64,000 bases of DNA from Agromyces sp. H17E-10. GTDB lineage: Bacteria > Actinomycetota > Actinomycetes > Actinomycetales > Microbacteriaceae. A program made the position numbers and the translations under genes. Below the pieces are notes generated by a model that saw only the letters and a program-made list of their open reading frames with translations, was not told the origin of the DNA and searched no databases. Where the stretch lies: assembly GCF_022919715.1 (NCBI RefSeq), contig NZ_CP095042.1, positions 1,302,001 through 1,366,000 on the forward strand, written 5' to 3'. Shown in pieces: positions 1 through 64,000 of this stretch (the first letter of the stretch is position 1; each line of letters begins with the position of its first letter).

Positions 1-23
1 GATGCGCAGGTGTTCGGCCGCGC

Positions 24-1385
24 TCACGCCGCGATGATCTGCTCGGCGACGAGGCGGCCCATGCGGATCGCGCCGTCGACGTGCTGGTAGCCCTTGCCGG
101 CCATGTCGGAGCACGCGAAGTGGATCGGGCCGACGTTCTTGCGCAGGTCGGCGCCGTAGCGGGCGAGGCCGCCCATGTCGAAGCTCGCAGCGTACGCGCC
201 GCGGGTCCACTCCTCGCTGCCCCAGTCGCTCTCGTAGTAGACGACCGGGTTCAGGGCCTCGGGGCCGTAGTAGTGCGAGAGCGACTCGAGGATCTTCGCC
301 TTCCGCTCCTCGGCCGAGAGGGTGAAGACGCCGTCGGCCTCCTCGTCGGAGACGAAGCCGACGAGCGTGCCGCGGGAGTCGCCGTGGTTCGTGTTGTCGT
401 ACGCCTCGTGGCAGAGCTCGTAGGGGCTGAACGCGGTGCCCGACAGGCCCCGCGCGCGCCAGAACGGCGTCTCGTAGACGGCGTGCACCTTGATGACGAA
501 GCCCATCGAGAGGTGCTGGTGCAGCTGGTGCTGGCGGCGGGGCAGCGGCGGCTCGTACGAGATGCGGCTGTAGAGGATCGGCGGCACGGCGAGGATGACG
601 CGCTGCGCGTGCACCTCGAGCGAGTCGGTCACGGCGACGACGCCCTGCTCGGGGTTGTCAGGGTTCCAGCGCAGCTTGCGCACCGGCTGGTTCAGGCGCA
701 CCGCGTCGCCGAGCTTCGCGGCGAGGCCGAGCGGCACCTGCTGCAGGCCGCCGACCACGCGCTTGTCGAGGATGAAGTCGGCGTCGACGAGGTTCGAGAA
801 CGAGCCGGCCGAGGCCGCCATGAGGAGGGCCTGCAGCGCCGAGAACGCGTGCGTCGGCTTGGTGAGCATCGCACCGGCGATGAACATGCCGATGTTGAGC
901 TTGGCCTCTTCGTCGTCGGTCTGGGTGCCGAGCCACTCGGCGAAGCTCACCTCGTCGAGCTCCTTCGCGCGCGGGTGCGCCCACGGGGCATCCGGATCGA
1001 TCTCGGCGACGAGCGCATCGAGCTTCTCGATGAGGCCGACGATCTCGCCCTCGGTCTTGGCCGGCACCGGGAAGATCTCGCCCTCGAAGAGACGCCGCTC
1101 GCCGTCTTCGGCGATGTAGACGTTCTCGCCCTCGCGGTAGCGCGAGTAGGTCTCGAGGCCGAGCTCGGCGATCGTCTCGATCAGGGCGTCCTGGTCGGGC
1201 GAGACCCACTGGCCGCCGATCTCGAGCATGGCGCCGTCGATGTCGTCGGTCCAGAGGCGGCCGCCGATGCGGTCGCGCGCCTCGAGCACGACGACGGACT
1301 TGCCGGCGGCCTTCAGCTTGTTCGCTGCGGTGAGGCCCGAGGCTCCAGCGCCGACGATGACGACGTCGGTATCGATGCGTTCCAT
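24..1385 (-). CDS. puo: Putrescine oxidase-like flavin amine oxidase
   Basis: Predicted cytosolic FAD amine oxidase of 453 aa that would oxidise putrescine to 4-aminobutanal, releasing ammonia and H2O2. The N-terminus carries the dinucleotide-binding GAGASG (residues 12-17) followed by EARDRIGGR (35-43), the standard FAD signature of the monoamine oxidase family. The C-terminal HVDGAIRMG segment is the usual second FAD contact. The length is normal for actinobacterial putrescine oxidases (about 450-480 aa). It is the last gene of the run gabT > gdh > gabD > puo, and gabD and gabT supply the next steps, which supports putrescine over other amines. Tyramine or another primary amine remains possible. 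Confidence 0.85.
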   Translation of the reverse strand: MERIDTDVVIVGAGASGLTAANKLKAAGKSVVVLEARDRIGGRLWTDDIDGAMLEIGGQWVSPDQDALIETIAELGLETYSRYREGENVYIAEDGERRLFEGEIFPVPAKTEGEIVGLIEKLDALVAEIDPDAPWAHPRAKELDEVSFAEWLGTQTDDEEAKLNIGMFIAGAMLTKPTHAFSALQALLMAASAGSFSNLVDADFILDKRVVGGLQQVPLGLAAKLGDAVRLNQPVRKLRWNPDNPEQGVVAVTDSLEVHAQRVILAVPPILYSRISYEPPLPRRQHQLHQHLSMGFVIKVHAVYETPFWRARGLSGTAFSPYELCHEAYDNTNHGDSRGTLVGFVSDEEADGVFTLSAEERKAKILESLSHYYGPEALNPVVYYESDWGSEEWTRGAYAASFDMGGLARYGADLRKNVGPIHFACSDMAGKGYQHVDGAIRMGRLVAEQIIAA

Positions 1386-1441
1386 GATGCTTCCTTCTTG
1401 CTCGCGCTCGCCCGTGTGGGACTCGCGCCGGAAATGACGAA

Positions 1442-1475
1442 GGCGGATGCCGCAGCTCGCGCCGCGGCATCCGCC
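1442..1475. terminator. Hairpin between gabD and puo
   Basis: A perfect 12-bp inverted repeat (GGCGGATGCCGC / GCGGCATCCGCC) with a 10-nt loop lies in the 99-bp gap between gabD and puo. There is no clear U-tract. It could be an internal attenuator or mRNA stabiliser that makes puo expression differ from the genes upstream. Confidence 0.5.
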
Positions 1476-1484
1476 CAGCGTCGC

Positions 1485-2954
1485 TCAGCCCACCGGGATG
1501 AGCGTGTACTTGGTGTCGAGGTACTCGTGGATGCCCTCGAGGCCGCCCTCGCGGCCGATGCCCGACTGCTTGACGCCGCCGAACGGTGCGGCCGCGTTCG
1601 ACACGAGGCCCGTGTTGAGGCCCATCATGCCGGTCGCGAGGCGGTCGATCATGCGGTGGCCGCGGGCGAGGTCCTGCGTGAACACGTACGAGACGAGGCC
1701 GTACTCGGTGTTGTTGGCGAGGTGCACCGCCTCGTCCTCGGTCGAGAACGTGGTGATGCCGAGCACCGGTCCGAAGATCTCCTCGCGGAGCAGGCGCGCG
1801 TCGGCCGACACGTCGCCCAGCACGGTGGGCGCGTAGAACGAGCCCGCGCCGTCGATGACGCTGCCGCCGGTGAGCACCTTCGCGCCCTTGGCGACCGCGT
1901 CCTGCACGAGTGCGTCGGTCGAGGCGACCGCCTTGTCGTCGATGAGCGGGCCGATGCCGACGCCGTCCTCCGTGCCGCGGCCGACCTTGAAGGCGGCGAC
2001 GCGCTCGGCGACGCGCTTCGAGAACTCGGCGGCGACCGACTCGTGCACGATGAAGCGGTTGGCCGCGGTGCAGGCCTGGCCGATGTTGCGGAACTTCGCG
2101 AGCATCGCGCCGTCGACCGCCTTGTCGAGGTCGGCGTCCTCGAAGACGACGAACGGGGCGTTGCCGCCGAGCTCCATCGACGTGCGGAGGATGCCCTGGG
2201 CGGCCTCCTTCATGAGGCTGCGACCGACCTCGGTCGAGCCCGTGAAGCTCAGCTTGCGCAGGCGCGGGTCGGCGATGATCGGGCCCGAGACCTTCGACGA
2301 GGTCGACGTCGCGATGACGTTGACGACGCCCTTCGGGAGGCCCACCTCTTCGAGCAGCTGCACGAACGCGATGGTCGTGAGCGGCGTGAGGGCCGGGGGC
2401 TTGATCACGACGGTGCAGCCGGCCGCGAGCGCGGGGGCGATCTTGCGGGTCGCCATCGCGAGCGGGAAGTTCCACGGCGTGATGAAGAACGACGGGCCCA
2501 CCGGGCGCTGCGACACGACCATGCGGCCGGTGCCCTCGGGGTTCAGGCCGTAGCGGCCCGAGATGCGCACCGCCTCCTCGCTGAACCAGCGCAGGAACTC
2601 GCCGCCGTAGGCGACCTCGCCGCGCGCCTCGGCGAGCGGCTTGCCCATCTCGAGCGTCATGAGGAGGGCGAACTCCTCCTTGCGCGCCATGAGCGTGTCG
2701 AAGGCGCGGCGCAGCAGTTCGCCGCGCTCGCGGGGCGCGGTCGCGGCCCACGCGTCCTGCGCGGCGACCGCGGCGTCGAGCGCCTTCTGGCCGTCGGCGA
2801 CCGAGGCGTCGGCGATCTCCTTGATGGTCTCACCGGTGGCGGGGTCGGCGACGGCGAGGGTCTTGCCGCCCTCGGCGTCGATCCACTCGCCGCCGATGAA
2901 GAGCCGGGTCTCGACCTGGTCGAGCACCGAGGCTTCGAGCGTTGCGTTCGTCAT
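1485..2954 (-). CDS. gabD: NAD(P)-dependent succinate-semialdehyde dehydrogenase
   Basis: Aldehyde dehydrogenase of 489 aa that would oxidise succinate semialdehyde to succinate, the last step of GABA breakdown; it may also oxidise 4-aminobutanal. Visible motifs are TPWNFP (oxyanion Asn at 162), ELGG with general base Glu261, and GQACTAANR with catalytic Cys295. The TAANR context is typical of the GabD/SSADH branch. The ATG at 2954 was chosen because homology begins there; the open frame extends upstream through non-homologous sequence. It sits between glutamate dehydrogenase and putrescine oxidase in the same operon as gabT. Confidence 0.88.
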   Translation of the reverse strand: MTNATLEASVLDQVETRLFIGGEWIDAEGGKTLAVADPATGETIKEIADASVADGQKALDAAVAAQDAWAATAPRERGELLRRAFDTLMARKEEFALLMTLEMGKPLAEARGEVAYGGEFLRWFSEEAVRISGRYGLNPEGTGRMVVSQRPVGPSFFITPWNFPLAMATRKIAPALAAGCTVVIKPPALTPLTTIAFVQLLEEVGLPKGVVNVIATSTSSKVSGPIIADPRLRKLSFTGSTEVGRSLMKEAAQGILRTSMELGGNAPFVVFEDADLDKAVDGAMLAKFRNIGQACTAANRFIVHESVAAEFSKRVAERVAAFKVGRGTEDGVGIGPLIDDKAVASTDALVQDAVAKGAKVLTGGSVIDGAGSFYAPTVLGDVSADARLLREEIFGPVLGITTFSTEDEAVHLANNTEYGLVSYVFTQDLARGHRMIDRLATGMMGLNTGLVSNAAAPFGGVKQSGIGREGGLEGIHEYLDTKYTLIPVG

Positions 2955-3001
2955 GTGTGTGCTTTCCGTTCGATGATTGCGTGGCGTGGGCGACGCATCG
3001 A

Positions 3002-4303
3002 TCAGGGGTAGAGGCCGCGCAGCTTGTGCGCTTCGGCGACGCGCTCGACCGCGAGTGCGGTGGCGGCGGTGCGAAGCGACAGGCCCCGCGAGGTCGCGTA
3101 GCCGAGCACGTGCTGCCACGCGCTGAGCATCCGCTCCTCCAGTCTGGCCTCGACCTCGTCGACGCGCCACCAGTACGCCTGGTTGGCCTGCACCCACTCG
3201 AAGTACGAGACGATGACGCCGCCCGCGTTCGCGAGGATGTCGGGGACGACGAGGATGCCGTTCTCGCGCATGATGCGGTCAGCCGCGGGCGTCGTGGGGC
3301 CGTTGGCGCCCTCGACGATGACCTTCGCCTTGACGTCGGCGGCGTTGCCCTCGTGCAGCACGCCCTCGACGGCGGCCGGCACGAGCAGGTCGACCTCGAG
3401 CTGCAGCAGGGCCGCACCGTCGAGCGCCTCGGCACCGGCGAAGCCGATGACCGCGCCGGTCTCGCGCACGTGGGCGCTGAGCGCCTCGATGTCGAGGCCG
3501 GCCGCGTTGAAGACCGCGCCGTACTGGTCGCTGACCGCCTGCACCTTGACGCCAGCCTCGGCGAGGAAGCGCGCGGCATCGGCGCCCACCTTGCCGAAGC
3601 CCTGCACGGCTCCGGTCGCCTGCGAGGGCGTGATGCCTGCGTGGCGGAGGGCGGCGAGCGCGATGTGCGTGACACCACGGCTGGTCGCGCTCGCACGCCC
3701 CTGGGAACCACCGAGCGCGATGGGCTTGCCGGTCACGATGCCGGGCACCGTGAAGCCGCTGTTCACGGAGTAGGTGTCCATGATCCAGGCCATCGTCTGC
3801 TCGTCGGTGCCGATGTCGGGCGCGGGGATGTCGCGCTCCGGGCCGATGATCGGCAGGATCTCGCTCGTGTAGCGACGGGTCACGCGCTCGAGCTCGGCCT
3901 TGGAGTGCTCGCGGGGGTCGATCGCGATGCCGCCCTTCGCGCCGCCGTACGGCACGTCGAGCAGGGCGCACTTCCAGGTCATCCACATGGCGAGCGCGCG
4001 CACCTCGTCGATGTCGACGTTCGGCGCGTAGCGCAGGCCGCCCTTGGCTGGGCCGCGGCTGAAGTTGTGCTGCACGCGGTAGCCCGTGAAGAGCACGGTC
4101 TCGCCCGAGTCGCGGCGCAGCGGCACGCTCACCGTGAGCTCGCGACGGGGGGTCGCGAGCAGCTGGTGGGTGCCCTCCGAGTAGCCGAGCAGCGCGATGG
4201 CCTCGGCGAGCTGCGAGCGCGCGTCGGTGAGCGGCGTCGCGATGGGGGCGGATGCCGCGTGGGCGGCGTTCTCCACGACGACGTTGTCGATCATGGTGCT
4301 CAT
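3002..4303 (-). CDS. Glu/Leu/Phe/Val-family (glutamate) dehydrogenase
   Basis: Glutamate dehydrogenase-family protein of 433 aa, catalysing NAD(P)-linked interconversion of glutamate and 2-oxoglutarate plus ammonia. It shows the substrate-binding GPAKGGLRY (Lys87), the catalytic region KCALLDVPYGGAKGG (Lys111, Lys123) and a Rossmann GFGKVG (235-240). The start codon overlaps the gabT stop by 4 bases (ATGA), so translation is coupled. In this operon it would regenerate the 2-oxoglutarate consumed by GabT and release the amino nitrogen as ammonia. Substrate choice (Glu versus a branched amino acid) is not proven by sequence, but context favours glutamate. Confidence 0.85.
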   Translation of the reverse strand: MSTMIDNVVVENAAHAASAPIATPLTDARSQLAEAIALLGYSEGTHQLLATPRRELTVSVPLRRDSGETVLFTGYRVQHNFSRGPAKGGLRYAPNVDIDEVRALAMWMTWKCALLDVPYGGAKGGIAIDPREHSKAELERVTRRYTSEILPIIGPERDIPAPDIGTDEQTMAWIMDTYSVNSGFTVPGIVTGKPIALGGSQGRASATSRGVTHIALAALRHAGITPSQATGAVQGFGKVGADAARFLAEAGVKVQAVSDQYGAVFNAAGLDIEALSAHVRETGAVIGFAGAEALDGAALLQLEVDLLVPAAVEGVLHEGNAADVKAKVIVEGANGPTTPAADRIMRENGILVVPDILANAGGVIVSYFEWVQANQAYWWRVDEVEARLEERMLSAWQHVLGYATSRGLSLRTAATALAVERVAEAHKLRGLYP

Positions 4304-5658
4304 GCCTGCTTGAGCCCCTCCGCGATGACGCCGAGGCCCTCGACGAGGAGCTCGTCGGAGATGGTGAGCGGCGGCAGGAAGCGGATCACGTTGCCGTAGG
4401 TGCCGCACGTGAGCAGGATGACGCCGTGCTCGTGCGCGAACTTGGCCACCTTGTTCGTGAGGGCGGCGTCGGGCGCGCCGGTGGCGGGGTCGACGAGCTC
4501 GATCGCGACCATCGCGCCGCGACCGCGGACGTCGCCGATGCGCGGGTCGGCGGTGCGGAGCGCGTTGAGGCGGCCGATGAGCACCGAGCCGATCTCCTTG
4601 GCGCGCTCGACGAGGCCGTCCTGCTCGTAGGTCTCGATCGTCGCGAGCGCCGCGGCGCAGGCGATCGGCGAGCCGGCGTAGGTGCCGCCGAGGCCGCCGG
4701 CCATGGCGGAGTCCATGATCTCGGCGCGGCCCGTGACGGCCGACAGCGGCAGGCCGCCGGCGATGCCCTTCGCGGTGACGATCACGTCGGGAACGATGCC
4801 CTCGTGCTCGCTCGCGAACCAGGCGCCCGTGCGGGCGAAGCCGGTCTGCACCTCGTCGGCGATGAAGACGACGTCGTTCGCCTGCGCCCACTCGACGAGT
4901 GCCGGGAGGAAGCCCGCGGCCGGGACGATGAAGCCGCCCTCGCCCTGGATGGGCTCGATGATGATCGCGGCGAGGTTCTCGGCGCCGATCTGCTTCTCGA
5001 TCATCGTGATCGCGCGGGCCGCCGCCTCGCGACCATCGAGGCCGCCGTCGCGGAAGGGGTAGCTGAGCGGGGCGCGGTACACCTCGGGGGCGAACGGGCC
5101 GAAGCCGTTCTTGTAGGGGATGTTCTTCGCGGTGAGCCCCATGGTGAGGTTCGTGCGGCCGTGGTAGGCGTGGTCGAACGCGACGACGGCCTGCTTCTTC
5201 GTGTAGTGGCGCGCGATCTTGATCGCGTTCTCGACGGCCTCGGCGCCCGAGTTGAAGAGGGCCGAGCGCTTCTCGTGGTCGCCCGGGGTGAGCTCGTTGA
5301 GCTTCTCGGCGACGGCGACGTAGCCCTCGTACGGCGAGACGGTGAAGCACGTGTGGGTGAAGGCGTTGAGCTGCGCGCTGACGGCCTCGACGACACGGGG
5401 CGCCGAGTTGCCGACGCCGGTCACGGCGATGCCCGAGCCGAGGTCGATGAGCGAGTTGCCGTCGGCGTCGACGACGACGCCGCCGCCCGCGGCGACGACG
5501 GAGATCGGGAGGGTGTGGCCCACGCCCGCGGCGACGGCCGCGGCCTTGCGGTTCATCAGCTCCTGCGAGCGGGGTCCGGGGATGGCGGTGACGAGGCGAC
5601 GCTCCTGGGTGAGGGCGGGGCCTCCGGTCGTGGTGGCCGGGGTGTCGACGAGGGTCAT
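4300..5658 (-). CDS. gabT: 4-aminobutyrate-2-oxoglutarate aminotransferase
   Basis: Class III PLP aminotransferase of 452 aa that moves the amino group of GABA to 2-oxoglutarate, giving succinate semialdehyde and glutamate. Motifs: NSGAEAVENAIK (136-147), PIQGEGG near 237, ADEVQTGFARTG (Asp268, Gln271) and the PLP lysine in VTAKGIAGG (Lys297). The ATG at 5658 has a GGAG Shine-Dalgarno and matches family starts. It is the first gene of the gab-put operon; a 38-nt element about 80 bp upstream matches one in front of the PucR gene at 22629. Confidence 0.92.
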   Translation of the reverse strand: MTLVDTPATTTGGPALTQERRLVTAIPGPRSQELMNRKAAAVAAGVGHTLPISVVAAGGGVVVDADGNSLIDLGSGIAVTGVGNSAPRVVEAVSAQLNAFTHTCFTVSPYEGYVAVAEKLNELTPGDHEKRSALFNSGAEAVENAIKIARHYTKKQAVVAFDHAYHGRTNLTMGLTAKNIPYKNGFGPFAPEVYRAPLSYPFRDGGLDGREAAARAITMIEKQIGAENLAAIIIEPIQGEGGFIVPAAGFLPALVEWAQANDVVFIADEVQTGFARTGAWFASEHEGIVPDVIVTAKGIAGGLPLSAVTGRAEIMDSAMAGGLGGTYAGSPIACAAALATIETYEQDGLVERAKEIGSVLIGRLNALRTADPRIGDVRGRGAMVAIELVDPATGAPDAALTNKVAKFAHEHGVILLTCGTYGNVIRFLPPLTISDELLVEGLGVIAEGLKQA

Positions 5659-5736
5659 GTCTGCTCCGATGCAAGTGACGACGGTGGCGTGTTGCGTCGA
5701 TGGTAGGTCGCAGAACGGGGATGCCTCAGCGCCCGC

Positions 5737-5774
5737 GTGTACGGTCAGGGGTACGTTCTTCGCCACGACGTACA
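5737..5774. promoter_or_regulatory. Putative operator shared with the PucR promoter
   Basis: The element starts GTGTACGGTCAGGG, continues through TTCGCC and ends in CGTACA. It aligns with 22551-22587 (GTGTACACTCAGGG ... TTCGCC ... GTGTACA). GTACGT (5751-5756) and ACGTAC (5768-5773) also form an inverted pair. Binding by the PucR-family protein encoded at 22629 is inferred. Confidence 0.5.
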
Positions 5775-5785
5775 ACCACTTCGTC

Positions 5786-5877
5786 GGTCGAGCAGCGCCC
5801 GACGAAGGAGCACGCGTATCGAGACCCTCCGGTGGTCGAGTAGCGAGCGACGAAGGAGCATGCGTATCGAGACCCTG
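5786..5877. repeat. Two direct copies of the TCGAGTAGCG/CGTATCGAGACC repeat
   Basis: Copies at 5786-5830 and 5833-5877 share GGTCGAG.AGCG..CGACGAAGGAGC and CGTATCGAGACCCT with few differences. Related sequence lies inverted at 6127-6166 and as a near-perfect inverted pair at 12251-12342, so this is an interspersed palindromic family. Confidence 0.7.
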
Positions 5878-5941
5878 CCCGCGGCCGCACCTCGCCCCGC
5901 AGCATCCCACCGCGAAACCGACCGCGCACTCGACGCCGGCC

Positions 5942-6020
5942 CTTGTGTAGGAACTTCCGCCCATGCGGCGGCGCGTCGGGCAGCGACACGCCGCCGTCGT
6001 GCCAGAACTTCCTACACAAG
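5942..6020. repeat. 79-bp nested inverted repeat
   Basis: Outer arms CTTGTGTAGGAA (5942-5953) and TTCCTACACAAG (6009-6020) are perfect complements. Inside, GCGGCGGCG pairs with CGCCGCC. It could fold as one long hairpin and resembles a small non-autonomous palindromic element. No coding capacity. Confidence 0.65.
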
Positions 6021-6077
6021 GAAGCGCGCACCTCGTTGGAGGGGTGCGCGGGCGCGCGGCATCCACCCCTGAACAAC

Positions 6078-6125
6078 CGAAAGTGCACTCGTCGCCCGGA
6101 AGCGGGCCACGAGTGCACGTTCGAG
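6078..6125. repeat. Hairpin repeat family, copy 1
   Basis: CGAAAGTGCACT at the left pairs with GAGTGCACGTTCG at the right around a CCCGGAAGCGGG core. Two further copies sit at 22328-22374 and 22421-22468, all intergenic. Confidence 0.75.
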
Positions 6126-6126
6126 G

Positions 6127-6166
6127 GGCCTCGATACGCTCCTTCGGCGCTACTCGACCACCGGAG
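6127..6166. repeat. Inverted partial copy of the TATCGAGACC repeat
   Basis: Reads GGCCTCGATACGC, then CTTCGGCGCTACTCGACC. This is the reverse complement of the repeat type at 5786-5877 and 12251-12290. Confidence 0.6.
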
Positions 6167-6181
6167 CTGCGGGGCGACTCG

Positions 6182-8080
6182 CTAGTCGGCGACCGTGGCG
6201 AGCTCGCGCTGGTCCTCGAGGTCCTGCGCGGCGACCGCGCGGGTCGCGGGAGCGGGCGGGTCGTTCGGCACCGCGGCGGTGGCCCGCGTACCGAGCCCGG
6301 GGATCGTCGGACGGCGCTTCGCCCGGCCGATCGCACGCAGCGAGACGGCCCACTGCAGCCCGTAGCCGATCACGAACACGAGCAGCGTGAAGATGAGCGC
6401 CATCGCCGCGCCCTGGTCGGGCTGGTAGAGCTGCGCCGAGCGCGGGCTGATCATCGCGTACATGTACACCGAGAGCGGGCGCGACTCGGGCGTCGCGAGG
6501 AACGCCGGCAGCGTGAACTCGTTCGTGCCGAGGATGAACATCTGGATCCACACCGCGAACACCGTGGGCATGAGCAGCGGCACGACGACCCGGCGGAACC
6601 CCTCGAAGGGGCTCGCGCCGCTCACGAGCGCGGCCTCCTCGAGCTCCTTGCGGATCTGCAGCGTCGCGCTGTAGCCCGAGCGGTAGGCGATCGACACCCG
6701 GTACGAGTAGGCGATGACGAGCGCGACGATCGTGCCGGCGAGCGGGATCACGGGGTTGATCACGAGGAAGGTGAGGAACATCGCGAAGCCCGCGATGACC
6801 GCAGGGATGGCGACCGACGACGACGCGAACAGGTCCATGCCCCGCATCCAGCCGGTGCGCCGGCTCCTGGCGATGCCGTACGCGAGCACCGTCGCCGCGA
6901 CCACCGCGATCGTCGCGCTGCCGCCCGCGATGACGAGGGTGCGGCCGAGTGAAGCCCAGAACTCGCCGTCGGCGAGCACCTCGCCGAACGCACCCCACTG
7001 GGTCTGCGCGGCGAGCGCCTGGAACGAGAACGCGATCGGGTACGGCGTGATCGCCGACCAGAGGAGGGCGAACATCGGCAGGATCGCGGTGAGCAGCACG
7101 AACACCACGACGGCGACGAGCACCGGCACCTTCCAGGCGCCGAGCTTCATGATCGTCGGCCGGAAGCCCTTGCCCGAGATCGAGGCACGACGCTCGGCGT
7201 TACGGGTGGCGCGCAGGTAGACGACGAACGCGACCGTCGTGATGACGAGGAACACGCAGCCCCACGCTGCGGCGAGGCCGTACTGCGGCAGCTCGCCCGC
7301 GCCGGCGCTGATGAGGTTCCAGAGCTTCAGCGCGAAGATGTTCTTGCCCGCCTCCTGGCCGAACAGCAGCGGGATCTCGAGGCTGCCGAGCCCGAGGATG
7401 CCGGTCAGCACGGCGACGCCGAGCAGGCCGGGCCACAGCATCGGCAGCGTGACGCGCCGCAGGGTCTTGCCCCACGAGGCGCCCGAGACCCGCGCCGACT
7501 CCTCGAGGGAACCGTCCATCGAGGTGAGGATCGGCACGATCATGAGGAACGGGAACGTCACGTTCGTGAGCGACTGCACGACCGTCATCGTCGCGAACGA
7601 GTACGGGTCGATGACGAGGTCGCCCGGCAGCAGCCGCAGCAGCTGGTTGAGCACGCCCGACTCGGGCGACAGCATGAGCTGGTACGCCTGCGCCTTGACG
7701 ATGGGCGGGATGATGAACGGCACCACGACGAGCACCGAGATCACCCGCTTGAACGGGATGTCGGTGCGCACCGTCGCCCAGGCGAGCCCGAAGGCGAGCA
7801 CGAGGGAGATGATCGTCGACCCGCCGACGAAGAGGGCGGTCGAGCCGATCACCGCCCAGAAGTCCTCGCGGAGCTCCCAGAGCGTGACGAAGTTGTCGAC
7901 CGACCACTTCGCGCTCGACACGCCGAACGGCAGGAACGGACCGCGGAACGCCGTGATCACCTGTACGGCCAGCGGGATCGCGAGGAGGAGGAAGATCACC
8001 GTTCCGGCGATCATCGTCGCGACCTTCATCGTGGTCGGCCGGGTGCGTTCGGCCTTCGTGGTCCGTCCTGCCGTCGACAT
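6182..8080 (-). CDS. ABC transporter permease, two fused membrane domains
   Basis: Inner-membrane permease of 632 aa with two tandem permease domains, like FbpB/ThiP-type importers. Each half has an EAA loop that docks the ATPase: EESARVSGASWGKTLRRVTL near residue 195 and EEAALVSGASPFEGFRRVVV near residue 500. About 12 hydrophobic segments are visible, starting near residue 20. The C-terminal 45 residues are hydrophilic and Ala/Pro-rich. It begins 3 bp after the binding-protein gene, so the two are co-transcribed. The fused layout is common for iron and thiamine importers, but the substrate cannot be read from sequence. Confidence 0.85.
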   Translation of the reverse strand: MSTAGRTTKAERTRPTTMKVATMIAGTVIFLLLAIPLAVQVITAFRGPFLPFGVSSAKWSVDNFVTLWELREDFWAVIGSTALFVGGSTIISLVLAFGLAWATVRTDIPFKRVISVLVVVPFIIPPIVKAQAYQLMLSPESGVLNQLLRLLPGDLVIDPYSFATMTVVQSLTNVTFPFLMIVPILTSMDGSLEESARVSGASWGKTLRRVTLPMLWPGLLGVAVLTGILGLGSLEIPLLFGQEAGKNIFALKLWNLISAGAGELPQYGLAAAWGCVFLVITTVAFVVYLRATRNAERRASISGKGFRPTIMKLGAWKVPVLVAVVVFVLLTAILPMFALLWSAITPYPIAFSFQALAAQTQWGAFGEVLADGEFWASLGRTLVIAGGSATIAVVAATVLAYGIARSRRTGWMRGMDLFASSSVAIPAVIAGFAMFLTFLVINPVIPLAGTIVALVIAYSYRVSIAYRSGYSATLQIRKELEEAALVSGASPFEGFRRVVVPLLMPTVFAVWIQMFILGTNEFTLPAFLATPESRPLSVYMYAMISPRSAQLYQPDQGAAMALIFTLLVFVIGYGLQWAVSLRAIGRAKRRPTIPGLGTRATAAVPNDPPAPATRAVAAQDLEDQRELATVAD

Positions 8081-8083
8081 GCG

Positions 8084-9247
8084 TTATCCGTTCAGTGCCG
8101 CGTCGGCGGCGTTGATCATCGCGATCCAGTCGTCGCGGTTGTCGGGCGACTCGATGTTCGTCGACGCGTCGAGCCCCTCGAGCAGGGCGTCGGCGTTCGT
8201 CTTCATGAGCCCGGTCGCCTCGTCGAACACCGTGGCCGGCAGGCCCGCGTAGGGCACCTGGGTCGTCGAGAACTGCTCGTCGGTCATGCGCAGGTTCAGC
8301 CAGTCGGGGTTGTACGCGTTCCAGAGCACCCAGAGCATGGCACCGGCCTGGTTCTTCGCGTCGACGTTCACGCCGGAGAACTGCGCGAAGACGGGGCCGT
8401 CCTCGTAGGGCTGCACGGTGAGGCTCGGGTTCGGGTTGAACAGGGTCTGGCCGAGCGCGATCGGCACGTCGCCGTTCGAGAGCGGCGAGTCCTGGTCCTC
8501 GAGCACCTTGAGGTTGCCCGACGACTTGAGCTCGCCGATGAGGTCGGTCATGGCCTGCTCGCCCTTGTCCATGCCGTAGCCGCTGAAGACGTTGGCGTTG
8601 TAGCTCGCGACCGAGACCTTGCCGTTGTACTTCGGGTCGAGAAGGCCGTCGAGCGTGGGCGGCGCCTCGATCTTCTCGGTGTTGACCTGCATGAGCGAGC
8701 CGTTGATGCTGTCGGGCAGCATGCCGGTCGAGCCGAGCTCGAGGAACTCCTTCGGCACCCCGAACTTGGTCCAGTCGACGTCGGCCCAGTAGCCCTCGTC
8801 GGTCATCGCGGCGGCCGAGACGATCGAGCCCGAGATGACGTCGGTGTTGCGGGCCCCGGTCGCCTTCGCCGAGATGATGGCCGACGACAGGTTGTACGTG
8901 AGGCCCTGGGTCTCGATGGTGATGTCGGGGTACTTCTTGTTGAACTCGGCGATGACCTCGGGCGAGAGCTCGTACCAGTCCCAGATCACCAGGCGTCCGC
9001 CGTCGGTCTCCTTGGCCTGCTCGTAGAGCGCGTCCATCTGCTCGTCGATCGCGGGCCAGATGTCGTCGTAGAAGTTTTCGCAGCGGGTGATGGGGCCGAC
9101 CTCGACGGCGTCGCAGGCGCCCGCCTTCGCGGCGTCTCCCGACGGTTCGATGGCCTGTGGGGTCGACGAGGTGCTGCACGAGCTGAGCAGCAGCATGCCC
9201 GTCGCGGCGAGGGCGATGGCTCCGCCGCGTGCTGTGGTTGCTTTCAT
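8084..9247 (-). CDS. ABC transporter family 1 solute-binding lipoprotein
   Basis: Extracytoplasmic binding lipoprotein of 387 aa. The N-terminus has a lipoprotein signal with lipobox LLLSSC (Cys24), so it should be membrane-anchored outside the cell. The body starts its substrate fold at GGRLVIWDWYELSPEVIAEFNKKYP, the pattern of family 1 binding proteins that pair with FbpB-like permeases (iron, thiamine, polyamine or phosphonate types). It is followed 3 bp later by the fused permease and preceded by the ATPase. Its place between a putrescine operon and an Fe(II)-dioxygenase pathway makes amine, iron or an aromatic acid all possible. Confidence 0.82.
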   Translation of the reverse strand: MKATTARGGAIALAATGMLLLSSCSTSSTPQAIEPSGDAAKAGACDAVEVGPITRCENFYDDIWPAIDEQMDALYEQAKETDGGRLVIWDWYELSPEVIAEFNKKYPDITIETQGLTYNLSSAIISAKATGARNTDVISGSIVSAAAMTDEGYWADVDWTKFGVPKEFLELGSTGMLPDSINGSLMQVNTEKIEAPPTLDGLLDPKYNGKVSVASYNANVFSGYGMDKGEQAMTDLIGELKSSGNLKVLEDQDSPLSNGDVPIALGQTLFNPNPSLTVQPYEDGPVFAQFSGVNVDAKNQAGAMLWVLWNAYNPDWLNLRMTDEQFSTTQVPYAGLPATVFDEATGLMKTNADALLEGLDASTNIESPDNRDDWIAMINAADAALNG

Positions 9248-9347
9248 GATCCGGGTGTCCTCTCTGACGTGGATCTCGTGGGTTGGGGGACGGATGGAGC
9301 GGGTGGTGCGGTGGAACGTCCTGGGCGACCGCCGGCGGATGCGGCCC

Positions 9348-10490
9348 CTAGTCGGCGAGCACGCGGCAGGCGTGCGGCGCGAGCTCGATGAACACGTCGC
9401 TGCCCGCGGTCGGCGAGTCGAGCGGCGCGCCGCGGCCGACGAGCGTGCCGACGACGGCGCCCGAGGCCTGGCTCAGCACCTCGACCTCGTACTCGACGAT
9501 CTCGCCGAGGAACTCGACGCGCGCGACCCTGGCGGGCAGCACGTTCGGCCGGGCCGGCGCGGTCTCGTGCCAGCGCACGCTCTCGGGCCGGAACGTGACG
9601 GTGACCTCGCGGCCGGGGCCGAGCTCGGGCGGGCAGGGGGTGATGAGGCGAGTGCCGAAGGCCTCGACGGATGCCTCTGCCGAGGCATCCCCGGCGGTCG
9701 CACGCTCTCGGACGACGGCTTCGATCATGTTGACCCTGCCGACGAAGTCGGCGACGAAGCGGTCGGCCGGCTGGTAGTAGAGCTCGCGCGGAGTCGCCTC
9801 CTGCACGATGCGGCCGCCGTGCATGACGGCGACGCGGTCCGACATCGAGAGGGCCTCCGACTGGTCGTGGGTGACGTACAGCGCCGTGATGCCGAGCTGC
9901 TGCTGGAGGTTGCGCAGCTCGTTGCGCATGGTGTCGCGCAGCTTCGCGTCGAGGTTCGACAGGGGCTCGTCGAGCAGGAGCAGCTTCGGCCGATGCGCGA
10001 GCGCCCGGGCGAGGGCGAGCCGCTGCTGCTGGCCGCCCGAGAGCGCGGTGGCCGGCCGGTGCGCGAAGCCGTCGAGCTGCACGAGCTCGAGCGCCTCCAT
10101 CGCGCGCTTGCGCGCCTCCTGCTTCGGCAGCTTGCCGCTCGACACCTGCAGCGGGAACACCGCGTTCTGGAACACGGTCATGTGCGGCCAGATCGCGTAG
10201 TTCTGGAACACCATGCCGATGTCGCGCTTGTCGGGCGACACGTGCGAGGTCGCCGTCGAGAGCACCTTGCCGTCGAGCGAGATGGCGCCCCCGTTGCTCG
10301 TCTCGAGGCCCGCGACGCAGCGCAGGGTGGTCGTCTTGCCGCAGCCCGACGGGCCGAGCAGCGAGTAGAACTTGCCGGGCTCGATCGTGAACGTCACGCC
10401 CTTCACGACGGGCACCTCGGTGCCGTCGAGCGAGTACTGCTTCTCGAGCCCGTCGACGACGAGCTGTCCGCCTCCGTTGTCAGCGCTCAT
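9348..10490 (-). CDS. ABC transporter ATP-binding protein (PotA/FbpC type)
   Basis: Cytosolic ATPase of 380 aa powering the adjacent importer. Walker A GPSGCGKT (46-53), signature LSGGQQQRLALARAL, Walker B LLLLDEPLSNLDAKLR and switch HisD motif THDQSEALSMSD are intact. A C-terminal TOBE-like regulatory domain (from about 260) fits the CUT1/PotA/FbpC subgroup. The ATG at 10490 was preferred over an upstream in-frame codon because the homologous MSADNGGGQLVVDGLEKQY begins there. It starts 7 bp after the LVIVD-protein stop and ends 100 bp before the binding-protein gene. Confidence 0.88.
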   Translation of the reverse strand: MSADNGGGQLVVDGLEKQYSLDGTEVPVVKGVTFTIEPGKFYSLLGPSGCGKTTTLRCVAGLETSNGGAISLDGKVLSTATSHVSPDKRDIGMVFQNYAIWPHMTVFQNAVFPLQVSSGKLPKQEARKRAMEALELVQLDGFAHRPATALSGGQQQRLALARALAHRPKLLLLDEPLSNLDAKLRDTMRNELRNLQQQLGITALYVTHDQSEALSMSDRVAVMHGGRIVQEATPRELYYQPADRFVADFVGRVNMIEAVVRERATAGDASAEASVEAFGTRLITPCPPELGPGREVTVTFRPESVRWHETAPARPNVLPARVARVEFLGEIVEYEVEVLSQASGAVVGTLVGRGAPLDSPTAGSDVFIELAPHACRVLAD

Positions 10491-10497
10491 CGCCCGC

Positions 10498-12114
10498 TCA
10501 CTCCCCTGCGTTCGCCGGCGGGCCCGTGACGGGCTCGCCGAGCAGCGGCGTCGAGACCGCGTAGATGCCATGGTTCGCGAACAGCCAGATGAGGTTGCGG
10601 TCCCACTCGACGAAGATGCCGTGCACGGGCGCCGCGAGGTCGTCGTCGTCCTTGAGGCCCATCGGCGGCACGAAGTACGCGCCCACCTTCGGGTCCCCTG
10701 GGTCGCGCACGTCGAAGATCTGCAGGCCCGCGGCGTAGAACGCGTAGGGGATGACGCCGCCGTGCGGGGTGCCCGTGTTCGTGAAGTAGCCCGAGCGCTT
10801 CGGCCCGAACGAGCCGCGGCGCTGCGCCCAGTCGGTGAACTTCGCCTCGGCGGGCGGCAGCGGGCGGGGCAGCGTGCGCACGACGCGGGGCTGCGTCGGA
10901 TCGCTGACGTCGATCTGGTAGATCTCCTTCGCCGGCTCGTAGCAGTCGGTGTTCATCGGGTAGCCCGAGACGTAGACGTAGCCGGTCTCCTCGACCTGGG
11001 TCGTGTCGACGTTGTCGCCCTCGGTGCCGGCGACGCTCGTCGGCAGCGCGCACCAGCCGACGTGGTGGATGTTCGCCGGGTCGGAGACGTCGAGCACGAA
11101 GAAGCCCTGGCCGCCCTGGGCGGCGTAGGCGTAGCGGTAGCCCGACTCGACCGAGCGGGGCATGAAGACGCCCATGCGCGAGCCGAACCAGCTCGTCTTG
11201 TTGTTCCAGCGGTCGTTGCCCTCGAGGTACTCCGAGTCGTCCTCCTCGCCGGCGCGGGTGCCGGGCACCCACCAGGTCGACAGCAGCTCGGGGTTGGCGG
11301 GGTCGCTGACGTCGTAGGCGGCGTGGCCGGCGGCCCACAGCGTCGTCTTGTAGGGCTGGTTCGTGAACGTGTTGTCGGGCGCGGTCGCGACGAAGAGGTA
11401 CTTGTCGCCGTAGTAGACGGGCAGGTCGAGCACGCCGTTGCCCTCCTGGATCTCGTCGGGCCCGTGGTTCGGGTCGGTCGAGACCTCGGTGACGAGGGTC
11501 CAGTCGCGGGGGCTCGGGCCGTTCATCTCGAAGGTGCGGAAGCCGCGCAGGCCCTCCCACTCCTTCAGCTGGCCCTCGACGGTGTCGTCGATCCACTTGT
11601 TGGCGACGCGACCCTTGAGGAAGTAGCGCGGCGTCTCGGAGGCCTGGATCGCGACATGCTTGCCGAGCTTCTCGTTGAACTGCACGGTCGTCGCGCCGAA
11701 CTGCGGGCGGGGGTCGTCCCAGCCCCACTGCTCCTCGTCGACGATCGTGAGGTCGCGCGGGTCGGTGATGTCGTAGAGCTTCCAGTGGTTGCCGCCACCG
11801 TAGTGCAGCATGTACCGGGTGCCGTCCCAGTCGTAGATGCACTGCCACGAGTGGCTCGTGTTCACGACGATCGGGTAGAACGCCTCGGCGGTCGCGTTGA
11901 GCGTGTACGTCTCGGGGTCGCGGTAGTCGAGCTGGCCCGGCCAGTCGACGAAGACATCGCGCGGCACCGACGGGGTCGAGGCCGGCGGCAGGAAGGTGCC
12001 GTCGGGCTGCATGCCCCAGGTGCCGGGCTCGGGGTCGCTCGGTTCGCCGGCCACTCGCTGGAAGTCCTCGGGGCGGTACTTCTTCGCGTGGGGAACGTAC
12101 GGTGAGCCGGCCAT
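10498..12114 (-). CDS. LVIVD-repeat beta-propeller protein
   Basis: Protein of 538 aa without a signal peptide or membrane segment. It contains recurring DxSDPxxP blades typical of LVIVD repeats: KLYDITDPRDLTIVDE, AAYDVSDPANPELL, FVLDVSDPANIHHVG, YQIDVSDPTQPRVV and QIFDVRDPGDPKVG. Such proteins are thought to fold as beta-propellers; their function is generally unknown. A GGAGG ribosome site lies 5 nt before the ATG. It is the first gene of the run that continues into the ABC importer (7-bp gap), so the two probably act on the same substrate. An enzymatic role cannot be excluded: several conserved His, Trp and Asp residues are spread through it. Confidence 0.75.
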   Translation of the reverse strand: MAGSPYVPHAKKYRPEDFQRVAGEPSDPEPGTWGMQPDGTFLPPASTPSVPRDVFVDWPGQLDYRDPETYTLNATAEAFYPIVVNTSHSWQCIYDWDGTRYMLHYGGGNHWKLYDITDPRDLTIVDEEQWGWDDPRPQFGATTVQFNEKLGKHVAIQASETPRYFLKGRVANKWIDDTVEGQLKEWEGLRGFRTFEMNGPSPRDWTLVTEVSTDPNHGPDEIQEGNGVLDLPVYYGDKYLFVATAPDNTFTNQPYKTTLWAAGHAAYDVSDPANPELLSTWWVPGTRAGEEDDSEYLEGNDRWNNKTSWFGSRMGVFMPRSVESGYRYAYAAQGGQGFFVLDVSDPANIHHVGWCALPTSVAGTEGDNVDTTQVEETGYVYVSGYPMNTDCYEPAKEIYQIDVSDPTQPRVVRTLPRPLPPAEAKFTDWAQRRGSFGPKRSGYFTNTGTPHGGVIPYAFYAAGLQIFDVRDPGDPKVGAYFVPPMGLKDDDDLAAPVHGIFVEWDRNLIWLFANHGIYAVSTPLLGEPVTGPPANAGE

Positions 12115-12250
12115 GTCGCCTCCATTGGCAGCAGTGAGTGAGATCGTCCGACGCGGGGGCGTCGTAGATTCAGCGTCATCCCGACCCAGCGATGCTGTCC
12201 AATATCAATACGGCTCGGAGCCATGACCGAGCGGGCATACCTGCTTCTCC

Positions 12251-12342
12251 GTCGGTCGAGTAGGCGCGCAGCGCCGTATCGAGACCACGGATGCTGCGGG
12301 CGGTGGTCTCGATACGCGCTTCGCGCTACTCGACCGACCGGA
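12251..12342. repeat. Inverted pair of the TATCGAGACC repeat
   Basis: Left arm GTCGGTCGAGTAG...GTATCGAGACCAC and right arm GTGGTCTCGATACG...CTACTCGACCGAC are near-perfect complements of about 36 nt around a short GC-rich loop. It lies in the 236-bp gap between the LVIVD gene start and the LysR gene end, both on the minus strand. It could serve as the LysR terminator. Confidence 0.75.
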
Positions 12343-12350
12343 GCGTCGCA

Positions 12351-13304
12351 CTATTCCGCGAGCGACCGCGCGTGCTCCCGCTCGAACTCGGCGAGCCGCG
12401 CGCCCTCCCGGCGCAGGTGCGTGAGCAGGGCCGCGGCGGCCGCCGACGGCGCCCGGTCCTTCGGCATCGTGACGCCGACCGACCGGCGGATCGAGCTCAG
12501 CGGCGTCGGCAGGATGCGGAGCTCCCGGTCGTCGACCGCGATGAACATGGGCAGCGCCGCGATGACGTCGGTCGACACGAGCAGGTTGCGCAGCGTCAGC
12601 ATCGACGTGCACTCGACCCGGTCGGCCGGCAGCGGCAGCCCCTCGTGGAAGAACACCGCCTCGAGCTCGGCGCGCAGCGCGGTCTGGGCGACGGGGAAGA
12701 TCCACGGGTACGCCACGAGGTCGGCGAGCGCGGTCGACCGGTCGTGCACGGGATGCCCCGCCCGGGCGACGAGCCGGATCGGCTCCTGGTGCAGGCGCTC
12801 CTGCTCGAGCCGCACGGGCACGGTCGGCGAGAGCCGCCCGACGGTGAGGTCGAGGTCGCCCGCCAGCAGCAGCTGCTGCAGCGTGTCGGGCGTGCCCTCG
12901 CGCACGACGACGGTCAGGCGCGGATGCTCCTTCTTGAGCCCCGCGATCGCGCGCGGTAGCAGCAGGTTCGAGCCGGCGAGGTGCGTGCCGACGGTCACGG
13001 TGCCGAGCTGACCCGACTGCAGCAGCCGCACCTCCTCGCCCGCGACGCGGAGCTCGGCGAGCACCGAACGGGCCCGCTCGATGAAGGGTCGGCCGTACTC
13101 GGTCGGGGTGACGCCGCGCGGCAGTCGTTCGAAGAGCGGCACGCCGAGGATGTCCTCGGCCTCGCGCAGTCCGCGGGTGACGACGGGCTGGGTGATGTGC
13201 AGCGCCTCGGCGGCGCGCACGAGCGTGCCCTCGTCGGCGATGGTGGTGACGAGCACGAGATGCCGGATCTTGAGCCGGCCGTCCAGGAGTCGATCGGTGG
13301 CCAT
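12351..13304 (-). CDS. LysR-family transcriptional regulator of the kynurenine/3-hydroxyanthranilate cluster
   Basis: LysR-type regulator of 317 aa, transcribed divergently from the meta-cleavage operon with only 83 bp between start codons. The N-terminal winged helix covers about residues 10-70 (LVRAAEALHITQPVVTRGLREAEDILG), followed by an effector domain with GTVTVGTHLAGSNLLLPRAI at its start. By the usual LysR pattern it should bind the shared 83-bp promoter, repress itself and activate the operon when a pathway metabolite is present. The known nba cluster also carries a regulator, nbaR, though at its other end. The inducer is unknown. Confidence 0.85.
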   Translation of the reverse strand: MATDRLLDGRLKIRHLVLVTTIADEGTLVRAAEALHITQPVVTRGLREAEDILGVPLFERLPRGVTPTEYGRPFIERARSVLAELRVAGEEVRLLQSGQLGTVTVGTHLAGSNLLLPRAIAGLKKEHPRLTVVVREGTPDTLQQLLLAGDLDLTVGRLSPTVPVRLEQERLHQEPIRLVARAGHPVHDRSTALADLVAYPWIFPVAQTALRAELEAVFFHEGLPLPADRVECTSMLTLRNLLVSTDVIAALPMFIAVDDRELRILPTPLSSIRRSVGVTMPKDRAPSAAAAALLTHLRREGARLAEFEREHARSLAE

Positions 13305-13352
13305 GCCGCAGGACTATAGCCGAAAGGGCATGGCAGTGCAGCAAGAGAGTAT

Positions 13353-13381
13353 TTGTCGGCATCCCTCGGGGTTCCTAGCCT
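13353..13381 (+). promoter_or_regulatory. Predicted promoter giving a leaderless operon mRNA
   Basis: TTGTCG (13353-13358) and TAGCCT (13376-13381) are spaced 17 bp apart. The -10 box ends 6 nt before the ATG at 13388 and there is no Shine-Dalgarno, so transcription should begin at or beside the start codon. Confidence 0.5.
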
Positions 13382-13387
13382 GAATCC

Positions 13388-14896
13388 ATGCCAACGCAGA
13401 CGACGACGTCGGCGGTTGCGGCCACCGCCGCCCCGCCCGCCCCGACCCGGCTCCGCAACTTCATCGCGGGCGAGCCCGTCGACGGCGTGCGCGGGTTCGA
13501 CAAGACGAACCCCGTCGATGGCTCGCTCATCGCGGTCGTGCACGAGGCCGGCGTCGACGAGGTCGATCGTGCGGTCGCCGCGGCACGTGCCGCGCTCGAG
13601 GGTCCGTGGGGCCGCATGACGGTGCTCGAGCGCACGCGCCTGCTGCGCCGGGTCGCCGACGTCATCGACCGCCGCGCCGACGAGCTCGTCGCGGCCGAGG
13701 TGGGCGACACCGGCAAGCCCGAGACGCTCGCCCGCGACCTCGACGTCGCCCGGGCGTCGGCGAACTTCCGCGCGGCGGCCGACACCGTGGCATCGGCCGG
13801 CCTCGACTCGTTCCTCACCGAGATGCCCGACGGCCGTCGCGCCCTCAACTACGCGGTGCGCAAGCCACTCGGGGTCGTCGCGGTCATCGTGCCGTGGAAC
13901 CTGCCGCTGCTGCTGCTCACCTGGAAGCTCGCCCCCGCCCTCGCCGCGGGCAACACGGTCGTCGTGAAGCCCTCGGAGGAGACGCCGTCGTCGGCGACCC
14001 TGCTCGCCGAGATCCTCATGGAGGCGGGCGTGCCGGCGGGCGTCGTCAACGTCGTGCACGGGTTCGGTTCCCGGTCTGCGGGCGAGTTGCTCACGACGCA
14101 TCCGGGCATCGACGGGGTCACCTTCACGGGCGAGTCGTCGACCGGGTCGGCGATCATGCGGGCGGTCGCCCCGCGCGTGCGACCCGTGTCGTTCGAGCTC
14201 GGCGGCAAGAACGCGGCGGTCGTGTTCGCCGACGCCGACCTCGACGCCGCGATCGCGGGGCTCGCACGGTCGAGCTACCTCAACACCGGCCAGGTGTGCC
14301 TCTGCACCGAGCGCATCTACGTCGAACGCGCGATCTTCGACGACGTCGCCGCGGGACTCGCCGAGCAGGCGGGCCGCCTGCGGCTCGGCCGCCCCGAGGA
14401 CCCGGCGACCACGACCGGCCCCCTCATCTCGCAGGCGCACCGCGACAAGGTGCTCGGCTACTTCGCGCTCGCCCGCGAGGAGGGCGCGACGGTGCTCGCG
14501 GGCGGCGGCGTGCCCACCCTCGGCGACGGCCTCGACGGCGGATCGTGGATCGAGCCCACCCTCTGGACCGGGCTCGACAACACGCACCGCACGATGCGCG
14601 AGGAGGTCTTCGGACCGGTCACGTCGCTCGTGCCCTTCGACACCGAGGAGCAGGCGATCGCGCTCGCGAACGACACGGACTACGGGCTCGCCGCCGTCAC
14701 CTGGACGAGCGACCTCACCCGCGGCCACCGCGTCGCGCAGCGCATGCGGGTCGGCATGTCGTGGGTGAACACGTGGTACCTGCGCGACCTTCGCAGCCCG
14801 TTCGGCGGGGTCGGGCTCTCGGGCGTCGGCCGCGAGGGCGGCCGCCACTCGCTCGAGTTCTACACCGAGCCGACGAACGTGTGCGTGCAACTGTGA
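13388..14896 (+). CDS. nbaE: 2-aminomuconate-6-semialdehyde dehydrogenase
   Basis: Aldehyde dehydrogenase of 502 aa, predicted to oxidise 2-aminomuconate semialdehyde (or the close analogue 2-hydroxymuconate semialdehyde) with NAD. It has [12 protein letters not shown], the general base in ELGGKN and the nucleophile in [11 protein letters not shown]. The C-terminal [15 protein letters not shown] is characteristic of the hydroxymuconic/aminomuconic semialdehyde subgroup. The presence of dioxygenase, ACMS decarboxylase and deaminase genes downstream decides for the amino substrate. It is the first gene of the cluster, with no Shine-Dalgarno and a promoter abutting the ATG. Its last 4 bases overlap the GTG start of the hydratase gene. 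Confidence 0.88.
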
Positions 14897-15846
14897 GCGG
14901 GCCGAGCGCCCCGGCATGGCCGGGCGAAGAACCGACGGCGGATGCCGCGGGCGCGAGCCGCTCGGGTGCCGATGCCGCCCGCGTGAGCCATGCGGCGACG
15001 GATGCCTCGTGGTCGGCCGCCGACGCGCGACTGCTGGCCGCCGCCCGAACGGGCGTCGCGTGCGCCCCCGTGCGCGAGCTCATCGGCGAGACCAACCAGG
15101 ACGCGGCCTACGCCGTGCAGTCGCTCGGCATCGACCGGCTGCTCGCCGACGGGCGCCGCATCGTCGGCCGCAAGATCGGGCTCACCTCGCCCGCGGTGCA
15201 GGCGCAGTTCGGCGTCTACTCCCCCGACTACGGCGTGCTGCTCGACGACATGGTCTTCGCCGACCGCGAGCCGATCGACCTCGGGCGGTTCCTGCAGCCC
15301 CGGGTCGAGGCCGAGGTCGCGTTCGTGCTCGGCCACGACCTCGACTCGGAGACGGCGAACGTCGCCGACGTGATCCGCGCGACCGAGTTCGTGCTGCCCG
15401 CGATCGAGGTCGTCGACTCGCGCATCGCGGGCTGGGACATCCGCATCACCGACACGATCGCCGACAACGCCTCGAGCGGGGCCGTCGTGCTCGGCACGAC
15501 GTCGCACCGCCTCGACGGGCTCGACCTCGCCGACGTCGGCATGCGGCTCGACCACCGGGGCGAGCCCGTCTCGGTCGGGTCGGGTGCCGCGTGTCTCGGC
15601 AACCCCGTCATCGCGGTCGCGTGGCTCGCCCGGGCAGTCGCCCGGCACGGCCGTCCGCTGCGCGCGGGCGAGGTCATCCTCTCGGGTGCGCTCGGCCCCA
15701 TGGTCGCGGCGACCGAGGGCGTCTTCCACGCTCGGCTCGCCGGTCTCGGCGAGGTGCGCGCCGACTTCATCCGCACCGCGGCCGCCCCGGCAGCCACCGG
15801 CACCGTCCCCTCATCGACCGCCCCCACGGAAGGAGCCGCAGCATGA
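14893..15846 (+). CDS. nbaH: 2-hydroxypenta-2,4-dienoate (2-oxopent-4-enoate) hydratase
   Basis: Fumarylacetoacetate-hydrolase-fold enzyme of 317 aa, adding water to 2-hydroxypenta-2,4-dienoate to give 4-hydroxy-2-oxovalerate. The core has [29 protein letters not shown] (metal-binding acidic residues) and [10 protein letters not shown], as in MhpD/XylJ. The GTG at 14893 gives a 4-base GTGA overlap with the upstream stop. A GTG at 14983 would give 287 aa, nearer the usual 260-270. The extra N-terminus is Ala/Gly-rich, and the C-terminal 25 residues are an Ala/Thr/Pro tail. It forms a functional pair with the decarboxylase at 17920. Confidence 0.87.
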
Positions 15847-16814
15847 CGACGGGCGTCGCCATCATCGGATCCGGCAACATCGGCACCGACCTGCTCATCA
15901 AGGTCAAGCGGCTCTCGCAGACCCTGCACGTCGTCGCGATGGCGGGCATCGACCCCGACTCCGACGGGCTCGCCCGCGCGCGCCGCCTCGGCGTCGCGAC
16001 GACCCACGAGGGCGTCGACGGGCTCGTCGCGATGCCCGAGTTCGCGGACGTCGAGATCGTCTTCGACGCCACGAGCGCGGGCGCGCACGCCCGCAACGAC
16101 GCACTGGTGCGCGACGCGGGCCGCGTCATGGTCGACCTCACCCCGGCCGCGATCGGGCCGTACGTCGTACCCGTCGTGAACCTCGGCGAGCACCTCGGTG
16201 CCACGAACGTCAACATGGTCACGTGCGGCGGCCAGGCGACCGTGCCGATGGTGGCCGCGGTCTCGCGCGTCGCGCCCGTCGCGTACGCCGAGATCGTCGC
16301 GTCGATCTCGTCGCGCTCGGCGGGCCCCGGCACCCGGGCGAACATCGACGAGTTCACGCAGACCACCGCCCGCGCCCTCGAGGTGATCGGCGGCGCCGAG
16401 CGCGGCAAGGCGATCATCGTGCTGAACCCGGCCGAGCCGCCGCTCATCATGCGCGACACGGTCTACTGCCTCGTCGAGCACGAGAGCGACGCCCCGCTCG
16501 ACGAGGCCGCCGTGCGCGACTCGGTCGATGCGATGGTCGCCGAGGTGCAGGGCTACGTCGGCGGCTACCGGCTCAAGCAGCAGGTGCAGTTCGACGCGGT
16601 CGACGAGCCGTACGTGCCGGCGCTCGACCGGCCGTTCCGCGGCACGCGCGTGACCGTCCTGCTCGAGGTCGCGGGCGCCGGGCACTACCTGCCCGAATAC
16701 GCGGGCAACCTCGACATCATGACCTCCGCGGCGCTGCGCACCGCCGAGCGACTCGTCGCCGAACGCGCGACCGCCGAACGGGCGACCGCCGAGCCCCAGG
16801 GAGCCACCGCATGA
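15843..16814 (+). CDS. nbaJ: Acetaldehyde dehydrogenase (acetylating)
   Basis: NAD- and CoA-dependent acetaldehyde dehydrogenase of 323 aa (MhpF/DmpF/BphJ family), converting acetaldehyde from the neighbouring aldolase to acetyl-CoA. It has the N-terminal Rossmann [10 protein letters not shown] and the catalytic cysteine in [12 protein letters not shown]. DmpF-type enzymes form a channelled complex with the aldolase, which is the next gene. Start and stop overlap both neighbours by 4 bases (ATGA). The C-terminus ends in a short Glu-Arg-Ala-Thr-Ala repeat beyond the normal family end. Confidence 0.92.
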
Positions 16815-17923
16815 CCGAGACCGCCCCGGCCGCAGCATCCGGCTCGAAGAAGATCTACGTGCAGGACGTCACCCTGCGCGACGGCATGCACGCGATGGCG
16901 CACCGCTACACGCTCGACCAGGTGCGCGACATCTCGCGCGCGCTCGAAGCAGCCGGGGTCGACGCGATCGAGGTCGCGCACGGCGACGGCCTCGGCGGCT
17001 CGAGCGTCGCGTACGGGCAGGGCGCCCACACCGACTGGCAGTGGATCGAGGCGGCCGCCTCGGTGCTCGACCGGGCGAAGCTCACGACCCTCATCCTGCC
17101 CGGCATCGGCACGATCGACGACCTCGCCCGCGCCCGCGACCTCGGCGTCGCGAGCGTGCGCGTCGCGACCCACTGCACCGAGGCCGACGTCTCCGCCCAG
17201 CACATCGGGTGGGCGCGCGAGCACGGCATGGACGTCTCGGGCTTCCTCATGATGAGCCACATGAACGACCCGCGCGGCCTCGCCGAGCAGGCGAGGCTCA
17301 TGGAGTCGTACGGCGCCCACTGCGTCTACGTCACCGACTCCGGCGGCCGGCTCACGATGCAGGGCGTCGCCGACCGCGTCGACGCCTACCGCGAGGTGCT
17401 CGCGCTCGAGACGCAGATCGGCATCCACGCGCACGAGAACCTCTCGCTGAGCGTCGCGAACAGCGTGACCGCCGTCGAGCACGGCGCGTTCCGCGTCGAC
17501 GCGTCGCTCGCGGGGCAGGGCGCGGGCGCCGGCAACTGCCCGATCGAGGCGTTCGTCGCCGTCGCCGACCTCAGCGGCTTCGAGCACGGCTGCGACCTCT
17601 TCACGCTGCAGGATGCCGCGGAGGAACTCGTCCGACCCCTCCAGCGCCGGCCCGTCCGGGTCGACCGCGAGACCCTCACCCTCGGATACGCGGGCGTGTA
17701 CTCGAGCTTCCTGCTGCACGCCGAACGGGCTGCCGCCCGGCACGGGCTCGACGCCCGCGACATCCTCGTCGAGCTCGGCGACCGCCGCATGGTCGGCGGC
17801 CAGGAGGACATGATCGTCGACGTCGCGCTCGACCTCGTCGAGGCGCGTGCCGCGCAGCTCGCCGGTGCGGGCGCCGACGCTGCGGGCGCCGCAGCCGCGG
17901 CCGGTGCCGGAGGTGCGGCATGA
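16811..17923 (+). CDS. nbaI: 4-hydroxy-2-oxovalerate aldolase
   Basis: Metal-dependent aldolase of 370 aa (DmpG/BphI/MhpE), splitting 4-hydroxy-2-oxovalerate to pyruvate and acetaldehyde. The HMGL-like barrel opens with [17 protein letters not shown], which holds the catalytic Arg/Asp/His, and continues with [13 protein letters not shown] (metal-binding His). It partners the preceding acylating dehydrogenase. The last 25 residues ([18 protein letters not shown]) are a low-complexity Ala/Gly tail absent from typical members of about 340-350 aa. Coupled by ATGA overlaps on both sides. Confidence 0.93.
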
Positions 17924-18780
17924 CCGCCGCCTCGGCGTTCGCGGCGGCGCTCGACCGCGCCCAGCGCACGGCCTCTCCGACCACGCAGCTCGCCGCCGAC
18001 GCGGCGATCGGTCTCGACGCCGCCTACGCCACCCAGCACGCGCTCCTCGCCCGCAGGGTCGCCCGCGGCGAGCGCATCGCCGGCCTGAAGCTCGGCTTCA
18101 CGTCGCGCGCGAAGGCGCAGCAGATGGGCGTCGACGACGTCATCATCGGCACCGTCACCGACGCCATGCGCCTCGCCGACGGCGGGGTGTTCGACGTGTC
18201 GACGGCGATCCACCCGCGCATCGAACCCGAGGTCGCGTTCCTCCTGGGCGACGACCTCGACGACCCGACGCGACCCGCGTCCGACGCGCTCGGCGCCGTC
18301 GCCGGCGTCGCGCCCGCGCTCGAGATCATCGACTCGCGCTACCGCGACTTCACGTTCAGCCTCGACGACGTCGTGGCCGACAACGCCTCGGCCGCGGCGT
18401 TCACGATCGGGCCGTGGCGCTCGCCCGAGGAGGTCGGCCCGCTCGACAACCGCGCCGTCCGCCTCGAGATCGACGGACGGCTCTCGCAGGCCGGCTCGAC
18501 CGCCGCGATCCTCGGCGACCCCGTGCGGGCGCTCGACGCGGCGCTCCGGCTCGCCCGGCGGCACGGCTTCGCGCTGCGCGCCGGAATGGTGCTGCTCGCC
18601 GGGGCCGCGACGGTCGCGGTGCCCCTGCCCGCCCGCGGCGTCGTCACGGCGCACGTCGCCGGGCTCGGCGAGGTCTCGGTCCGCACGAGCGGAAGGGCCG
18701 ACCGGCCCGCTGCCCCCGACCGGCCCGCCGCCCCTGACCGGCCCGCGTCGGCCGCGAACGGCGAAGGCGGTGCGCGATGA
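17920..18780 (+). CDS. nbaG: 4-oxalocrotonate decarboxylase
   Basis: Enzyme of 286 aa in the hydratase/decarboxylase family, closest in pattern to DmpH/Xyl[32 protein letters not shown] and [12 protein letters not shown]. It should decarboxylate 2-oxohex-3-enedioate, formed by deamination of 2-aminomuconate, to 2-hydroxypenta-2,4-dienoate. It probably works with the hydratase at 14893, as XylI does with XylJ. Beyond residue 260 there is a tandem DRPAAP repeat (three copies) not needed for the fold. Starts and ends in 4-base overlaps. No 4-oxalocrotonate tautomerase gene is seen in the window. Confidence 0.88.
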
Positions 18781-19289
18781 CCGAGGCACGGGGCATCCTC
18801 GTCGACGGCAAGGCGACGCCGCGCGGACGGTTCCCGCACGCGCGTGTCTCGGGCGACCTCGTGTTCGTCTCGGGCACGTCGAGCCGCCGCCCCGACAACA
18901 CGATCGCGGGCGCCGACGCCGACGAGTTCGGCGCGACGCGGCTCGACATCGCCGTGCAGACCCGCGCCGTCATCGAGAACATCCGGGCGATCCTGGCCGA
19001 GGCGGGGTGCACGCTCGCCGACCTCGTGCAGGCGACGAGCTACCTCGTCGACATGAACGACTTCGCCGGGTACAACGCCGTGTGGGCCGAGTACTTCGAC
19101 GAGGGCGGGCCCGCCCGCACGACTGTGGCCGTGCACCAGCTGCCGCATCCGCACCTGCGCATCGAGATCCAGGCGATCGCGCGGCGTCCCGCCGGAGCAT
19201 CCGATTCGCCCGCGGCATCCGATTCGCCCGCGGCATCCGGCACCCGAACCGTACCCAGCACCACCACTCTCGAGGAGGAGAAGCAATGA
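18777..19289 (+). CDS. nbaF: RidA-family 2-aminomuconate deaminase
   Basis: YjgF/RidA-fold protein of 170 aa. The segment [19 protein letters not shown] and the [17 protein letters not shown] motif follow the NbaF/AmnD-like branch that deaminates 2-aminomuconate to 4-oxalocrotonate (2-oxohex-3-enedioate). The conserved RidA arginine appears in [12 protein letters not shown]. The core ends near residue 138; the remaining residues include two ASDSPA repeats encoded by GCATCC-containing units. It overlaps the decarboxylase and dioxygenase genes by 4 bases each. Confidence 0.85.
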
Positions 19290-19810
19290 CCACCATCCCA
19301 CCCGTGATCGATTTCCCGGCCTGGATCAAGGAGCACGAGCACCTGCTCAAGCCGCCGGTCAACAACAAGCAGGCGTTCATCCCGATGAACGACTTCATCG
19401 TGCAGGTCGTCGGCGGGCCGAACCAGCGCACCGACTTCCACTTCGACCCGTACGAGGAGTGGTTCTACCAGTACCGCGGCAACATGCACGTGAACATCCA
19501 GACGGAGGACGGGCCCCAGCGCATCGACATCCGCGAGGGCGAGATGTGGCTCCTGCCCGGCAACGTGTACCACTCGCCGCAGCGGCCCGAGGCGGGCTCG
19601 ATCGGCATCGTCATCGAGCGCATCCGCGAGGAGGGCACGCTCGAGAAGTTCGCCTGGTTCTGCCCGAACTGCAACACCAAGGTGCACGAGGTCGAGCTGC
19701 AGGTGCGTGACATCGTCGAGGACCTGCCGCCCGTCTTCCGCGAGTTCTACGAGAGCGAAGAGGGTCGGACGTGCCCGAACTGCGGCACCGTCCACCCCGG
19801 CAAGGGCTGA
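19286..19810 (+). CDS. nbaC: 3-hydroxyanthranilate 3,4-dioxygenase
   Basis: Cupin Fe(II) extradiol dioxygenase of 174 aa that opens 3-hydroxyanthranilate to 2-amino-3-carboxymuconate semialdehyde (ACMS). Iron ligands fit the family as His52, Glu58 and His96; substrate-binding Arg48, Arg100 and Glu111 are also present. A C-terminal rubredoxin-like site is formed by two CPNC pairs (Cys126/129 and Cys163/166), as in the bacterial enzymes. A strong GAGGAGG Shine-Dalgarno lies inside the end of the RidA gene. All active residues are intact. Confidence 0.95.
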
Positions 19811-19815
19811 ACCCG

Positions 19816-20808
19816 TTGGGCACGATCGACGTCCACACGCACTTCGTGCCGAACGCCTGGCCCGACCTCGCCACCGAGGCCGGGCCCGGCGTCTGGCCGA
19901 CGCTGCGCGTGGACTCCGAGCGCGAGGCGATGATCATGCTCGGTTCGACCGAGTTCCGTCGCATCGATGATCGCTGCTGGGACGCCGAGGCGCGACTGGC
20001 CGACATGGACGCCGACGGCGTCGAACTGCAGGTCATCTCGCCGACCCCGGTCTTCTTCTCGTACGACGCGTCGGGGGATGCCGCTGCGCGAGTCGCCCGC
20101 ATCTTCAACGACCTCGCGCTCGAGGTCAGCGCCCCCGCCCCCGACCGGTTCGTGCCGTTCGCCCAGGTGCCGCTGCAGGACACCGACGCGGCCTGCGCCG
20201 AGGCGTCGCGTGCGATCGCCTCGGGGCACGCGGGCGTCGAGATCGGCAACCACGTCGGCGACCGCGACCTCGACGACGAGGGCATCGTCACGTTCCTGCA
20301 GCACTGCGCGAGCGAGGGCATCCCCGTGTTCGTGCACCCGTGGGACATGCCGGGCTCGCCCCGCCTCGACCGCTGGATGGCCCGCTGGCTCGCCGGAATG
20401 CCCGCCGAGACGCACCTGTCGATCATCGCCATGATCCTCGGGGGCGTGTTCGACCGGGTACCGCCGTCGCTGCGCATCGCCTTCGCCCACGGCGGCGGGT
20501 CGTTCGCGTTCTGGCTCGGCCGGTTCGAGAACGCCTGGCATCAGCGGCGCGACCTCATCGGTGTCAGCGAGCGGCCGCCGTCGGCCTACCTCGACCGGTT
20601 CAGCGTCGACTCGGTCGTGTTCGACCCCGCCGCGCTGCGGCTGCTCGTCGACACGCTCGGCGCGTCGCAGGTGATGGTGGGCAGCGACTACCCCTACCCG
20701 CTCGGTGAACGCCCCGTCGGGTCGGTCGTCGACCGTGCCGGCTTCCTGACCGCCGACCAGGCCGAGGCGATCCGGCGCGGCAACGCGCTGCGATTCCTCG
20801 GGCGGTGA
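19816..20808 (+). CDS. nbaD: 2-amino-3-carboxymuconate-6-semialdehyde decarboxylase
   Basis: Zn-dependent amidohydrolase-fold decarboxylase of 330 aa (ACMSD), turning the ring-cleavage product ACMS into 2-aminomuconate semialdehyde and so keeping it from cyclising to quinolinate. Metal-binding motifs are IDVHTHFVP at the N-terminus, VFVHPWDMPG, FAHGGGSFAF and GSDYPYPLG (Asp). The TTG at 19816 is preferred: it sits right before the first metal-binding motif, with AAGGG upstream. A GTG at 19771 inside the dioxygenase gene is the alternative (345 aa). Confidence 0.92.
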   Translation: MGTIDVHTHFVPNAWPDLATEAGPGVWPTLRVDSEREAMIMLGSTEFRRIDDRCWDAEARLADMDADGVELQVISPTPVFFSYDASGDAAARVARIFNDLALEVSAPAPDRFVPFAQVPLQDTDAACAEASRAIASGHAGVEIGNHVGDRDLDDEGIVTFLQHCASEGIPVFVHPWDMPGSPRLDRWMARWLAGMPAETHLSIIAMILGGVFDRVPPSLRIAFAHGGGSFAFWLGRFENAWHQRRDLIGVSERPPSAYLDRFSVDSVVFDPAALRLLVDTLGASQVMVGSDYPYPLGERPVGSVVDRAGFLTADQAEAIRRGNALRFLGR

Positions 20809-20892
20809 GCGGGATGCCGCGTTCGATGCATCCCTGATCCGCCCCGCCTCCGACCGACCCACCCTCTCGTCCCGACCTGACCGGAGCTACGC

Positions 20893-22302
20893 ATGACCCT
20901 CGCGACCACCCCGCACACGATCGACCGCGCGACGTGCGCCGACCTCGACGCGGCCGACCCGCTCGCCGCGCTCCGCGAGCGGTTCGACCTGCCCGAGAGC
21001 GTCGTCTACCTCGACGGCAACTCGCTCGGCGCACTGCCGCGCACGACGGCGGCGCACGTCGAGCGGGTGATCCGCGAGGAGTGGGGCACCGGACTCATCC
21101 GCAGCTGGAACGACGCGGGCTGGTTCGACAAGCCGCGCACGCTCGGCGACCGCATCGCGCCGCTCATCGGAGCCGCGGCCGGCGAGGTCGTGCTCGGCGA
21201 CTCGACCTCGGCGAGCCTCTTCCAGGTCGCGATGGCGGCGGCGCGACTCCGACCCGGCCGGCGGGTGATCGTGTCGGAGCGCGGCAGCTTCCCGACCGAC
21301 CTGTACATCCTCGAGAGCGTGCAGGAACTCGCCGGCGCGGCCGGCGCCCCGCTCGAGCGCCGGCTCATCGACGGCGAGGACGACCTCGACGCGGTGCTCG
21401 GCGACGACGTCGCGGTCGTCGTGCTCACCCACGTCAACTACCGCACCGGGCGCATGTACGACCTGGCCGAGGTGACGCGTCGCGTGCACGAGGCGGGCGC
21501 GCTCATGGTGTGGGACCTCTGCCACTCGGTCGGCGCGGTGCCGGTCGACCTCAACGGGGCGGGCGCCGACTTCGCGATCGGCTGCACCTACAAATACCTC
21601 AACGGCGGACCGGGCTCGCCGTCGTTCATCTGGGTCGCCGAGCGCCACCAGGCCGACGCTCGCCCGGCACTCACCGGCTGGCACGGGCACGCACGCCCCT
21701 TCGACTTCGGCATCGACTACGCCCCCGCCGAGGGCATCACCCGGTTCCGCGTCGGCACGCCCCAGCTGCTCTCGGTCGCGGGACTCGAGGCGAGCCTCGA
21801 CGTGTGGGACGACGTCGACCTGGAGGCCCTCCGCGAGAAGAGCCTGCGCCTCACCGAGCTCTTCATCTCGCTCGTCGACGCGCGCCTCGGTCGCTTCGGC
21901 GTCGAGGTCGTCACGCCCCGGCAGTCGGCGCGCCGCGGGAGCCAGGTCTCGCTGCGGTTCGCGGGGGCGGCACGCACTGGCGGCTCGGCCGGCAGCTCGG
22001 CCGGCAGCTCGGCCGGCACCTCGGCCGGCACCTCGGCCGGCGCCTCGGACGACACCGGCGTTGCCGCCGCGACCACCCCCAGCGTCCTGCCCGAGACCGC
22101 CGACGGCTACGCGGTCATGCAGGCCATCATCGAGCGGGGCGTCATCGGCGACTTCCGCGCGCCCGACCTCATGCGATTCGGCTTCACCCCGCTCTACGTC
22201 ACGCACACCGACGTCTGGGACGCGGTCGCCGTGCTCGAGGACGTGCTCGCGACCGAGTCGTGGCGCGACGAGCGCTTCGCCCGCCGCGGCGCCGTCACCT
22301 GA
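20893..22302 (+). CDS. kynU: Kynureninase with low-complexity insertion
   Basis: PLP enzyme of 469 aa that cleaves kynurenine or 3-hydroxykynurenine to (3-hydroxy)anthranilate and alanine. DGNSLGALPR, SWNDAGWFDKPRTLGDRIAPLI (split here for clarity as SWNDAGWF and GDRIAPLI), WDLCHSVGAVP and the PLP lysine in CTYKYLNGGPGSP (Lys234) are intact. Typical bacterial kynureninases are about 416 aa; the excess is a Gly/Ser/Ala/Thr stretch at residues 360-402, encoded by six 12-bp repeats, placed before the conserved RGVIGDFRAPDLMRFGFTPLY. It starts 84 bp after the decarboxylase gene and feeds the dioxygenase. Kynurenine 3-monooxygenase, formamidase and tryptophan dioxygenase genes are not in the window. 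Confidence 0.92.
   Translation: MTLATTPHTIDRATCADLDAADPLAALRERFDLPESVVYLDGNSLGALPRTTAAHVERVIREEWGTGLIRSWNDAGWFDKPRTLGDRIAPLIGAAAGEVVLGDSTSASLFQVAMAAARLRPGRRVIVSERGSFPTDLYILESVQELAGAAGAPLERRLIDGEDDLDAVLGDDVAVVVLTHVNYRTGRMYDLAEVTRRVHEAGALMVWDLCHSVGAVPVDLNGAGADFAIGCTYKYLNGGPGSPSFIWVAERHQADARPALTGWHGHARPFDFGIDYAPAEGITRFRVGTPQLLSVAGLEASLDVWDDVDLEALREKSLRLTELFISLVDARLGRFGVEVVTPRQSARRGSQVSLRFAGAARTGGSAGSSAGSSAGTSAGTSAGASDDTGVAAATTPSVLPETADGYAVMQAIIERGVIGDFRAPDLMRFGFTPLYVTHTDVWDAVAVLEDVLATESWRDERFARRGAVT
21979..22050 (+). repeat. 12-bp tandem repeat inside kynU
   Basis: Six in-frame units of GGC-nnn-TCG-GCC, with second codons GGC, AGC, AGC, ACC, ACC and GCC; the last unit is incomplete. They encode Gly-x-Ser-Ala repeats. 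Confidence 0.9.
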
Positions 22303-22327
22303 CCGCCCAACTTTCTGAACGGCCCCT

Positions 22328-22374
22328 CGAAAGTGCACTTCCCGCCCGAAAGCGGGCGATGAGTGCACTCTCGA
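22328..22374. repeat. Hairpin repeat family, copy 2
   Basis: CGAAAGTGCACTT ... GAGTGCACTCTCG around the core CCCGCCCGAAAGCGGGCG. It starts 26 bp after the kynU stop and may act as its terminator. Confidence 0.75.
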
Positions 22375-22420
22375 TGCACCCCCACAGCCGCATCCTGCTC
22401 GAGCGACCAAGCCCACACGT

Positions 22421-22468
22421 CGAAAGCGCACTTCCCGCCCGAAAGCGGACGATGAGTGCACGCTCGAC
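22421..22468. repeat. Hairpin repeat family, copy 3
   Basis: CGAAAGCGCACTT ... GAGTGCACGCTCG around CCCGCCCGAAAGCGGACG, 93 bp after copy 2 and in the same orientation. Confidence 0.75.
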
Positions 22469-22550
22469 GCCGAGAAACATGGGTGAACCGAGCGCGCCGA
22501 CGCCGCTTACGCGGGCGGGCTGAAACATGAGACGGATGCCTCGCGCCGAT

Positions 22551-22587
22551 GTGTACACTCAGGGCATGATGTTCGCCGGCGTGTACA
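22551..22587. promoter_or_regulatory. Putative PucR autoregulatory operator
   Basis: GTGTACACTCAGGG at the left and GTGTACA at the right flank TTCGCC; TGTACAC (22552-22558) and GTGTACA (22581-22587) are inverted. The whole block matches 5737-5774 upstream of gabT. It lies 42 bp before the PucR start codon. Confidence 0.5.
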
Positions 22588-22628
22588 GCGCGCCGGTCGG
22601 GTAACCCACCGATCCCGAGGCGTGCCGC

Positions 22629-24188
22629 ATGAAGCCCACCGTGCAGACCCTGCTGTCCCACCCCGAGCTCGGCCTCGGCCTCCTCACTCCGGCCGACTCC
22701 CTCCCCGACGGCGCGCTCGAGGCGACGGTCGTGTGGGCGCACAGCTCCGACCTCGCCGATCCGACGCCGTTCCTCGACGCGGGACACGTGCTGCTCACGA
22801 CCGGCACGCAGTTCGCCGAGGGCGTCGTGGGCGACGATTCCGGCGACGCGGGGTTCGCCGACTCGTACGTCGCGCGCCTGCGCGAGAAGGGCATCGCCGC
22901 GCTCGGCTTCGGCACCGAGGTGATCCGCGCCGGCACGCCCGACGCGCTCGTCGCCGCCTGCACGGCGCAGGGACTGCCACTCTTCGAGGTTCCGTACCGG
23001 GTGCCGTTCATCGCGATCGCGCGCACCGTCGCCGACCTCATCGCCGAAGACGCGTACGCCCGCCAGGCGTGGGCGCTCGCCGCCCAGCGTGCGATCTCGC
23101 TCGCCGCGCTGCGCCCCGACGGCCTCTCGGCGACGCTCGCCGAGCTCTCGCATCGACTCGGCGCCTGGGTCGGCCTCATCGACGCGACCGGCACCCTCGA
23201 CCGCGAGGCCCCGGCCGACGGACTCCCCCAGCCCGCCCTCGGCGAGGTCGTCGGCGAGGCGCGTTCGATGCTGCGCCGTGGCCAGCGCGCGAGCCGCACG
23301 CTGCTCGCCGCCGAGTCGACCGATTCGCCGCAGCGCATGACCCTGCAGACTCTCGGCGGCGGCGGATCGCTTCGCGGCGTGCTCGCGATCGGCGACTCGG
23401 CCGAGCTCGACGCCGCCGGTCGCGAGGTCGTGAACTCGGTCATCGCCCTCGCCGGCCTCGCCCTCGAGCAGAACCGCGACCTCGACCGCGCACGTGGCCA
23501 CCTGCGGTCGGGCCTCCTGCGCGGCATCCTCGACGGCGACACCGCCCTCGCCGAGCGCGTCTCGGCCGAGATGTGGGGCCCCCTTCCCGAGGCGCCGGTG
23601 CGCGTCATCGTGACGGATGCCCCTGCCCAGGTCGACCGCATGACCGAGTTGCTCGAACTGCGGGTCGAGGAGCGCGGGGGCCGCCTGTTCTTCGGCCGCG
23701 ACGACGAGCGTTTCGTGCTCATCGTCGAGGAGGCCGACGCGCCGGTCGCCGACGAGCTCGCGGCCGAGTTCGAGCTGCCCGTCGGCGTCTCCGACCCCGT
23801 GGCCGACGCCGGGGTTCCGCAGGCGCACGAACAGGCGCTGCGAGCCCTCGACCGAGCCCGTGAGAGCGGTGCCGGCGTCGTCAACTTCGACGAGATCAGC
23901 CGGCAGGGGGTGCTCGCGTTCCTCGCCCGCACCGACGCACGGGCCGTCGCATTCGCGACGCTCGCCCCGCTCACCGCGCACGACGCCGCGAACGGCACGA
24001 CCCTCGTCGAGACGACCCGCACGTGGCTCGAGCACGGCGGCCAGTTCGACGCCACGGCGCAGGAGCTCGGCGTGCACCGGCACACCGTGCGCAGCCGCAT
24101 CGCGCTCGCCGAGCGGCTGCTCGGGCGCGACCTCTCGGGGTTCCACGCGCGCGCCGACCTGTGGGCGGCGCTGCTCGCGGTCGAGTAA
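22629..24188 (+). CDS. PucR-family transcriptional regulator (candidate gab/putrescine regulator)
   Basis: Cytosolic regulator of 519 aa. The N-terminal PucR sensory domain covers about residues 1-130, the middle is GGDEF-like, and a C-terminal PucR helix-turn-helix near 465-515 contains DATAQELGVHRHTVRSRIALAERLLGR (split: DATAQELGVHRHTV and RSRIALAERL). PucR-type proteins control purine, proline and GABA catabolism; GabR of Corynebacterium is of this family. The element upstream of this gene matches the one upstream of gabT 17 kb away, so control of the gab-put operon plus autoregulation is the best guess. Control of kynU, which ends 326 bp upstream, is the alternative. Confidence 0.85.
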   Translation: MKPTVQTLLSHPELGLGLLTPADSLPDGALEATVVWAHSSDLADPTPFLDAGHVLLTTGTQFAEGVVGDDSGDAGFADSYVARLREKGIAALGFGTEVIRAGTPDALVAACTAQGLPLFEVPYRVPFIAIARTVADLIAEDAYARQAWALAAQRAISLAALRPDGLSATLAELSHRLGAWVGLIDATGTLDREAPADGLPQPALGEVVGEARSMLRRGQRASRTLLAAESTDSPQRMTLQTLGGGGSLRGVLAIGDSAELDAAGREVVNSVIALAGLALEQNRDLDRARGHLRSGLLRGILDGDTALAERVSAEMWGPLPEAPVRVIVTDAPAQVDRMTELLELRVEERGGRLFFGRDDERFVLIVEEADAPVADELAAEFELPVGVSDPVADAGVPQAHEQALRALDRARESGAGVVNFDEISRQGVLAFLARTDARAVAFATLAPLTAHDAANGTTLVETTRTWLEHGGQFDATAQELGVHRHTVRSRIALAERLLGRDLSGFHARADLWAALLAVE

Positions 24189-24270
24189 GGCGGATCACGG
24201 TACCTGAAGCTGTGCCACGCCCGCTCGCGTGCTCGCCCGCGCCCGCGCACCCGCGCCCCCACTCGACCGC

Positions 24271-24356
24271 GCGCCACGATCTCGGCGATCGCCACTGCCT
24301 CGGACCGGTTCGGGAGGATCGGTCCGATTCCATGGCGATCGCCGAATTCGTGGCGC
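24271..24356. terminator. Long inverted repeat between convergent genes
   Basis: Arms 24271-24307 and 24320-24356 match at about 30 of 37 positions. Perfect blocks are GCGCCACGA, TCGGCGATCGCCA and TCGGACCG, around a 12-nt loop. It lies between the ends of the PucR and GH1 genes and is a likely bidirectional terminator or a mobile palindrome. Confidence 0.65.
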
Positions 24357-24368
24357 GGATGACGCGCG

Positions 24369-25778
24369 CTATCGCTCCTGCGCCGCCACGAGGTCGCGGT
24401 ACCAGGCGAACGAGTCCTTGCGGGTGCGCTCGCCCGTCTCGAAGTCGACGTGCACGAGTCCGAACCGCTGCGTGTAGCCCTGCGCCCACTCGAAGTTGTC
24501 CATGAGCGACCACACGAAGTAGCCGCGCACGTCGACGCCCTGCTCGATCGCATCGGCGACGGCCCGGAGGTGCCCGTCGAGGTAGGCGATGCGCTCGACG
24601 TCGTGCACGGCGCGGCTGCCCTCAGCACCCGTGACGACCTGGTCGGGATACGAGGCGCCGTTCTCAGTGATGACGACCGGCGGCAGTGCGTCGCCGTAGT
24701 CGCGATGCAGGCTCACGAGCAGCTCGCCGAACGCGGCGGGCACGACGGGCCAGTCGAAGCCGGTCACGGGGGTTCCCGCGGGCGGCTCCGCCGGCTCGAA
24801 CGGCAACCCGGCGAGCGCGAACTCCGACCCCTCGGCGGGCGCGGCGACGTACGTCGGGTTGTACGAGTTCACGCCGTAGAAGTCGAGCGGCGCGGAGATC
24901 ACCTCGAGGTCGCCGTCTTCGAGCCCCGGGAACACCTCGAGCCCGAACGCCGACAGGTCGGGGTAGGCGCCCGTCAGCACGGGGTCGATGAAGGTGCGGT
25001 TGTAGACGAGGTCGAACGCGCCCGCGGCCATGAGGTCGGCGGGGTCGCTCGAAGCGGGCACGACGAGGGTGTGGTTGTTCGTGATGCCGACCTCGACCGA
25101 ACCCGAACCCGAACCCGACCCCGCGGCGCGGATCGCCGCGACCGCGAGCCCGTGCCCGAGCAGCTGGTGGTGCACCGTCGGCAGCGCACCGAGCATGAGC
25201 TGCCGCCCGGGCGCCTGCGTGCCGAGGGCGTAACCCTCGAGCGTGGTCATGGCCGGTTCGTTGAGCGTGATCCATCGCCCGACGCGGTCGCCGAGCCGGT
25301 CGAGCACGAGCCCCACGTACTCGGCGTACCGCGCGGCGGTGTCGCGTGCGAGCCAGCCGCCCGCGTCCTCGAGCGGCTGCGGCAGGTCCCAGTGGTAGAG
25401 CGTCACGAGCGGCGCGATGCCGGCCTCGGCCAGTGCGTCGACGAACCGCTCGTAGTGGTCGAGGCCCGCGGCGTTGGCCGGCCCGGTGCCGCCCGGCTGC
25501 ACGCGCGGCCACGAGATGGAGAACCGATAGTCGGTCGCGCCGAGGTCGACGAGCTCCGCGATGTCGTCGCGATACCGGCGATAGCTGTCGGCCGCCACGA
25601 GGGCGTTCGACCCGTCGACGACGCGCCCCGGCTCGGCCGTGAACGTGTCCCAGATGCTCGGCCCGCGCCCGTCGGCGGTCGTCGACCCCTCGATCTGGAA
25701 GGCCGCGGTCGCCGCACCCCACCGGAATCCCCGCGGGAAGCGCGGCAGATCCGCCGCACGCGCGCTCGAAGCATCCAT
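24369..25778 (-). CDS. GH1 family beta-glucosidase
   Basis: Glycoside hydrolase family 1 enzyme of 469 aa, predicted cytosolic (no signal peptide), hydrolysing beta-glucosides or related disaccharides. The N-terminus has FPRGFRWGAATAAFQIEGS; the acid/base glutamate is in TLNEPAM and the nucleophile in VITENGASY. The C-terminal WSLMDNFEWAQGYTQRFGLVHVD (as WSLMDNFEWA and RFGLVHVD) is diagnostic. The ATG at 25778 was chosen from homology and an AGCGAGG site. No transporter lies next to it, so the physiological sugar is unknown. An inverted repeat 30 bp upstream may be an operator. Confidence 0.92.
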   Translation of the reverse strand: MDASSARAADLPRFPRGFRWGAATAAFQIEGSTTADGRGPSIWDTFTAEPGRVVDGSNALVAADSYRRYRDDIAELVDLGATDYRFSISWPRVQPGGTGPANAAGLDHYERFVDALAEAGIAPLVTLYHWDLPQPLEDAGGWLARDTAARYAEYVGLVLDRLGDRVGRWITLNEPAMTTLEGYALGTQAPGRQLMLGALPTVHHQLLGHGLAVAAIRAAGSGSGSGSVEVGITNNHTLVVPASSDPADLMAAGAFDLVYNRTFIDPVLTGAYPDLSAFGLEVFPGLEDGDLEVISAPLDFYGVNSYNPTYVAAPAEGSEFALAGLPFEPAEPPAGTPVTGFDWPVVPAAFGELLVSLHRDYGDALPPVVITENGASYPDQVVTGAEGSRAVHDVERIAYLDGHLRAVADAIEQGVDVRGYFVWSLMDNFEWAQGYTQRFGLVHVDFETGERTRKDSFAWYRDLVAAQER

Positions 25779-25807
25779 CGTGAACCTCGCTGTTCTCTGT
25801 GCCGTCG

Positions 25808-25839
25808 GGCAGAAGTGGGACGTTTGACCCAGTTCTGCC
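25808..25839. promoter_or_regulatory. Inverted repeat upstream of the GH1 gene
   Basis: GGCAGAAGTGGG (25808-25819) faces CCCAGTTCTGCC (25828-25839) across 8 bp. The arms are complementary except for one position. It lies in the 145-bp gap shared by the divergent GH1 and DUF1918 genes; operator or leader hairpin. Confidence 0.45.
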
Positions 25840-25923
25840 ACCCTACCCGTCGGTCCGCTGCGCAGGAAGCACTTTCCGGCCCGCACCGCCCGGCGTACGC
25901 TGTAACCGTCGGAGGGGGTTGCG

Positions 25924-26112
25924 ATGCAGGCCACGGTGGGCGAACGCCTCGTCATCCACGGAAAGCAGGTCGGCCAGCCCGGCCGGCACGGCGAGATCCT
26001 CGAGGTGCGCGGCGAGGACGGCGGGCCGCCGTACCTCGTGCGCTTCGACGACGGGCACGAGACGCTGCTCTACCCGGGCGCCGACTGCGAGGTCGAACAC
26101 GCCGCCGAGTAG
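25924..26112 (+). CDS. DUF1918 small protein
   Basis: Protein of 62 aa made almost entirely of one DUF1918 domain: GERLVIHGKQVGQPGRHGEILEVRG followed by GPPYLVRFDDGHETLLYPG (both shown in part: VGERLVIHGKQVGQPG and VRFDDGHETLLYPG). This is an SH3-like small barrel common in Actinomycetota with no established function. A strong GGAGGG Shine-Dalgarno precedes the ATG. It stands alone, divergent from GH1. Confidence 0.85.
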   Translation: MQATVGERLVIHGKQVGQPGRHGEILEVRGEDGGPPYLVRFDDGHETLLYPGADCEVEHAAE

Positions 26113-26192
26113 GCCTCGGCCGAGGCATCCGGTTCGCATCGATGCAGGGCGAGCGGGATGCCTCGCGCCCGCGCCGCGCTAGCGTTGACGGC

Positions 26193-26954
26193 ATGTTCCA
26201 TTCGTATGCGGCGATCGGCGACAGCTTCACGGAGGGCGTCGGCGACGAACTGCCCGACGGCAGCGTGCGGGGCTGGGCCGACTTCGTGGCGCTCGGCCTC
26301 GCGATGCACGCGCGCGAGCCGATCGGCTACGCGAACCTCGCCATCCGCGGGCGCAAGCTCGGACCGATCATCGACGAGCAGCTGGACGCCGCGATCGCCC
26401 TGCAGCCAGAACTGCTGAGCTTCAACGGCGGCGGCAACGACATGCTGCGCCCCCGCATGGACGAGCAGGTGACGGCGACGCGGTTCCGCGACGCGATCAA
26501 CCGCATCCGCGACGCGGGCATCCACGTGCTCATGCTGAGCGGGGCGAACCCGACCGAGCACCTGCCGATGGGCAAGGTCTTCGACGCCCGCGGCGCTCGG
26601 CTCACCGCTGCCCTCGTCGACCTCGGATCGCTCGAGGGCGTCACCTTCGTCGACAACTTCAACGACCGCGGCCTGCGCGACATCCGGTACTGGTCGCCCG
26701 ACAAGCTGCACCTCAACGCGCTCGGCCACGCCCGCGTCGCCTCGAACGTGCTCACCGCGCTCGACGTGCCCGTGCCGCCCGAGTGGGGCGTCGAGGAGGT
26801 CGCGGCCGCGCCGCCCGGGCCCCGCAGCCGCAACACCGCCGCGTACTACCGCGAGTTCGTGCTGCCCTGGATCGGGCGCCGGCTCACCGGTCGCTCGTCG
26901 GGCGACGGACGGGTCGCCAAGCGCGCGACGCTCGAGGCGATCACGCCGAGCTGA
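26193..26954 (+). CDS. SGNH/GDSL-family hydrolase
   Basis: Esterase/lipase-like hydrolase of 253 aa without a signal peptide. Block I is AIGDSFTEGVGDE with the nucleophile Ser, block III is FNGGGNDML and block V is SPDKLHLNALGH with the catalytic Asp/His. The ATG at 26193 begins 4 residues before the homologous block; a TAGCGT hexamer 7 nt upstream suggests a leaderless mRNA. The open frame that runs further upstream is antisense to GH1 and was not used. Substrate unknown. Confidence 0.87.
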   Translation: MFHSYAAIGDSFTEGVGDELPDGSVRGWADFVALGLAMHAREPIGYANLAIRGRKLGPIIDEQLDAAIALQPELLSFNGGGNDMLRPRMDEQVTATRFRDAINRIRDAGIHVLMLSGANPTEHLPMGKVFDARGARLTAALVDLGSLEGVTFVDNFNDRGLRDIRYWSPDKLHLNALGHARVASNVLTALDVPVPPEWGVEEVAAAPPGPRSRNTAAYYREFVLPWIGRRLTGRSSGDGRVAKRATLEAITPS

Positions 26955-27024
26955 GCGCCGAGTCCGCCAGAGTCCGGCACGGCCAGGCGCTCGCGGCGTC
27001 TGGTGGTGCGGCGGGCGCGACACG

Positions 27025-27064
27025 GTGTGACCGGGTGGGACCCGGTGTGACCGGGCGCGACCCG
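27025..27064. repeat. Two tandem 20-bp units containing GTGTGACC
   Basis: GTGTGACCGGGTGGGACCCG is followed directly by GTGTGACCGGGCGCGACCCG. The unit begins with the same GTGTGAC box and 20-bp period seen upstream of the LLM genes, but lies between two convergent genes. Confidence 0.75.
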
Positions 27065-27106
27065 GCCGAGCCCGGCCATGCCTGCGCATCCGCCACGCCT
27101 TGAGCC

Positions 27107-27156
27107 GGAGCATCCGACAATCGGGGCCGCATGGCGGCCTCTGTGCCGGATGCTCC
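27107..27156. terminator. Bidirectional hairpin terminator
   Basis: Perfect arms GGAGCATCCG and CGGATGCTCC enclose an inner GGCCGC/GCGGCC stem. It lies between the convergent SGNH hydrolase and FBP-protein genes. Confidence 0.6.
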
Positions 27157-27170
27157 TCCCGAAGCCGACC

Positions 27171-27665
27171 TCAGGCGCCGAGCACGTCGGCGACGAACGC
27201 CTTGGTGCGCCGGGCGAGACCCTCGATGCGCTCGAGCTCGTGCGCGCTCGGCAGCACCTCCGACGGTGCCGGCGGGCGGCCGAGCCGCACCGTCTCCTGG
27301 CACGCGAGGTCGCTGCAGATGTAGGTGCCGACGCTGTCGCCGCGTTCGCCCGCCTCGCCCGCGCGACGGGCCGAGAAGAGTGCGACCTGGTCGCCGGGCT
27401 GGTGCGTGTGGCAGAGGTTGCAGACGGCTGCTCGGTGGCGCGAGCCGGTGTGCTCCGCGGCGCGCAGCACGATGCCGGCGACGCCGCCGTCGAGCTCGGT
27501 CACGAGGTAGCCGCGCGAGGCGATGCGCGGGTCGCGCCACGCGAACGCGTCGAGGTGCGCCCACTCGGTCACGAAGAACTTCACCGGCAGCGACAGCTGG
27601 GCGAGCTCACCCTCGCTCGCGTTGCCGAGCGCTGCCTTGACGTCGGACTCGACCAGTGGCTGCAT
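27171..27665 (-). CDS. FBP-domain (EF-G-binding-like) zinc protein
   Basis: Protein of 164 aa with an FBP C-terminal treble-clef type zinc-binding region: CNLCH and CSDLACQ supply the probable zinc-binding cysteines. Proteins with this domain include FusB-like elongation factor G-binding proteins; the actinobacterial members are not characterised, so a translation-related role is only suggested. The ATG at 27665 was chosen over an upstream in-frame codon because homology starts at MQPLVESDVKAALGN. Confidence 0.78.
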   Translation of the reverse strand: MQPLVESDVKAALGNASEGELAQLSLPVKFFVTEWAHLDAFAWRDPRIASRGYLVTELDGGVAGIVLRAAEHTGSRHRAAVCNLCHTHQPGDQVALFSARRAGEAGERGDSVGTYICSDLACQETVRLGRPPAPSEVLPSAHELERIEGLARRTKAFVADVLGA

Positions 27666-27749
27666 CGGTCTCCCCTCGTGCGACTCCCCCAGTCTACGAA
27701 GGGCCTCCGGGCGCGGCATCCGCGGCCGTCATACGCGCCCCGCGGGCCG

Positions 27750-28610
27750 TCAACCGGCGTCGTGGGCGCTCGACCACTCCTCGTACGTCTGGCGGTCGCC
27801 GGGCGGCGGGTCGATCATCACGAGCTCCCAGTCGAGGTCCTCGTGGTCGGGCAGCCAGGAGACGATCAGCACGTCGCGATCACCGGCGCCCCGCGGCCGG
27901 AACGCGCCGAGCTCGGCGACGACGTACTGCACCGCGATGCCGTGCTCGGCGAACCGGTCGCGCGACGCGCACTCGCCGCGCTCGACGATGTTGGGGCCGC
28001 CGATCGGCACGACCGACAGGCACACCTGGTCGGCGCCGTTGAGGTAGCCCCAGAATCCGCGGCCGAACAGCTCGTCGAGCTTGCGTACGGTGTCGGCCTG
28101 CGCGCCGAGCGCGACGACGAGGCTCTCGTCCTCGGGTTGCTGCGGACGGTCGAACACGGCGAGCCCGCGCGGCGGGGCGACGAGCGATGCGATCGCGACC
28201 GCGCCAGCGGCCGCGAACGCGACGGCGACCCCGGCGATCGCGAGCACGGTCGGCCACCGGCGCTTCGGGGTCCGACTCGCCTGCGCCCCGGCCTGCGCCG
28301 CGGCCGTGTGCGATTCAGGATGCTCGAGCCGACGCGCCGGGTCCGCGTCGTCGCCGAACGGCGTGTCGCGCGGATCTCCTGAGTTCGACACCGACGCCGC
28401 GCCGGAGGACGCTGACGCGGCGGCGGCGCCACCGTCGAGCGCAAGCGATCGGGATGCCGCATCCCGACGCTCCTCCGCGCGGCGGGCGAGCTCCGCCTCG
28501 ACGCGTTCGAGTTCGGTCGCGGCATCCGTCTCGTAGCCGTCGGGCGTGCCGTAGACGACGCGCCTGAGCGCGTCGGCACGCGCCTCGAGTTCAGCATCGT
28601 CGCCCGTCAC
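27750..28610 (-). CDS. Hypothetical single-span membrane protein
   Basis: Unrecognised protein of 286 aa. A charged, Ala-rich cytosolic part (about 1-115) with likely coiled coil (ATELERVEAELARRAEERRD) precedes one membrane helix (VLAIAGVAVAFAAAGAVAIAS). The remaining 140 residues are presumably outside the cell and contain two cysteines (VCLSV, GECAS) that could form a disulfide. The GTG at 28610 is preferred since GGAGG lies 5 nt upstream; a GTG four codons earlier is possible. No functional claim is made. Confidence 0.65.
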   Translation of the reverse strand: MTGDDAELEARADALRRVVYGTPDGYETDAATELERVEAELARRAEERRDAASRSLALDGGAAAASASSGAASVSNSGDPRDTPFGDDADPARRLEHPESHTAAAQAGAQASRTPKRRWPTVLAIAGVAVAFAAAGAVAIASLVAPPRGLAVFDRPQQPEDESLVVALGAQADTVRKLDELFGRGFWGYLNGADQVCLSVVPIGGPNIVERGECASRDRFAEHGIAVQYVVAELGAFRPRGAGDRDVLIVSWLPDHEDLDWELVMIDPPPGDRQTYEEWSSAHDAG

Positions 28611-28701
28611 GGGAGCCTCCACCGCCGACGCTAGCCCGCACCGGTCGACGCGGCCAGCCCCCGTTGACGGGCGGCTCGGGCGGTGCCCCGTTCAGGACGG
28701 G

Positions 28702-30066
28702 TCAGAAGGCGAACTCGGGGCGCGGGCGGTCGTCGACGAGCGGGTGCCAGCCCTCGGGACCGCGGTCGTAGGCGTGGGCCGGGCCGTCGGAGACGAGCTT
28801 CGCGAGCGCGGTGAGGAACCGGTCGACGTCATCGGTCGTCGATCCGGCGCCGAGGCTCGCCCGCAGTCCGTTCGCCCGGCCGGCCACGCGGTCGAAGAAC
28901 GGGTGGGCGCAGAACCGGCCGGCCCGCACCGAGATGCCGTGCTCCGCGCCGAGTGCGGCGGCGAGGAGGCCCACCGACCCGCGTTCGAGCTCGATCGTCG
29001 CGATGCCGAGCCGGTCGTCGGCGTCCTCGAATCCGTGCACGACGCGGATGCCGCGCTGGGCTCCGAGTCCCGCGTGGAGCCGGTCGGTCAGCGCCTGTTC
29101 GTGCGAGTCGCGGGCAGCCTCGCCGAGGCGCTCGAACTCGGCGAGCGCCCGGGCGATCGCGACGATGCCGACGACGTTGGGCGTGCCCGCCTCGTGGCGT
29201 GCTGCACCGTGCTTCCACTCGACGCGGTCGAGCCGAACGGTCTCGACGGCACCGCCGCCCGCGAGATGGGCGGGCGCGGCGTCGAGCCAGTCGGCGCGGC
29301 CGACGAAGGCGCCCGCGCCGAACGGCGCGTAGGCCTTGTGGCCCGAGAAGGCGAGGTAGTCGAGGTCGGATGCCTCGAGCGAGACCCGACGGTGGGGCAG
29401 CAGTTGCGCGGCGTCGACGGCGATGCGTGCGCCGTGCGCGTGCGCGAGGCGGGCGAGCCGGTCGATCGGCAGCACCTCGCCGGTCACGTTCGACGCCCCC
29501 GTGACGGTCAGCAGCGCGGCCGGACATCGGGCGAGCTCTGCGTCGAGCGCATCGAGCGTCTCGGCGATCGTCGGCTGGGCCACGACGACGCGACGGGCCC
29601 CGTCGCGCCAGGGCAGCAGGTTGGCGTGGTGCTCGAGATCGAGCACCACGGTGTCGCCGGGCACCGCGCTCGCGAGCAGGTTGAGCGCGTCGGTCGTGTT
29701 GCGCGTGAAGACGACGAGGTCGTCGTCGCGGGCGCCGACGTGGCGGGCTACGGTCGCGCGTGCTCCTTCGACGAGCGCGGTGGTCTGCTGCGACGGATAG
29801 CCGGTGCCGCGGTGCACGCTCGCGTAGTAGGGCAGCACCCGGGCGACCTGTTCGGCGACGACGGTGAACGCCGGCGCCGAGGCGGCCACGTCGAGGTTGA
29901 CGTGCCGCACGGCTCGGCCGCCGAGCACCGGCACCTCGAGCTCCGCGTCGACGAGCCGGGCGAGCGGCACGGATCCGGCGGGAACCGGAGACGCGGAGCC
30001 GGACATCATGCTCGCCGCCTCCGACGTGCGCACGGGGCGGACGGCGGCCTGGTCGGTGGCGATCAC
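28702..30066 (-). CDS. Class V PLP enzyme, cysteine-desulfurase/epimerase-like
   Basis: Class V aminotransferase-fold enzyme of 454 aa. Motifs recall SufS: DLEHHANLLPW, AVDAAQLLPHR, the PLP lysine in FSGHKAYAPFGAG, and RAGRFCAHPF with a cysteine where SufS has its RAGHHCA loop. It may therefore be a desulfurase-like C-S lyase, though isopenicillin-epimerase-type relatives share the fold. The GTG at 30066 has GAGGAG 7 nt upstream; an ATG further in is possible. It lies next to an LLM monooxygenase at the edge of the organosulfur cluster, with a weak match to the cluster's regulatory box upstream. Confidence 0.75.
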   Translation of the reverse strand: MIATDQAAVRPVRTSEAASMMSGSASPVPAGSVPLARLVDAELEVPVLGGRAVRHVNLDVAASAPAFTVVAEQVARVLPYYASVHRGTGYPSQQTTALVEGARATVARHVGARDDDLVVFTRNTTDALNLLASAVPGDTVVLDLEHHANLLPWRDGARRVVVAQPTIAETLDALDAELARCPAALLTVTGASNVTGEVLPIDRLARLAHAHGARIAVDAAQLLPHRRVSLEASDLDYLAFSGHKAYAPFGAGAFVGRADWLDAAPAHLAGGGAVETVRLDRVEWKHGAARHEAGTPNVVGIVAIARALAEFERLGEAARDSHEQALTDRLHAGLGAQRGIRVVHGFEDADDRLGIATIELERGSVGLLAAALGAEHGISVRAGRFCAHPFFDRVAGRANGLRASLGAGSTTDDVDRFLTALAKLVSDGPAHAYDRGPEGWHPLVDDRPRPEFAF

Positions 30067-30141
30067 TGGAGACTCCTCGGTCGATGGTGGGTCGAGGCTA
30101 CGAGCCGCCCGGGACCGCCTCAACCCTCGACGTCGCGGGCC

Positions 30142-30168
30142 GTCACGGCGCGCAACATTCGGACACAT
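30142..30168 (-). promoter_or_regulatory. Weak match to the GTGTGAC-N13-GTGTGAC box
   Basis: On the plus strand GTCACGG (30142) and GACACAT (30162) are 20 bp apart, like the pair at 45185/45205. A TAGCCT hexamer (30100-30095, minus) follows after 41 nt, one helical turn more than at the better sites. Confidence 0.3.
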
Positions 30169-30175
30169 CCCTCGG

Positions 30176-31600
30176 TCAGATCATCCAGGCGTAGGAGGAA
30201 TCGACCGGATACTCGAGGCGCGGCGCACCGGAGAGGTGCACGTTCTCGGGCCGGTCGAGCCCGAGGTGCTCCCGCAGCGTCGTCCCCTCGTACTCGGTCG
30301 GGAACGCCCCGCGACGCTGCAGCTCGGGCACGACGCCGAGTGCGAACGCCTCGAACTGCGCCGGCTGGATCGCCGAGAGGACGTTGAACCCGTCGACCGC
30401 TCCGGCGTCGCCCCATGCCTCGAACTCGGTCGCGATGTCGTCGGCCGTGCCCACGATCATCGACGCGTTCACCGACGCTGCCACGACGAGGTGCCTGAGC
30501 GTCGGCGGGCGCTCTCCCGAGGGGCTGCGACCGGTGCGCTCGGCGACGATCTCGACGAGCTCCTGTCCGAGTTCGCTGAACTCGGCCACCAGCAAGGGGG
30601 TGACGCCGCGATCTGGCGAGAGTCCCGCCACGTCGACGCCGAGCAACGTCGACAGTTGCGCGAGCGACCGGTTCGCGGGAAAGGCCGGGGGCGGGCCGTC
30701 GGGCCAGTCCTCGGCGATCTGCACGAGCTCGCTCAGCTCGTCGGCGATCGTCTGCGCGTGCTCGCGCGTCTCGCCGACGATGGGCAGCACGGGCGCGATG
30801 ACCTTGAGCGTGCGGTCGTCGCGACCCGACTCGAACGCGAGCGCACGCAGTTCCTCCCGAACCCGCACGGCATGACCGAGGTCGCCCACGGCGACGAGCG
30901 CGACGTCGGCGTTCTGGGCCGCGAACAATTGCGAGCGGGGCGACGTCCCGGCATGCACGATCGGCAGGTGCCCCTGCACGGGGCGGGTGACATTGAGCGG
31001 GCCGCTGACGCTCAGGTGGTGTCCGGTGAAGTCGGTCGCGTGCAGCTTGGCCGGGTCGAGGAACATGCCGGACGAGGCATCCGCGACGATGGCGTCGTCC
31101 TCGAACGAGTCCCACAGCCGGCGCAGCACGTGCTCGAACTCGACCGCGCGGTCGTAGCGCGACTCGCTCGCCGTGTGGAAGTCGCGCCCGTGGTTCGCGG
31201 CGGCCCGCGGCTCGGCCGCGGTGACGAGGTTGAGACCCGCACGGCCGCCGCTCAGCAGGTCGAGCGACGCGGTCGTGCGCGCGAGCGTGTACGGGTCGGA
31301 GTAGCTCGTGTTCGCCGTCGCGATGAGGCCGATGCGCTCGGTGACGCCCGCGAGGTAGGTGACCGCCGAGAGCGGGTCGACGCGTGCCACCAGGTAGGGG
31401 TCGCGGTATTCGAGGTCGTGCCCCGTCGCGAGCCAGTCGCCGAAGAAGAGGTAGTCGAGCCGAGCCCGTTCGGCGACCTCGGCGGCGCGGCGCAGCACGG
31501 CGGCATCGCCCCGCGGGTCGCGGTGCGCGCCGGGATAGCGCCAGCCCGACGGGTAGGCGCCGATCGCCCGGACCATCGCGCCGATGATGAGACGTGTCAT
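30176..31600 (-). CDS. NtaA/SnaA/DszA-family FMN-dependent monooxygenase
   Basis: Luciferase-like (LLM) two-component flavin monooxygenase of 474 aa, using FMNH2 from a separate reductase. Family marks: FFGDWLATGHDLEYRDPY, SGGRAGLNLVTAAEPRAAANHGRD (as SGGRAGLNLVT), FEHVLRRLWDSFEDDAI and VHAGTSPRSQLFAA. Relatives oxidise C-S or C-N bonds in sulfones, nitrilotriacetate or sulfonate esters. The ATG at 31600 has a GGAGG site; upstream frame is not homologous. The FMN reductase lies 116 bp upstream on the same strand. It has its own promoter region with a strong regulatory box. Confidence 0.88.
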   Translation of the reverse strand: MTRLIIGAMVRAIGAYPSGWRYPGAHRDPRGDAAVLRRAAEVAERARLDYLFFGDWLATGHDLEYRDPYLVARVDPLSAVTYLAGVTERIGLIATANTSYSDPYTLARTTASLDLLSGGRAGLNLVTAAEPRAAANHGRDFHTASESRYDRAVEFEHVLRRLWDSFEDDAIVADASSGMFLDPAKLHATDFTGHHLSVSGPLNVTRPVQGHLPIVHAGTSPRSQLFAAQNADVALVAVGDLGHAVRVREELRALAFESGRDDRTLKVIAPVLPIVGETREHAQTIADELSELVQIAEDWPDGPPPAFPANRSLAQLSTLLGVDVAGLSPDRGVTPLLVAEFSELGQELVEIVAERTGRSPSGERPPTLRHLVVAASVNASMIVGTADDIATEFEAWGDAGAVDGFNVLSAIQPAQFEAFALGVVPELQRRGAFPTEYEGTTLREHLGLDRPENVHLSGAPRLEYPVDSSYAWMI

Positions 31601-31620
31601 GTGTCGACCTCCGAAAACCG

Positions 31621-31685
31621 ACGGTAGGGAACGGTCGCGAGCGCCGCGACCGTGCCCCGTCACACGGGGGCACGGAAGGTCACAC
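31621..31685 (-). promoter_or_regulatory. Regulatory box A and -10 region of the LLM gene at 30176
   Basis: Read on the minus strand: GTGTGAC (31685-31679), 13 nt, GTGTGAC (31665-31659), 32 nt, TACCGT (31626-31621). No good -35 hexamer is present, which fits an activator-dependent promoter. Confidence 0.55.
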
Positions 31686-31716
31686 TCGGACGCTTTCGCG
31701 AGCGCAGCGCCCGCGG

Positions 31717-32310
31717 TCACCAGTTCGACACGTACTCCGACACCCGGTCGGGCAGCGTGCCGCGTACGACGGGAGCGCCCCGCTGCACGGCTTGGCCGAT
31801 GCGCTCGTGGAGCTGCTCCGACGCCACCCGGTAGTCGACGAAGTCGCCGTCGCTCGCGTAGACCCCGATCGGCAGCGTGAGCGCCTGGAAGAACGAGAAC
31901 AGCGGCCGGAACTGGTGCTCGATGATGAGCGCGTGCCGGTTGCTGCCGCCGGTCGCCGCGAGTTGCACGGGCTTGTCGATCAGCGCGTACTGCCCCACGA
32001 AGTCGAACACGTGCTTGAACAGCCCCGTGAAGCTCGCCCGGTACACGGGACTCGCGACGATGAGCAGGGTCGACTGCTCGATCGCCCTGACCGCCTCCTC
32101 GGCGACCGGGCCGAGCTCGTCCCGGGTGAGCGCGCCCGAGAACTCGCGCCCGATCTCCGAGAGCTCGATGAGGCGGGTGTCGACCTCGTGCCCGCCGGGC
32201 GACCCCGCGAGCGCTTCCGCGAAGCGTTCGAGGAGTTCGCGGCTGAGCGCGGTGGTCTTCGAGGGGGCGTGCAGGCTGCCCGACACGGCGACGAGTGAGA
32301 TGTTCGACAT
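31717..32310 (-). CDS. NAD(P)H-dependent FMN reductase (MsuE/SsuE-like)
   Basis: Flavodoxin-fold reductase of 197 aa that would supply reduced FMN to the surrounding LLM monooxygenases. The N-terminal phosphate-binding loop is VAVSGSLHAPSKTTAL, and the flavin-binding ASPVYRASFTGLFKHVFDFV (in part SPVYRASFTGLFK) is typical of the MsuE/SsuE/CE1759 group. The TAGCTT hexamer ends 6 nt before the ATG, so the mRNA may be leaderless. It is the only flavin reductase gene seen in the cluster and must serve six oxygenases unless others exist elsewhere. Confidence 0.9.
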   Translation of the reverse strand: MSNISLVAVSGSLHAPSKTTALSRELLERFAEALAGSPGGHEVDTRLIELSEIGREFSGALTRDELGPVAEEAVRAIEQSTLLIVASPVYRASFTGLFKHVFDFVGQYALIDKPVQLAATGGSNRHALIIEHQFRPLFSFFQALTLPIGVYASDGDFVDYRVASEQLHERIGQAVQRGAPVVRGTLPDRVSEYVSNW

Positions 32311-32429
32311 GGCACGAAGCTAGAACTGCGAGGGCGATGCCGCGACCGGCCCCGTCGCGCACGGTAAGCCCGCGCAACCTGCCGCCACACGGCGCCGCGC
32401 GGCGACATGACGGGGGCGGCCGGAGGCCG

Positions 32430-33848
32430 TCACAACGACCTCAGGAGTCGCTCCGTGACGCGTGCCGAGAAGTGCAGCGCGTCGACGGGCACGTGCTCGT
32501 CGGCGGTGTGGAACTGCCCGAACACGTCGAATCCGTCGGGCACGCGCAGCGGCACGAAGCCGTACCCGGCGATGCCGAGCGCGGCCAGGTGCTTGTTGTC
32601 GGTCGACGCGGGCAGCAGGTAGGGCACGACGACGCCGCCAGGATCGTCGGCCTCGACGGCGCGCTGCATCCCGCCCAGGATCGGCGCGTCGACGGGCGCC
32701 GCGATGGGCGCGATCGACCTGACGATCTCGACGTCGACGCCTTCGCCCGCGAGGCGCTCGAGTTCGGCGACGACGGATGACTCGTGCCCGGGCAGCACCC
32801 GCAGGTCGACGTCGGCCGTGGCCACGCCCGGGATGACGTTCGTCTTCGATCCGGCGGTGAGCACGGTGGGCGAAGCGGTGTCGCGCAGGCCGGCCCCGAT
32901 GATCGAACCCGTGAATCCGAGATCGGCGAGCGCGCGCTCGAGCTCGGCCGGGTCCGAGGCATCCGGGAACGCACGCCCGCTCGCCTCGCCGAATCGCCGG
33001 AGGAACCCCTCGAGCGCGGGCGTCGCCTCGACGGGGAACCGGTGCTCGCCGATCGCGGCGACCGCCCGGGCGAGCCGCACAACCGCGTTGTCGTCGGTGG
33101 GTCGGGAGCCGTGCCCCGGTCGCCCGCGGGCGGTGAGGCGCGCCCATGAGACGCCCTTCTCAGCGGTCGCGGCGAGGTAGGCGCGGCGACCGTCACCGAG
33201 CGGCACCGAGAACCCGCCGACCTCGCTCAGCGCCTCGGTCGCCCCCGCGAAGAGGTCGGGGCGGTGCTCGACGAGCCACTTCGCGCCCCAGGTGCCGCCC
33301 GCCTCCTCATCGGCGAAGAACGCGAACACGAGGTCGCGGCCCGGCACGACGCCGTCGCGGGCGAACGCCCGCGCGACGGCGAGGAGCACGCCGGCGAAGT
33401 TCTTCATGTCGACGGCGCCGCGGCCGTAGAGCAGTCCGTCGTGGATCTCGGCGCCGAACGGCGGGTGCGTCCACTCCTGCCCGGCGACGGGCACGACGTC
33501 GAGGTGCGCGTGCACGACGAGCGCCCCGCGTGCGGGGTCGGCGCCCCCGAGTCGGGCGACGAAGCTGCCACGACCCGGCCGCGATTCGACGAGCTCGCCG
33601 ACGATGCCGACCTCGGCGAGCGCGGCCTGCACGAGACGGGCGGCGCGCGTCTCGCCGTCGCCGATCGTCGACGGGTCGCCCGTGTTGACGCTGTCGATGC
33701 GGATGAGCTCGCGGGTGAACCGCAGCGCCTCCTCCTCGAGGAGCCGCCGTCGCGCCGGCTCGGCCGACCCGGCGGAGTCGACCGAGTCGGCAGGGACGGC
33801 TGAGCCGGGGCGGGCGGGTGGTTCGTCACGGGTCGATCGGGCGCTCAT
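32430..33848 (-). CDS. M20-family metallohydrolase (probable N-acyl amino acid deacylase)
   Basis: Zinc hydrolase of 472 aa in the ArgE/DapE/CPG2 group. Metal and catalytic motifs are VVHAHLDVVPVAGQEW (His, Asp), YGRGAVDMKN (bridging Asp) and FFADEEAGG (catalytic Glu followed by metal-binding Glu). A dimerisation domain occupies about residues 230-340. In Bacillus S-alkyl-cysteine operons an M20 enzyme removes the N-acetyl group after oxygenation; the same role is inferred here from LLM, GNAT and amino-acid ABC neighbours. The ATG at 33848 is followed by a Ser/Ala/Pro-rich 35-residue N-terminus. Divergent from the LLM gene at 34072. Confidence 0.83.
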   Translation of the reverse strand: MSARSTRDEPPARPGSAVPADSVDSAGSAEPARRRLLEEEALRFTRELIRIDSVNTGDPSTIGDGETRAARLVQAALAEVGIVGELVESRPGRGSFVARLGGADPARGALVVHAHLDVVPVAGQEWTHPPFGAEIHDGLLYGRGAVDMKNFAGVLLAVARAFARDGVVPGRDLVFAFFADEEAGGTWGAKWLVEHRPDLFAGATEALSEVGGFSVPLGDGRRAYLAATAEKGVSWARLTARGRPGHGSRPTDDNAVVRLARAVAAIGEHRFPVEATPALEGFLRRFGEASGRAFPDASDPAELERALADLGFTGSIIGAGLRDTASPTVLTAGSKTNVIPGVATADVDLRVLPGHESSVVAELERLAGEGVDVEIVRSIAPIAAPVDAPILGGMQRAVEADDPGGVVVPYLLPASTDNKHLAALGIAGYGFVPLRVPDGFDVFGQFHTADEHVPVDALHFSARVTERLLRSL

Positions 33849-34000
33849 GCGACCACTGTCCCGAACCGCCGGCCGCCCGGCAAGCGGGAACGCGAACCGT
33901 GGCGACCGGGGTAGCGACGTTGCCTCGCGCGTCGCCGGATGACCTCCGCGAACGGCACGATGACCGCGTGTGACGGGGCGCCGAGGCATCCCGTGAAGCC

Positions 34001-34027
34001 GTGTGACCCAGGGCGGCCCCGCGTGAC
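34001..34027 (+). promoter_or_regulatory. Regulatory box B upstream of the LLM operon at 34072
   Basis: GTGTGAC (34001-34007) and GCGTGAC (34021-34027) are 20 bp apart, ending 44 bp before the ATG; an extra GTGTGAC lies at 33968-33974. I do not see a good -10 hexamer at the distance found for boxes A, C and D. Confidence 0.42.
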
Positions 34028-34071
34028 GGCGACCCTTGCGCGCACTGCCGGAGCCCGCCGAAGGTGATCGC

Positions 34072-35280
34072 ATGACTCGACCCATCATCGCCGTCGCGCT
34101 CGACGGGGCCGGTTGGCACCCCGCCGCCTGGCGCGACCCATCGGCCCGCCCGGCCGAACTGTTCTCCGCCCGCTACTGGCGCGACCTCGTGCAGTTCGCG
34201 GAGCGCGCCGACGTCGACCTCGTGACGATCGAAGACGCCCTCGGGCTGCAGTCGAGCGCGCTGTGGACGCCGGACGAACGCACCGACGAGGCGCGCGGCC
34301 GGCTCGATGCGCTGCTCATCGCCTCGTTCGTCGCGCCGGTGACGAGCCGCATCGGCCTCGTGCCGACCGTGACGACGACGCACACCGAGCCGTTCCACGT
34401 CGCGACGGGACTGCAGACGCTCGACTTCGCGAGCCGCGGCCGCGCCGGCTGGCGCCCGCAGGTCTCGGGCGCACCTCACGAGGCCGCGCACTTCGGGCGG
34501 CGCAGCCTGCCGCCGGTCGACCTCGCCGCCCTCCAGCGGGGCGACTCCGAGCAGATCCGCCCCGCCTTCGACGAGGCGCGCGACGTGGTCGAGGTGGTGC
34601 GCCGGCTCTGGGACAGCTGGGAGGACGACGCCGTTATCCGGGATGCCGCGAGCGGGCGGTTCATCGACCGCGGGAAGATCCACGGCGCCGAGTTCGAGGG
34701 CGCCTGGTTCAGCGTGAAGGGCGCATCGATCGTGCCCCGATCGCCCCAGGGGCAGCCGGTCGTGGCCGCCCTCGCGCACGCCGCCATCCCCTACGAATTC
34801 GCCGCCACGAGCGCCGACCTGGCCTTCGTCACGCCGCACGACGAGACGCAGGCCGCCACGATCCTCGGCGAGGTGCGCGATGCCGAGGCCCACGTCTCGC
34901 GCGACGGCGCACCGCTGGCGGTGCTCGCCGACCTCGTCGTCGTGCTCGAGTCGACGGAAGCGGCCGCGCGCGCCGCGCTCGCCCACCTCGACGAGCAGCA
35001 CGGCGCGCCGCTCACGTCGGACGCGCTCGTGTACGCCGGCACCCCGGCCGGGCTCGTCGAGCGCCTCGACGCGCTCGGCGCCGCCGGGTACGCGGGCGTG
35101 CGCCTGCGCCCGGCCAGGCTGCCGCGCGACCTCGAGCAGCTCGCCGACTGGGTGCTGCCCGCGCTCGGACGGCGCGCCGCCCCCGCCGACACCCTGCGCG
35201 AACGGCTCGGCCTCGCGCCGGCTGTGAACCGGTACACCGTGGCGCGGGACGCCGCCCGCACGAACGAGGAGGCCGCCTGA
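34072..35280 (+). CDS. LLM flavin-dependent monooxygenase (NtaA-related)
   Basis: Luciferase-like monooxygenase of 402 aa, shorter than the NtaA/DszA enzymes next to it. It has WRDLVQFAERADVDLVTIEDALG, SRIGLVPTVTTTHTEPFHVA, SRGRAGWRPQVSG and VVRRLWDSWEDDAVI (each shown in part). The ATG at 34072 has GAAGGTGA upstream. It begins a five-gene plus-strand operon; its stop TGA and the next ATG share one base. Substrate unknown; an alkyl-sulfur compound is inferred from neighbours. Confidence 0.82.
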   Translation: MTRPIIAVALDGAGWHPAAWRDPSARPAELFSARYWRDLVQFAERADVDLVTIEDALGLQSSALWTPDERTDEARGRLDALLIASFVAPVTSRIGLVPTVTTTHTEPFHVATGLQTLDFASRGRAGWRPQVSGAPHEAAHFGRRSLPPVDLAALQRGDSEQIRPAFDEARDVVEVVRRLWDSWEDDAVIRDAASGRFIDRGKIHGAEFEGAWFSVKGASIVPRSPQGQPVVAALAHAAIPYEFAATSADLAFVTPHDETQAATILGEVRDAEAHVSRDGAPLAVLADLVVVLESTEAAARAALAHLDEQHGAPLTSDALVYAGTPAGLVERLDALGAAGYAGVRLRPARLPRDLEQLADWVLPALGRRAAPADTLRERLGLAPAVNRYTVARDAARTNEEAA

Positions 35281-36674
35281 TGGCGACGACGAAACGCCAG
35301 GTGCACCTGGCCGCCCACTTCCCGGGCGTGAACAGCACGACGCTCTGGGCCGACCCGCTCCACAGGAGCCAGATCGACTTCACCGCGTTCGAGCACTTCG
35401 CCCGTACCGCCGAGCGCGGCCGGTTCGACTACGTGTTCCTCGCCGAGGGCCTGCGGCTGCGCGAGCACAAGGGTGAACTGCACGAGCTCGACGTCGTCGG
35501 CCGGCCGAACACGCTCGCCGTGCTCGCGGCACTCGCGGCGGTCACCGAGCACGTGGGCCTGGTGGGCACGCTCAGCGCCACCTTCAACGAGCCCTACGAG
35601 CTCGCCCGCCAGCTCGCGACGCTCGACCACCTCTCGGGCGGGCGGGCCGGCTGGAACGTGGTGACGAGCTCCGACGCGTTCCACGGCGCGAACTTCCGCC
35701 GCGGCGGGTACCTCGACCACGCCGACCGCTACACCCGGGCGAACGAGTTCGTGCGTCTCGCGAAGCAACTCTGGGACAGCTGGGCCGACGGCGCGATCGT
35801 CGCCGACCGCGCACAGGGCCGGTTCCTCGCCGACGGCTCCGCCGGCGAGTTCGCCCACCACGGCCCCCAGTTCGACGTGCGCGGGCGATTCACGACGCCA
35901 CGCAGCCCGCAGCGCTACCCCGTCATCGTGCAGGCCGGCGACTCGGCCGACGGACGCGACTTCGCCTCCGAGCACGCCGAGGTCATCTTCTCGCGGCACA
36001 GCGCCTTCGACGAGGCACGCACGTTCTACGACGACGTGAAGGGACGGCTCGCCGGCTGGGGACGGACCGAGGACTCGCTGAAGATCCTGCCCGCGGTGAC
36101 GTTCGCGATCGGCGACACGCAGGCCGAGGCCGACGAGGTCGCCCGCGAGGTGTCGCTCGCGCAGGTCACCCCGCGCAATGCGATCACCGTGCTCGAGCAG
36201 CTGTGGGGAACCGACCTCTCGGGCTACGACGCCGACGGTCCGCTGCCGGCGTTCGACCCGGGCGAGGGCCCCGCCGACACGGTGGCCGGCACGCTCACGA
36301 AGGGCTGGGCGCCGCGGTACCCGAACGCCGTGCAGATCGCGCGAGCCTGGCGTGCGCGGTCGGAGGCCGAGGGGCTCACCATCCGCGAGCTCGTGATCGC
36401 CGTCACGGGTCGGCAGTCGTTCGTCGGCACACCGGGGCGCATCGCCGCCGAGCTCGACCGGTACGTGCAGGAGCGCGCTGTCGACGGGTTCGTCGTGGTC
36501 GGCACCACCTCGCCGCACGGCCTCGACGAGTTCACCGATCGCGTGGTTCCCGAGCTGCAGGAGCGCGGCGTGTACCGCACCGAGTACGAGCCGGGGGCGA
36601 CCCTGCGGCAGAACCTCGGGCTGCCCGAACCGGCCCGATCGGCCGGAGACGAGGAGGTGCGTCGTGTCGGCTGA
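35280..36674 (+). CDS. NtaA/SnaA/DszA-family FMN-dependent monooxygenase
   Basis: LLM monooxygenase of 464 aa with the full set of NtaA/DszA marks: HFPGVNSTTLWADP, RFDYVFLAEGLRLRE, SGGRAGWNVVTSSDAFHGAN (20 residues), and FRRGGYLDHADRY. Members oxidise sulfones (DszA), sulfonate esters (SeuA-like) or aminopolycarboxylates (NtaA). It starts within the stop of the previous gene (1-base overlap) and its 3' end overlaps the next gene by 11 bases, so it is tightly co-translated. It needs an external FMN reductase, likely that at 31717. Confidence 0.9.
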   Translation: MATTKRQVHLAAHFPGVNSTTLWADPLHRSQIDFTAFEHFARTAERGRFDYVFLAEGLRLREHKGELHELDVVGRPNTLAVLAALAAVTEHVGLVGTLSATFNEPYELARQLATLDHLSGGRAGWNVVTSSDAFHGANFRRGGYLDHADRYTRANEFVRLAKQLWDSWADGAIVADRAQGRFLADGSAGEFAHHGPQFDVRGRFTTPRSPQRYPVIVQAGDSADGRDFASEHAEVIFSRHSAFDEARTFYDDVKGRLAGWGRTEDSLKILPAVTFAIGDTQAEADEVAREVSLAQVTPRNAITVLEQLWGTDLSGYDADGPLPAFDPGEGPADTVAGTLTKGWAPRYPNAVQIARAWRARSEAEGLTIRELVIAVTGRQSFVGTPGRIAAELDRYVQERAVDGFVVVGTTSPHGLDEFTDRVVPELQERGVYRTEYEPGATLRQNLGLPEPARSAGDEEVRRVG

Positions 36675-37941
36675 GCCCACCCGCGTGCCCCTCTCGGTGC
36701 TCGACCTCGTGCCGATCGCCGAAGGATCGACCGCCGGCGAGGCGCTGCACCGGTCGATTGACCTCGCCCGCGCTGCAGAGCGCTTCGGCTACGCCCGCTA
36801 CTGGCTGGCCGAGCACCACCTCAACCCCGGTGTCGCCGGTGCGGCGCCGCACACCTTCGTCGGTGTGCTCGCCGCCTCGACCGAGCGCATCCGCGTCGGT
36901 ACGGCGGCCACCATACTCGGCAACTACGAGCCGTTACAGGTCGCCGAGGCCCTCGGCACGGTCGCCGCACTGTGGCCGGGCCGCGTCGACCTCGGTCTCG
37001 GGCGGTCGGGAGTCCCGCCGGTGCCCGTCGCCGGCGGTGAGGCGTCGGACGGGCCATCCACGGCACCGGCCGCTGCGGCCGCGCCGGCCGCAGCACCGGG
37101 CGCGAACGCGATCGTCGACGGCCTCGTGGTGCCGGCCGACCGGCCGTTCCGATTCGACCGCGCGAGGTTCGCGGTGCAGGCGCGCCTGCTCGGCCGGGTG
37201 CCCGGCGACGCGGCGCGATTCGCCGACGACGTCGACGCCCTGCGCGGATTCCTCGCCGGACCGGTCGAGTTCGCCGACGGGGTGCGCGTCCTCGCCCAGC
37301 CTGCGCCCGGCAGCGGCGTGGAGGTCTGGGTGCACGGCTCGAGCGCGGGTGAGAGCGCACGGCTCGCGGGCCGGCTCGGCCTGCGGTTCGGCGCGAACTA
37401 CCATGTCGCGCCGAGCGGGGTGCTCGCCGCCGTCGAGGAGTACCGGGCGCACTTCACCCCGTCGGCCGAGCTCGCCCGCCCGCACGTCATCGTCTCGGTC
37501 GACGTCGTGGTCGCGGCGACCGACGCCGAGGCGCGGCGACTCGCCGCCGGATACGCCGAGTGGGTGCTGTCGATCCGCGAGGGGCAGGGCGCGGTGCCCT
37601 ATCCCGCTCCGGAGCGGGCGACCCCGATCGAGGCGCTCGCCCCCGAGCAGGCCGCCGCAGTTCAGGACCGCCTCGACACCCGGTTCGTCGGCTCACCCGC
37701 CACCGTCGTTGCGCAGCTCGAGACGCTGCAGCGCGCGACCGGCGCCGACGAACTGCTCGTCACGACGATCACGCACGACCATGCGCGCCGGGTCGACTCG
37801 TACCGATTGCTCGCCGAGGCGTGGCATTCAGGGGCCTTCTCGGCCTCGGAAGACGACACGTGGCGACGCACGGTGACGCCCGATGACGGCCGCGAGACAT
37901 CTCTCGTCACGACCGCCGAGCGGCGCCCGGCGCGTGCCTAG
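36664..37941 (+). CDS. MsnO8/YtmO-type LLM monooxygenase
   Basis: LLM protein of 425 aa starting at GTG. PLSVLDLVPIAEGSTAGEAL and YARYWLAEHHLNPGVAG are the N-terminal signature of the MsnO8 group, to which Bacillus YtmO (CmoO) of S-alkyl-cysteine degradation belongs. GRVDLGLGRSG follows. An Ala/Pro-rich insert of about 20 residues lies near 130-150 and a 25-residue polar tail ends the protein. It overlaps the upstream LLM gene by 11 bases. Confidence 0.85.
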   Translation: MSAEPTRVPLSVLDLVPIAEGSTAGEALHRSIDLARAAERFGYARYWLAEHHLNPGVAGAAPHTFVGVLAASTERIRVGTAATILGNYEPLQVAEALGTVAALWPGRVDLGLGRSGVPPVPVAGGEASDGPSTAPAAAAAPAAAPGANAIVDGLVVPADRPFRFDRARFAVQARLLGRVPGDAARFADDVDALRGFLAGPVEFADGVRVLAQPAPGSGVEVWVHGSSAGESARLAGRLGLRFGANYHVAPSGVLAAVEEYRAHFTPSAELARPHVIVSVDVVVAATDAEARRLAAGYAEWVLSIREGQGAVPYPAPERATPIEALAPEQAAAVQDRLDTRFVGSPATVVAQLETLQRATGADELLVTTITHDHARRVDSYRLLAEAWHSGAFSASEDDTWRRTVTPDDGRETSLVTTAERRPARA

Positions 37942-37950
37942 CATGCCGAC

Positions 37951-38799
37951 ATGACCGACACACTGAACCCCGTGACCACCACCGCCGACGCCGTGATCGA
38001 CCGCGCCGATTTCGCCCGCGACTGGGAGGAGTGGCACCGCGCCCACGAGGCCGCCCGAGCCGGCGAGCACGGGTTCCTCGCCGTGACCGGCCTGCACTGG
38101 CTGACCGCTGAGCCGCAGCGCTTCGACGACGCCCCCGGCGCGTGGTCGACGAGCGAAGCGGGCCCCGTCGTCGAGCTCGAGCCGGGCGAGCTGCTCGAGC
38201 TCGACGGCGTCGCCCTCGAAGGGCGCCACGAGTTCGGCCCGATCGCCGAGCGCGACGGCGTCACCCTGCGCTCGGGCGACCTCGCGATCGAGCTCGCCCG
38301 CCGCGGCGGCAGCGACATCCTGCGACCGCGCGACCCGGCGTTCCCGTTCCGTGCCACCTACGCCGGCACGCCCACGTACCTGCCGAACCCCCGTTGGCTC
38401 GCCCACGGCCGATTCGTGCCGTTCGCCGAGGCGCGGGTGGTCACGGTCGGCGCCGCCGTCGAGGGGCTGCAGCACGTCTACGAGGCCCCGGGCGAGATCG
38501 AGTTCGAGCTGCGCGGCGAGACGTTCCGGCTCACCGCGTTCAACGGCTCGGCACCCGGAAGCCTGTTCGTGCTGTTCACCGACGCGACGAGCGGCCTCAC
38601 CACGTACGCGGCGAACCGCAGCCTGTCGATCGACGCGCCCGGCCCCGACGGCGGCATTCTCGTCGACTTCAACCGTGCCGTGAACCTGCCCTGCGCCTAC
38701 ACCGACTTCGCGACCTGCCCGCTGCCGCCGGCCGAGAACCGGCTGCCCATCGGCATCGAGGCGGGCGAGAAGACGCCGCTCGCGCGCCAGGCGGCCTGA
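37951..38799 (+). CDS. DUF1684 protein
   Basis: Protein of 282 aa covering one DUF1684 domain: WRAHEAARAG-like start (WHRAHEAARAGEHGFLAVTG), FVLFTDATSGLTTYAANR, VDFNRAVNLPCAYTDFATCP and PPAENRLPIGIEAGEK. The conserved Cys residues, Asp-Phe-Asn-Arg and Glu-Asn-Arg motifs suggest an enzyme, but no function is established. A TAGCAT hexamer that includes the previous stop codon ends 6 nt before the ATG, so it may also have its own leaderless promoter. It is followed 3 bp later by another LLM gene, implying a role in the same pathway. Confidence 0.85.
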   Translation: MTDTLNPVTTTADAVIDRADFARDWEEWHRAHEAARAGEHGFLAVTGLHWLTAEPQRFDDAPGAWSTSEAGPVVELEPGELLELDGVALEGRHEFGPIAERDGVTLRSGDLAIELARRGGSDILRPRDPAFPFRATYAGTPTYLPNPRWLAHGRFVPFAEARVVTVGAAVEGLQHVYEAPGEIEFELRGETFRLTAFNGSAPGSLFVLFTDATSGLTTYAANRSLSIDAPGPDGGILVDFNRAVNLPCAYTDFATCPLPPAENRLPIGIEAGEKTPLARQAA

Positions 38800-38802
38800 G
38801 CG

Positions 38803-40023
38803 ATGCGGTTCCAGCTGCTCGACATCGTCCCGTACGTCGAGAACCCGGTCACCGGGCGACTCGTGAGCCCCGCCGAGCGCCTCGAGCAGACCGTCGACGC
38901 GGCCCGCCGCGCCGAGCGTCTCGGGTTCGACGCGTTCTCGGTGGGCGAGCGACACGCGGGGACCTTCCTCTCGTCGTCGCCGTCGGTGCTGCTCGGCGCG
39001 ATCGCAGCGTCGACCTCGCGCATCCGCCTGCACACGGGCGTCACCGTGCTGTCGGTGCTCGACCCGGTGCGCGTCGCCGAGGACTACGCAACCGTCGACC
39101 AGCTCTCGCGCGGCCGGCTCGAGCTCACGATCGGCAAGGGCAACGAGGTCGCCCAGTTCCCGCTGTTCGGGCTCGAGATCGACGACCAGTGGGAGCTGCT
39201 CGCCGACAAGTACGCGCTGCTGCGCCGGCTCTGGCGTGAGACCGACGTCGACCACGGGGCCACCGCGTACACGCGTGCGCAGCGGGCGACGACGACGCTC
39301 CCACGCCCGTTCGCCGGCGCCCCGCGCGTCTGGCACGGGTCGGCGACGACGCTCGCGTCCGCCGCCCTCGCCGCGAAGTGGGGCGACCCGCTGTTCACGG
39401 CGAACGCGATCCAGCCGCTCGAGAACTACGCCGTGCTCGTGCGGCACTACCGCGACGAGTACGCACGGCACGGGCACGACCCGCGCTACGCGTACGTGGG
39501 CGCCGGGTCGGGCGCGCTCTACATCGCCGACACTGCGCAGCAGGCCCGGGAGCTCTACGGCCCCGTCTACGACGCGCTCGTCCGGGCGACGAACGTGCCG
39601 GGCAACAACACCCCCTTCCGCGACATCGACCATGCGATCGCCGAGGGCCCGGCGCTCGTCGGCAGCCCGCAGCAGGTGATCGACAAGATCGGCCGGTTCC
39701 ACGAGCGCTTCGGGCACGACCTGCAGTCGGTGAGCCTGCCGACGACGCTGCCCGTCGAGCAGCAGCACGAGCAGCTCGAGCGGCTGGCGAGCGAGGTGTT
39801 TCCGGTGCTGCGCCGTGAGTTCCCGACGACCCTGTGGGGTGTCGGCGATCCCTACGCTGCACGACCGGCGTTCGCCGGGGCCGCCGAACCCGACGCGGCG
39901 TCCGCCGTCGAGTCGACGAGCGGCGACCGCGGCGACCGCGGAGACCGGCGCGACCGCGGCGGCCGCGACGAGCTCGCGGAGACCGTCGGTCGCCTGGCGG
40001 GCGTGCCGTCGTCGAGCCGATAG
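38803..40023 (+). CDS. LLM class flavin-dependent oxidoreductase
   Basis: LLM protein of 406 aa, with family marks GFDAFSVGERHAGTFLSSSP, ASTSRIRLHTGVTVLSVLDP and LSRGRLELTIGKGNE. It is the last gene of the plus-strand operon and is followed by a strong hairpin. The C-terminal 45 residues are a charged Gly-Asp-Arg repeat tail not found in the fold. The substrate is unknown; it may act on the product of another LLM enzyme or serve a different organosulfur source. Confidence 0.83.
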   Translation: MRFQLLDIVPYVENPVTGRLVSPAERLEQTVDAARRAERLGFDAFSVGERHAGTFLSSSPSVLLGAIAASTSRIRLHTGVTVLSVLDPVRVAEDYATVDQLSRGRLELTIGKGNEVAQFPLFGLEIDDQWELLADKYALLRRLWRETDVDHGATAYTRAQRATTTLPRPFAGAPRVWHGSATTLASAALAAKWGDPLFTANAIQPLENYAVLVRHYRDEYARHGHDPRYAYVGAGSGALYIADTAQQARELYGPVYDALVRATNVPGNNTPFRDIDHAIAEGPALVGSPQQVIDKIGRFHERFGHDLQSVSLPTTLPVEQQHEQLERLASEVFPVLRREFPTTLWGVGDPYAARPAFAGAAEPDAASAVESTSGDRGDRGDRRDRGGRDELAETVGRLAGVPSSSR

Positions 40024-40058
40024 CCGGTCGGCGCGGCACAGCGACCACGCAGGAGAAA

Positions 40059-40097
40059 CGAAGGATGCCGCGCGGCCTCGCCGCGCGGCATCCTTCG
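40059..40097. terminator. Bidirectional hairpin terminator
   Basis: Perfect 18-bp stem (CGAAGGATGCCGCGCGGC and its complement) with a 3-nt CTC loop between the convergent LLM gene and the ABC binding-protein gene. Confidence 0.8.
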
Positions 40098-40108
40098 TCG
40101 TGGTGCGC

Positions 40109-41122
40109 CTATTCGGCCTTCGGCAGTCCCGGCGGGTTGACCTCCGACGCGTCGACACCCTCGGACGTGAGCGCCCAGCGCTCGAGCACCTCGTCGTACG
40201 TGCCGTCGTCGATGATCGACTGCAGCACGAGCTGCACCGGCTCGACGAGCCCGTTGCCCTTCGCCGTGCCGGCCGCGATCGGCGCCGTCTCGGGCCATCC
40301 GCCGTCGAGGGTGCCGACGAGCTTCGACTCCCCCGTCGCCGCCGCACGGTAGGCGGCGGTCGCGTTCGGGCCGAGCGTCGCGTCGACGCGACCCGACGAG
40401 AGCGCGAGATCGGCGGCGGCCTGGTCGTCGTAGTAGACCAGCTCGGCCGGCTTCTCGCCGTCGGCCTCGAGCTCCTCGTTCCAGGCGAGCAGGATCTTCT
40501 CCTGGTTCGTGCCCGATCCGACGACGATCTTCAGGCCGGCGACGTCGGCGGGCTCGGAGATCTCGTCGATGTCGCTGTCGGCCTGCACGTAGAAGCCGAG
40601 CAGGTCCTGCCGGTAGCTCGCGAAGTCGAAGAGCTCCTTGCGCTCCTCGGTGACCGTCACGTTCGAGGCGACGAGGTCGTACTTGCCCGACTGCACGCCG
40701 AGCGGCCAGTCGGCCCAGTCGACCGCGACCGGGTGGTACTCGAGGCCCAGCCCGTCGGCGATGAGCGACCCGAAGTCCGCCTCGGTGCCGATCACCGTCG
40801 TGTTGTCGTCGCTCGCGAGCACGCCGAGCGGGGCCGCCCAGGGCGAGATCGCCACCGTGAGCTTGCCGGGCTCGATGGGCTCGAACCCGCTCTCCTCGAG
40901 CGCCGCCACCGCCTCGTCGACCGGGTCGATGTGCGGCCGGTCCTTCGCGTTCTGCGAGGTCAGGTCGAACGTCGTCGCCGCCTCGACCTGCTCCTCGGTC
41001 GTGCCGGCGGCTTCGGCCGATGAGTCGTTCGAGCCGACGGCCCACCAGATTCCGCCGCCGATGAGCGCGACCGCCGCGACGCCCGCGACGATCACCCCCG
41101 CCTGCTTCTTGTTGATCGCCAT
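40109..41122 (-). CDS. Amino-acid ABC transporter substrate-binding protein, membrane-anchored
   Basis: Family 3 (amino-acid) binding protein of 337 aa. Instead of a lipobox it has an uncleaved-looking N-terminal helix (GVIVAGVAAVALIGGGIWWAV), so it is probably anchored by this helix with the binding lobe outside. The fold contains LTVAISPWAAPLG, YDLVASNVTVTEERKE and AGLKIVVGSGTNQEK, as in cystine/polar amino-acid binders. It lies downstream of its ATPase and permease, separated from them by a hairpin. Its ligand would be an S-substituted cysteine or similar by context. Confidence 0.84.
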   Translation of the reverse strand: MAINKKQAGVIVAGVAAVALIGGGIWWAVGSNDSSAEAAGTTEEQVEAATTFDLTSQNAKDRPHIDPVDEAVAALEESGFEPIEPGKLTVAISPWAAPLGVLASDDNTTVIGTEADFGSLIADGLGLEYHPVAVDWADWPLGVQSGKYDLVASNVTVTEERKELFDFASYRQDLLGFYVQADSDIDEISEPADVAGLKIVVGSGTNQEKILLAWNEELEADGEKPAELVYYDDQAAADLALSSGRVDATLGPNATAAYRAAATGESKLVGTLDGGWPETAPIAAGTAKGNGLVEPVQLVLQSIIDDGTYDEVLERWALTSEGVDASEVNPPGLPKAE

Positions 41123-41176
41123 GAGAGGACTCTCCTAGGGTTGTGCTGTTCCGATGACCGGACGGTTTCTCGGTTC

Positions 41177-41208
41177 GCCCGGTGCGGCACGGCTATGCCG
41201 CACCGGGC
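41177..41208 (-). terminator. Intra-operon hairpin before the binding-protein gene
   Basis: Perfect 13-bp stem GCCCGGTGCGGCA / TGCCGCACCGGGC with a 6-nt loop, in the 111-bp gap between the ATPase and binding-protein genes. Probably an attenuator or stability element. Confidence 0.65.
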
Positions 41209-41233
41209 CTCGTTCCCCTCGCGAGGGCCGGTG

Positions 41234-42151
41234 CTAGAGCACCTTCGCGAGGAAGTCTCTGGTGCGCTGATGCCGCGGTGTGCGCAGCACCTGCGCCGGT
41301 GGCCCCTGCTCGACGATCTCGCCCCCGTCGAGGAAGACGACGCGGTCGGCGACCTCGCGGGCGAAGCCGATCTCGTGGGTGACGACCACGAGCGTCGTGC
41401 CGTCGCGGGCGAGCCCGCGGATGACGTCGAGCACCTCGCCGACGAGCTCGGGGTCGAGCGCGCTCGTCGGCTCGTCGAAGAGCAGCACCTTCGGCGAGAG
41501 CGCGAGCGCCCGGGCGATCGCGACGCGCTGCTGCTGACCGCCCGAGAGCTGACGGGGGTAGTGATCGGCCTTGTCGGCGAGGCCGACCCGGGCGAGCAGC
41601 GCCTTCGCGAGCTCGCGCGCCTCGCGCTTCGACTGTCGGCGGAGCGCGACGGGCGCCTCGATGACGTTCTCGATCGCCGTGAGGTGCGGGAACAGGTTGA
41701 AGTTCTGGAAGACGAGCCCGAACTGGGTGCGCCGCCGCAGGATCTCGGCCTCGCGCAGCTCGTAGAGCCGGTCGCCCTTGCGCTCGTAGCCGATGTACTG
41801 TCCGTCGAGCGTGATCGAACCGCGGTCGACCGTTTCGAGATGGTTGATGGTGCGCAGCAGCGTCGACTTGCCCGAGCCCGACGGCCCGATCAGCGCGATC
41901 ACCTCGCCCGGCTCGATCGTGAGCGACACGTCGCGCAGCACCTGGTGCGAACCGTACGACTTCGAGACCTCGTCGATCTCGATCCGGCCGAGGGTCGCGA
42001 CCGTTCGCGACGGCAGCCACTGCTCGTCGAACGACGGCGCGAGGACGATGCCGCTGCGGGCGACAGCATCCGGATCGGTCGTGTCAGGCCGGCTGGTCGT
42101 GGCGGGCTGCCTGGTCGGGGCGGGCTGGCCGGTCGTGGCGGGCTGGCTCAT
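41234..42151 (-). CDS. Amino-acid ABC transporter ATP-binding protein
   Basis: ATPase of 305 aa of the GlnQ/TcyC type. Walker A GPSGSGKST (89-97), QNFNLFPHLTAIENV, signature LSGGQQQRVAIARAL, Walker B VLLFDEPTSALDPELV and THEIGFAREVAD are intact. Usual members are about 245-260 aa; here the first 50 residues are an extra Pro/Thr-rich leader with repeated QPATT units. The ATG overlaps the permease stop by 4 bases. It powers the importer for the organosulfur cluster. Confidence 0.9.
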   Translation of the reverse strand: MSQPATTGQPAPTRQPATTSRPDTTDPDAVARSGIVLAPSFDEQWLPSRTVATLGRIEIDEVSKSYGSHQVLRDVSLTIEPGEVIALIGPSGSGKSTLLRTINHLETVDRGSITLDGQYIGYERKGDRLYELREAEILRRRTQFGLVFQNFNLFPHLTAIENVIEAPVALRRQSKREARELAKALLARVGLADKADHYPRQLSGGQQQRVAIARALALSPKVLLFDEPTSALDPELVGEVLDVIRGLARDGTTLVVVTHEIGFAREVADRVVFLDGGEIVEQGPPAQVLRTPRHQRTRDFLAKVL

Positions 42152-43290
42152 CGGGCACCTCCGGTGCGGGTCGGGGCGGTCGCGCCGCCGTGGCCGGCCG
42201 CGGCGAGCGCGGGCACGGTGTCCTTCTCGGGGGCGGATGCCCCGGGCTCCACCCGTTCGTCGGTGGAGCGCCGATCGTCGCCGGCGCTCGCCACCACCCC
42301 TGCCGCCGAGGCATCCGTATTCGGACCTGCCGGCGCGTCGCCGAGCCGCGCCCATTGCTCGGCCGCCCAACGGCGGCCGCGCTGGATCGGGGTCGGCGGC
42401 AGCTCGCGCACCGCGCCCCGCGCGTAACGGCGCTCGACGTAGTACTGCGCGATCGAGAGCACGGTCGTGACGAGCGCGTACCAGACGACCGCGACGAGCA
42501 GCAGCGGGATCACGAGTTGGGTGCGGTTGTAGATGACCTGCACGTTGTAGAAGAGCTCGGGCAGTGCGACGACGAACACGACCGACGTGCCCTTGACGAG
42601 TCCGATCACCTCGTTGAACGCGTTCGGCACGATCGCCCGCGCGGCCTGCGGGAGGATGATGCGGAAGAACCGCACCCGTCGGGGCAGGCCGAGCGCGGCA
42701 GCCGCTTCGAGCTGGCCCTGGTCGACGGAGAGGATGCCGCCGCGGATGATCTCGGCGGAGTACGCGGCCTGGTGCAGCGAGAGCCCGATGGTCGCCGCCG
42801 CGAAGTTGCTGACGAGCGTCGTCGTCTGGAACTCGGCGAGCCAGAAGTCGGTCGTGAACGGAGTGCCCAGCCCGAGCGTGGGGTAGAGATACCCGAGGTT
42901 GTACCAGACGAGGATCTGCACGACGAGCGGCACGGACCGGAAGAACCAGATGTACCACCACGCGGCCGCACTGAGCAGCGGCGACTTCGAGAGCCGGAAC
43001 ACGGCGAGCACCGCGCCGAGCACGAACCCGATGAGGCCCGAGATCACGGTCAGCTGGAGCGTGAGCAGGAGCCCCTGCACGACGGCCGGCGAGAAGAAGT
43101 ACTCGGCGAAGACGTCCCATTGCCACTTCGGGTTGGAGGCCAGCGACCAGAGGAACTGGAGGACGAGGAACGCGACGACGGCGGAGGCGATCCAGCGCCC
43201 CCGGTGCTTGACGGCGACGACGGTCAGGCCGTGGGCGGCCTGCGCCGATCCCGTGGTCGGCTGCTCGAAGTCCTTCGCGATGGTGGTCAT
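42148..43290 (-). CDS. Amino-acid ABC transporter permease with long tail
   Basis: Polar amino-acid permease of 380 aa (HisM/TcyB type). Helices begin near residue 33; the conserved FFRSVPLVVQILVWYN, SAEIIRGGILSVDQGQLEAA and AAALGLPRRVRFFRIILPQAARAIVPN (in part) segments form the core and EAA loop. The core ends near residue 300; the last 75 residues are a hydrophilic, Ala/Gly/Thr-rich cytosolic tail absent from typical members. It overlaps the GNAT gene upstream and the ATPase gene downstream by 4 bases each. Confidence 0.88.
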   Translation of the reverse strand: MTTIAKDFEQPTTGSAQAAHGLTVVAVKHRGRWIASAVVAFLVLQFLWSLASNPKWQWDVFAEYFFSPAVVQGLLLTLQLTVISGLIGFVLGAVLAVFRLSKSPLLSAAAWWYIWFFRSVPLVVQILVWYNLGYLYPTLGLGTPFTTDFWLAEFQTTTLVSNFAAATIGLSLHQAAYSAEIIRGGILSVDQGQLEAAAALGLPRRVRFFRIILPQAARAIVPNAFNEVIGLVKGTSVVFVVALPELFYNVQVIYNRTQLVIPLLLVAVVWYALVTTVLSIAQYYVERRYARGAVRELPPTPIQRGRRWAAEQWARLGDAPAGPNTDASAAGVVASAGDDRRSTDERVEPGASAPEKDTVPALAAAGHGGATAPTRTGGAR

Positions 43291-43840
43291 GCGACGGCCT
43301 CCTCACGGGCGAGCGACTTGCGGAATGCGTGGACGCCGATCTCGGAGGCCGGCAGCGACGGGTCGAACTGCGGCTCGTATCCGCTCGCGAGGTAGAGCGC
43401 GACGGCCTCGGGCTGGCGCGGCCCCGTCGTGAGGAAGATCTGCTCGTACCCGCGCCGACGGGCCTCGGCCTCGAGCTCGGCGACGACGCGACGCGCGAGT
43501 CCGCGACCGCGGCGGTCCGGCCGGGTCCAAATGCGCTTGAGCTCGGCGGTGCGCTCGTCGTACCGCCGGAAGGCGCCGCCGGACACCGCCTCTTCGCCGC
43601 CCGCCACCGCCTCTTCGTCGCCCGACACCGCCTCTTCGCCGCCCGCCCCGGCTCGGTGAGCACGAGGAACGCACCGTGCGGCGGTGCGAACTCCGCGAGC
43701 GGGTAGCGGCTCAGCTCGGTGCTCGCCGCTTCGCCGAAGAAGTCGCCGTAGCGCGTGTCGTATTCGCGCTCGAGGTCGGCGAAGAGCGGCTTCGCCAACC
43801 GATCGTCTGCGGCGATGAACCGCACGGTCGTGTCGCCCAT
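43287..43840 (-). pseudogene. GNAT acetyltransferase gene with internal frameshift
   Basis: The N-terminal half (MGDTTVRFIAADDRLAKPLF ... HGAFLVLTEPGR) starts at an ATG at 43840 behind GGGAGG. The C-terminal half (GGAFRRYDERTAELKRIWTR, then the acetyl-CoA loop RRGRGLARRV) is in a frame shifted by one base. The break lies at the GC-rich GGGGCGGGCGGC, next to three 21-bp repeats encoding EEAVxG. Either the gene is broken, it uses a programmed frameshift, or the assembly has an error. A GNAT enzyme N-acetylates the substrate in Bacillus S-alkyl-cysteine operons, so this would be a key gene. Its end overlaps the permease ATG. Confidence 0.8.
43581..43643 (-). repeat. Three 21-bp tandem repeats in the GNAT gene
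   Basis: Units 43581-43601, 43602-43622 and 43623-43643 share ACCGCCTCTTCG and differ at a few positions. The period is a multiple of three, so copy changes alone would not shift the frame. Confidence 0.85.
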
Positions 43841-43891
43841 CGTGGCCTCCCGGAAATCGTTCGGCCGGGTCGTTCCCGGCGCGTGACCTCG

Positions 43892-43956
43892 ACGGTATGG
43901 AGGCGACGGAGACCCGTGCAATCGCCCGGTTCACGGGGTGACCGATACCGTCACCG
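43892..43956 (-). promoter_or_regulatory. Regulatory box D and -10 of the GNAT-ABC operon
   Basis: Minus strand: CGGTGAC (43956-43950), 13 nt, CCGTGAA (43936-43930), 32 nt, TACCGT (43897-43892). The -10 hexamer and the spacing equal those of box A. Confidence 0.5.
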
Positions 43957-44082
43957 GCCGTCACGCCCGGCGACGGCGACGTCGCGGGGAGTCACGCGAC
44001 ACGTGTCATGCGACGCAATGCGCGCAGTGCGTCGCCGTGCGCGCGGTCCGTCGCCGGGCGCGCGTCCGTCGCCGTGCGGGGA

Positions 44083-45126
44083 TCAGGCGGCGGAGGTCCG
44101 TGCGGGCACGGTCGCACCCCACCCGAGCGCGGGCGCGACCTCGCGGGCGATGAGCTCGATCGAGCGCAGCACGAGCTCGTGCGGCGGGTCGACCGAGTGC
44201 ACCTGGAACGCCACCTCGGTCGCCTGCGCGGCGACATCGTCACGGGCGAGCGACTCGATGACGTCGTCGACCGTGCCGACGTGGGTGTCGTAGGCGGCGA
44301 TGAGGTCGTCGAGCCGGTCCCCGAGCGGCATCTGTCCGGCACGGGCGAACCCGACGACGGCGCGGCGCAGACCGATCTCCGCGTAGCGGCGGGCCTCCGC
44401 GCGCGAGTCGGCGACGAACACGGTGCGGGAGGCGACGATCCGAGGCGGCACCCCGTGCGGCAGCGCCGCGCGGTACGCGTCCACGATCGGCTGTTGCACG
44501 TGCGAGAGGCTCGCGCGCGGAGCATCCGCCGATCTCGGCTGAGTGCGGGAGAGCATGAGACCGTGCCCGGCCCGCCCGGCGCGCGTGCCGCCCGAGGGCG
44601 AGAAGGTCGCCTGCCAGACCCTGCCGAGCAGGCCCCTGCCCGGCGGCTGCAGGCGGTTCGCGTCGTCGCCGAGGGCGCCGCCCGCGAGCGCGGCGACGAG
44701 CGCGTCGACCTTCTCGTCGAAGATGCGCGCACGTTCGTCGGGGTTCGCCCCGAACGCGAGGAACGAGGCCGGCGTCGACCCGGAGCCGAGCCCGAGCTCG
44801 ACACGGCCTCCCGAGAGCAGGTCGAGCACGACGGCATCTTCGGCGACGCGCACGGGGTCTTCGAGCGGGAGGGTCACGACTCCCGTGCCGAGCCGGATGC
44901 GCGAGGTCTGCGCCGCTACGTGCGCGAGGAGCACGAATGGCGACGGCATGCCGCCCTCGGCGGCGTGGAAGTGGTGCTGCGCGACCCACGCCGAGTCGAA
45001 CCCCTGCCGCTCGGCTGCGACGATCTGTTCGATCGCGATGCGGTACCGTTCCGCCGCGCCCGTGTCGTCGAGCAGGCGGGTGAAGAATCCGATGCGGGTC
45101 ACGCGGCCGCCCTCATGCTCGGTCAT
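44083..45126 (-). CDS. LLM flavin monooxygenase (KPN_01858-like)
   Basis: LLM monooxygenase of 347 aa. FFTRLLDDTGAAERYRIAIE, FDSAWVAQHHFHAAEGGMPS and LLSGGRVELGLGSGSTP match the putative FMN-dependent luciferase-like group often found beside ABC importers. The start at 45126 has a GGGAGG site 8 nt upstream. It is transcribed alone, with its own regulatory box, and is the sixth LLM gene of the cluster. A 242-bp gap separates it from the GNAT-ABC operon. Confidence 0.83.
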   Translation of the reverse strand: MTEHEGGRVTRIGFFTRLLDDTGAAERYRIAIEQIVAAERQGFDSAWVAQHHFHAAEGGMPSPFVLLAHVAAQTSRIRLGTGVVTLPLEDPVRVAEDAVVLDLLSGGRVELGLGSGSTPASFLAFGANPDERARIFDEKVDALVAALAGGALGDDANRLQPPGRGLLGRVWQATFSPSGGTRAGRAGHGLMLSRTQPRSADAPRASLSHVQQPIVDAYRAALPHGVPPRIVASRTVFVADSRAEARRYAEIGLRRAVVGFARAGQMPLGDRLDDLIAAYDTHVGTVDDVIESLARDDVAAQATEVAFQVHSVDPPHELVLRSIELIAREVAPALGWGATVPARTSAA

Positions 45127-45147
45127 GTTCAGCCCTCCCGGCACCCG

Positions 45148-45211
45148 AGATTAGGCAAGGCGTCCGGATGCCGCGACCCGACGTGTCACACAGGCGAACC
45201 GGGTGTCACAT
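45148..45211 (-). promoter_or_regulatory. Regulatory box C and -10 of the LLM gene at 44083
   Basis: Minus strand: ATGTGAC (45211-45205), 13 nt, GTGTGAC (45191-45185), 31 nt, TAATCT (45153-45148). As at box A, the proximal repeat ends 58 bp before the ATG. Confidence 0.55.
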
Positions 45212-45338
45212 GGGGTCACCGTCGTTGCGCGTCCGGCCGATGTGCGGTGCGGCATCCCGGCCGATGTGCGGTGCGCCGGGCGGGCGGGCGAGGCGATCTC
45301 CGACAGGATGTCGAGCACGGAGTACGGGAGGGGACCCG

Positions 45339-46415
45339 GTGTCATCGAAGCAGAGGAACAGCCTGCCGTCGTGGGGCAACGAGTTGTGGCTGACGCGCGG
45401 CCAACGGCGCTTCATCGGCACGGTGACGACCGTCACGGTCGTCGTCGGCCTCGTCGGCTGGCTGTTGTCGCTCACCCCCGGGCCGTCTGCGATGGCGATC
45501 CGGTCGCTCTTCGAGCGGGGCGGCGCCGAGACGGCGGCCGAGATGCAGAAGCACGTGCCGGACGTGCCGCTCGACGTGCTGCTCGACCAGCACGTCGGCG
45601 GCGACGAGGACGACTCGACGGCGGGCGACCCGTCGCGGTACGACGTCTTCTCCCCCGCCGACGGCGACGAGCCGCTGCCGACGATCGTGTGGGTGCACGG
45701 CGGCGCGTGGATCTCGGGCTCGTCGACCGACGTCGACCCGTACCTGCGGATCCTCGCCGCAGAGGGCTACACGACCGTCGGGCTGAACTACTCGCTTGGG
45801 CCCGAGGAGACGTACCCGACCGCGGTGCACCAGCTCAACGACGCCCTGCTCGAGCTCGAGGCGCGTGCCGATGACCTGCGCATCGACCGCGACCGCATCG
45901 TGCTCGCGGGCGACTCCGCCGGCGCACAGCTCGCGAGCCAACTCGCGGCGCTCACCACGAATCCCCGCTACGCGCAGTTGCTCGGCATCGACCCGGCGCT
46001 CGACGCCTCGCAGCTCGTCGGCGTCGTGCTCAACTGCGGGGTCTACGACCTCGACGCGATGTCGGAGCTCACGGGCCTGCCTGCCTGGGGCTTCCGGGTG
46101 GCGCTCTGGGCGTACACGGGCAAGAAGGACTGGTCGCAAGGGGCCGCGGGCAGCACGATGTCGACCATCGACTTCGTCACCGAGGAGTTCCCGCCGACGT
46201 ACATCTCGGGCGGCAACGCCGACGGACTGACCTGGCTGCAGTCGCTGCCGATGCGCGACCGGCTCGTCGATCAGGGGGTCGACGTCACCGAGCTGTTCTG
46301 GCCGGCCGACCACGAGCCGGCCCTCGGGCACGAATACCAGTTCCACCTCGACGGCGAGGACGCGCAGGCGGCGCTCGTCGAGACGCTCGAGTTCCTGCAG
46401 GGCGTCACACGCTGA
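45339..46415 (+). CDS. Membrane-anchored alpha/beta hydrolase (esterase/lipase type)
   Basis: Alpha/beta hydrolase of 358 aa starting at GTG with AGGGGA upstream. One membrane helix (FIGTVTTVTVVVGLVGWLLS) near residues 22-42 precedes the catalytic domain. Oxyanion motif WVHGGAWISGS, nucleophile elbow GDSAGAQ and the C-terminal acid/His region (PADHEPALGHEYQF) are present, as in the hormone-sensitive-lipase/carboxylesterase group. It is divergent from the LLM gene at 44083. Substrate unknown. Confidence 0.82.
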   Translation: MSSKQRNSLPSWGNELWLTRGQRRFIGTVTTVTVVVGLVGWLLSLTPGPSAMAIRSLFERGGAETAAEMQKHVPDVPLDVLLDQHVGGDEDDSTAGDPSRYDVFSPADGDEPLPTIVWVHGGAWISGSSTDVDPYLRILAAEGYTTVGLNYSLGPEETYPTAVHQLNDALLELEARADDLRIDRDRIVLAGDSAGAQLASQLAALTTNPRYAQLLGIDPALDASQLVGVVLNCGVYDLDAMSELTGLPAWGFRVALWAYTGKKDWSQGAAGSTMSTIDFVTEEFPPTYISGGNADGLTWLQSLPMRDRLVDQGVDVTELFWPADHEPALGHEYQFHLDGEDAQAALVETLEFLQGVTR

Positions 46416-46518
46416 AGCGGGCCCGCGGCTGCGGTTGATCGTCGCATCACCGAAGTGCCGGACGGTCGACCGGTCTCGGGCTCGGGCCCTCCGCCGGCGA
46501 CCACCGATTCGCAGGGAC

Positions 46519-46578
46519 TTACAGGATGAGCCGCCCGGCACCCGCGCATGCGGGCCTGCCGGGCGGCTCATCCTGTAA
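46519..46578. terminator. Perfect 22-bp palindromic bidirectional terminator
   Basis: TTACAGGATGAGCCGCCC and four further bases pair perfectly with the arm at 46557-46578. The loop itself contains a second stem (CCCGC/GCGGG, loop GCAT). It lies between the convergent hydrolase and helicase genes. Confidence 0.82.
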
Positions 46579-46598
46579 CCGGTGGGATGTCGCGGGCG

Positions 46599-48644
46599 TC
46601 AGTCGCGCGACGAACCGTGCCGGGGCTTGCGCGCCGGCTTGTCGTCGTCGTAACGCGGCTTGTCGTCGTTGTCGTAACGCGGGTTGTCGTCAGAGTCGCG
46701 ACGGGGTTTGTCGTCGTAGTCGCGACGGGGCTTGTCGTACCCGCGGCCGCCGTCGCGATCGTATCCCCGACCGCCGCGGTCACCGCGGTCTCGGTCGTAC
46801 CCGCGCCCGCCGTCGCGCCCACCGCGGTCGTATCCGCCACGGTCTCGGTCGTATCCTCCGCGCGACGACCCGCCCTTGTCGACGCGCAGGTCGATGAGCT
46901 CGCCCGAGATGCGCGTGCCGGCCAGCCGATCGAACACGTCGCGGGGCAGGTCGGCGGGCAGCTCGACGAGCGAGAAGTCGCCGCGGATCTGGATCTTGCC
47001 GAACTCCTCGCGCCGAAGCCCGCCCTCGTTCGCGAGCGCGCCCACGATCTGCCGGGGGTCGACGTGCTGACGGCGACCGACCGAGATGCGGTAGTTCTTG
47101 AACGGAGGGTGCGAGTGGCGGCGATCCGAGCCGTCGCGCTCGTATCGGTCGCGGCCCCGGTCGCCCCGGTCGTAACGGTCGCCGCGATCGCCGCGGTCCC
47201 GGTCGTAACGGTCACCTCGGTCGCCGCGCGAGTCACGCCCGCCGCGATCCCGATCCCGGTCGAACCGCGACGGCCGCTCGGGCTCGGGCTCCATGAGCAG
47301 CGGTGACTCGCCCTGCGCGACGACGGCGAGCGCAGCGGCCACGTCGGTCTCGGGCACGTCGTGGTGGCGCACGTAGTGGGCGATGATGTCGCGGAAGCCC
47401 TCGATGCGCTCGGCCTCGCCGAGGGCGGCCGTGATGCGGTCGTCGAAGCGCGCGAGGCGGGTGACGTTGATGTCCTCGACGCTCGGCAGCTGCATCTGGG
47501 TGAGCGGCTGCTTCGTCGTCTTCTCGATGCGGTTGAGCAGCCCGCGCTCGCGCGGCGTGACGAAGCTGATCGCGTCGCCCGAACGGCCGGCGCGGCCGGT
47601 GCGACCGATGCGGTGCACGTACGGCTCGGGGTCGGTCGGGATGTCGTAGTTCACCACGTGCGAGATCCGCTCGACGTCGAGGCCTCGCGCCGCGACATCC
47701 GTGGCCACCAGGATGTCGAGCTTGCCGCTCTTCAACTGGTCGACGGTGCGCTCGCGCTGGGCCTGCGCGACGTCGCCGTTGATGGCGGCGGCCGAGTAGC
47801 CGCGGGCGCGCAGCTTCTCGGCGACCTCTTCAGTGGCGTTCTTCGTGCGGACGAAGATGATCATGCCCTCGAAGTTCTCGACCTCGAGGATGCGGGTGAG
47901 CGCATCGATCTTCTGCGCGTGCGCGACGAGCAGGTAGCGCTGGGTGATGTTCGCCGAGGTCTGGGTCTTGGTCTTGACCGTGATCTCTTCGGGGTCGTGC
48001 AGGTACTGCTTCGACATGCGGCGGATCGCGGCGGGCATGGTCGCCGAGAAGAGGGCGACCTGCTTGTCGTCGGGGGTGTCGGCGAGGATGGTCTCGACGT
48101 CTTCGGCGAAACCCATCTTGAGCATCTCGTCGGCCTCGTCGAGCACGAGGTACTTGAGCTCAGAGAGGTCGAGGGTGCCCTTGTCGAGGTGGTCCATGAT
48201 GCGACCCGGCGTGCCGACGACGATGTGCACGCCGCGACGCAGCGCCGAGAGCTGCACGCCGTAGCCCTGGCCGCCGTAGACGGGCAGGATGTGCACGCCG
48301 CGCAGGTGCGCCGCGTACTTCTCGAACGCCTCGCAGACCTGCAGGGCGAGCTCGCGCGTGGGGGCGAGCACGAGCGCCTGCGGCGTCTTCTGGTCGACGT
48401 CGAGCCGGTCGAGCACGGGCAGCGCGAACGCCGCCGTCTTGCCGGTTCCGGTCTGCGCGAGGCCGACGACGTCGCGCCCCGAGAGCAGGGTCGGAATGGT
48501 CGCGGCCTGGATCGCCGAAGGGGTCTCGTACCCGACGTCGTCGAGTGCGCGGAGCACGGCGTCGCCGAGCCCGAGGTCCGCGAACGTGGTCGTGGCGGGC
48601 TCCTCCGGAGCCGCGGCCTCGACGGGGGCATCGCCTGTGGTCAC
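46599..48644 (-). CDS. DEAD-box ATP-dependent RNA helicase (DeaD/CsdA-like)
   Basis: RNA helicase of 681 aa. Q-motif region FADLGLGDAVLRALDDVGYETPS, AQTGTGKT, PTRELALQ, DEAD in VLDEADEMLK, SATMP and HRIGRTGRAGR are complete. A DbpA-like RNA-binding domain (YRISVGRRQHVDPRQIVGAL, in part) lies near 545-615. Two Arg/Asp/Gly-rich repeat regions flank it (about 465-540 and 620-681), typical of actinobacterial DeaD proteins and likely to bind RNA or drive condensates. GTG start at 48644. Role: ribosome assembly and cold-stress RNA remodelling. Confidence 0.93.
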   Translation of the reverse strand: MTTGDAPVEAAAPEEPATTTFADLGLGDAVLRALDDVGYETPSAIQAATIPTLLSGRDVVGLAQTGTGKTAAFALPVLDRLDVDQKTPQALVLAPTRELALQVCEAFEKYAAHLRGVHILPVYGGQGYGVQLSALRRGVHIVVGTPGRIMDHLDKGTLDLSELKYLVLDEADEMLKMGFAEDVETILADTPDDKQVALFSATMPAAIRRMSKQYLHDPEEITVKTKTQTSANITQRYLLVAHAQKIDALTRILEVENFEGMIIFVRTKNATEEVAEKLRARGYSAAAINGDVAQAQRERTVDQLKSGKLDILVATDVAARGLDVERISHVVNYDIPTDPEPYVHRIGRTGRAGRSGDAISFVTPRERGLLNRIEKTTKQPLTQMQLPSVEDINVTRLARFDDRITAALGEAERIEGFRDIIAHYVRHHDVPETDVAAALAVVAQGESPLLMEPEPERPSRFDRDRDRGGRDSRGDRGDRYDRDRGDRGDRYDRGDRGRDRYERDGSDRRHSHPPFKNYRISVGRRQHVDPRQIVGALANEGGLRREEFGKIQIRGDFSLVELPADLPRDVFDRLAGTRISGELIDLRVDKGGSSRGGYDRDRGGYDRGGRDGGRGYDRDRGDRGGRGYDRDGGRGYDKPRRDYDDKPRRDSDDNPRYDNDDKPRYDDDKPARKPRHGSSRD

Positions 48645-48767
48645 CCTTCAGGGTACCGCCCGGCCCCTGCGCGGTACCTGAGTCGGGCTCGGGGATGCCG
48701 CCGGCCGGCGTCCGCCCGACCGTCGCACCGCGCCGCGTCGCACCGCGTTCGTCTCGCGGACCTCGAC

Positions 48768-49430
48768 TCAGCCCCTCGGCTTCTTCGGTCCCTTGCCGCG
48801 GCCCGGGTGGTCGCCCTCGTCGACGGGCGGCTGGGTCGGCTCGACGGTCGGATCGGGTTCGGCCGACGGCTCCGCCGAGGGCTCGACGCCCGGGTCGTCG
48901 GTCGGCTCGACGGTGGGATCGTCGGGCACGATCGACGGCGAGGGTGCGGCCGGCGGTGTCGCCGTCGGCAGGATCGGCGGGTATGCGCGCGACGTCGGCG
49001 GCGTGCTCGGCGTCGGCCGCGGCGACTGCACCGAGGGTGCGGCCTCGTCGACCTGCCCGCCCGCGGTCGACCCGATGAGGGCGACGGCGCCGCCGAGCAT
49101 CGCGACCGCCACGAGCCCCGCCCCCGTGATGACCGACGCCTGTCGATGCCCACGCACCCACAGCGCGGCGGGCGCGAGCAGGTCGCGCAGCCGGGTCATG
49201 CCGCGACCGATCCCCGGAACCCGGGCGGGCAGCGCGGCGATCCGCGCCCAGAACGAGGTGGCGACGGCGAGGAGCGGCGCGAAGGCCGCCGCCCACGGCG
49301 ACCGCTTCGGCGGTGCCGCCCGACGACCGCGCGGACGGCGCAACGGCTCGTCGTCGTGGTGTTCGTCGGTCACGGATGCCTCGGGGGATGCTCGGGTGGG
49401 ACGGCGCCGGCGGTTCGCCCTGCCGATCAT
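48768..49430 (-). CDS. Hypothetical membrane protein with Pro/Thr-rich outer region
   Basis: Unrecognised protein of up to 220 aa. A basic cytosolic N-terminus precedes one clear helix (ASVITGAGLVAVAMLGGAVALI), and a second weaker hydrophobic stretch lies near residues 47-65. The last 90 residues are Pro/Thr/Ser/Glu-rich with PTVEPT and PSAEPS repeats, like cell-wall-spanning stalks. The start is unsure: ATG at 49430 or GTG at 49373. It neighbours the helicase gene without evident link. Confidence 0.6.
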   Translation of the reverse strand: MIGRANRRRRPTRASPEASVTDEHHDDEPLRRPRGRRAAPPKRSPWAAAFAPLLAVATSFWARIAALPARVPGIGRGMTRLRDLLAPAALWVRGHRQASVITGAGLVAVAMLGGAVALIGSTAGGQVDEAAPSVQSPRPTPSTPPTSRAYPPILPTATPPAAPSPSIVPDDPTVEPTDDPGVEPSAEPSAEPDPTVEPTQPPVDEGDHPGRGKGPKKPRG

Positions 49431-49512
49431 CGATCAGGACGAGACCACCCGCGAACGGGGGACGCTCCCAACGAGGATAGGCGGTGGTCGTCGCCGCCGC
49501 ATCCCCGCCGGA

Positions 49513-49944
49513 TCAGGCGCCGACGATGAGCCCGTAGATGAGTGCGCCGAACTGCTGGACGAGCGCCATCGCACCGATCGTCGCCGCGATCGCGCCGTAG
49601 ACGCGGGTCGCGCCGCCGCGCACGAAGGCGACGATGCCGATCGTGATCGCGACGAGCGCGAGCACCACGGAGATCGCCGCCGCGATGAGCGCGACGGTCG
49701 AGTAGGTGGTGAAGTCGCCCGACCGGATGATCGATGCGTTGACGACGATCATCGCGAGGTCGAACACGATGATGACGATGCCGAAGACCAGGGCGACGAC
49801 GCCGACCGGCTCGCTGCGCCGGGTGTCGGCGGGCGGCTTGCGCGGCGATGAGGCGGCCGCCGGAGCATACGCGGCCGGCTGGGCGTAGGCGGCCGGCTGG
49901 GCGGAGCCGGGAGCGGGTGCTGCGGGCGGTTCCTGGCTGGTCAT
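49513..49944 (-). CDS. Small multi-span membrane protein
   Basis: Protein of 143 aa with an Ala/Pro-rich cytosolic leader (AQPAAYAQPAAYAPAA repeats) and three or four hydrophobic helices (VGVVALVFGIVIIVFDLAMI; ALIAAAISVVLALVAITIGIV in part; GAIAATIGAMALVQQFGALI). The layout resembles DUF4190-like small actinobacterial membrane proteins. Function unknown. Divergent from the MFS operon. Confidence 0.68.
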   Translation of the reverse strand: MTSQEPPAAPAPGSAQPAAYAQPAAYAPAAASSPRKPPADTRRSEPVGVVALVFGIVIIVFDLAMIVVNASIIRSGDFTTYSTVALIAAAISVVLALVAITIGIVAFVRGGATRVYGAIAATIGAMALVQQFGALIYGLIVGA

Positions 49945-50010
49945 GCGGCCACCCTATCGGGCGGGTCGGCCGCACTCCCGGAAGTGCTGCGATCCTGCTA
50001 GTCTTCCACC

Positions 50011-50030
50011 GAGTTTCAACGTTGAAACTC
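50011..50030. promoter_or_regulatory. Palindromic LacI-type operator
   Basis: GAGTTTCAACGTTGAAACTC is a perfect 20-bp palindrome, 19 bp before the MFS start and just downstream of a TAGTCT hexamer (49999-50004). Its form fits LacI-family operators; the likely ligand protein is encoded at 54488. Confidence 0.75.
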
Positions 50031-50049
50031 CGCGAGAGACCCGAGGACG

Positions 50050-51387
50050 ATGACGACCCGAACCGACTCCAGCTCGGCCCGCCCCGCACGCTCGGCGCGC
50101 ACCGACCACCACCCGCTCGGCGCGCGCACCTGGACCGCCGTCATCCTCGTCGGGCTCGTCGGCCAGCTCGCGTGGGTGATCGAGAACATGTACCTCAACG
50201 TGTTCGTCTACGACACGATCTCGACCGACCCCGCGGTGCTCGCCGTCATGGTCGCGACGAGCGCCGTCGCCGCGACCGTCGCGACGCTCGTCGTGGGCGC
50301 CTGGTCCGACCGGCTCGGCCGCCGGCGCGAACTCGTCGCGGCCGGGTACGTCGCGTGGGGTGCGGTGACCGCGGCCTTCGGCCTCGTCGGGGCACCGGAT
50401 GCCGCATCCGAAGCCGCACCGACCGTGATCGCGGCGGTCGTCGCGATCATCGCGCTCGACTGCATCATGAGCTTCATCGGCTCGGGAGCGAACGACGCGG
50501 CGTTCGCCGCCTGGGTGACCGACTCGACGGTGCCCGCGAACCGCGGGCGGGTCGACGGCTGGCTCGCCACGATGCCGCTCGTCGCGATGCTGCTCGTGTT
50601 CGGCCTGCTCGACCCCATGACGCAGGACGGGCAATGGGGCGCGTTCTTCGCACTCGTGGGCGGCGTGACGGCGGCGACGGGCATCGCGTCGTGGTTCCTC
50701 GTGCGCGACCGGGGCGTCGCGCCACGGCGGTCGGGGGTCTGGCGGTCGGTCGTCGACGGCCTGCGCCCCGCGACCGTGCGCCGCGAGCCTGCGCTGTTCC
50801 TGACCCTCGCGATCTGGTGCGTCATCGGGGTGAGCTCGCAGGTGTTCATCCCCTTCGTGCTCATCTACCTGCGGTACTCGCTGCAGCTCGAGAACTCGGC
50901 GATCGTGCTCGGCATCGTGCTCGTGCTCGCATCGGTGCTGAGCATCGTCGGCGGCCGCATCATGGATCGCGTCGGCAAGGAGCGCTACCTGCTGCCGGTC
51001 GTGGCGATCTTCGCGACGGGACTCGTGGCGATGTGGTTCGCCCGCGACTTCGCGTGGGTGATCGTCGCGGCGACACTCATGATGGCCGGCATGATGAGCT
51101 CGATCGCCGCGGTCTCGGCGATGACCCGCGACCAGACGCCCGCCGACCGCGCCGGCGGCGTGCAGGGTGCCCGCATGATCATGGCGGTCATGCTGCCGAT
51201 GGTGATCGGTCCGGCGATCGGGGCCGCGATCATCTCGGGCGCGGCGCACACGTACGTCGAGCTCGGTCGTGAGCAGCCGGTGCCCGGGGCCGAGATCTTC
51301 CCCGTGGCGGCGGCGGTGCTCGTGCTCGTACCGGTGCTCGCCATGCTGCGGCGGCGGGTGCTCGGCGAGGCCGGTGGTCGCGCATGA
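50050..51387 (+). CDS. MFS transporter, glycoside type
   Basis: Major facilitator of 445 aa with about 12 membrane helices. The loop 2-3 signature GAWSDRLGRRRELVAAGY and VGGRIMDRVGKERYLLPVVA are visible. It is the first gene of an operon with a GH2 glycosidase, a DUF2804 protein and a LacI regulator, so import of a beta-linked oligosaccharide or glycoside for the GH2 enzyme is the natural reading. The start is 19 bp after the operator palindrome. Its stop overlaps the next ATG by 4 bases. Confidence 0.87.
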   Translation: MTTRTDSSSARPARSARTDHHPLGARTWTAVILVGLVGQLAWVIENMYLNVFVYDTISTDPAVLAVMVATSAVAATVATLVVGAWSDRLGRRRELVAAGYVAWGAVTAAFGLVGAPDAASEAAPTVIAAVVAIIALDCIMSFIGSGANDAAFAAWVTDSTVPANRGRVDGWLATMPLVAMLLVFGLLDPMTQDGQWGAFFALVGGVTAATGIASWFLVRDRGVAPRRSGVWRSVVDGLRPATVRREPALFLTLAIWCVIGVSSQVFIPFVLIYLRYSLQLENSAIVLGIVLVLASVLSIVGGRIMDRVGKERYLLPVVAIFATGLVAMWFARDFAWVIVAATLMMAGMMSSIAAVSAMTRDQTPADRAGGVQGARMIMAVMLPMVIGPAIGAAIISGAAHTYVELGREQPVPGAEIFPVAAAVLVLVPVLAMLRRRVLGEAGGRA

Positions 51388-53348
51388 ACGGGTTTCGAGA
51401 CGGTCGCTCCGCTTCCTCCTCAACCCACCCACGAGACGGTCGCTCCGCTCCCTCCTCAACCCACCCACTCGCCGAGTACCCGCGCCCCCAGCTCGCGCGC
51501 GACAGCCACCTCAGCCTCAACGGCCACTGGGAGTACGCGTTCACGGGCGACGACGCCCGCCCCGCCGCATGGGACGGCCGCATCCTCGTTCCCTACTCCC
51601 CCGAGGCCGAGCGCTCGGGCGTCGGCCGCCAGCTGCAACCCGGCGAGCACCTCTGGTACCGGCGTACCGTGCGCCTGCCCGAGGGATTCCTCGTCGATCG
51701 CGTCATCCTGCAGTTCGGCGCGGTCGACCAGCGCTGCCGGGTCTTCGTCGACGGCGAACCGGTCGGCGAGCACGAGGGCGGCTACCTCCCGTTCTCGATC
51801 GACGTGACGGATCGGCTCGCCGACGGCGCCGAGCACGAGCTCGTCGTCGACGTCGTCGACCCGAGCGACACCTCCTTCCACTCGCGGGGCAAGCAGTCGC
51901 TGCACCGCGGCGGCATCTGGTACACCGCCCAATCCGGCATCTGGCAGCCCGTCTGGATCGAGTCGGTGCCCGACCTGCACGTGCAGCGCCTCGACCTGCG
52001 CCCGAGACTCGCCGACGAGGCGGTCGAGGTCGTCGTCGAGGCATCCGGCCCGATCGTGCGCGACGTATCGCCGACACGACGCGACGCCGGCGCACCCGGC
52101 ACGACTGCGGAGGCCGCCCCGCTCGCGACCGTCGTGCTCTTCGACGACGGCCGCGAGATCGCGCGCGCCGAGGGACCGGCGAGCACGACGCTCACGCTGC
52201 CCGTACCCGACCCCAGGCGGTGGACGCCCGACGACCCGTTCCTCTACGACCTCGAGGTGCGCCTCGGCGACGATGTCGTGCGGAGCTACGTCGGCATGCG
52301 CTCGGTCGGGGTCGCGCCCGACGCGTTCGGCCGGCCGCGGCTCATGCTCAACGGCGAGCCGGTGTTCCATGCGGCCGTGCTCGACCAGGGGTACTGGCCA
52401 GACGGGCTCTACACGCCCCCGTCCGACGAGGCGATGGTGAGCGACCTGCTCGCGATGAAGGCGCTCGGTTTCAACGCCGTGCGCAAGCACATCAAGATCG
52501 AGCCGCTGCGCTGGTACCACCACTGCGACCGGCTGGGCCTGCTCGTCTGGCAGGACCTGGTCAACGGCGGCCGGCGCTACAACCCCGCGGTCATCACCGC
52601 GCCGGTGAAGCTGCCGGTGCGGTTCGACGACCGCCGGCACCGGCTCTTCGGCCGACAGGATGCCGCGGGGCGGGCGGAGTTCACGCGTGAGCTCGAGGCG
52701 ACCGTGCGCCTGCTGCAGAACTCGCCGAGCGTCGTCGTGTGGGTGCCGTTCAACGAGGGGTGGGGTCAGTTCGACGCGCTCGACGCCGTCGAACGGGTGC
52801 GCGCCCTCGACCCCGACCGCGTGATCGACCACGCGAGCGGCTGGCACGACCAGGGCGGCGGCGACCTCCTGAGCCTGCACGTGTACTTCCGCAGGCTGAA
52901 GCCCGGCCGCGACTGGGGCCGCGACGGTCGTGCGGTCGTCGTCTCGGAGTACGGCGGGTACAGCCTGCGGCTTCCGGGCCACGAGTTCAGCCGCAAGGAG
53001 TTCGGCTACCGCCGGTATCGCAGCATCGAGGCGCTCACCGACGGGTTCGTCGAGCTGCACCGCCGCGAGGTGCTGCCCGCGATCACGGCCGGACTGTCGG
53101 GCATCGTCTACACGCAGCTCTCCGACGTCGAGGACGAGCTCAACGGGCTCATCACCGCCGACCGCACCGTCGTGAAGGTCGACACCGACCGGGTGCGCGA
53201 GGTCGTCGGCGAGCTGTTCGCAGAGTTCGCCGCGGTGACGACGCAGGTCGCGGCATCCCCGTCCGTCGCGGGATCCCCGTCGATGGCGGCATCCCCGCTG
53301 GCCGCGGCATCCCCGCCGATGGCGGCGCAGCCGACCCGACCGCGCTGA
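51384..53348 (+). CDS. GH2-family glycoside hydrolase with repeat-derived N-terminus
   Basis: Glycoside hydrolase family 2 protein of 654 aa (beta-galactosidase/glucuronidase-like), no signal peptide. The sugar-binding domain begins at LSLNGHWEYAF; the acid/base Glu is in VPFNEGWGQ and the nucleophile Glu in VVSEYGGYS. Residues 3-28 are two copies of RDGRSAxSSTHP encoded by a tandem 36-bp repeat, and no other ATG, GTG or TTG is available in frame before the core. The last 30 residues are an Ala/Ser/Pro repeat tail. The start overlaps the MFS stop (ATGA). Confidence 0.87.
   Translation: MNGFRDGRSASSSTHPRDGRSAPSSTHPLAEYPRPQLARDSHLSLNGHWEYAFTGDDARPAAWDGRILVPYSPEAERSGVGRQLQPGEHLWYRRTVRLPEGFLVDRVILQFGAVDQRCRVFVDGEPVGEHEGGYLPFSIDVTDRLADGAEHELVVDVVDPSDTSFHSRGKQSLHRGGIWYTAQSGIWQPVWIESVPDLHVQRLDLRPRLADEAVEVVVEASGPIVRDVSPTRRDAGAPGTTAEAAPLATVVLFDDGREIARAEGPASTTLTLPVPDPRRWTPDDPFLYDLEVRLGDDVVRSYVGMRSVGVAPDAFGRPRLMLNGEPVFHAAVLDQGYWPDGLYTPPSDEAMVSDLLAMKALGFNAVRKHIKIEPLRWYHHCDRLGLLVWQDLVNGGRRYNPAVITAPVKLPVRFDDRRHRLFGRQDAAGRAEFTRELEATVRLLQNSPSVVVWVPFNEGWGQFDALDAVERVRALDPDRVIDHASGWHDQGGGDLLSLHVYFRRLKPGRDWGRDGRAVVVSEYGGYSLRLPGHEFSRKEFGYRRYRSIEALTDGFVELHRREVLPAITAGLSGIVYTQLSDVEDELNGLITADRTVVKVDTDRVREVVGELFAEFAAVTTQVAASPSVAGSPSMAASPLAAASPPMAAQPTRPR
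51396..51467 (+). repeat. Tandem 36-bp repeat inside the GH2 gene start
   Basis: Copies 51396-51431 and 51432-51467 begin CGAGACGGTCGCTCCGCT and differ by one base. They are in frame and translated as RDGRSASSSTHP and RDGRSAPSSTHP. Confidence 0.9.
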
Positions 53349-53426
53349 ATCGCGACGCCCCTCCGCCCACCCGCACCCCTGCGTTGCCCAGCCCCTCCTC
53401 CCCTTCGAACCCGAGAACGGAACCCC

Positions 53427-54491
53427 ATGGCCAGAACGATCGTCGAGCGCGAGCTCACCGCCCCCGTCGCCCTGTGCGGGCCCGACGGGCGCCTCAACCG
53501 CGACGCCGTCGGCTGGACGCGCACGCCGATGCACGACACGTCGGGCATCGACGGCCGCCGGGTCTGGGGCCGCAACAAGCGGTGGGAGTACTGGGCGGTG
53601 ACGACGCCGACGCACATCGTCGCGCTCACCGTGTCGTCGATCGACTACGCGGCGGTGCACGCGATCCTCGTGCACGATCGGCGCGACGGGACGACGATCG
53701 ACCGCTCGGCGATCGCGCCGCTCGGCTCGAGCGCGACGCTGCCGGCATCGCTCGGCGACGGCCCGGCGCGCGCTCGCACGAAGTCGATCGAGATCGACGT
53801 CGAGGAGCTCGCCGACGGCTCGGGCACGACGCTCCGCGGCTCGGCGGCCGGCGTGCGCTTCGAGATCGTCGCGCATCGGCCTGCCGGGCACGAGAGCCTC
53901 GGCGTCGTGGTGCCGTGGTCGGACCGGCGGTTCCAGTACACCGTCAAGGACGTCGCACGGCCGGCGACCGGCTGGCTCGAGATCGGGAGCAGCAAGCCTG
54001 GCGACAGCGGCAAGGGCGGTGAGGGCGGCGAGCCCTCCGAACGCATCGAGCTGCCCGAGGGCGAGAGCTGGGCCGTGCTCGACCACGGCCGCGGTCGCTG
54101 GCCCTACCGCATGGTCTGGAATTGGGGTGCCGCGTCGGGCGTCGTCGGCGGCCGCACGATCGGACTGCAGCTCGGCGGCAAGTGGACCGACGGCACCGGT
54201 TCGACCGAGAACGCGGTCGTCGTCGACGGGCGCCTCCACAAGCTCAGCGAGGAGCTCGACTGGGACTACGACATCCACGACTGGCTCGCGCCCTGGCGCA
54301 TCCGCGGCACCCACGCCGACCTGTGGTTCACGCCGTTCTGGGACCGGGTGAGCGCGACCGAGCTCGTCGTCTTCGGCTCGCACGGCCACCAGTGCTTCGG
54401 GCACTACTCGGGTTGGGTCGACGCGGGCTCCGAGCGGATCGCGGTCGACGGGCTGCTCGGCTGGGCCGAGGACGTGAGGAACCGGTGGTGA
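53427..54491 (+). CDS. DUF2804 protein
   Basis: Protein of 354 aa covering one DUF2804 domain: early RVWGRNKRWEYWAVTTPTHI, then GRGRWPYRMVWNWGAASG, GLQLGGKWTDGTGSTENAV and WRIRGTHADLWFTPFWDR. The family has no established function; many conserved Trp residues recall sugar-binding surfaces. A Gly/Lys-rich insert lies near residue 195. It lies between the GH2 and LacI genes, and overlaps the latter by 4 bases (GTGA), so it probably acts in the same glycoside pathway. Confidence 0.85.
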   Translation: MARTIVERELTAPVALCGPDGRLNRDAVGWTRTPMHDTSGIDGRRVWGRNKRWEYWAVTTPTHIVALTVSSIDYAAVHAILVHDRRDGTTIDRSAIAPLGSSATLPASLGDGPARARTKSIEIDVEELADGSGTTLRGSAAGVRFEIVAHRPAGHESLGVVVPWSDRRFQYTVKDVARPATGWLEIGSSKPGDSGKGGEGGEPSERIELPEGESWAVLDHGRGRWPYRMVWNWGAASGVVGGRTIGLQLGGKWTDGTGSTENAVVVDGRLHKLSEELDWDYDIHDWLAPWRIRGTHADLWFTPFWDRVSATELVVFGSHGHQCFGHYSGWVDAGSERIAVDGLLGWAEDVRNRW

Positions 54492-55555
54492 ACCGGCGCT
54501 CGGCCGGCCCGACCCTCAAGGACGTCGCGGCGATCGCGGGCGTCTCGTACCGCACGGTGTCGAACGTCATCAACGGGCGCGCGCCCGTGAGCGCGTCGAC
54601 GAGGGAGCGGGTCGAGACCGCGATCGCCGAGGTCGGGTACCGTCCGCAGCTCGCCGCGCGGCAGTTGCGGATGGGGCGCTCGAACCTGCTCACGCTCTCG
54701 GTGCCGTTCCTCTCGCTGCCGTACTTCGCCCAGCTCGCGCACGCCGTCGTCGGCGCCGCCGAGCGGGTCGGCTACGACGTCGTCGTCGACGAGACCCACG
54801 GCGATCCCGAGCGCGAGCTGCGCGCCGCGCGCGGGTTCGGCACGATGCTCACCGACGGCATCGTGCTGAGCCCCATGACCCTGAGCGACGCCCAGCTCGA
54901 CGCGGCACGCGGCACCACGCCGCTCGTCGTGCTGGGCGAGCGCATCCGCGGCGCCCGCGTCGACCGGGTCGTCGTCGACAGCGTCGTCTCGTCGCGCGAC
55001 GCGACGGCGCACCTGATCGGGTCGGGGCGGCGCACGCTCGGGTTCCTCGGCACGGTTCCGGATGCCTCGTCGGGAGCTGCGGCCGCCGACCTGCGTCACG
55101 AGGGGTTCCGCTCGGCCCTCCGCGCGGCGGGGCTCGAGGCCGACCCACGGCACGTGCTCGAGGTGTCGGCGTGGAACCCGGCCTCGCCCGACGGCGACTA
55201 CTCGCGGGAGGAGGGCTACGCACGCGTGCGCGCACTGCTCACGGGCGGACGCGGCGACGCGGGGCTCGACGGGCTCGACGGGCTCGTCTGCGCGAACGAC
55301 CTGCTCGCGATCGGCGCGCTGCGCGCGTTCCGGGAGGCGGGCATCGACGTGCCGGGGCAGGTCGCCGTCGTCGGCTGGGACGATTCCCCCGAGTCGGCGT
55401 TCGCCGCGCCGTCGCTCACGAGCATCGCGCCCGACCTCGGCGAGATCGCGCGCCTCGCGGTGGCGTCGGTGCTGCGCCTCGTCGACGACCCGCACTCGCC
55501 CCCGCGCGTCGAGCAGGCGCCCTACCGGCTCGTCGTGCGCGAGTCGGCGCCGTAG
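54488..55555 (+). CDS. LacI-family regulator of the GH2/MFS operon
   Basis: LacI-type repressor of 355 aa starting at GTG. Its helix-turn-helix is TLKDVAAIAGVSYRTVSNVI followed by the hinge AARQLRMGRSNLL; the periplasmic-binding-like domain ends with DSPESAFAAPSLTSI. It is the last gene of the operon whose promoter carries the palindrome at 50011-50030, giving a simple autoregulated, sugar-inducible circuit. The effector is presumably the GH2 substrate or product. Confidence 0.88.
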   Translation: MNRRSAGPTLKDVAAIAGVSYRTVSNVINGRAPVSASTRERVETAIAEVGYRPQLAARQLRMGRSNLLTLSVPFLSLPYFAQLAHAVVGAAERVGYDVVVDETHGDPERELRAARGFGTMLTDGIVLSPMTLSDAQLDAARGTTPLVVLGERIRGARVDRVVVDSVVSSRDATAHLIGSGRRTLGFLGTVPDASSGAAAADLRHEGFRSALRAAGLEADPRHVLEVSAWNPASPDGDYSREEGYARVRALLTGGRGDAGLDGLDGLVCANDLLAIGALRAFREAGIDVPGQVAVVGWDDSPESAFAAPSLTSIAPDLGEIARLAVASVLRLVDDPHSPPRVEQAPYRLVVRESAP

Positions 55556-55591
55556 GTCATCGCCGGCCGAGCGGCGGGTGCTCCCCTCCCG

Positions 55592-56599
55592 TCACCCCGC
55601 GGTCGACGCCCGCACCACGAGCTCGGGCTGGAAGACCACCTGCTCGGGCGCGAACTCCTCGTCGGCGTCGGCCTCGCGCAGCAGCAGGTCGACCGCCGTG
55701 TGGCCGATGAGCGCCGCCGGCTGGCGGATGGACGACAGCGGTACGACCGCCGCTGCGGCGAAATCGATGTCGTCGTAGCCGATGAGCGCGATGTCGTCGG
55801 GCACCCGCGCGTCGCCGCGCATCACGAGCGCCTGCAGCACGCCCATCGCGAGCAGGTCGTTCGCGGCGAACACCGCGTCGGGCCGCTCGGCCTCCGGCCG
55901 CGCGCGGATCGCCTCGCCCGCCGCCCGGCCCTGCAGCACGGTGAGGTTCTCGGTCGGCACGACCTCGAGCGCGGCATCCGGCACCTCGGCGACCGCTCGG
56001 CGGGCACCCTCGATGCGGTCGTCGATCTGGCGGAGGCCGGCGGGGCCGCCGACGAACGCGATGCGGCGTCGACCGAGGCCGAGCAGGTGCTCGGCGGCGA
56101 GCCTGCCGCCCGCGACGTCGTCGACCGAGACCGACGAGAAGCTGCGGTCGTGCACCTGCCGGTCGACGAGCACCACCGGCGTGCCGCGATCGCGCAGGCG
56201 CTGCAGCCGCGGCAGGTCGTCGGCGAGCGGCGAGATGAGCACGCCGTGCACGCGCTGCTCCTCGAACAGGTCGACGTAGACGCGTTCGCGCTCGATGCTC
56301 TCGTCACTCGTGCCGAGCAGCACGGTGAGCCCGGCGTCGGCTGCGCGAGTCTCTGCGCCGCGGGCGACCTCGGTGAAGAACGGGTTGCGCACGTCGAGCA
56401 CGACGAAGCCGATCGAGCGACTGCGCCCGGCTCGGAGTTGGCGGGCGGCGTCGTTGCGCACGAACCCGAGCTCCTCGATCGCCGCGAGCACGCGCTCGAC
56501 GGTTGCGGGGGCGACCTTGTCAGGCCGGTTGAGCACGTTCGAGACGGTGCCCACCGACACCGACGCGGCAGCCGCGACCTCACGAACACTGACCGCCAT
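55592..56599 (-). CDS. LacI-family repressor of the rhamnose operon
   Basis: LacI-type regulator of 335 aa with VREVAAAASVSVGTVSNVLN at the N-terminus and a full effector domain (GYDDIDFAAAAVVPLSSIRQ near the end). It is divergent from the rhamnose operon across a 242-bp gap that contains two ATTGA...TCAAT-type boxes flanking the promoter. Rhamnose control in enteric bacteria uses AraC-type activators and in rhizobia a DeoR type; a LacI repressor is the usual actinobacterial solution. The likely inducer is L-rhamnose or a pathway intermediate. Confidence 0.85.
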   Translation of the reverse strand: MAVSVREVAAAASVSVGTVSNVLNRPDKVAPATVERVLAAIEELGFVRNDAARQLRAGRSRSIGFVVLDVRNPFFTEVARGAETRAADAGLTVLLGTSDESIERERVYVDLFEEQRVHGVLISPLADDLPRLQRLRDRGTPVVLVDRQVHDRSFSSVSVDDVAGGRLAAEHLLGLGRRRIAFVGGPAGLRQIDDRIEGARRAVAEVPDAALEVVPTENLTVLQGRAAGEAIRARPEAERPDAVFAANDLLAMGVLQALVMRGDARVPDDIALIGYDDIDFAAAAVVPLSSIRQPAALIGHTAVDLLLREADADEEFAPEQVVFQPELVVRASTAG

Positions 56600-56708
56600 C
56601 GTCGTCCCTCCCTGTCTGCGCCGACCCGCTCGCGCCGTTCGCCCCGGGCGATCGGCGTCGAGCCGATTCGATCATGGCATCGAACCGCGGCGGTGCCGAC
56701 GCGCCCGG

Positions 56709-56792
56709 ATTGAGTCGTTTCAATATTGTGACTTGACCATACCCCCGACGCGACCCTACAGTAGCGATGGGTCGAGATTGAATCGATTCATA
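56709..56792 (+). promoter_or_regulatory. Rhamnose operon promoter flanked by two LacI-type operators
   Basis: Operator 1 ATTGAGTCGTTTCAAT (56709-56724); -35 TTGACC (56733-56738); 18 bp; -10 TACAGT (56757-56762); operator 2 ATTGAATCGATTCATA (56777-56792), whose core TGAATCGATTCA is a perfect palindrome. Box centres are 68 bp apart. Confidence 0.72.
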
Positions 56793-56841
56793 GCAACCCC
56801 CAAGCCGAGCGTTCCCCCGCTCACCTCAACGAGGAGGCCCC

Positions 56842-58368
56842 GTGACGGACACCCCGCCCACGCCCGCGGCGACTCCGCCGATGCTCGAGCTCGAGAACGT
56901 CGCGAAGTCCTTCGGCGCCGTGGTCGCGCTGCGATCGGGCAGCCTGCGACTCGAGCGCGGATCGATCCACGCGCTCATCGGCGAGAACGGCGCCGGCAAG
57001 TCGACGCTCGTGAAGATCGTCGCCGGGCTCTACCGCCGCGACGCCGGCGACTTCCGCCTGAACGGCGAGTCGGTCGACTTCGGCTCGACGGCGCAGTCGA
57101 AGGCCGCGGGCATCGCGGTCATCTACCAGGAGCCGACGCTCTTCCCCGACCTCACGGTCACCGAGAACGTCTTCATGGGCCGCCAGCCGGTGAGCCGCTG
57201 GGGCCGCATCGACCGCAAGGCCATGCGGCACGAGGTCGAACAGCTCTTCGCCCGCCTCGGCGTCGGCATCGACCCCGACCGTCCGGCCGAGGGCCTCTCG
57301 ATCGCCGACCAGCAGGTCATCGAGATCGCGAAGGCCGTCTCGCTCGACGCCCGCGTGCTCATCATGGACGAGCCGACCGCCGCCCTCTCGGGCGTCGAGG
57401 TCGACCGCCTCTTCCAGATCGCCCGCAGCCTGCGCGACGAGGGCCGTGCGCTCCTCTTCATCTCGCACCGGTTCGACGAGGTGTTCGCGCTCTGCGACAC
57501 CGTCACCGTCATGCGCGACGGCTCGTACATCGCGACGACCCCGATCGGCGAGACCACGGTCGACGACCTCGTGCGCCAGATGGTCGGCCGCGACGTCACC
57601 GAGCTCTTCCCCAAGCTCGAGGCCGATATCGGCGAGCCGCTGCTCGAGGTCGACGGCCTCTCGAGCCCGCTCTTCCACGACATCTCGTTCACGGTGCGGG
57701 CTGGCGAGATCGTCGGACTCGCGGGCCTCGTCGGCGCCGGTCGCAGCGAGGTCGCGCGCGCCGTCTTCGGCGTCGACTCCTACGACGCCGGCTCGGTCAC
57801 CCTGGGCGGGCGGCCCGTGCCGAAGAGCCGGCCGGATGCCGCGATGAAGGCCGGCCTCGCGCTCGTGCCCGAGGACCGCCGCAAGCAGGGACTCGTGCTC
57901 GACTCCTCCGTCGCCCGCAACGTCACGCTCGCGATCCGCGAGACGATCGCGAAGGCCGGCCTCATCACCTCGGGCATGGAGAACCGCGCCGCGAAGGAGT
58001 GGGCGAGCCGGCTCGAGGTCAAGACGAACGCCCTCTCGACCGTCGCCGGAACCCTGTCGGGCGGCAACCAGCAGAAGGTCGTGCTCGGCAAGTGGCTCGC
58101 CACCGAGCCGCGCGTGCTCATCATCGACGAACCGACCCGCGGCATCGACATCGGCACGAAGTCCGAGGTGCACCGTCTTCTCTCCGAGCTCGCGGGGCGC
58201 GGCATGGGCATCCTCATGATCTCCAGCGAACTGCCCGAGGTGCTCGGCATGGCCGACCGCGTGCTCGTCATGCGCGAGGGCCGCATCACCGCCGAGATCG
58301 ACCGCGCCGACGCGACGAGCGAGAACGTCATGTTCGCCGCGACCCACGCCGAGGGAGCCCACCAGTGA
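56842..58368 (+). CDS. rhaT: Rhamnose ABC transporter ATP-binding protein
   Basis: Double-domain sugar ABC ATPase of 508 aa (CUT2/RbsA-like). Domain 1 has GENGAGKST, the signature as LSIADQQVIEIAKA and Walker B VLIMDEPTAALSG. Domain 2 has the usual degenerate P-loop GLVGAGRSEVAR, LSGGNQQKVVLGKWL and IIDEPTRGIDIG. GTG start with GAGGAGG upstream. It is the first gene of the operon, and rhamnose mutarotase and isomerase downstream identify the sugar. The stop overlaps the next start by 4 bases (GTGA). Confidence 0.9.
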   Translation: MTDTPPTPAATPPMLELENVAKSFGAVVALRSGSLRLERGSIHALIGENGAGKSTLVKIVAGLYRRDAGDFRLNGESVDFGSTAQSKAAGIAVIYQEPTLFPDLTVTENVFMGRQPVSRWGRIDRKAMRHEVEQLFARLGVGIDPDRPAEGLSIADQQVIEIAKAVSLDARVLIMDEPTAALSGVEVDRLFQIARSLRDEGRALLFISHRFDEVFALCDTVTVMRDGSYIATTPIGETTVDDLVRQMVGRDVTELFPKLEADIGEPLLEVDGLSSPLFHDISFTVRAGEIVGLAGLVGAGRSEVARAVFGVDSYDAGSVTLGGRPVPKSRPDAAMKAGLALVPEDRRKQGLVLDSSVARNVTLAIRETIAKAGLITSGMENRAAKEWASRLEVKTNALSTVAGTLSGGNQQKVVLGKWLATEPRVLIIDEPTRGIDIGTKSEVHRLLSELAGRGMGILMISSELPEVLGMADRVLVMREGRITAEIDRADATSENVMFAATHAEGAHQ

Positions 58369-59387
58369 CCGCGACCATCGAGAAGACCGCCGTCACGAAG
58401 CGGCTGCACGCCATCGGCGCCGTGCGCGAGTTCGGCATCCTGATCGCGCTCGCGCTCGTCGTGCTCGCGGCGACGATCGCCAACCCCAACTTCCTGTTCA
58501 GCGCCGACGGCTGGCGCGACCTGCTGCTGACGCCCGCGATCCTCGTGCTCGTCGCGATCGGGCAGGCGATCGTCATCATCACCCGCAACGTCGACCTCTC
58601 CGTCGGGTCGATCCTCGGCCTGTCGGCCTACCTCACGGGGCGCCTGTTCATCGACCTGCAGGGCATCCCGATCGTCGCGGTCTTCGTGATCGCCGTCGTC
58701 TTCGGCGGGCTCCTCGGCCTCGTCAACGGCGCGCTCGTGGCGTTCGCGAAGGTGCCGGCCATGGTCATCACGCTCGGCACGCTGTACGCCTACCGCGGCA
58801 TCAACGTGCTGTGGACCGGCAGCGACCGCATCAACGCCTCCGACCTGCCGAAGGACTTCCTCGCCCTCGGCACCGGGCAGATCCTGTGGATCCCGATCCT
58901 CACGATCATCGCCGTCGTCGTGCTCGCCGTCACCGGCTGGATCATGAAGAACACCCGTGGCGGTCGCGAGTTCTACGCGATCGGCTCCGACCCGGCCGCG
59001 GCCGAGCTCTACGGCCTGCGGGTGACCCGGCGCCTGCTCATCGCGTTCGCGACCTCGGGTGCGCTCGCGGGCCTCGCGGGCGTGCTGTACGCCGCGCGCT
59101 ACGGCACGATCAACTCGCAGGCCGGCTCGGGCTGGGAGCTCGACGCGGTGGGCGCGGCCGTCATCGGCGGCGTCGCCATCACGGGCGGCGTCGGGTCGGT
59201 CTGGGGTGCCGCGATCGGCGCCTGGCTGCTGCTCACCATCAACCGGGCGCTGCCGATCCTCGGCATCCCCGACTTCTGGCAGCGCGCCGTCGTCGGCGTG
59301 CTCATCATCGGCGCCATCGTGCTCGACCGCGTGCTCGCCGTCCGACAGAAACGCAAGCTCCTCGAGGCGAGGGAGGACGACCGATGA
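58365..59387 (+). CDS. rhaP: Rhamnose ABC transporter permease 1
   Basis: CUT2 permease of 340 aa starting at GTG, with about 8-10 membrane helices. ITRNVDLSVGSILGLSAYLT and GGREFYAIGSDPAAAELYGL are the conserved cytosolic-loop motifs of the RbsC family. It forms a heterodimer with the next gene product, as in the RhaP/RhaQ system of rhizobia. 4-base overlaps on both sides make its translation dependent on the ATPase gene. Confidence 0.9.
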   Translation: MTATIEKTAVTKRLHAIGAVREFGILIALALVVLAATIANPNFLFSADGWRDLLLTPAILVLVAIGQAIVIITRNVDLSVGSILGLSAYLTGRLFIDLQGIPIVAVFVIAVVFGGLLGLVNGALVAFAKVPAMVITLGTLYAYRGINVLWTGSDRINASDLPKDFLALGTGQILWIPILTIIAVVVLAVTGWIMKNTRGGREFYAIGSDPAAAELYGLRVTRRLLIAFATSGALAGLAGVLYAARYGTINSQAGSGWELDAVGAAVIGGVAITGGVGSVWGAAIGAWLLLTINRALPILGIPDFWQRAVVGVLIIGAIVLDRVLAVRQKRKLLEAREDDR

Positions 59388-60442
59388 CCGCCACCACCAC
59401 CGCGGCCGCCGCCATCGCGCGCACGTACCGCGACTACGACCGTCCCCTCTGGCAGCGCGTGCTGCTCACTCGCGAGATGGCGATCGTCGCCCTCGTGCTC
59501 GTCGTCGCCGTGGTCGCCGCCGCGACCGTGCGCGGCTTCGGCCAGCCGATCACCGTCACCTACCTGCTGCTCGACGTCATGCCGATCCTGCTCATCGCGC
59601 TGCCGATGACGCTCATCATGATCACGGGCGAGATCGACCTCTCGGTCGCGAGCATCGTGGGCCTCTCGAGCGTGCTGACCGGCGTGCTCACCGCGGGCGG
59701 CCTGCCGTTCGAGGTCGCGGCCGTGGTCGCGCTCGTCGCCGGCGCCGTCTGCGGGGCGATCAACGGCTTCCTCGTCACGGTCGTCGGGCTGCCGTCGCTC
59801 GCCGTCACGATCGGCACGCTCGCGCTCTTCCGCGGCCTCGCCGTCGGGCTCCTGGGCACGACCGCGATCACCGACTTCCCCGAGTTCTGGACGTCGCTCG
59901 CGAAGGCCCGCGTCGGGGGCAGCAACGTGCCCGTCGTGCTGTTCGTGTTCCTCGTGCTGCTCGCGGTCTTCGTCGTACTGCTGCACTTCACGCCGTTCGG
60001 CCGGGGCATCTACGCGATCGGCCTGTCGAAGGCGGCCGCCCGGTTCTCGGGCGTGCACGTCGAGCGCACGAAGTTCGTGCTGTTCGTGCTCGCCGGCGTG
60101 ATCTCGGCGCTCGCGGGCATCTTCTACACGCTGCGCTTCGGCAGCGCCCGCGGCGACAACGCGACGGGCCTCGAACTGCAGGTCATCGCGGCGGTCGTGC
60201 TCGGCGGGGTCTCCGTCTTCGGCGGCCGCGGCGCGATCCACGGCGTCATCGCGGGCGTGCTGCTGATCGGCGTGCTGTCGAGCGCGCTGCGGCTCGCGAA
60301 CGTCACGAGCGACGTCATCAACATCATCACCGGAGCGCTGCTCGTGCTCTCGGTGGTGACCACCAGCTTCCTGGCCTGGCTGCGCAAGCGCCGGAGGGCA
60401 CCAGGGGGAACACCGCGCGTCGAGGCCTCCACAGCAGGGTGA
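59384..60442 (+). CDS. rhaQ: Rhamnose ABC transporter permease 2
   Basis: CUT2 permease of 352 aa, partner of the preceding permease. MITGEIDLSVASIVGLSSVL and GRGIYAIGLSKAAARFSGVH are the family motifs; VVLGGVSVFGGRGAIHGVIA follows. About 8-10 helices are visible, and the C-terminus ends in a basic tail. ATG overlaps the previous stop by 4 bases; 65 bp separate it from the binding-protein gene. Confidence 0.9.
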   Translation: MTATTTAAAAIARTYRDYDRPLWQRVLLTREMAIVALVLVVAVVAAATVRGFGQPITVTYLLLDVMPILLIALPMTLIMITGEIDLSVASIVGLSSVLTGVLTAGGLPFEVAAVVALVAGAVCGAINGFLVTVVGLPSLAVTIGTLALFRGLAVGLLGTTAITDFPEFWTSLAKARVGGSNVPVVLFVFLVLLAVFVVLLHFTPFGRGIYAIGLSKAAARFSGVHVERTKFVLFVLAGVISALAGIFYTLRFGSARGDNATGLELQVIAAVVLGGVSVFGGRGAIHGVIAGVLLIGVLSSALRLANVTSDVINIITGALLVLSVVTTSFLAWLRKRRRAPGGTPRVEASTAG

Positions 60443-60507
60443 CCGGGCCGCGCGAACCGTCGAGGCGATCACTCGTCGACCTCATTCCGATGAAGGGAAG
60501 AACAACG

Positions 60508-61548
60508 ATGTTTCAGAAGAAGACCCGCGCCGGTGCGCTCGTCGCGCTCACCGCGGCCGCAGCACTGGTGCTGACGGGCTGCGCGGTCGACAGCGGCTCC
60601 GGCGGCGGCGAGTCCACCGACGGCGCCGGCAGCGACAACCTGTCGATCACGTTCCTGCCGAAGAACCTCGGCAACCCGTACTTCGACACCTCGTCGGCGG
60701 GCGCGAAGGAGGCCATCGGCGAGTTCGACGGCACGTTCGCCGAGGTCGGCCCCGCCGAGGCCACGCCCGACGCGCAGGTGAGCTACATCAACACGCTCAC
60801 CCAGCAGGGCGTCGGCGCGATCGCCGTCTCGGCGAACGACCCCGAGGCGATCTGCGACGCCCTCAACGAGGCCCGCGACGCGGGAATCAAGGTCGTCACG
60901 TTCGACTCCGACACCAACCCCGACTGCCGCGACCTGTTCATCAACCAGGCCACCGCCGAGGGCATCGCCAAGGTGCAGGTCGACGAGATCACGAAGCAGA
61001 TCGGCGACGAGGGCGAGATCGCGATCCTGTCGGCGTCGGCCAACGCGACGAACCAGAACGCCTGGATCGACCTCATGAAGGCCGAGCTCGAGGCGAACCA
61101 CCCGAACGTGAAGCTCGTCGACGTCGTCTACGGCGACGACGACGACCAGACGTCGTTCGACAAGACCGCGGCGCTGCTGCAGACGCACCCCAACCTCAAG
61201 GGCATCGTCTCGCCCACGACGGTCGGCATCGCCGCCGCCGCCCGCTACCTCTCCACCTCGGAGTACAAGGGCAAGGTCGCGCTGACCGGTCTCGGCACGC
61301 CGAACCAGATGCGCGAGTACGTCGAGGACGGCACCGTCACCTCGTTCGCGCTGTGGAACCCGGCCGACCTCGGCTACCTCGCCGCGTTCGCGTCGAAGGC
61401 GCTCATCGAGGGCGACATCACCGGTGAGGTCGGCGACTCGTTCGAGGCCGGCAAGCTCGGCGAGTACGAGGTCGGCGAGGACGGCGTCGTGCTGCTCGGC
61501 GACCCGTACGTGTTCGACGCCGAGAACATCGGCGACTTCGACTTCTGA
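60508..61548 (+). CDS. rhaS: Rhamnose-binding lipoprotein
   Basis: Periplasmic-binding-protein-like lipoprotein of 346 aa. The signal ends at lipobox LVLTGC (Cys25), followed by a Gly/Ser linker and the type I sugar-binding fold: FLPKNLGNPYFDTSSAGAKE, AIAVSANDPEAICDALNEAR and VVTFDSDTNPDCRDLFINQA, as in rhamnose-binding RhaS proteins. AAGGGAAG Shine-Dalgarno. A hairpin follows the gene and may raise its mRNA level over the genes downstream. Confidence 0.9.
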   Translation: MFQKKTRAGALVALTAAAALVLTGCAVDSGSGGGESTDGAGSDNLSITFLPKNLGNPYFDTSSAGAKEAIGEFDGTFAEVGPAEATPDAQVSYINTLTQQGVGAIAVSANDPEAICDALNEARDAGIKVVTFDSDTNPDCRDLFINQATAEGIAKVQVDEITKQIGDEGEIAILSASANATNQNAWIDLMKAELEANHPNVKLVDVVYGDDDDQTSFDKTAALLQTHPNLKGIVSPTTVGIAAAARYLSTSEYKGKVALTGLGTPNQMREYVEDGTVTSFALWNPADLGYLAAFASKALIEGDITGEVGDSFEAGKLGEYEVGEDGVVLLGDPYVFDAENIGDFDF

Positions 61549-61578
61549 GTCGAAGACCGCTGAACCGATGAGGATGCC

Positions 61579-61605
61579 GCAGGCCGGGCTCCCGGCCCGG
61601 CCTGC
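61579..61605 (+). terminator. Hairpin after the rhamnose-binding protein gene
   Basis: Perfect 11-bp stem GCAGGCCGGGC / GCCCGGCCTGC with a 5-nt loop, inside the operon between the binding-protein and mutarotase genes. Likely a partial terminator or 3' stabiliser. Confidence 0.6.
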
Positions 61606-61667
61606 GCCTCCTCTCCCCCACCTCCGAGCACCGACCACCACGACTAGACCGAGGAATGGAGCGCACG

Positions 61668-62057
61668 ATGACCGAGCCCGCATCGCGCCCCGAGCGCATC
61701 TGCTTCCAGCTGCAGGTCGACCCCGCGCGCCTCGACGAGTACCGCGAACGGCACGCCGCGGTCGCCCCCGACATGCTCCGCGCCATCGAGGCCTCGGGCC
61801 GGCGCGACTACTCGCTGTTCCTGCGCGCCGACGGCCTCCTCATCGGCGTCTACGAGACCGATGACGACGAGGCATCCCAGGCGGCCCTCGCCGCCGACCC
61901 GCGCACCGCGGCCTGGGAGGCCGAGATGGCCCCCTTCTTCATCGCCCTCGACGGCGCACGTCCCGACCAGGACGCCCCCAGACTCCCCGAGGTGTTCCAC
62001 CTCGAAGACCAGCTCGCCCGGCTCGACGCCGACGCTCCGAGCTCGACGAACCGCTGA
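61668..62057 (+). CDS. rhaM: L-rhamnose mutarotase
   Basis: Small alpha/beta enzyme of 129 aa that interconverts alpha- and beta-L-rhamnose. ERICFQLQVDPARLDEYRER opens the fold with a catalytic His nearby (RHAAVAPDML), and the conserved DYSLFLRADGLLIGVYET and MAPFFIAL follow. The ATG at 61668 is preferred because GGAG lies 6 nt upstream; an in-frame ATG at 61656 would add four residues. Confidence 0.9.
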   Translation: MTEPASRPERICFQLQVDPARLDEYRERHAAVAPDMLRAIEASGRRDYSLFLRADGLLIGVYETDDDEASQAALAADPRTAAWEAEMAPFFIALDGARPDQDAPRLPEVFHLEDQLARLDADAPSSTNR

Positions 62058-62108
62058 CGACGGACCGCTGACGCGGCATCCGACCACCCTCACGAAAGCA
62101 GGACCACA

Positions 62109-63275
62109 GTGAGCATCCTCACCGACGACATCCAGGCGCAGCTGGCCGCGCAGGCCATCGAGCTGCCGAGCTGGGCGTTCGGCAACTCGGGCACGCGCTT
62201 CAAGGTGTTCGCGACGCCCGGCACGCCGCGCGACCCCTTCGAGAAGATCGCGGATGCCGCGCAGGTGCACCGGTACACGGCGCTCGCGCCGACCGTGGCC
62301 CTGCACATCCCGTGGGACCGCGTCGACGACTACGCAGCGCTGGGGCGCCACGCCGAAGACCTCGGCGTCGCCCTCGGCACGATCAACTCGAACACCTTCC
62401 AGGACGACGACTACAAGTTCGGCGCCCTCACCCACGAAGACGCCGCCGTGCGCCGCAAGGCCATCGACCACCACTTCGAGTGCATCGACATCATGCACGC
62501 GACCGGCAGCCGCGACCTCAAGATCTGGCTCGCCGAGGGCTCGAACTACCCGGGCCAGGCCGACCTGCGCGGCCGGCAGGACCGCCTGCACGAGTCGCTG
62601 CAGGAGATCTACGCGCGCCTCGGCGACGAGCAGCGCCTCGTGCTCGAGTACAAGTTCTTCGAGCCGGCGTTCTACCACACCGACGTTCCCGACTGGGGCA
62701 CGAGCTACGCCCAGGTGGCGGCGCTCGGCGAGAAGGCGATGGTGTGCCTCGACACGGGCCACCACGCGCCCGGCACGAACATCGAGTTCATCGTCATGCA
62801 GCTGCTGCGGCTCGGCAAGCTCGGCTCGTTCGACTTCAACTCGCGGTTCTACGCCGACGACGACCTCATCGTCGGGGCGGCCGACCCGTTCCAGTTGTTC
62901 CGCATCATCTTCGAGGTGATCCGCGGCGGCGGCTTCAACAGCCCCGACGTCGCGTTCATGCTCGATCAGTGCCACAACGTGGAGGACAAGGTTCCCGGCC
63001 AGATCCGCAGCGTGCTCAACGTGCAGGAGATGACCGCGCGGGCGCTGCTCGTCGACCGCGACGCGCTCGCCGCCACCCAGGTCTCGGGCGACGTGCTCGA
63101 GGCCAACCGCATCTTCATGGACGCGTTCTACACCGACGTGCGCCCCGCCCTCGCCGAGTGGCGCGAATCGCGGGGCCTGCCCGCCGACCCGATGCGCGCG
63201 TTCGCCGAGTCGGGCTACCTGCAGCAGATCGCGGCCGACCGCGTGGGCGGCGTGCAGGCCGGATGGGGGGCGTGA
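62109..63275 (+). CDS. rhaI: L-rhamnose isomerase (RhaI type)
   Basis: TIM-barrel isomerase of 388 aa converting L-rhamnose to L-rhamnulose, of the Pseudomonas stutzeri / Gram-positive RhaI class rather than E. coli RhaA. Metal-site motifs include LEYKFFEPAFYHTDVPDWG, CLDTGHHAPGTNIEF, FDFNSRFYADDDL and MLDQCHNVEDKVPGQ. GTG start with GAAAGCAGGA upstream. The stop overlaps the aldolase/dehydrogenase start. Confidence 0.93.
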   Translation: MSILTDDIQAQLAAQAIELPSWAFGNSGTRFKVFATPGTPRDPFEKIADAAQVHRYTALAPTVALHIPWDRVDDYAALGRHAEDLGVALGTINSNTFQDDDYKFGALTHEDAAVRRKAIDHHFECIDIMHATGSRDLKIWLAEGSNYPGQADLRGRQDRLHESLQEIYARLGDEQRLVLEYKFFEPAFYHTDVPDWGTSYAQVAALGEKAMVCLDTGHHAPGTNIEFIVMQLLRLGKLGSFDFNSRFYADDDLIVGAADPFQLFRIIFEVIRGGGFNSPDVAFMLDQCHNVEDKVPGQIRSVLNVQEMTARALLVDRDALAATQVSGDVLEANRIFMDAFYTDVRPALAEWRESRGLPADPMRAFAESGYLQQIAADRVGGVQAGWGA

Positions 63276-64000
63276 TGATGACGAACCCGGCAGCGGCAGA
63301 GCTCATCGCACGGTCGAACCGCCTCGGCGCCGACCCGAAGAACACGAACTACGCCGGCGGCAACACGTCGGTGAAGGGCACCGAGACCGACCCCGTCACG
63401 GGCGAGCCCGTCGAGCTGCTGTGGGTGAAGGGCTCGGGCGGCGACCTCGGCACCCTCACCGAGCAGGGGCTCGCGGTGCTGCGGCTCGACCGGCTGCAGG
63501 CGCTGAAGGGCGTCTACCCGGGCGTCGAGCGCGAGGACGAGATGGTCGCGGCGTTCGACTACTGCCTGCACGGCAAGGGCGGTGCGGCACCATCGATCGA
63601 CACGGCCATGCACGGCCTCGTCGACGCGGCGCACGTCGACCACCTGCACCCCGACTCGGGCATCGCGATCGCGACGGCCGCCGACGGCGAGGCGCTGACC
63701 GCGAAGATCTTCGGCGACCAGGTCGTGTGGGTGCCGTGGCGCCGGCCCGGCTTCCAGCTCGGGCTCGACATCGCCGAGATCAAGGCCGCCAACCCCGCCG
63801 CGATCGGCTGCATCCTCGGCGGGCACGGCATCACGGCGTGGGGCGACTCCTCGGATGCCGCGGAGCGCAATTCGCTCTGGATCATCGACACCGCCGCCGA
63901 GTACCTCGCGTCGCACGGGTCCGCGCAGCCGTTCGGCGGCGTGCGCGCCGGCTTCGAGGCGCTGCCGTCGGGCGAGCGCCGGGAACGCGCCGCCGCGCTC
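63275..64000 (+). CDS. Bifunctional rhamnulose-1-phosphate aldolase / lactaldehyde dehydrogenase, 5' part
   Basis: The first 242 codons of a longer gene cut by the window end. The visible part is a class II aldolase domain: NRLGADPKNTNYAGGNTSVK, the zinc-binding DAAHVDHLHPDSGIAIA (His pair) and GGHGITAWGDSS (third His). Full-length relatives (RhaD fused to a short-chain dehydrogenase) are about 670-700 aa. Start options are GTG 63272, ATG 63275 or ATG 63278. The pathway still needs a rhamnulokinase, which should lie beyond the window. Confidence 0.88.
   Translation, partial: MMTNPAAAELIARSNRLGADPKNTNYAGGNTSVKGTETDPVTGEPVELLWVKGSGGDLGTLTEQGLAVLRLDRLQALKGVYPGVEREDEMVAAFDYCLHGKGGAAPSIDTAMHGLVDAAHVDHLHPDSGIAIATAADGEALTAKIFGDQVVWVPWRRPGFQLGLDIAEIKAANPAAIGCILGGHGITAWGDSSDAAERNSLWIIDTAAEYLASHGSAQPFGGVRAGFEALPSGERRERAAAL

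Follow-up and report, generated by a model that had tools for sequence, protein, structure and literature searches.

A 10-bp-phased half-site array as the predicted operator of a sulfur-limitation regulon in Agromyces and related Microbacteriaceae

What is the repeated box that stands before the luciferase-like monooxygenase (LLM) genes of Agromyces sp. H17E-10, and which protein would read it? The stretch of DNA analysed here, the window, comprises 64,000 nucleotides (positions 1,302,001 to 1,366,000 of contig NZ_CP095042.1). A sequence-only reading had proposed that a direct repeat, GTGTGAC-N13-GTGTGAC, placed at a fixed spacing from the -10, marks an organosulfur regulon. The coordinates and sequences that it gave for the boxes are correct, and the relevant features are listed here in window coordinates.

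27025-27051, plus strand: exact box copy between convergent genes, within a GC-rich, 10-bp-periodic stretch
28702-30066, minus strand: class V aminotransferase / cysteine desulfurase-like PLP enzyme (PF00266, 261 bits; SufS-like models below their cut-offs; GTG start assumed)
30095-30100, minus strand: predicted -10 of the PLP gene, TAGCCT
30142-30166, minus strand: predicted operator before the PLP gene; one mismatch to GTGACN5GTTNCN5GTGAC; matrix score 21.4
30176-31600, minus strand: LLM1, NtaA/DmoA-family FMN-dependent monooxygenase (TIGR03860, 374.7 bits, above the cut-off of 279.7)
31621-31626, minus strand: predicted -10 of LLM1, TACCGT
31659-31685, minus strand: box A, predicted operator of LLM1; exact GTGTGAC-N13-GTGTGAC, with half-sites GTGAC, GTGCC, GTGAC at 10-bp steps; matrix score 24.4, the top match
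31717-32310, minus strand: FMN reductase, MsuE type (TIGR03566, 227.9 bits, above the cut-off of 212.5)
32317-32322, minus strand: predicted -10 of the FMN reductase, TAGCTT
32364-32408, minus strand: degenerate half-site array before the FMN reductase (ATGTC, GCGGC, GTGGC, GTTGC, CTTAC); matrix score 10.0-11.7
33993-34027, plus strand: box B, predicted operator of the LLM2 operon (GTGAA, GTGAC, GCGGC, GTGAC; one mismatch); matrix score 18.2
34072-35280, plus strand: LLM2, luciferase-like monooxygenase (PF00296 above, TIGR03860 below cut-off)
35280-36674, plus strand: LLM3, NtaA/DmoA family (TIGR03860, 425.8 bits, above cut-off)
36664-37941, plus strand: LLM4, MsnO8 family (TIGR03558, 304.6 bits, above cut-off)
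37863-37887, plus strand: further predicted operator, before DUF1684-LLM5 (GCGAC, GTGAC, ATGAC); matrix score 18.9
37939-37944, plus strand: predicted -10, TAGCAT
37951-38799, plus strand: DUF1684 protein (PF07920)
38803-40023, plus strand: LLM5, luciferase-like monooxygenase, CE1758-like (TIGR04036, 257.1 bits, below the cut-off of 479.1)
40109-43290, minus strand: ABC transporter (PF00528, PF00005), with permease 42148-43290, ATPase 41234-42151 and binding protein 40109-41122 (for the last, all models tried below cut-off)
43897-43902, minus strand: predicted -10 of the transporter operon, TACCGT
43930-43964, minus strand: box D, weak predicted operator array before the transporter operon (GTGAC, GTGAC, CGGTC, GTGAA); matrix score 9.3-11.0
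44083-45126, minus strand: LLM6, KPN_01858-type FMN-dependent monooxygenase (TIGR04027, 518.8 bits, above the cut-off of 412.9)
45148-45153, minus strand: predicted -10 of LLM6, TAATCT
45185-45219, minus strand: box C, predicted operator of LLM6 (GTGAC, GTGAC, GTTCG, GTGAC; one mismatch); matrix score 18.1

The boxes are real and lie far beyond chance. With at most one mismatch, GTGTGAC-N13-GTGTGAC occurs at four places in the whole 4.25 Mb genome (27025, 31659, 34001 and 45185), all in the window and inside 18 kb, and it is not equally frequent elsewhere; at up to two mismatches there are 11 places in the genome, compared with 9 for a reversed-pattern control. A 25-position matrix gives eight matches above a score of 14 in the 64-kb window, at six places since two pairs overlap, against one in 400 kb sampled from this genome. 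Could chance, or this genome's habit of forming GC-rich repeats, account for the boxes? The strong background match in 400 kb would fit such an origin, as would the exact copy at 27025-27051, which sits away from any promoter. In relatives, however, the exact pattern is found at 22 places against 0 for its reversed control and a refined pattern at 21 against 1, the box-bearing promoters are conserved and the spacing to the -10 is quantised, so that we find this explanation scarcely credible. The copy at 27025-27051 itself, between convergent genes and with no promoter seen, was rejected as an operator and is probably fortuitous.

The matrix was built from 48 hand-picked sites of relatives, of which 33 are LLM1 promoters, and the top rank of the LLM1 box in the window is therefore not independent of the training set. 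The LLM1 training sites were chosen on best array score, independently of any -10; the set includes one PLP promoter and no LLM6, DUF1684 or M20 promoter. The weaker variant that had been suspected before the class V PLP gene is borne out by its score and its -10. The operator at 37863-37887, which overlaps the 3' end of LLM4, had been overlooked. Box D and the FMN-reductase array score within the range of the best background matches below the top one (12.6 downwards), and both thus rest mainly on their spacing from a -10.

What do the boxes mark? Promoters of LLM1 orthologues conserve the box in Agromyces and in many Microbacterium, as the sequence-only reading would have it, but not in those Microbacterium, and other relatives with LLM1 in an operon, in which LLM1 directly follows another gene. 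Such array-less LLM1 loci were excluded from the sites (for example L073, L078, L079, L083, L084, L086, L089, L090, L099 and L103); in those listed, LLM1 lies close behind another gene. Also excluded were matches from Proteobacteria, Streptomyces and Paenibacillus. In Agromyces, about 125 places match with up to two mismatches, against 24 for the controls. Eighteen of the 22 exact places in relatives stand before LLM1 or PLP genes (PLP genes with a box at L032, L037 and L041), and an FMN reductase orthologue at L234 has a clear box. The target genes in relatives comprise metY, sulfite reductase/cysH, OsmC-like, FMN reductase and luciferase-like monooxygenase genes, the metY and cysH products scoring above their model cut-offs. 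For sulfite-reductase orthologues an array precedes eight of ten at shuffle p <= 0.0034 (L368 and L373 give 0.08 and 0.07), with TANNNT at 31, 32 or 42 nt in seven of the ten. From these gene neighbourhoods the box is predicted to be the operator of a sulfur-limitation regulon; the sulfur genes of the earlier proposal stand, but the scope would be sulfur assimilation in general, wider than organosulfur.

The 20-bp period of the original description does not survive as the basic unit. It is part of a head-to-tail array of GTNAC-like half-sites in 10-bp phase: in 16 anchored Agromyces promoters, extra half-sites occur at offsets of 10, 20, 30 and 40 (11, 16, 10 and 7 times); one more sits at 41 and one at 42, and the remaining offsets within 6-44 have none. 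Arrays commonly contain three to six half-sites, extending up to six 10-bp steps. Half-sites of 5 nt with a 10-bp period are also found in CpxR-type sites of the OmpR family in Proteobacteria, although sequence, function and phylum differ and the CpxR-type receiver is phosphorylated.

Successive spacings between array and predicted -10 differ by roughly one helical turn. In 45 of the 48 sites of relatives the last half-site is followed by a TANNNT at a distance of 31-32 or 40-42 nt, with no other distance represented in the sequence inspected; the three sites without one (L062, L063, L068) probably owe this to the 60-nt limit of the downstream sequence kept. In the window the distance is 32 nt for LLM1, 31 nt for LLM6, 32 nt for box D, 41 nt for both the PLP gene and the FMN reductase, and 51 nt for DUF1684. 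The shared box at a set spacing from a -10 marks sulfur genes in relatives also; the spacing holds as first described at 31-32 nt, but it can be one or two turns longer. For the FMN reductase, an array and TAGCTT are indeed present, but the GTCGCGC at 32354 that had been taken as the box represents the following step of the 10-bp series. Box B is, as reported, without an evident -10: no TANNNT follows, merely GAAGGT at 32 nt. Such a fixed helical phase is that of class I/II activator operators. Arrays whose last half-site lies an integral number of turns upstream of the -10, at promoters lacking a good -35, would suit an OmpR/PhoB-type activator lined up along one side of the helix next to RNA polymerase, and it is from this geometry that we infer the activator role of the factor.

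Which protein might this be? The expectation that the regulator is encoded outside the cluster agrees with our candidate, an unlinked gene (G000:C1:1596874-1597683) for an orphan OmpR-type winged-helix protein. Its C-terminal domain matches PF00486 (Trans_reg_C; 81.1 bits, cut-off 26.2) and the folds of the GlnR and PhoB DNA-binding domains, being closest to GlnR in both sequence and fold (45-48% identity). The structure model is confident in this domain only; the N-terminal part is modelled with low confidence and has no receiver-domain match in Pfam. Of 120 Microbacteriaceae, 118 encode it at E <= 1e-40, a 119th match (G204, E 3e-19) being left uncounted at the level of GlnR cross-matches; the gene is a core one, annotated only as a winged helix-turn-helix protein.

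The closeness to GlnR raises the question of whether that nitrogen regulator itself binds the boxes, the sulfur genes then answering to nitrogen or to both signals. GlnR (with PF21695) is encoded in the same genome with a recognition helix similar to that of the candidate, which counts against the latter, and its sites are GTnAC direct repeats upstream of promoters, bound head to tail (PMC10704036); like the candidate, it has no partner kinase. Published GlnR half-sites, however, are spaced n6, an 11-bp period, and serve nitrogen genes (same source), whereas here the period is 10 bp and the box-bearing genes are sulfur genes. The candidate also differs in having no match to GlnR_1st (PF21695) and in standing behind a cysteine leader, at whose promoter an array is found, while a quick score showed none comparable before the GlnR gene. 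GlnR as the binder is quite unlikely in our judgement.

Another binder, for which the leader-linked gene would be just another target, might be a phosphorylated OmpR-family response regulator (MtrA and RegX3 are examples) or a protein of the AraC type that reads 20-bp units. The genome has ten further PF00486 matches, and MtrA sites share a GTCACA/TGTGAC core. Close copies of the box are nevertheless confined to sulfur genes, unlike those of a general cell-envelope regulator, and a 10-bp period of up to six steps is awkward for a 20-bp AraC unit; we give this reading some weight but think it doubtful. Judged on sequence, the boxes probably belong to the orphan winged-helix regulator, the most likely binder among the proteins considered.

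How would such a protein sense sulfur? Its gene is preceded by a conserved leader peptide ending in MCCRMC(R/A/S) or a variant at 29 of 30 loci, counted without a shuffled control, and at 30 of 31 loci in Agromyces. Cys codons cluster near the stop of this short upstream frame, as in leader-peptide attenuation, and TGTTGT is used in 25 of 37 leaders. TTGAC lies 31-37 nt ahead of the leader ATG in 27 of 29. The leader promoters of Agromyces carry a reversed pair of half-sites at the -35 in 29 of 29 and a reversed array of four in 25 of 29; across a wider set, 21 of 39 leader promoters lack a significant reversed array, though L319 among them carries it, and Arthrobacter-like leader promoters have forward GTTAC repeats in its place. 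The predicted leader RNA contains conserved hairpins and a pairing of the Cys codons with the ribosome site, with slight covariation (both-side changes in 2 of 35 pairs); no U-run terminator was seen in it, and an Rfam search with four regulator loci returned nothing relevant.

These features suggest that the winged-helix protein binds the boxes, activates, and is under cysteine control. Its transcript would probably start leaderless with a 33-codon peptide ending Cys-Cys-Arg-Met-Cys-Arg. On cysteine shortage, ribosomes would stall on the Cys codons and the leader RNA would refold, which would allow synthesis of the regulator. Sulfate reduction, metY, the organosulfur monooxygenases, the FMN reductase and the transporters would then be induced by it, and the reversed half-sites over the -35 would let it restrain its own promoter. 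We think this explanation probable as a whole, from operator and winged-helix activator to Cys-leader control and self-damping. A broader proposal seems to us evenly balanced between right and wrong: that this GlnR-like orphan acts as master regulator of sulfur in the order Micrococcales and is made only upon a Cys-Cys stall, with codons that also mask the ribosome-binding site. Translation would then sense cysteine, and the one protein would pass that signal on to a whole regulon: bound to 10-bp-phased GTNAC arrays at quantised helical distances, it would turn on the assimilation of sulfate and organosulfur compounds, and through reversed half-sites it would repress itself.

Known systems offer partial parallels. 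CysR and SsuR of Corynebacterium glutamicum are likewise actinobacterial activators of sulfate and sulfonate assimilation, but they are ROK proteins with A/T-rich inverted-repeat sites (PMC2580772), compared with the GC-rich direct-repeat array found here, and were rejected as a model on that ground. Cysteine-rich leader frames in mycobacteria, P. acnes and B. longum are also short, with Cys codons near the stop, and lie upstream of cysteine genes; those of mycobacteria are leaderless and one precedes Rv0485 (PMC1262725, PMC4633059). Here, in contrast, a single conserved leader stands before the gene for a DNA-binding protein, and that protein seems to control a regulon.

Among the titles and abstract openings that our searches of open-access literature listed, we found no description of a sulfur regulon, operator or regulator in Microbacteriaceae. 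If correct, our interpretation would supply this large group, which lives in soil and on plants, with a sulfur regulon, the code of its operators and a candidate for its regulator that can be named, and a core winged helix-turn-helix gene would gain a function. Cysteine leader peptides, tied elsewhere to single cys genes, would here serve as a switch for a whole regulon, and the promoters would be a clear example of an activator whose spacing is set in helical turns.

Further matches (L029, L038, L042, L177-L180, L183, L184, L186, L187, L189, L190 and L194) were set aside from interpretation. Those at L232 and L244 fall in coding sequence, and the site at L231 adjoins an SfnB-like gene.

A sequence-only reading of this DNA had proposed that a box of the form GTGTGAC-N13-GTGTGAC is shared by several promoters of the window. 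The coordinates of its boxes were verified and the shared box is confirmed; the interpretation placed on it is also supported, with corrections to the period, the spacing rule and the scope. With no more than one mismatch the box occurs four times in the 4.25-Mb genome, and the genome-wide scan places all four copies between positions 27.0 and 45.2 kb of the window (G000:C1:1302001-1366000); with two or fewer mismatches the count over the whole genome is near chance, at 11 places versus 9 in the control. Seventeen of 100 genomes (own genome counted in) contain the exact pattern, at 22 places in total, compared with none in the control. Fifteen of these precede orthologues of LLM1, the first of the luciferase-like monooxygenase (LLM) genes, three precede orthologues of the class V aminotransferase-like (PLP) gene, and four precede neither (window position 27025 and the fetched loci L029, L038 and L042). 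The variant GTGAC-N5-GTTNC-N5-GTGAC occurs at 21 places in 20 of 249 Microbacteriaceae genomes, spanning 15 of 85 genera, with a single place in the control. A third pattern, allowing up to two mismatches, is present in 51 of 60 Agromyces genomes, at 125 places versus 24 in controls (table summed by hand).

Upstream of the LLM1 orthologues, both GTGTGAC boxes belong to a longer array. Offsets were measured over the range 6-44 bp in 16 Agromyces promoters, counting from the half-site nearest the predicted -10 hexamer and assuming no period. Additional half-sites fell at 10, 20, 30 and 40 bp (11, 16, 10 and 7 times, respectively), with single cases at 41 and 42; all other offsets in this range were empty. 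The repeat itself stands, but its basic period is 10 bp and not the 20 bp proposed; many Microbacterium have the array in the form GTGAC-N5-GTTAC-N5-GTGAC. The distance from the last half-site to TANNNT is 31-32 nt in 29 of 48 sites and 40-42 nt in 16, the other three having no TANNNT. Within the window the distances are 32, 31, 32, 41, 41 and 51 nt, and no TANNNT was found for the LLM2 box. The fixed spacing proposed earlier is thus right in that the distances are sharply set, but there is more than one of them (31-32 or 40-42 nt, with 51 nt too in the window), implying that the array shifts relative to the -10 by whole helical turns only, as expected for a protein that contacts RNA polymerase from one face.

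A scoring matrix was built from 48 sites of relatives, and because 33 of these are LLM1 promoters, the top rank of LLM1 in the window (24.4) is not independent. It is followed by PLP (21.4), the site at 37863 (18.9), LLM2 (18.2), LLM6 (18.1) and the site at 27027 (17.1), with weak scores of 9.3-11.7 for the FMN-reductase array and for box D, which precedes a transporter operon. Against a training median of 28, the window sites are weaker than typical; as background, 400 kb of the own genome gave a single match above 14 (21.3, L347:5382, at a gene end).

Many relatives (L030-L045, L049-L103) have genes for a peptide-type ABC transporter and an LLM6 orthologue after LLM1; the clusters of binding protein, permease, ATPase and LLM6 are represented in 44, 40, 47 and 37 of 94 loci, some of them included twice. 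In the window LLM1 and LLM6 are separated from each other. Downstream of box D, an acetyltransferase-like ORF (43551-43840, minus strand) enters an Arg/Lys-rich repetitive stretch and shifts frame, and may be broken or misread; the reading 43287-43840 has no Pfam match.

What kind of genes lie behind the operator sites of relatives? An O-acetylhomoserine sulfhydrylase gene does so in L175, L241 and L243 (model over cut-off for L241), and a sulfite-reductase-like gene in L233, L239 and L240, where a PAPS reductase gene comes next (its product over cut-off for L240). Others encode OsmC-like proteins (L225-L228, with L181 and L185 by eye), an FMN reductase (L234) and, besides LLM1, LLM proteins (L182, L188). 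No family model exceeded its cut-off for the sulfite-reductase-like protein, which is so called from its position beside cysH and cysN-like genes. Its orthologues were found at E <= 1e-100 in 10 of 110 genomes. The array in the 420 bases upstream gave shuffle p <= 0.0034 in eight of the ten, and 0.08 and 0.07 in L368 and L373; the distance from the best array to TANNNT is 31 or 32 nt in six (including L368) and 42 nt in the own genome. The sulfur genes of the 'organosulfur regulon' first proposed are thus upheld, but its scope is too narrow: the predicted regulon is one of general sulfur supply. Clear boxes, 31 nt from the -10, also precede a small protein of ~83 residues in three genomes of one genus (L191 7466, L192 7605, L193 7230); it has no Pfam match and is a possible new member.

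The operator geometry pointed to an OmpR-type protein as regulator, and the own genome (G000) has 12 matches to PF00486, among them the following.

G000:C1:1596874-1597683, regulator candidate, 270 residues as called, one of the 12 PF00486 matches

This winged-helix protein has no receiver match in Pfam. Among solved structures its DNA-binding domain is nearest to GlnR by sequence (8hig, 8hml, 8hih) and also by fold, at 45-48% identity. GlnR sites are described as GTnAC repeats, with four GlnR DNA-binding domains lying head to tail on one promoter (PMC10704036). The candidate is present in 118 of 120 Microbacteriaceae (E <= 1e-40) and in 60 of 60 Agromyces; eight genomes from an additional family encode homologues at 44-51% identity, the nearest named protein for that family being from Arthrobacter. 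A regulator unlinked to the cluster had been anticipated, and the candidate is indeed encoded outside the window; we strongly infer, from sequence, that it is the regulator of the boxes. By eye, a SulP-like permease adjoins its gene in the own genome (L254/L260), and in L263/L264 an LLM2-like monooxygenase does so, with a carboxymuconolactone decarboxylase-family gene (L263; assigned by Pfam).

Upstream of the candidate regulator gene lies a short Cys-rich leader ORF, ending MCCRMC(R/A/S) in 24 of 30 loci and in a close variant in five, with no leader ORF in L269; these loci are the best matches of a Microbacteriaceae homologue search and not a random draw. Three Arthrobacter-like loci have CCRMHA-type endings, and two more families have Cys-rich ORFs, listed without a control. 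Of 29 leaders, 27 have TTGAC 31-37 nt before the ATG, and a -10-like hexamer stands near the ATG, which makes a leaderless transcript probable. Upstream of cys genes, cysteine leader ORFs have been described from mycobacteria and other actinobacteria (PMC1262725, PMC4633059). In 27 Agromyces sequences the Cys-Cys codons are predicted to be able to pair with the ribosome-binding site and the predicted hairpins are conserved, but just 2 of 35 pairs have changed on both sides. The codons vary among 37 leaders of a wider set (TGTTGT 25, TGTTGC 8, TGCTGT 3, CAGTGT 1), so that this pairing is not universal.

The Agromyces leader promoter, GTCAC-N5-GTCAT-N6-GTCAY-GAATT-GACAY, carries four half-sites in reversed orientation on the other strand, and the final one covers the -35. 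The four-site reversed pattern is found in 25 of 29 Agromyces sequences, and all 29 have the two half-sites closest to the -35; this count leaves out L261 and L312, the latter a locus with no leader. Among 39 leader promoters of the wider set, 18 carry a reverse-strand array at p <= 0.05 and 5 a forward one; the reversed array is not significant in 21, in one case (L319) because of a misplaced cut. These reversed half-sites are the main tie, at the level of sequence, of the protein to the operator, and would fit autorepression. The system apparently joins elements of two known types, the OmpR-type array and the cysteine leader peptide.

In L327, L328 and L330, of the Arthrobacter-like family, forward GTTAC-N15-GTTAC repeats replace the reversed GTGAC array before the leader, and are perhaps a diverged operator. 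Serine is the precursor of cysteine, and a reversed box-like match (L242 5178-5203, minus strand; near-identical in genomes G024 and G030, loci L038 and L042, making three Agromyces genomes) lies directly before a gene resembling serA by eye, possibly as a further, repressing operator.
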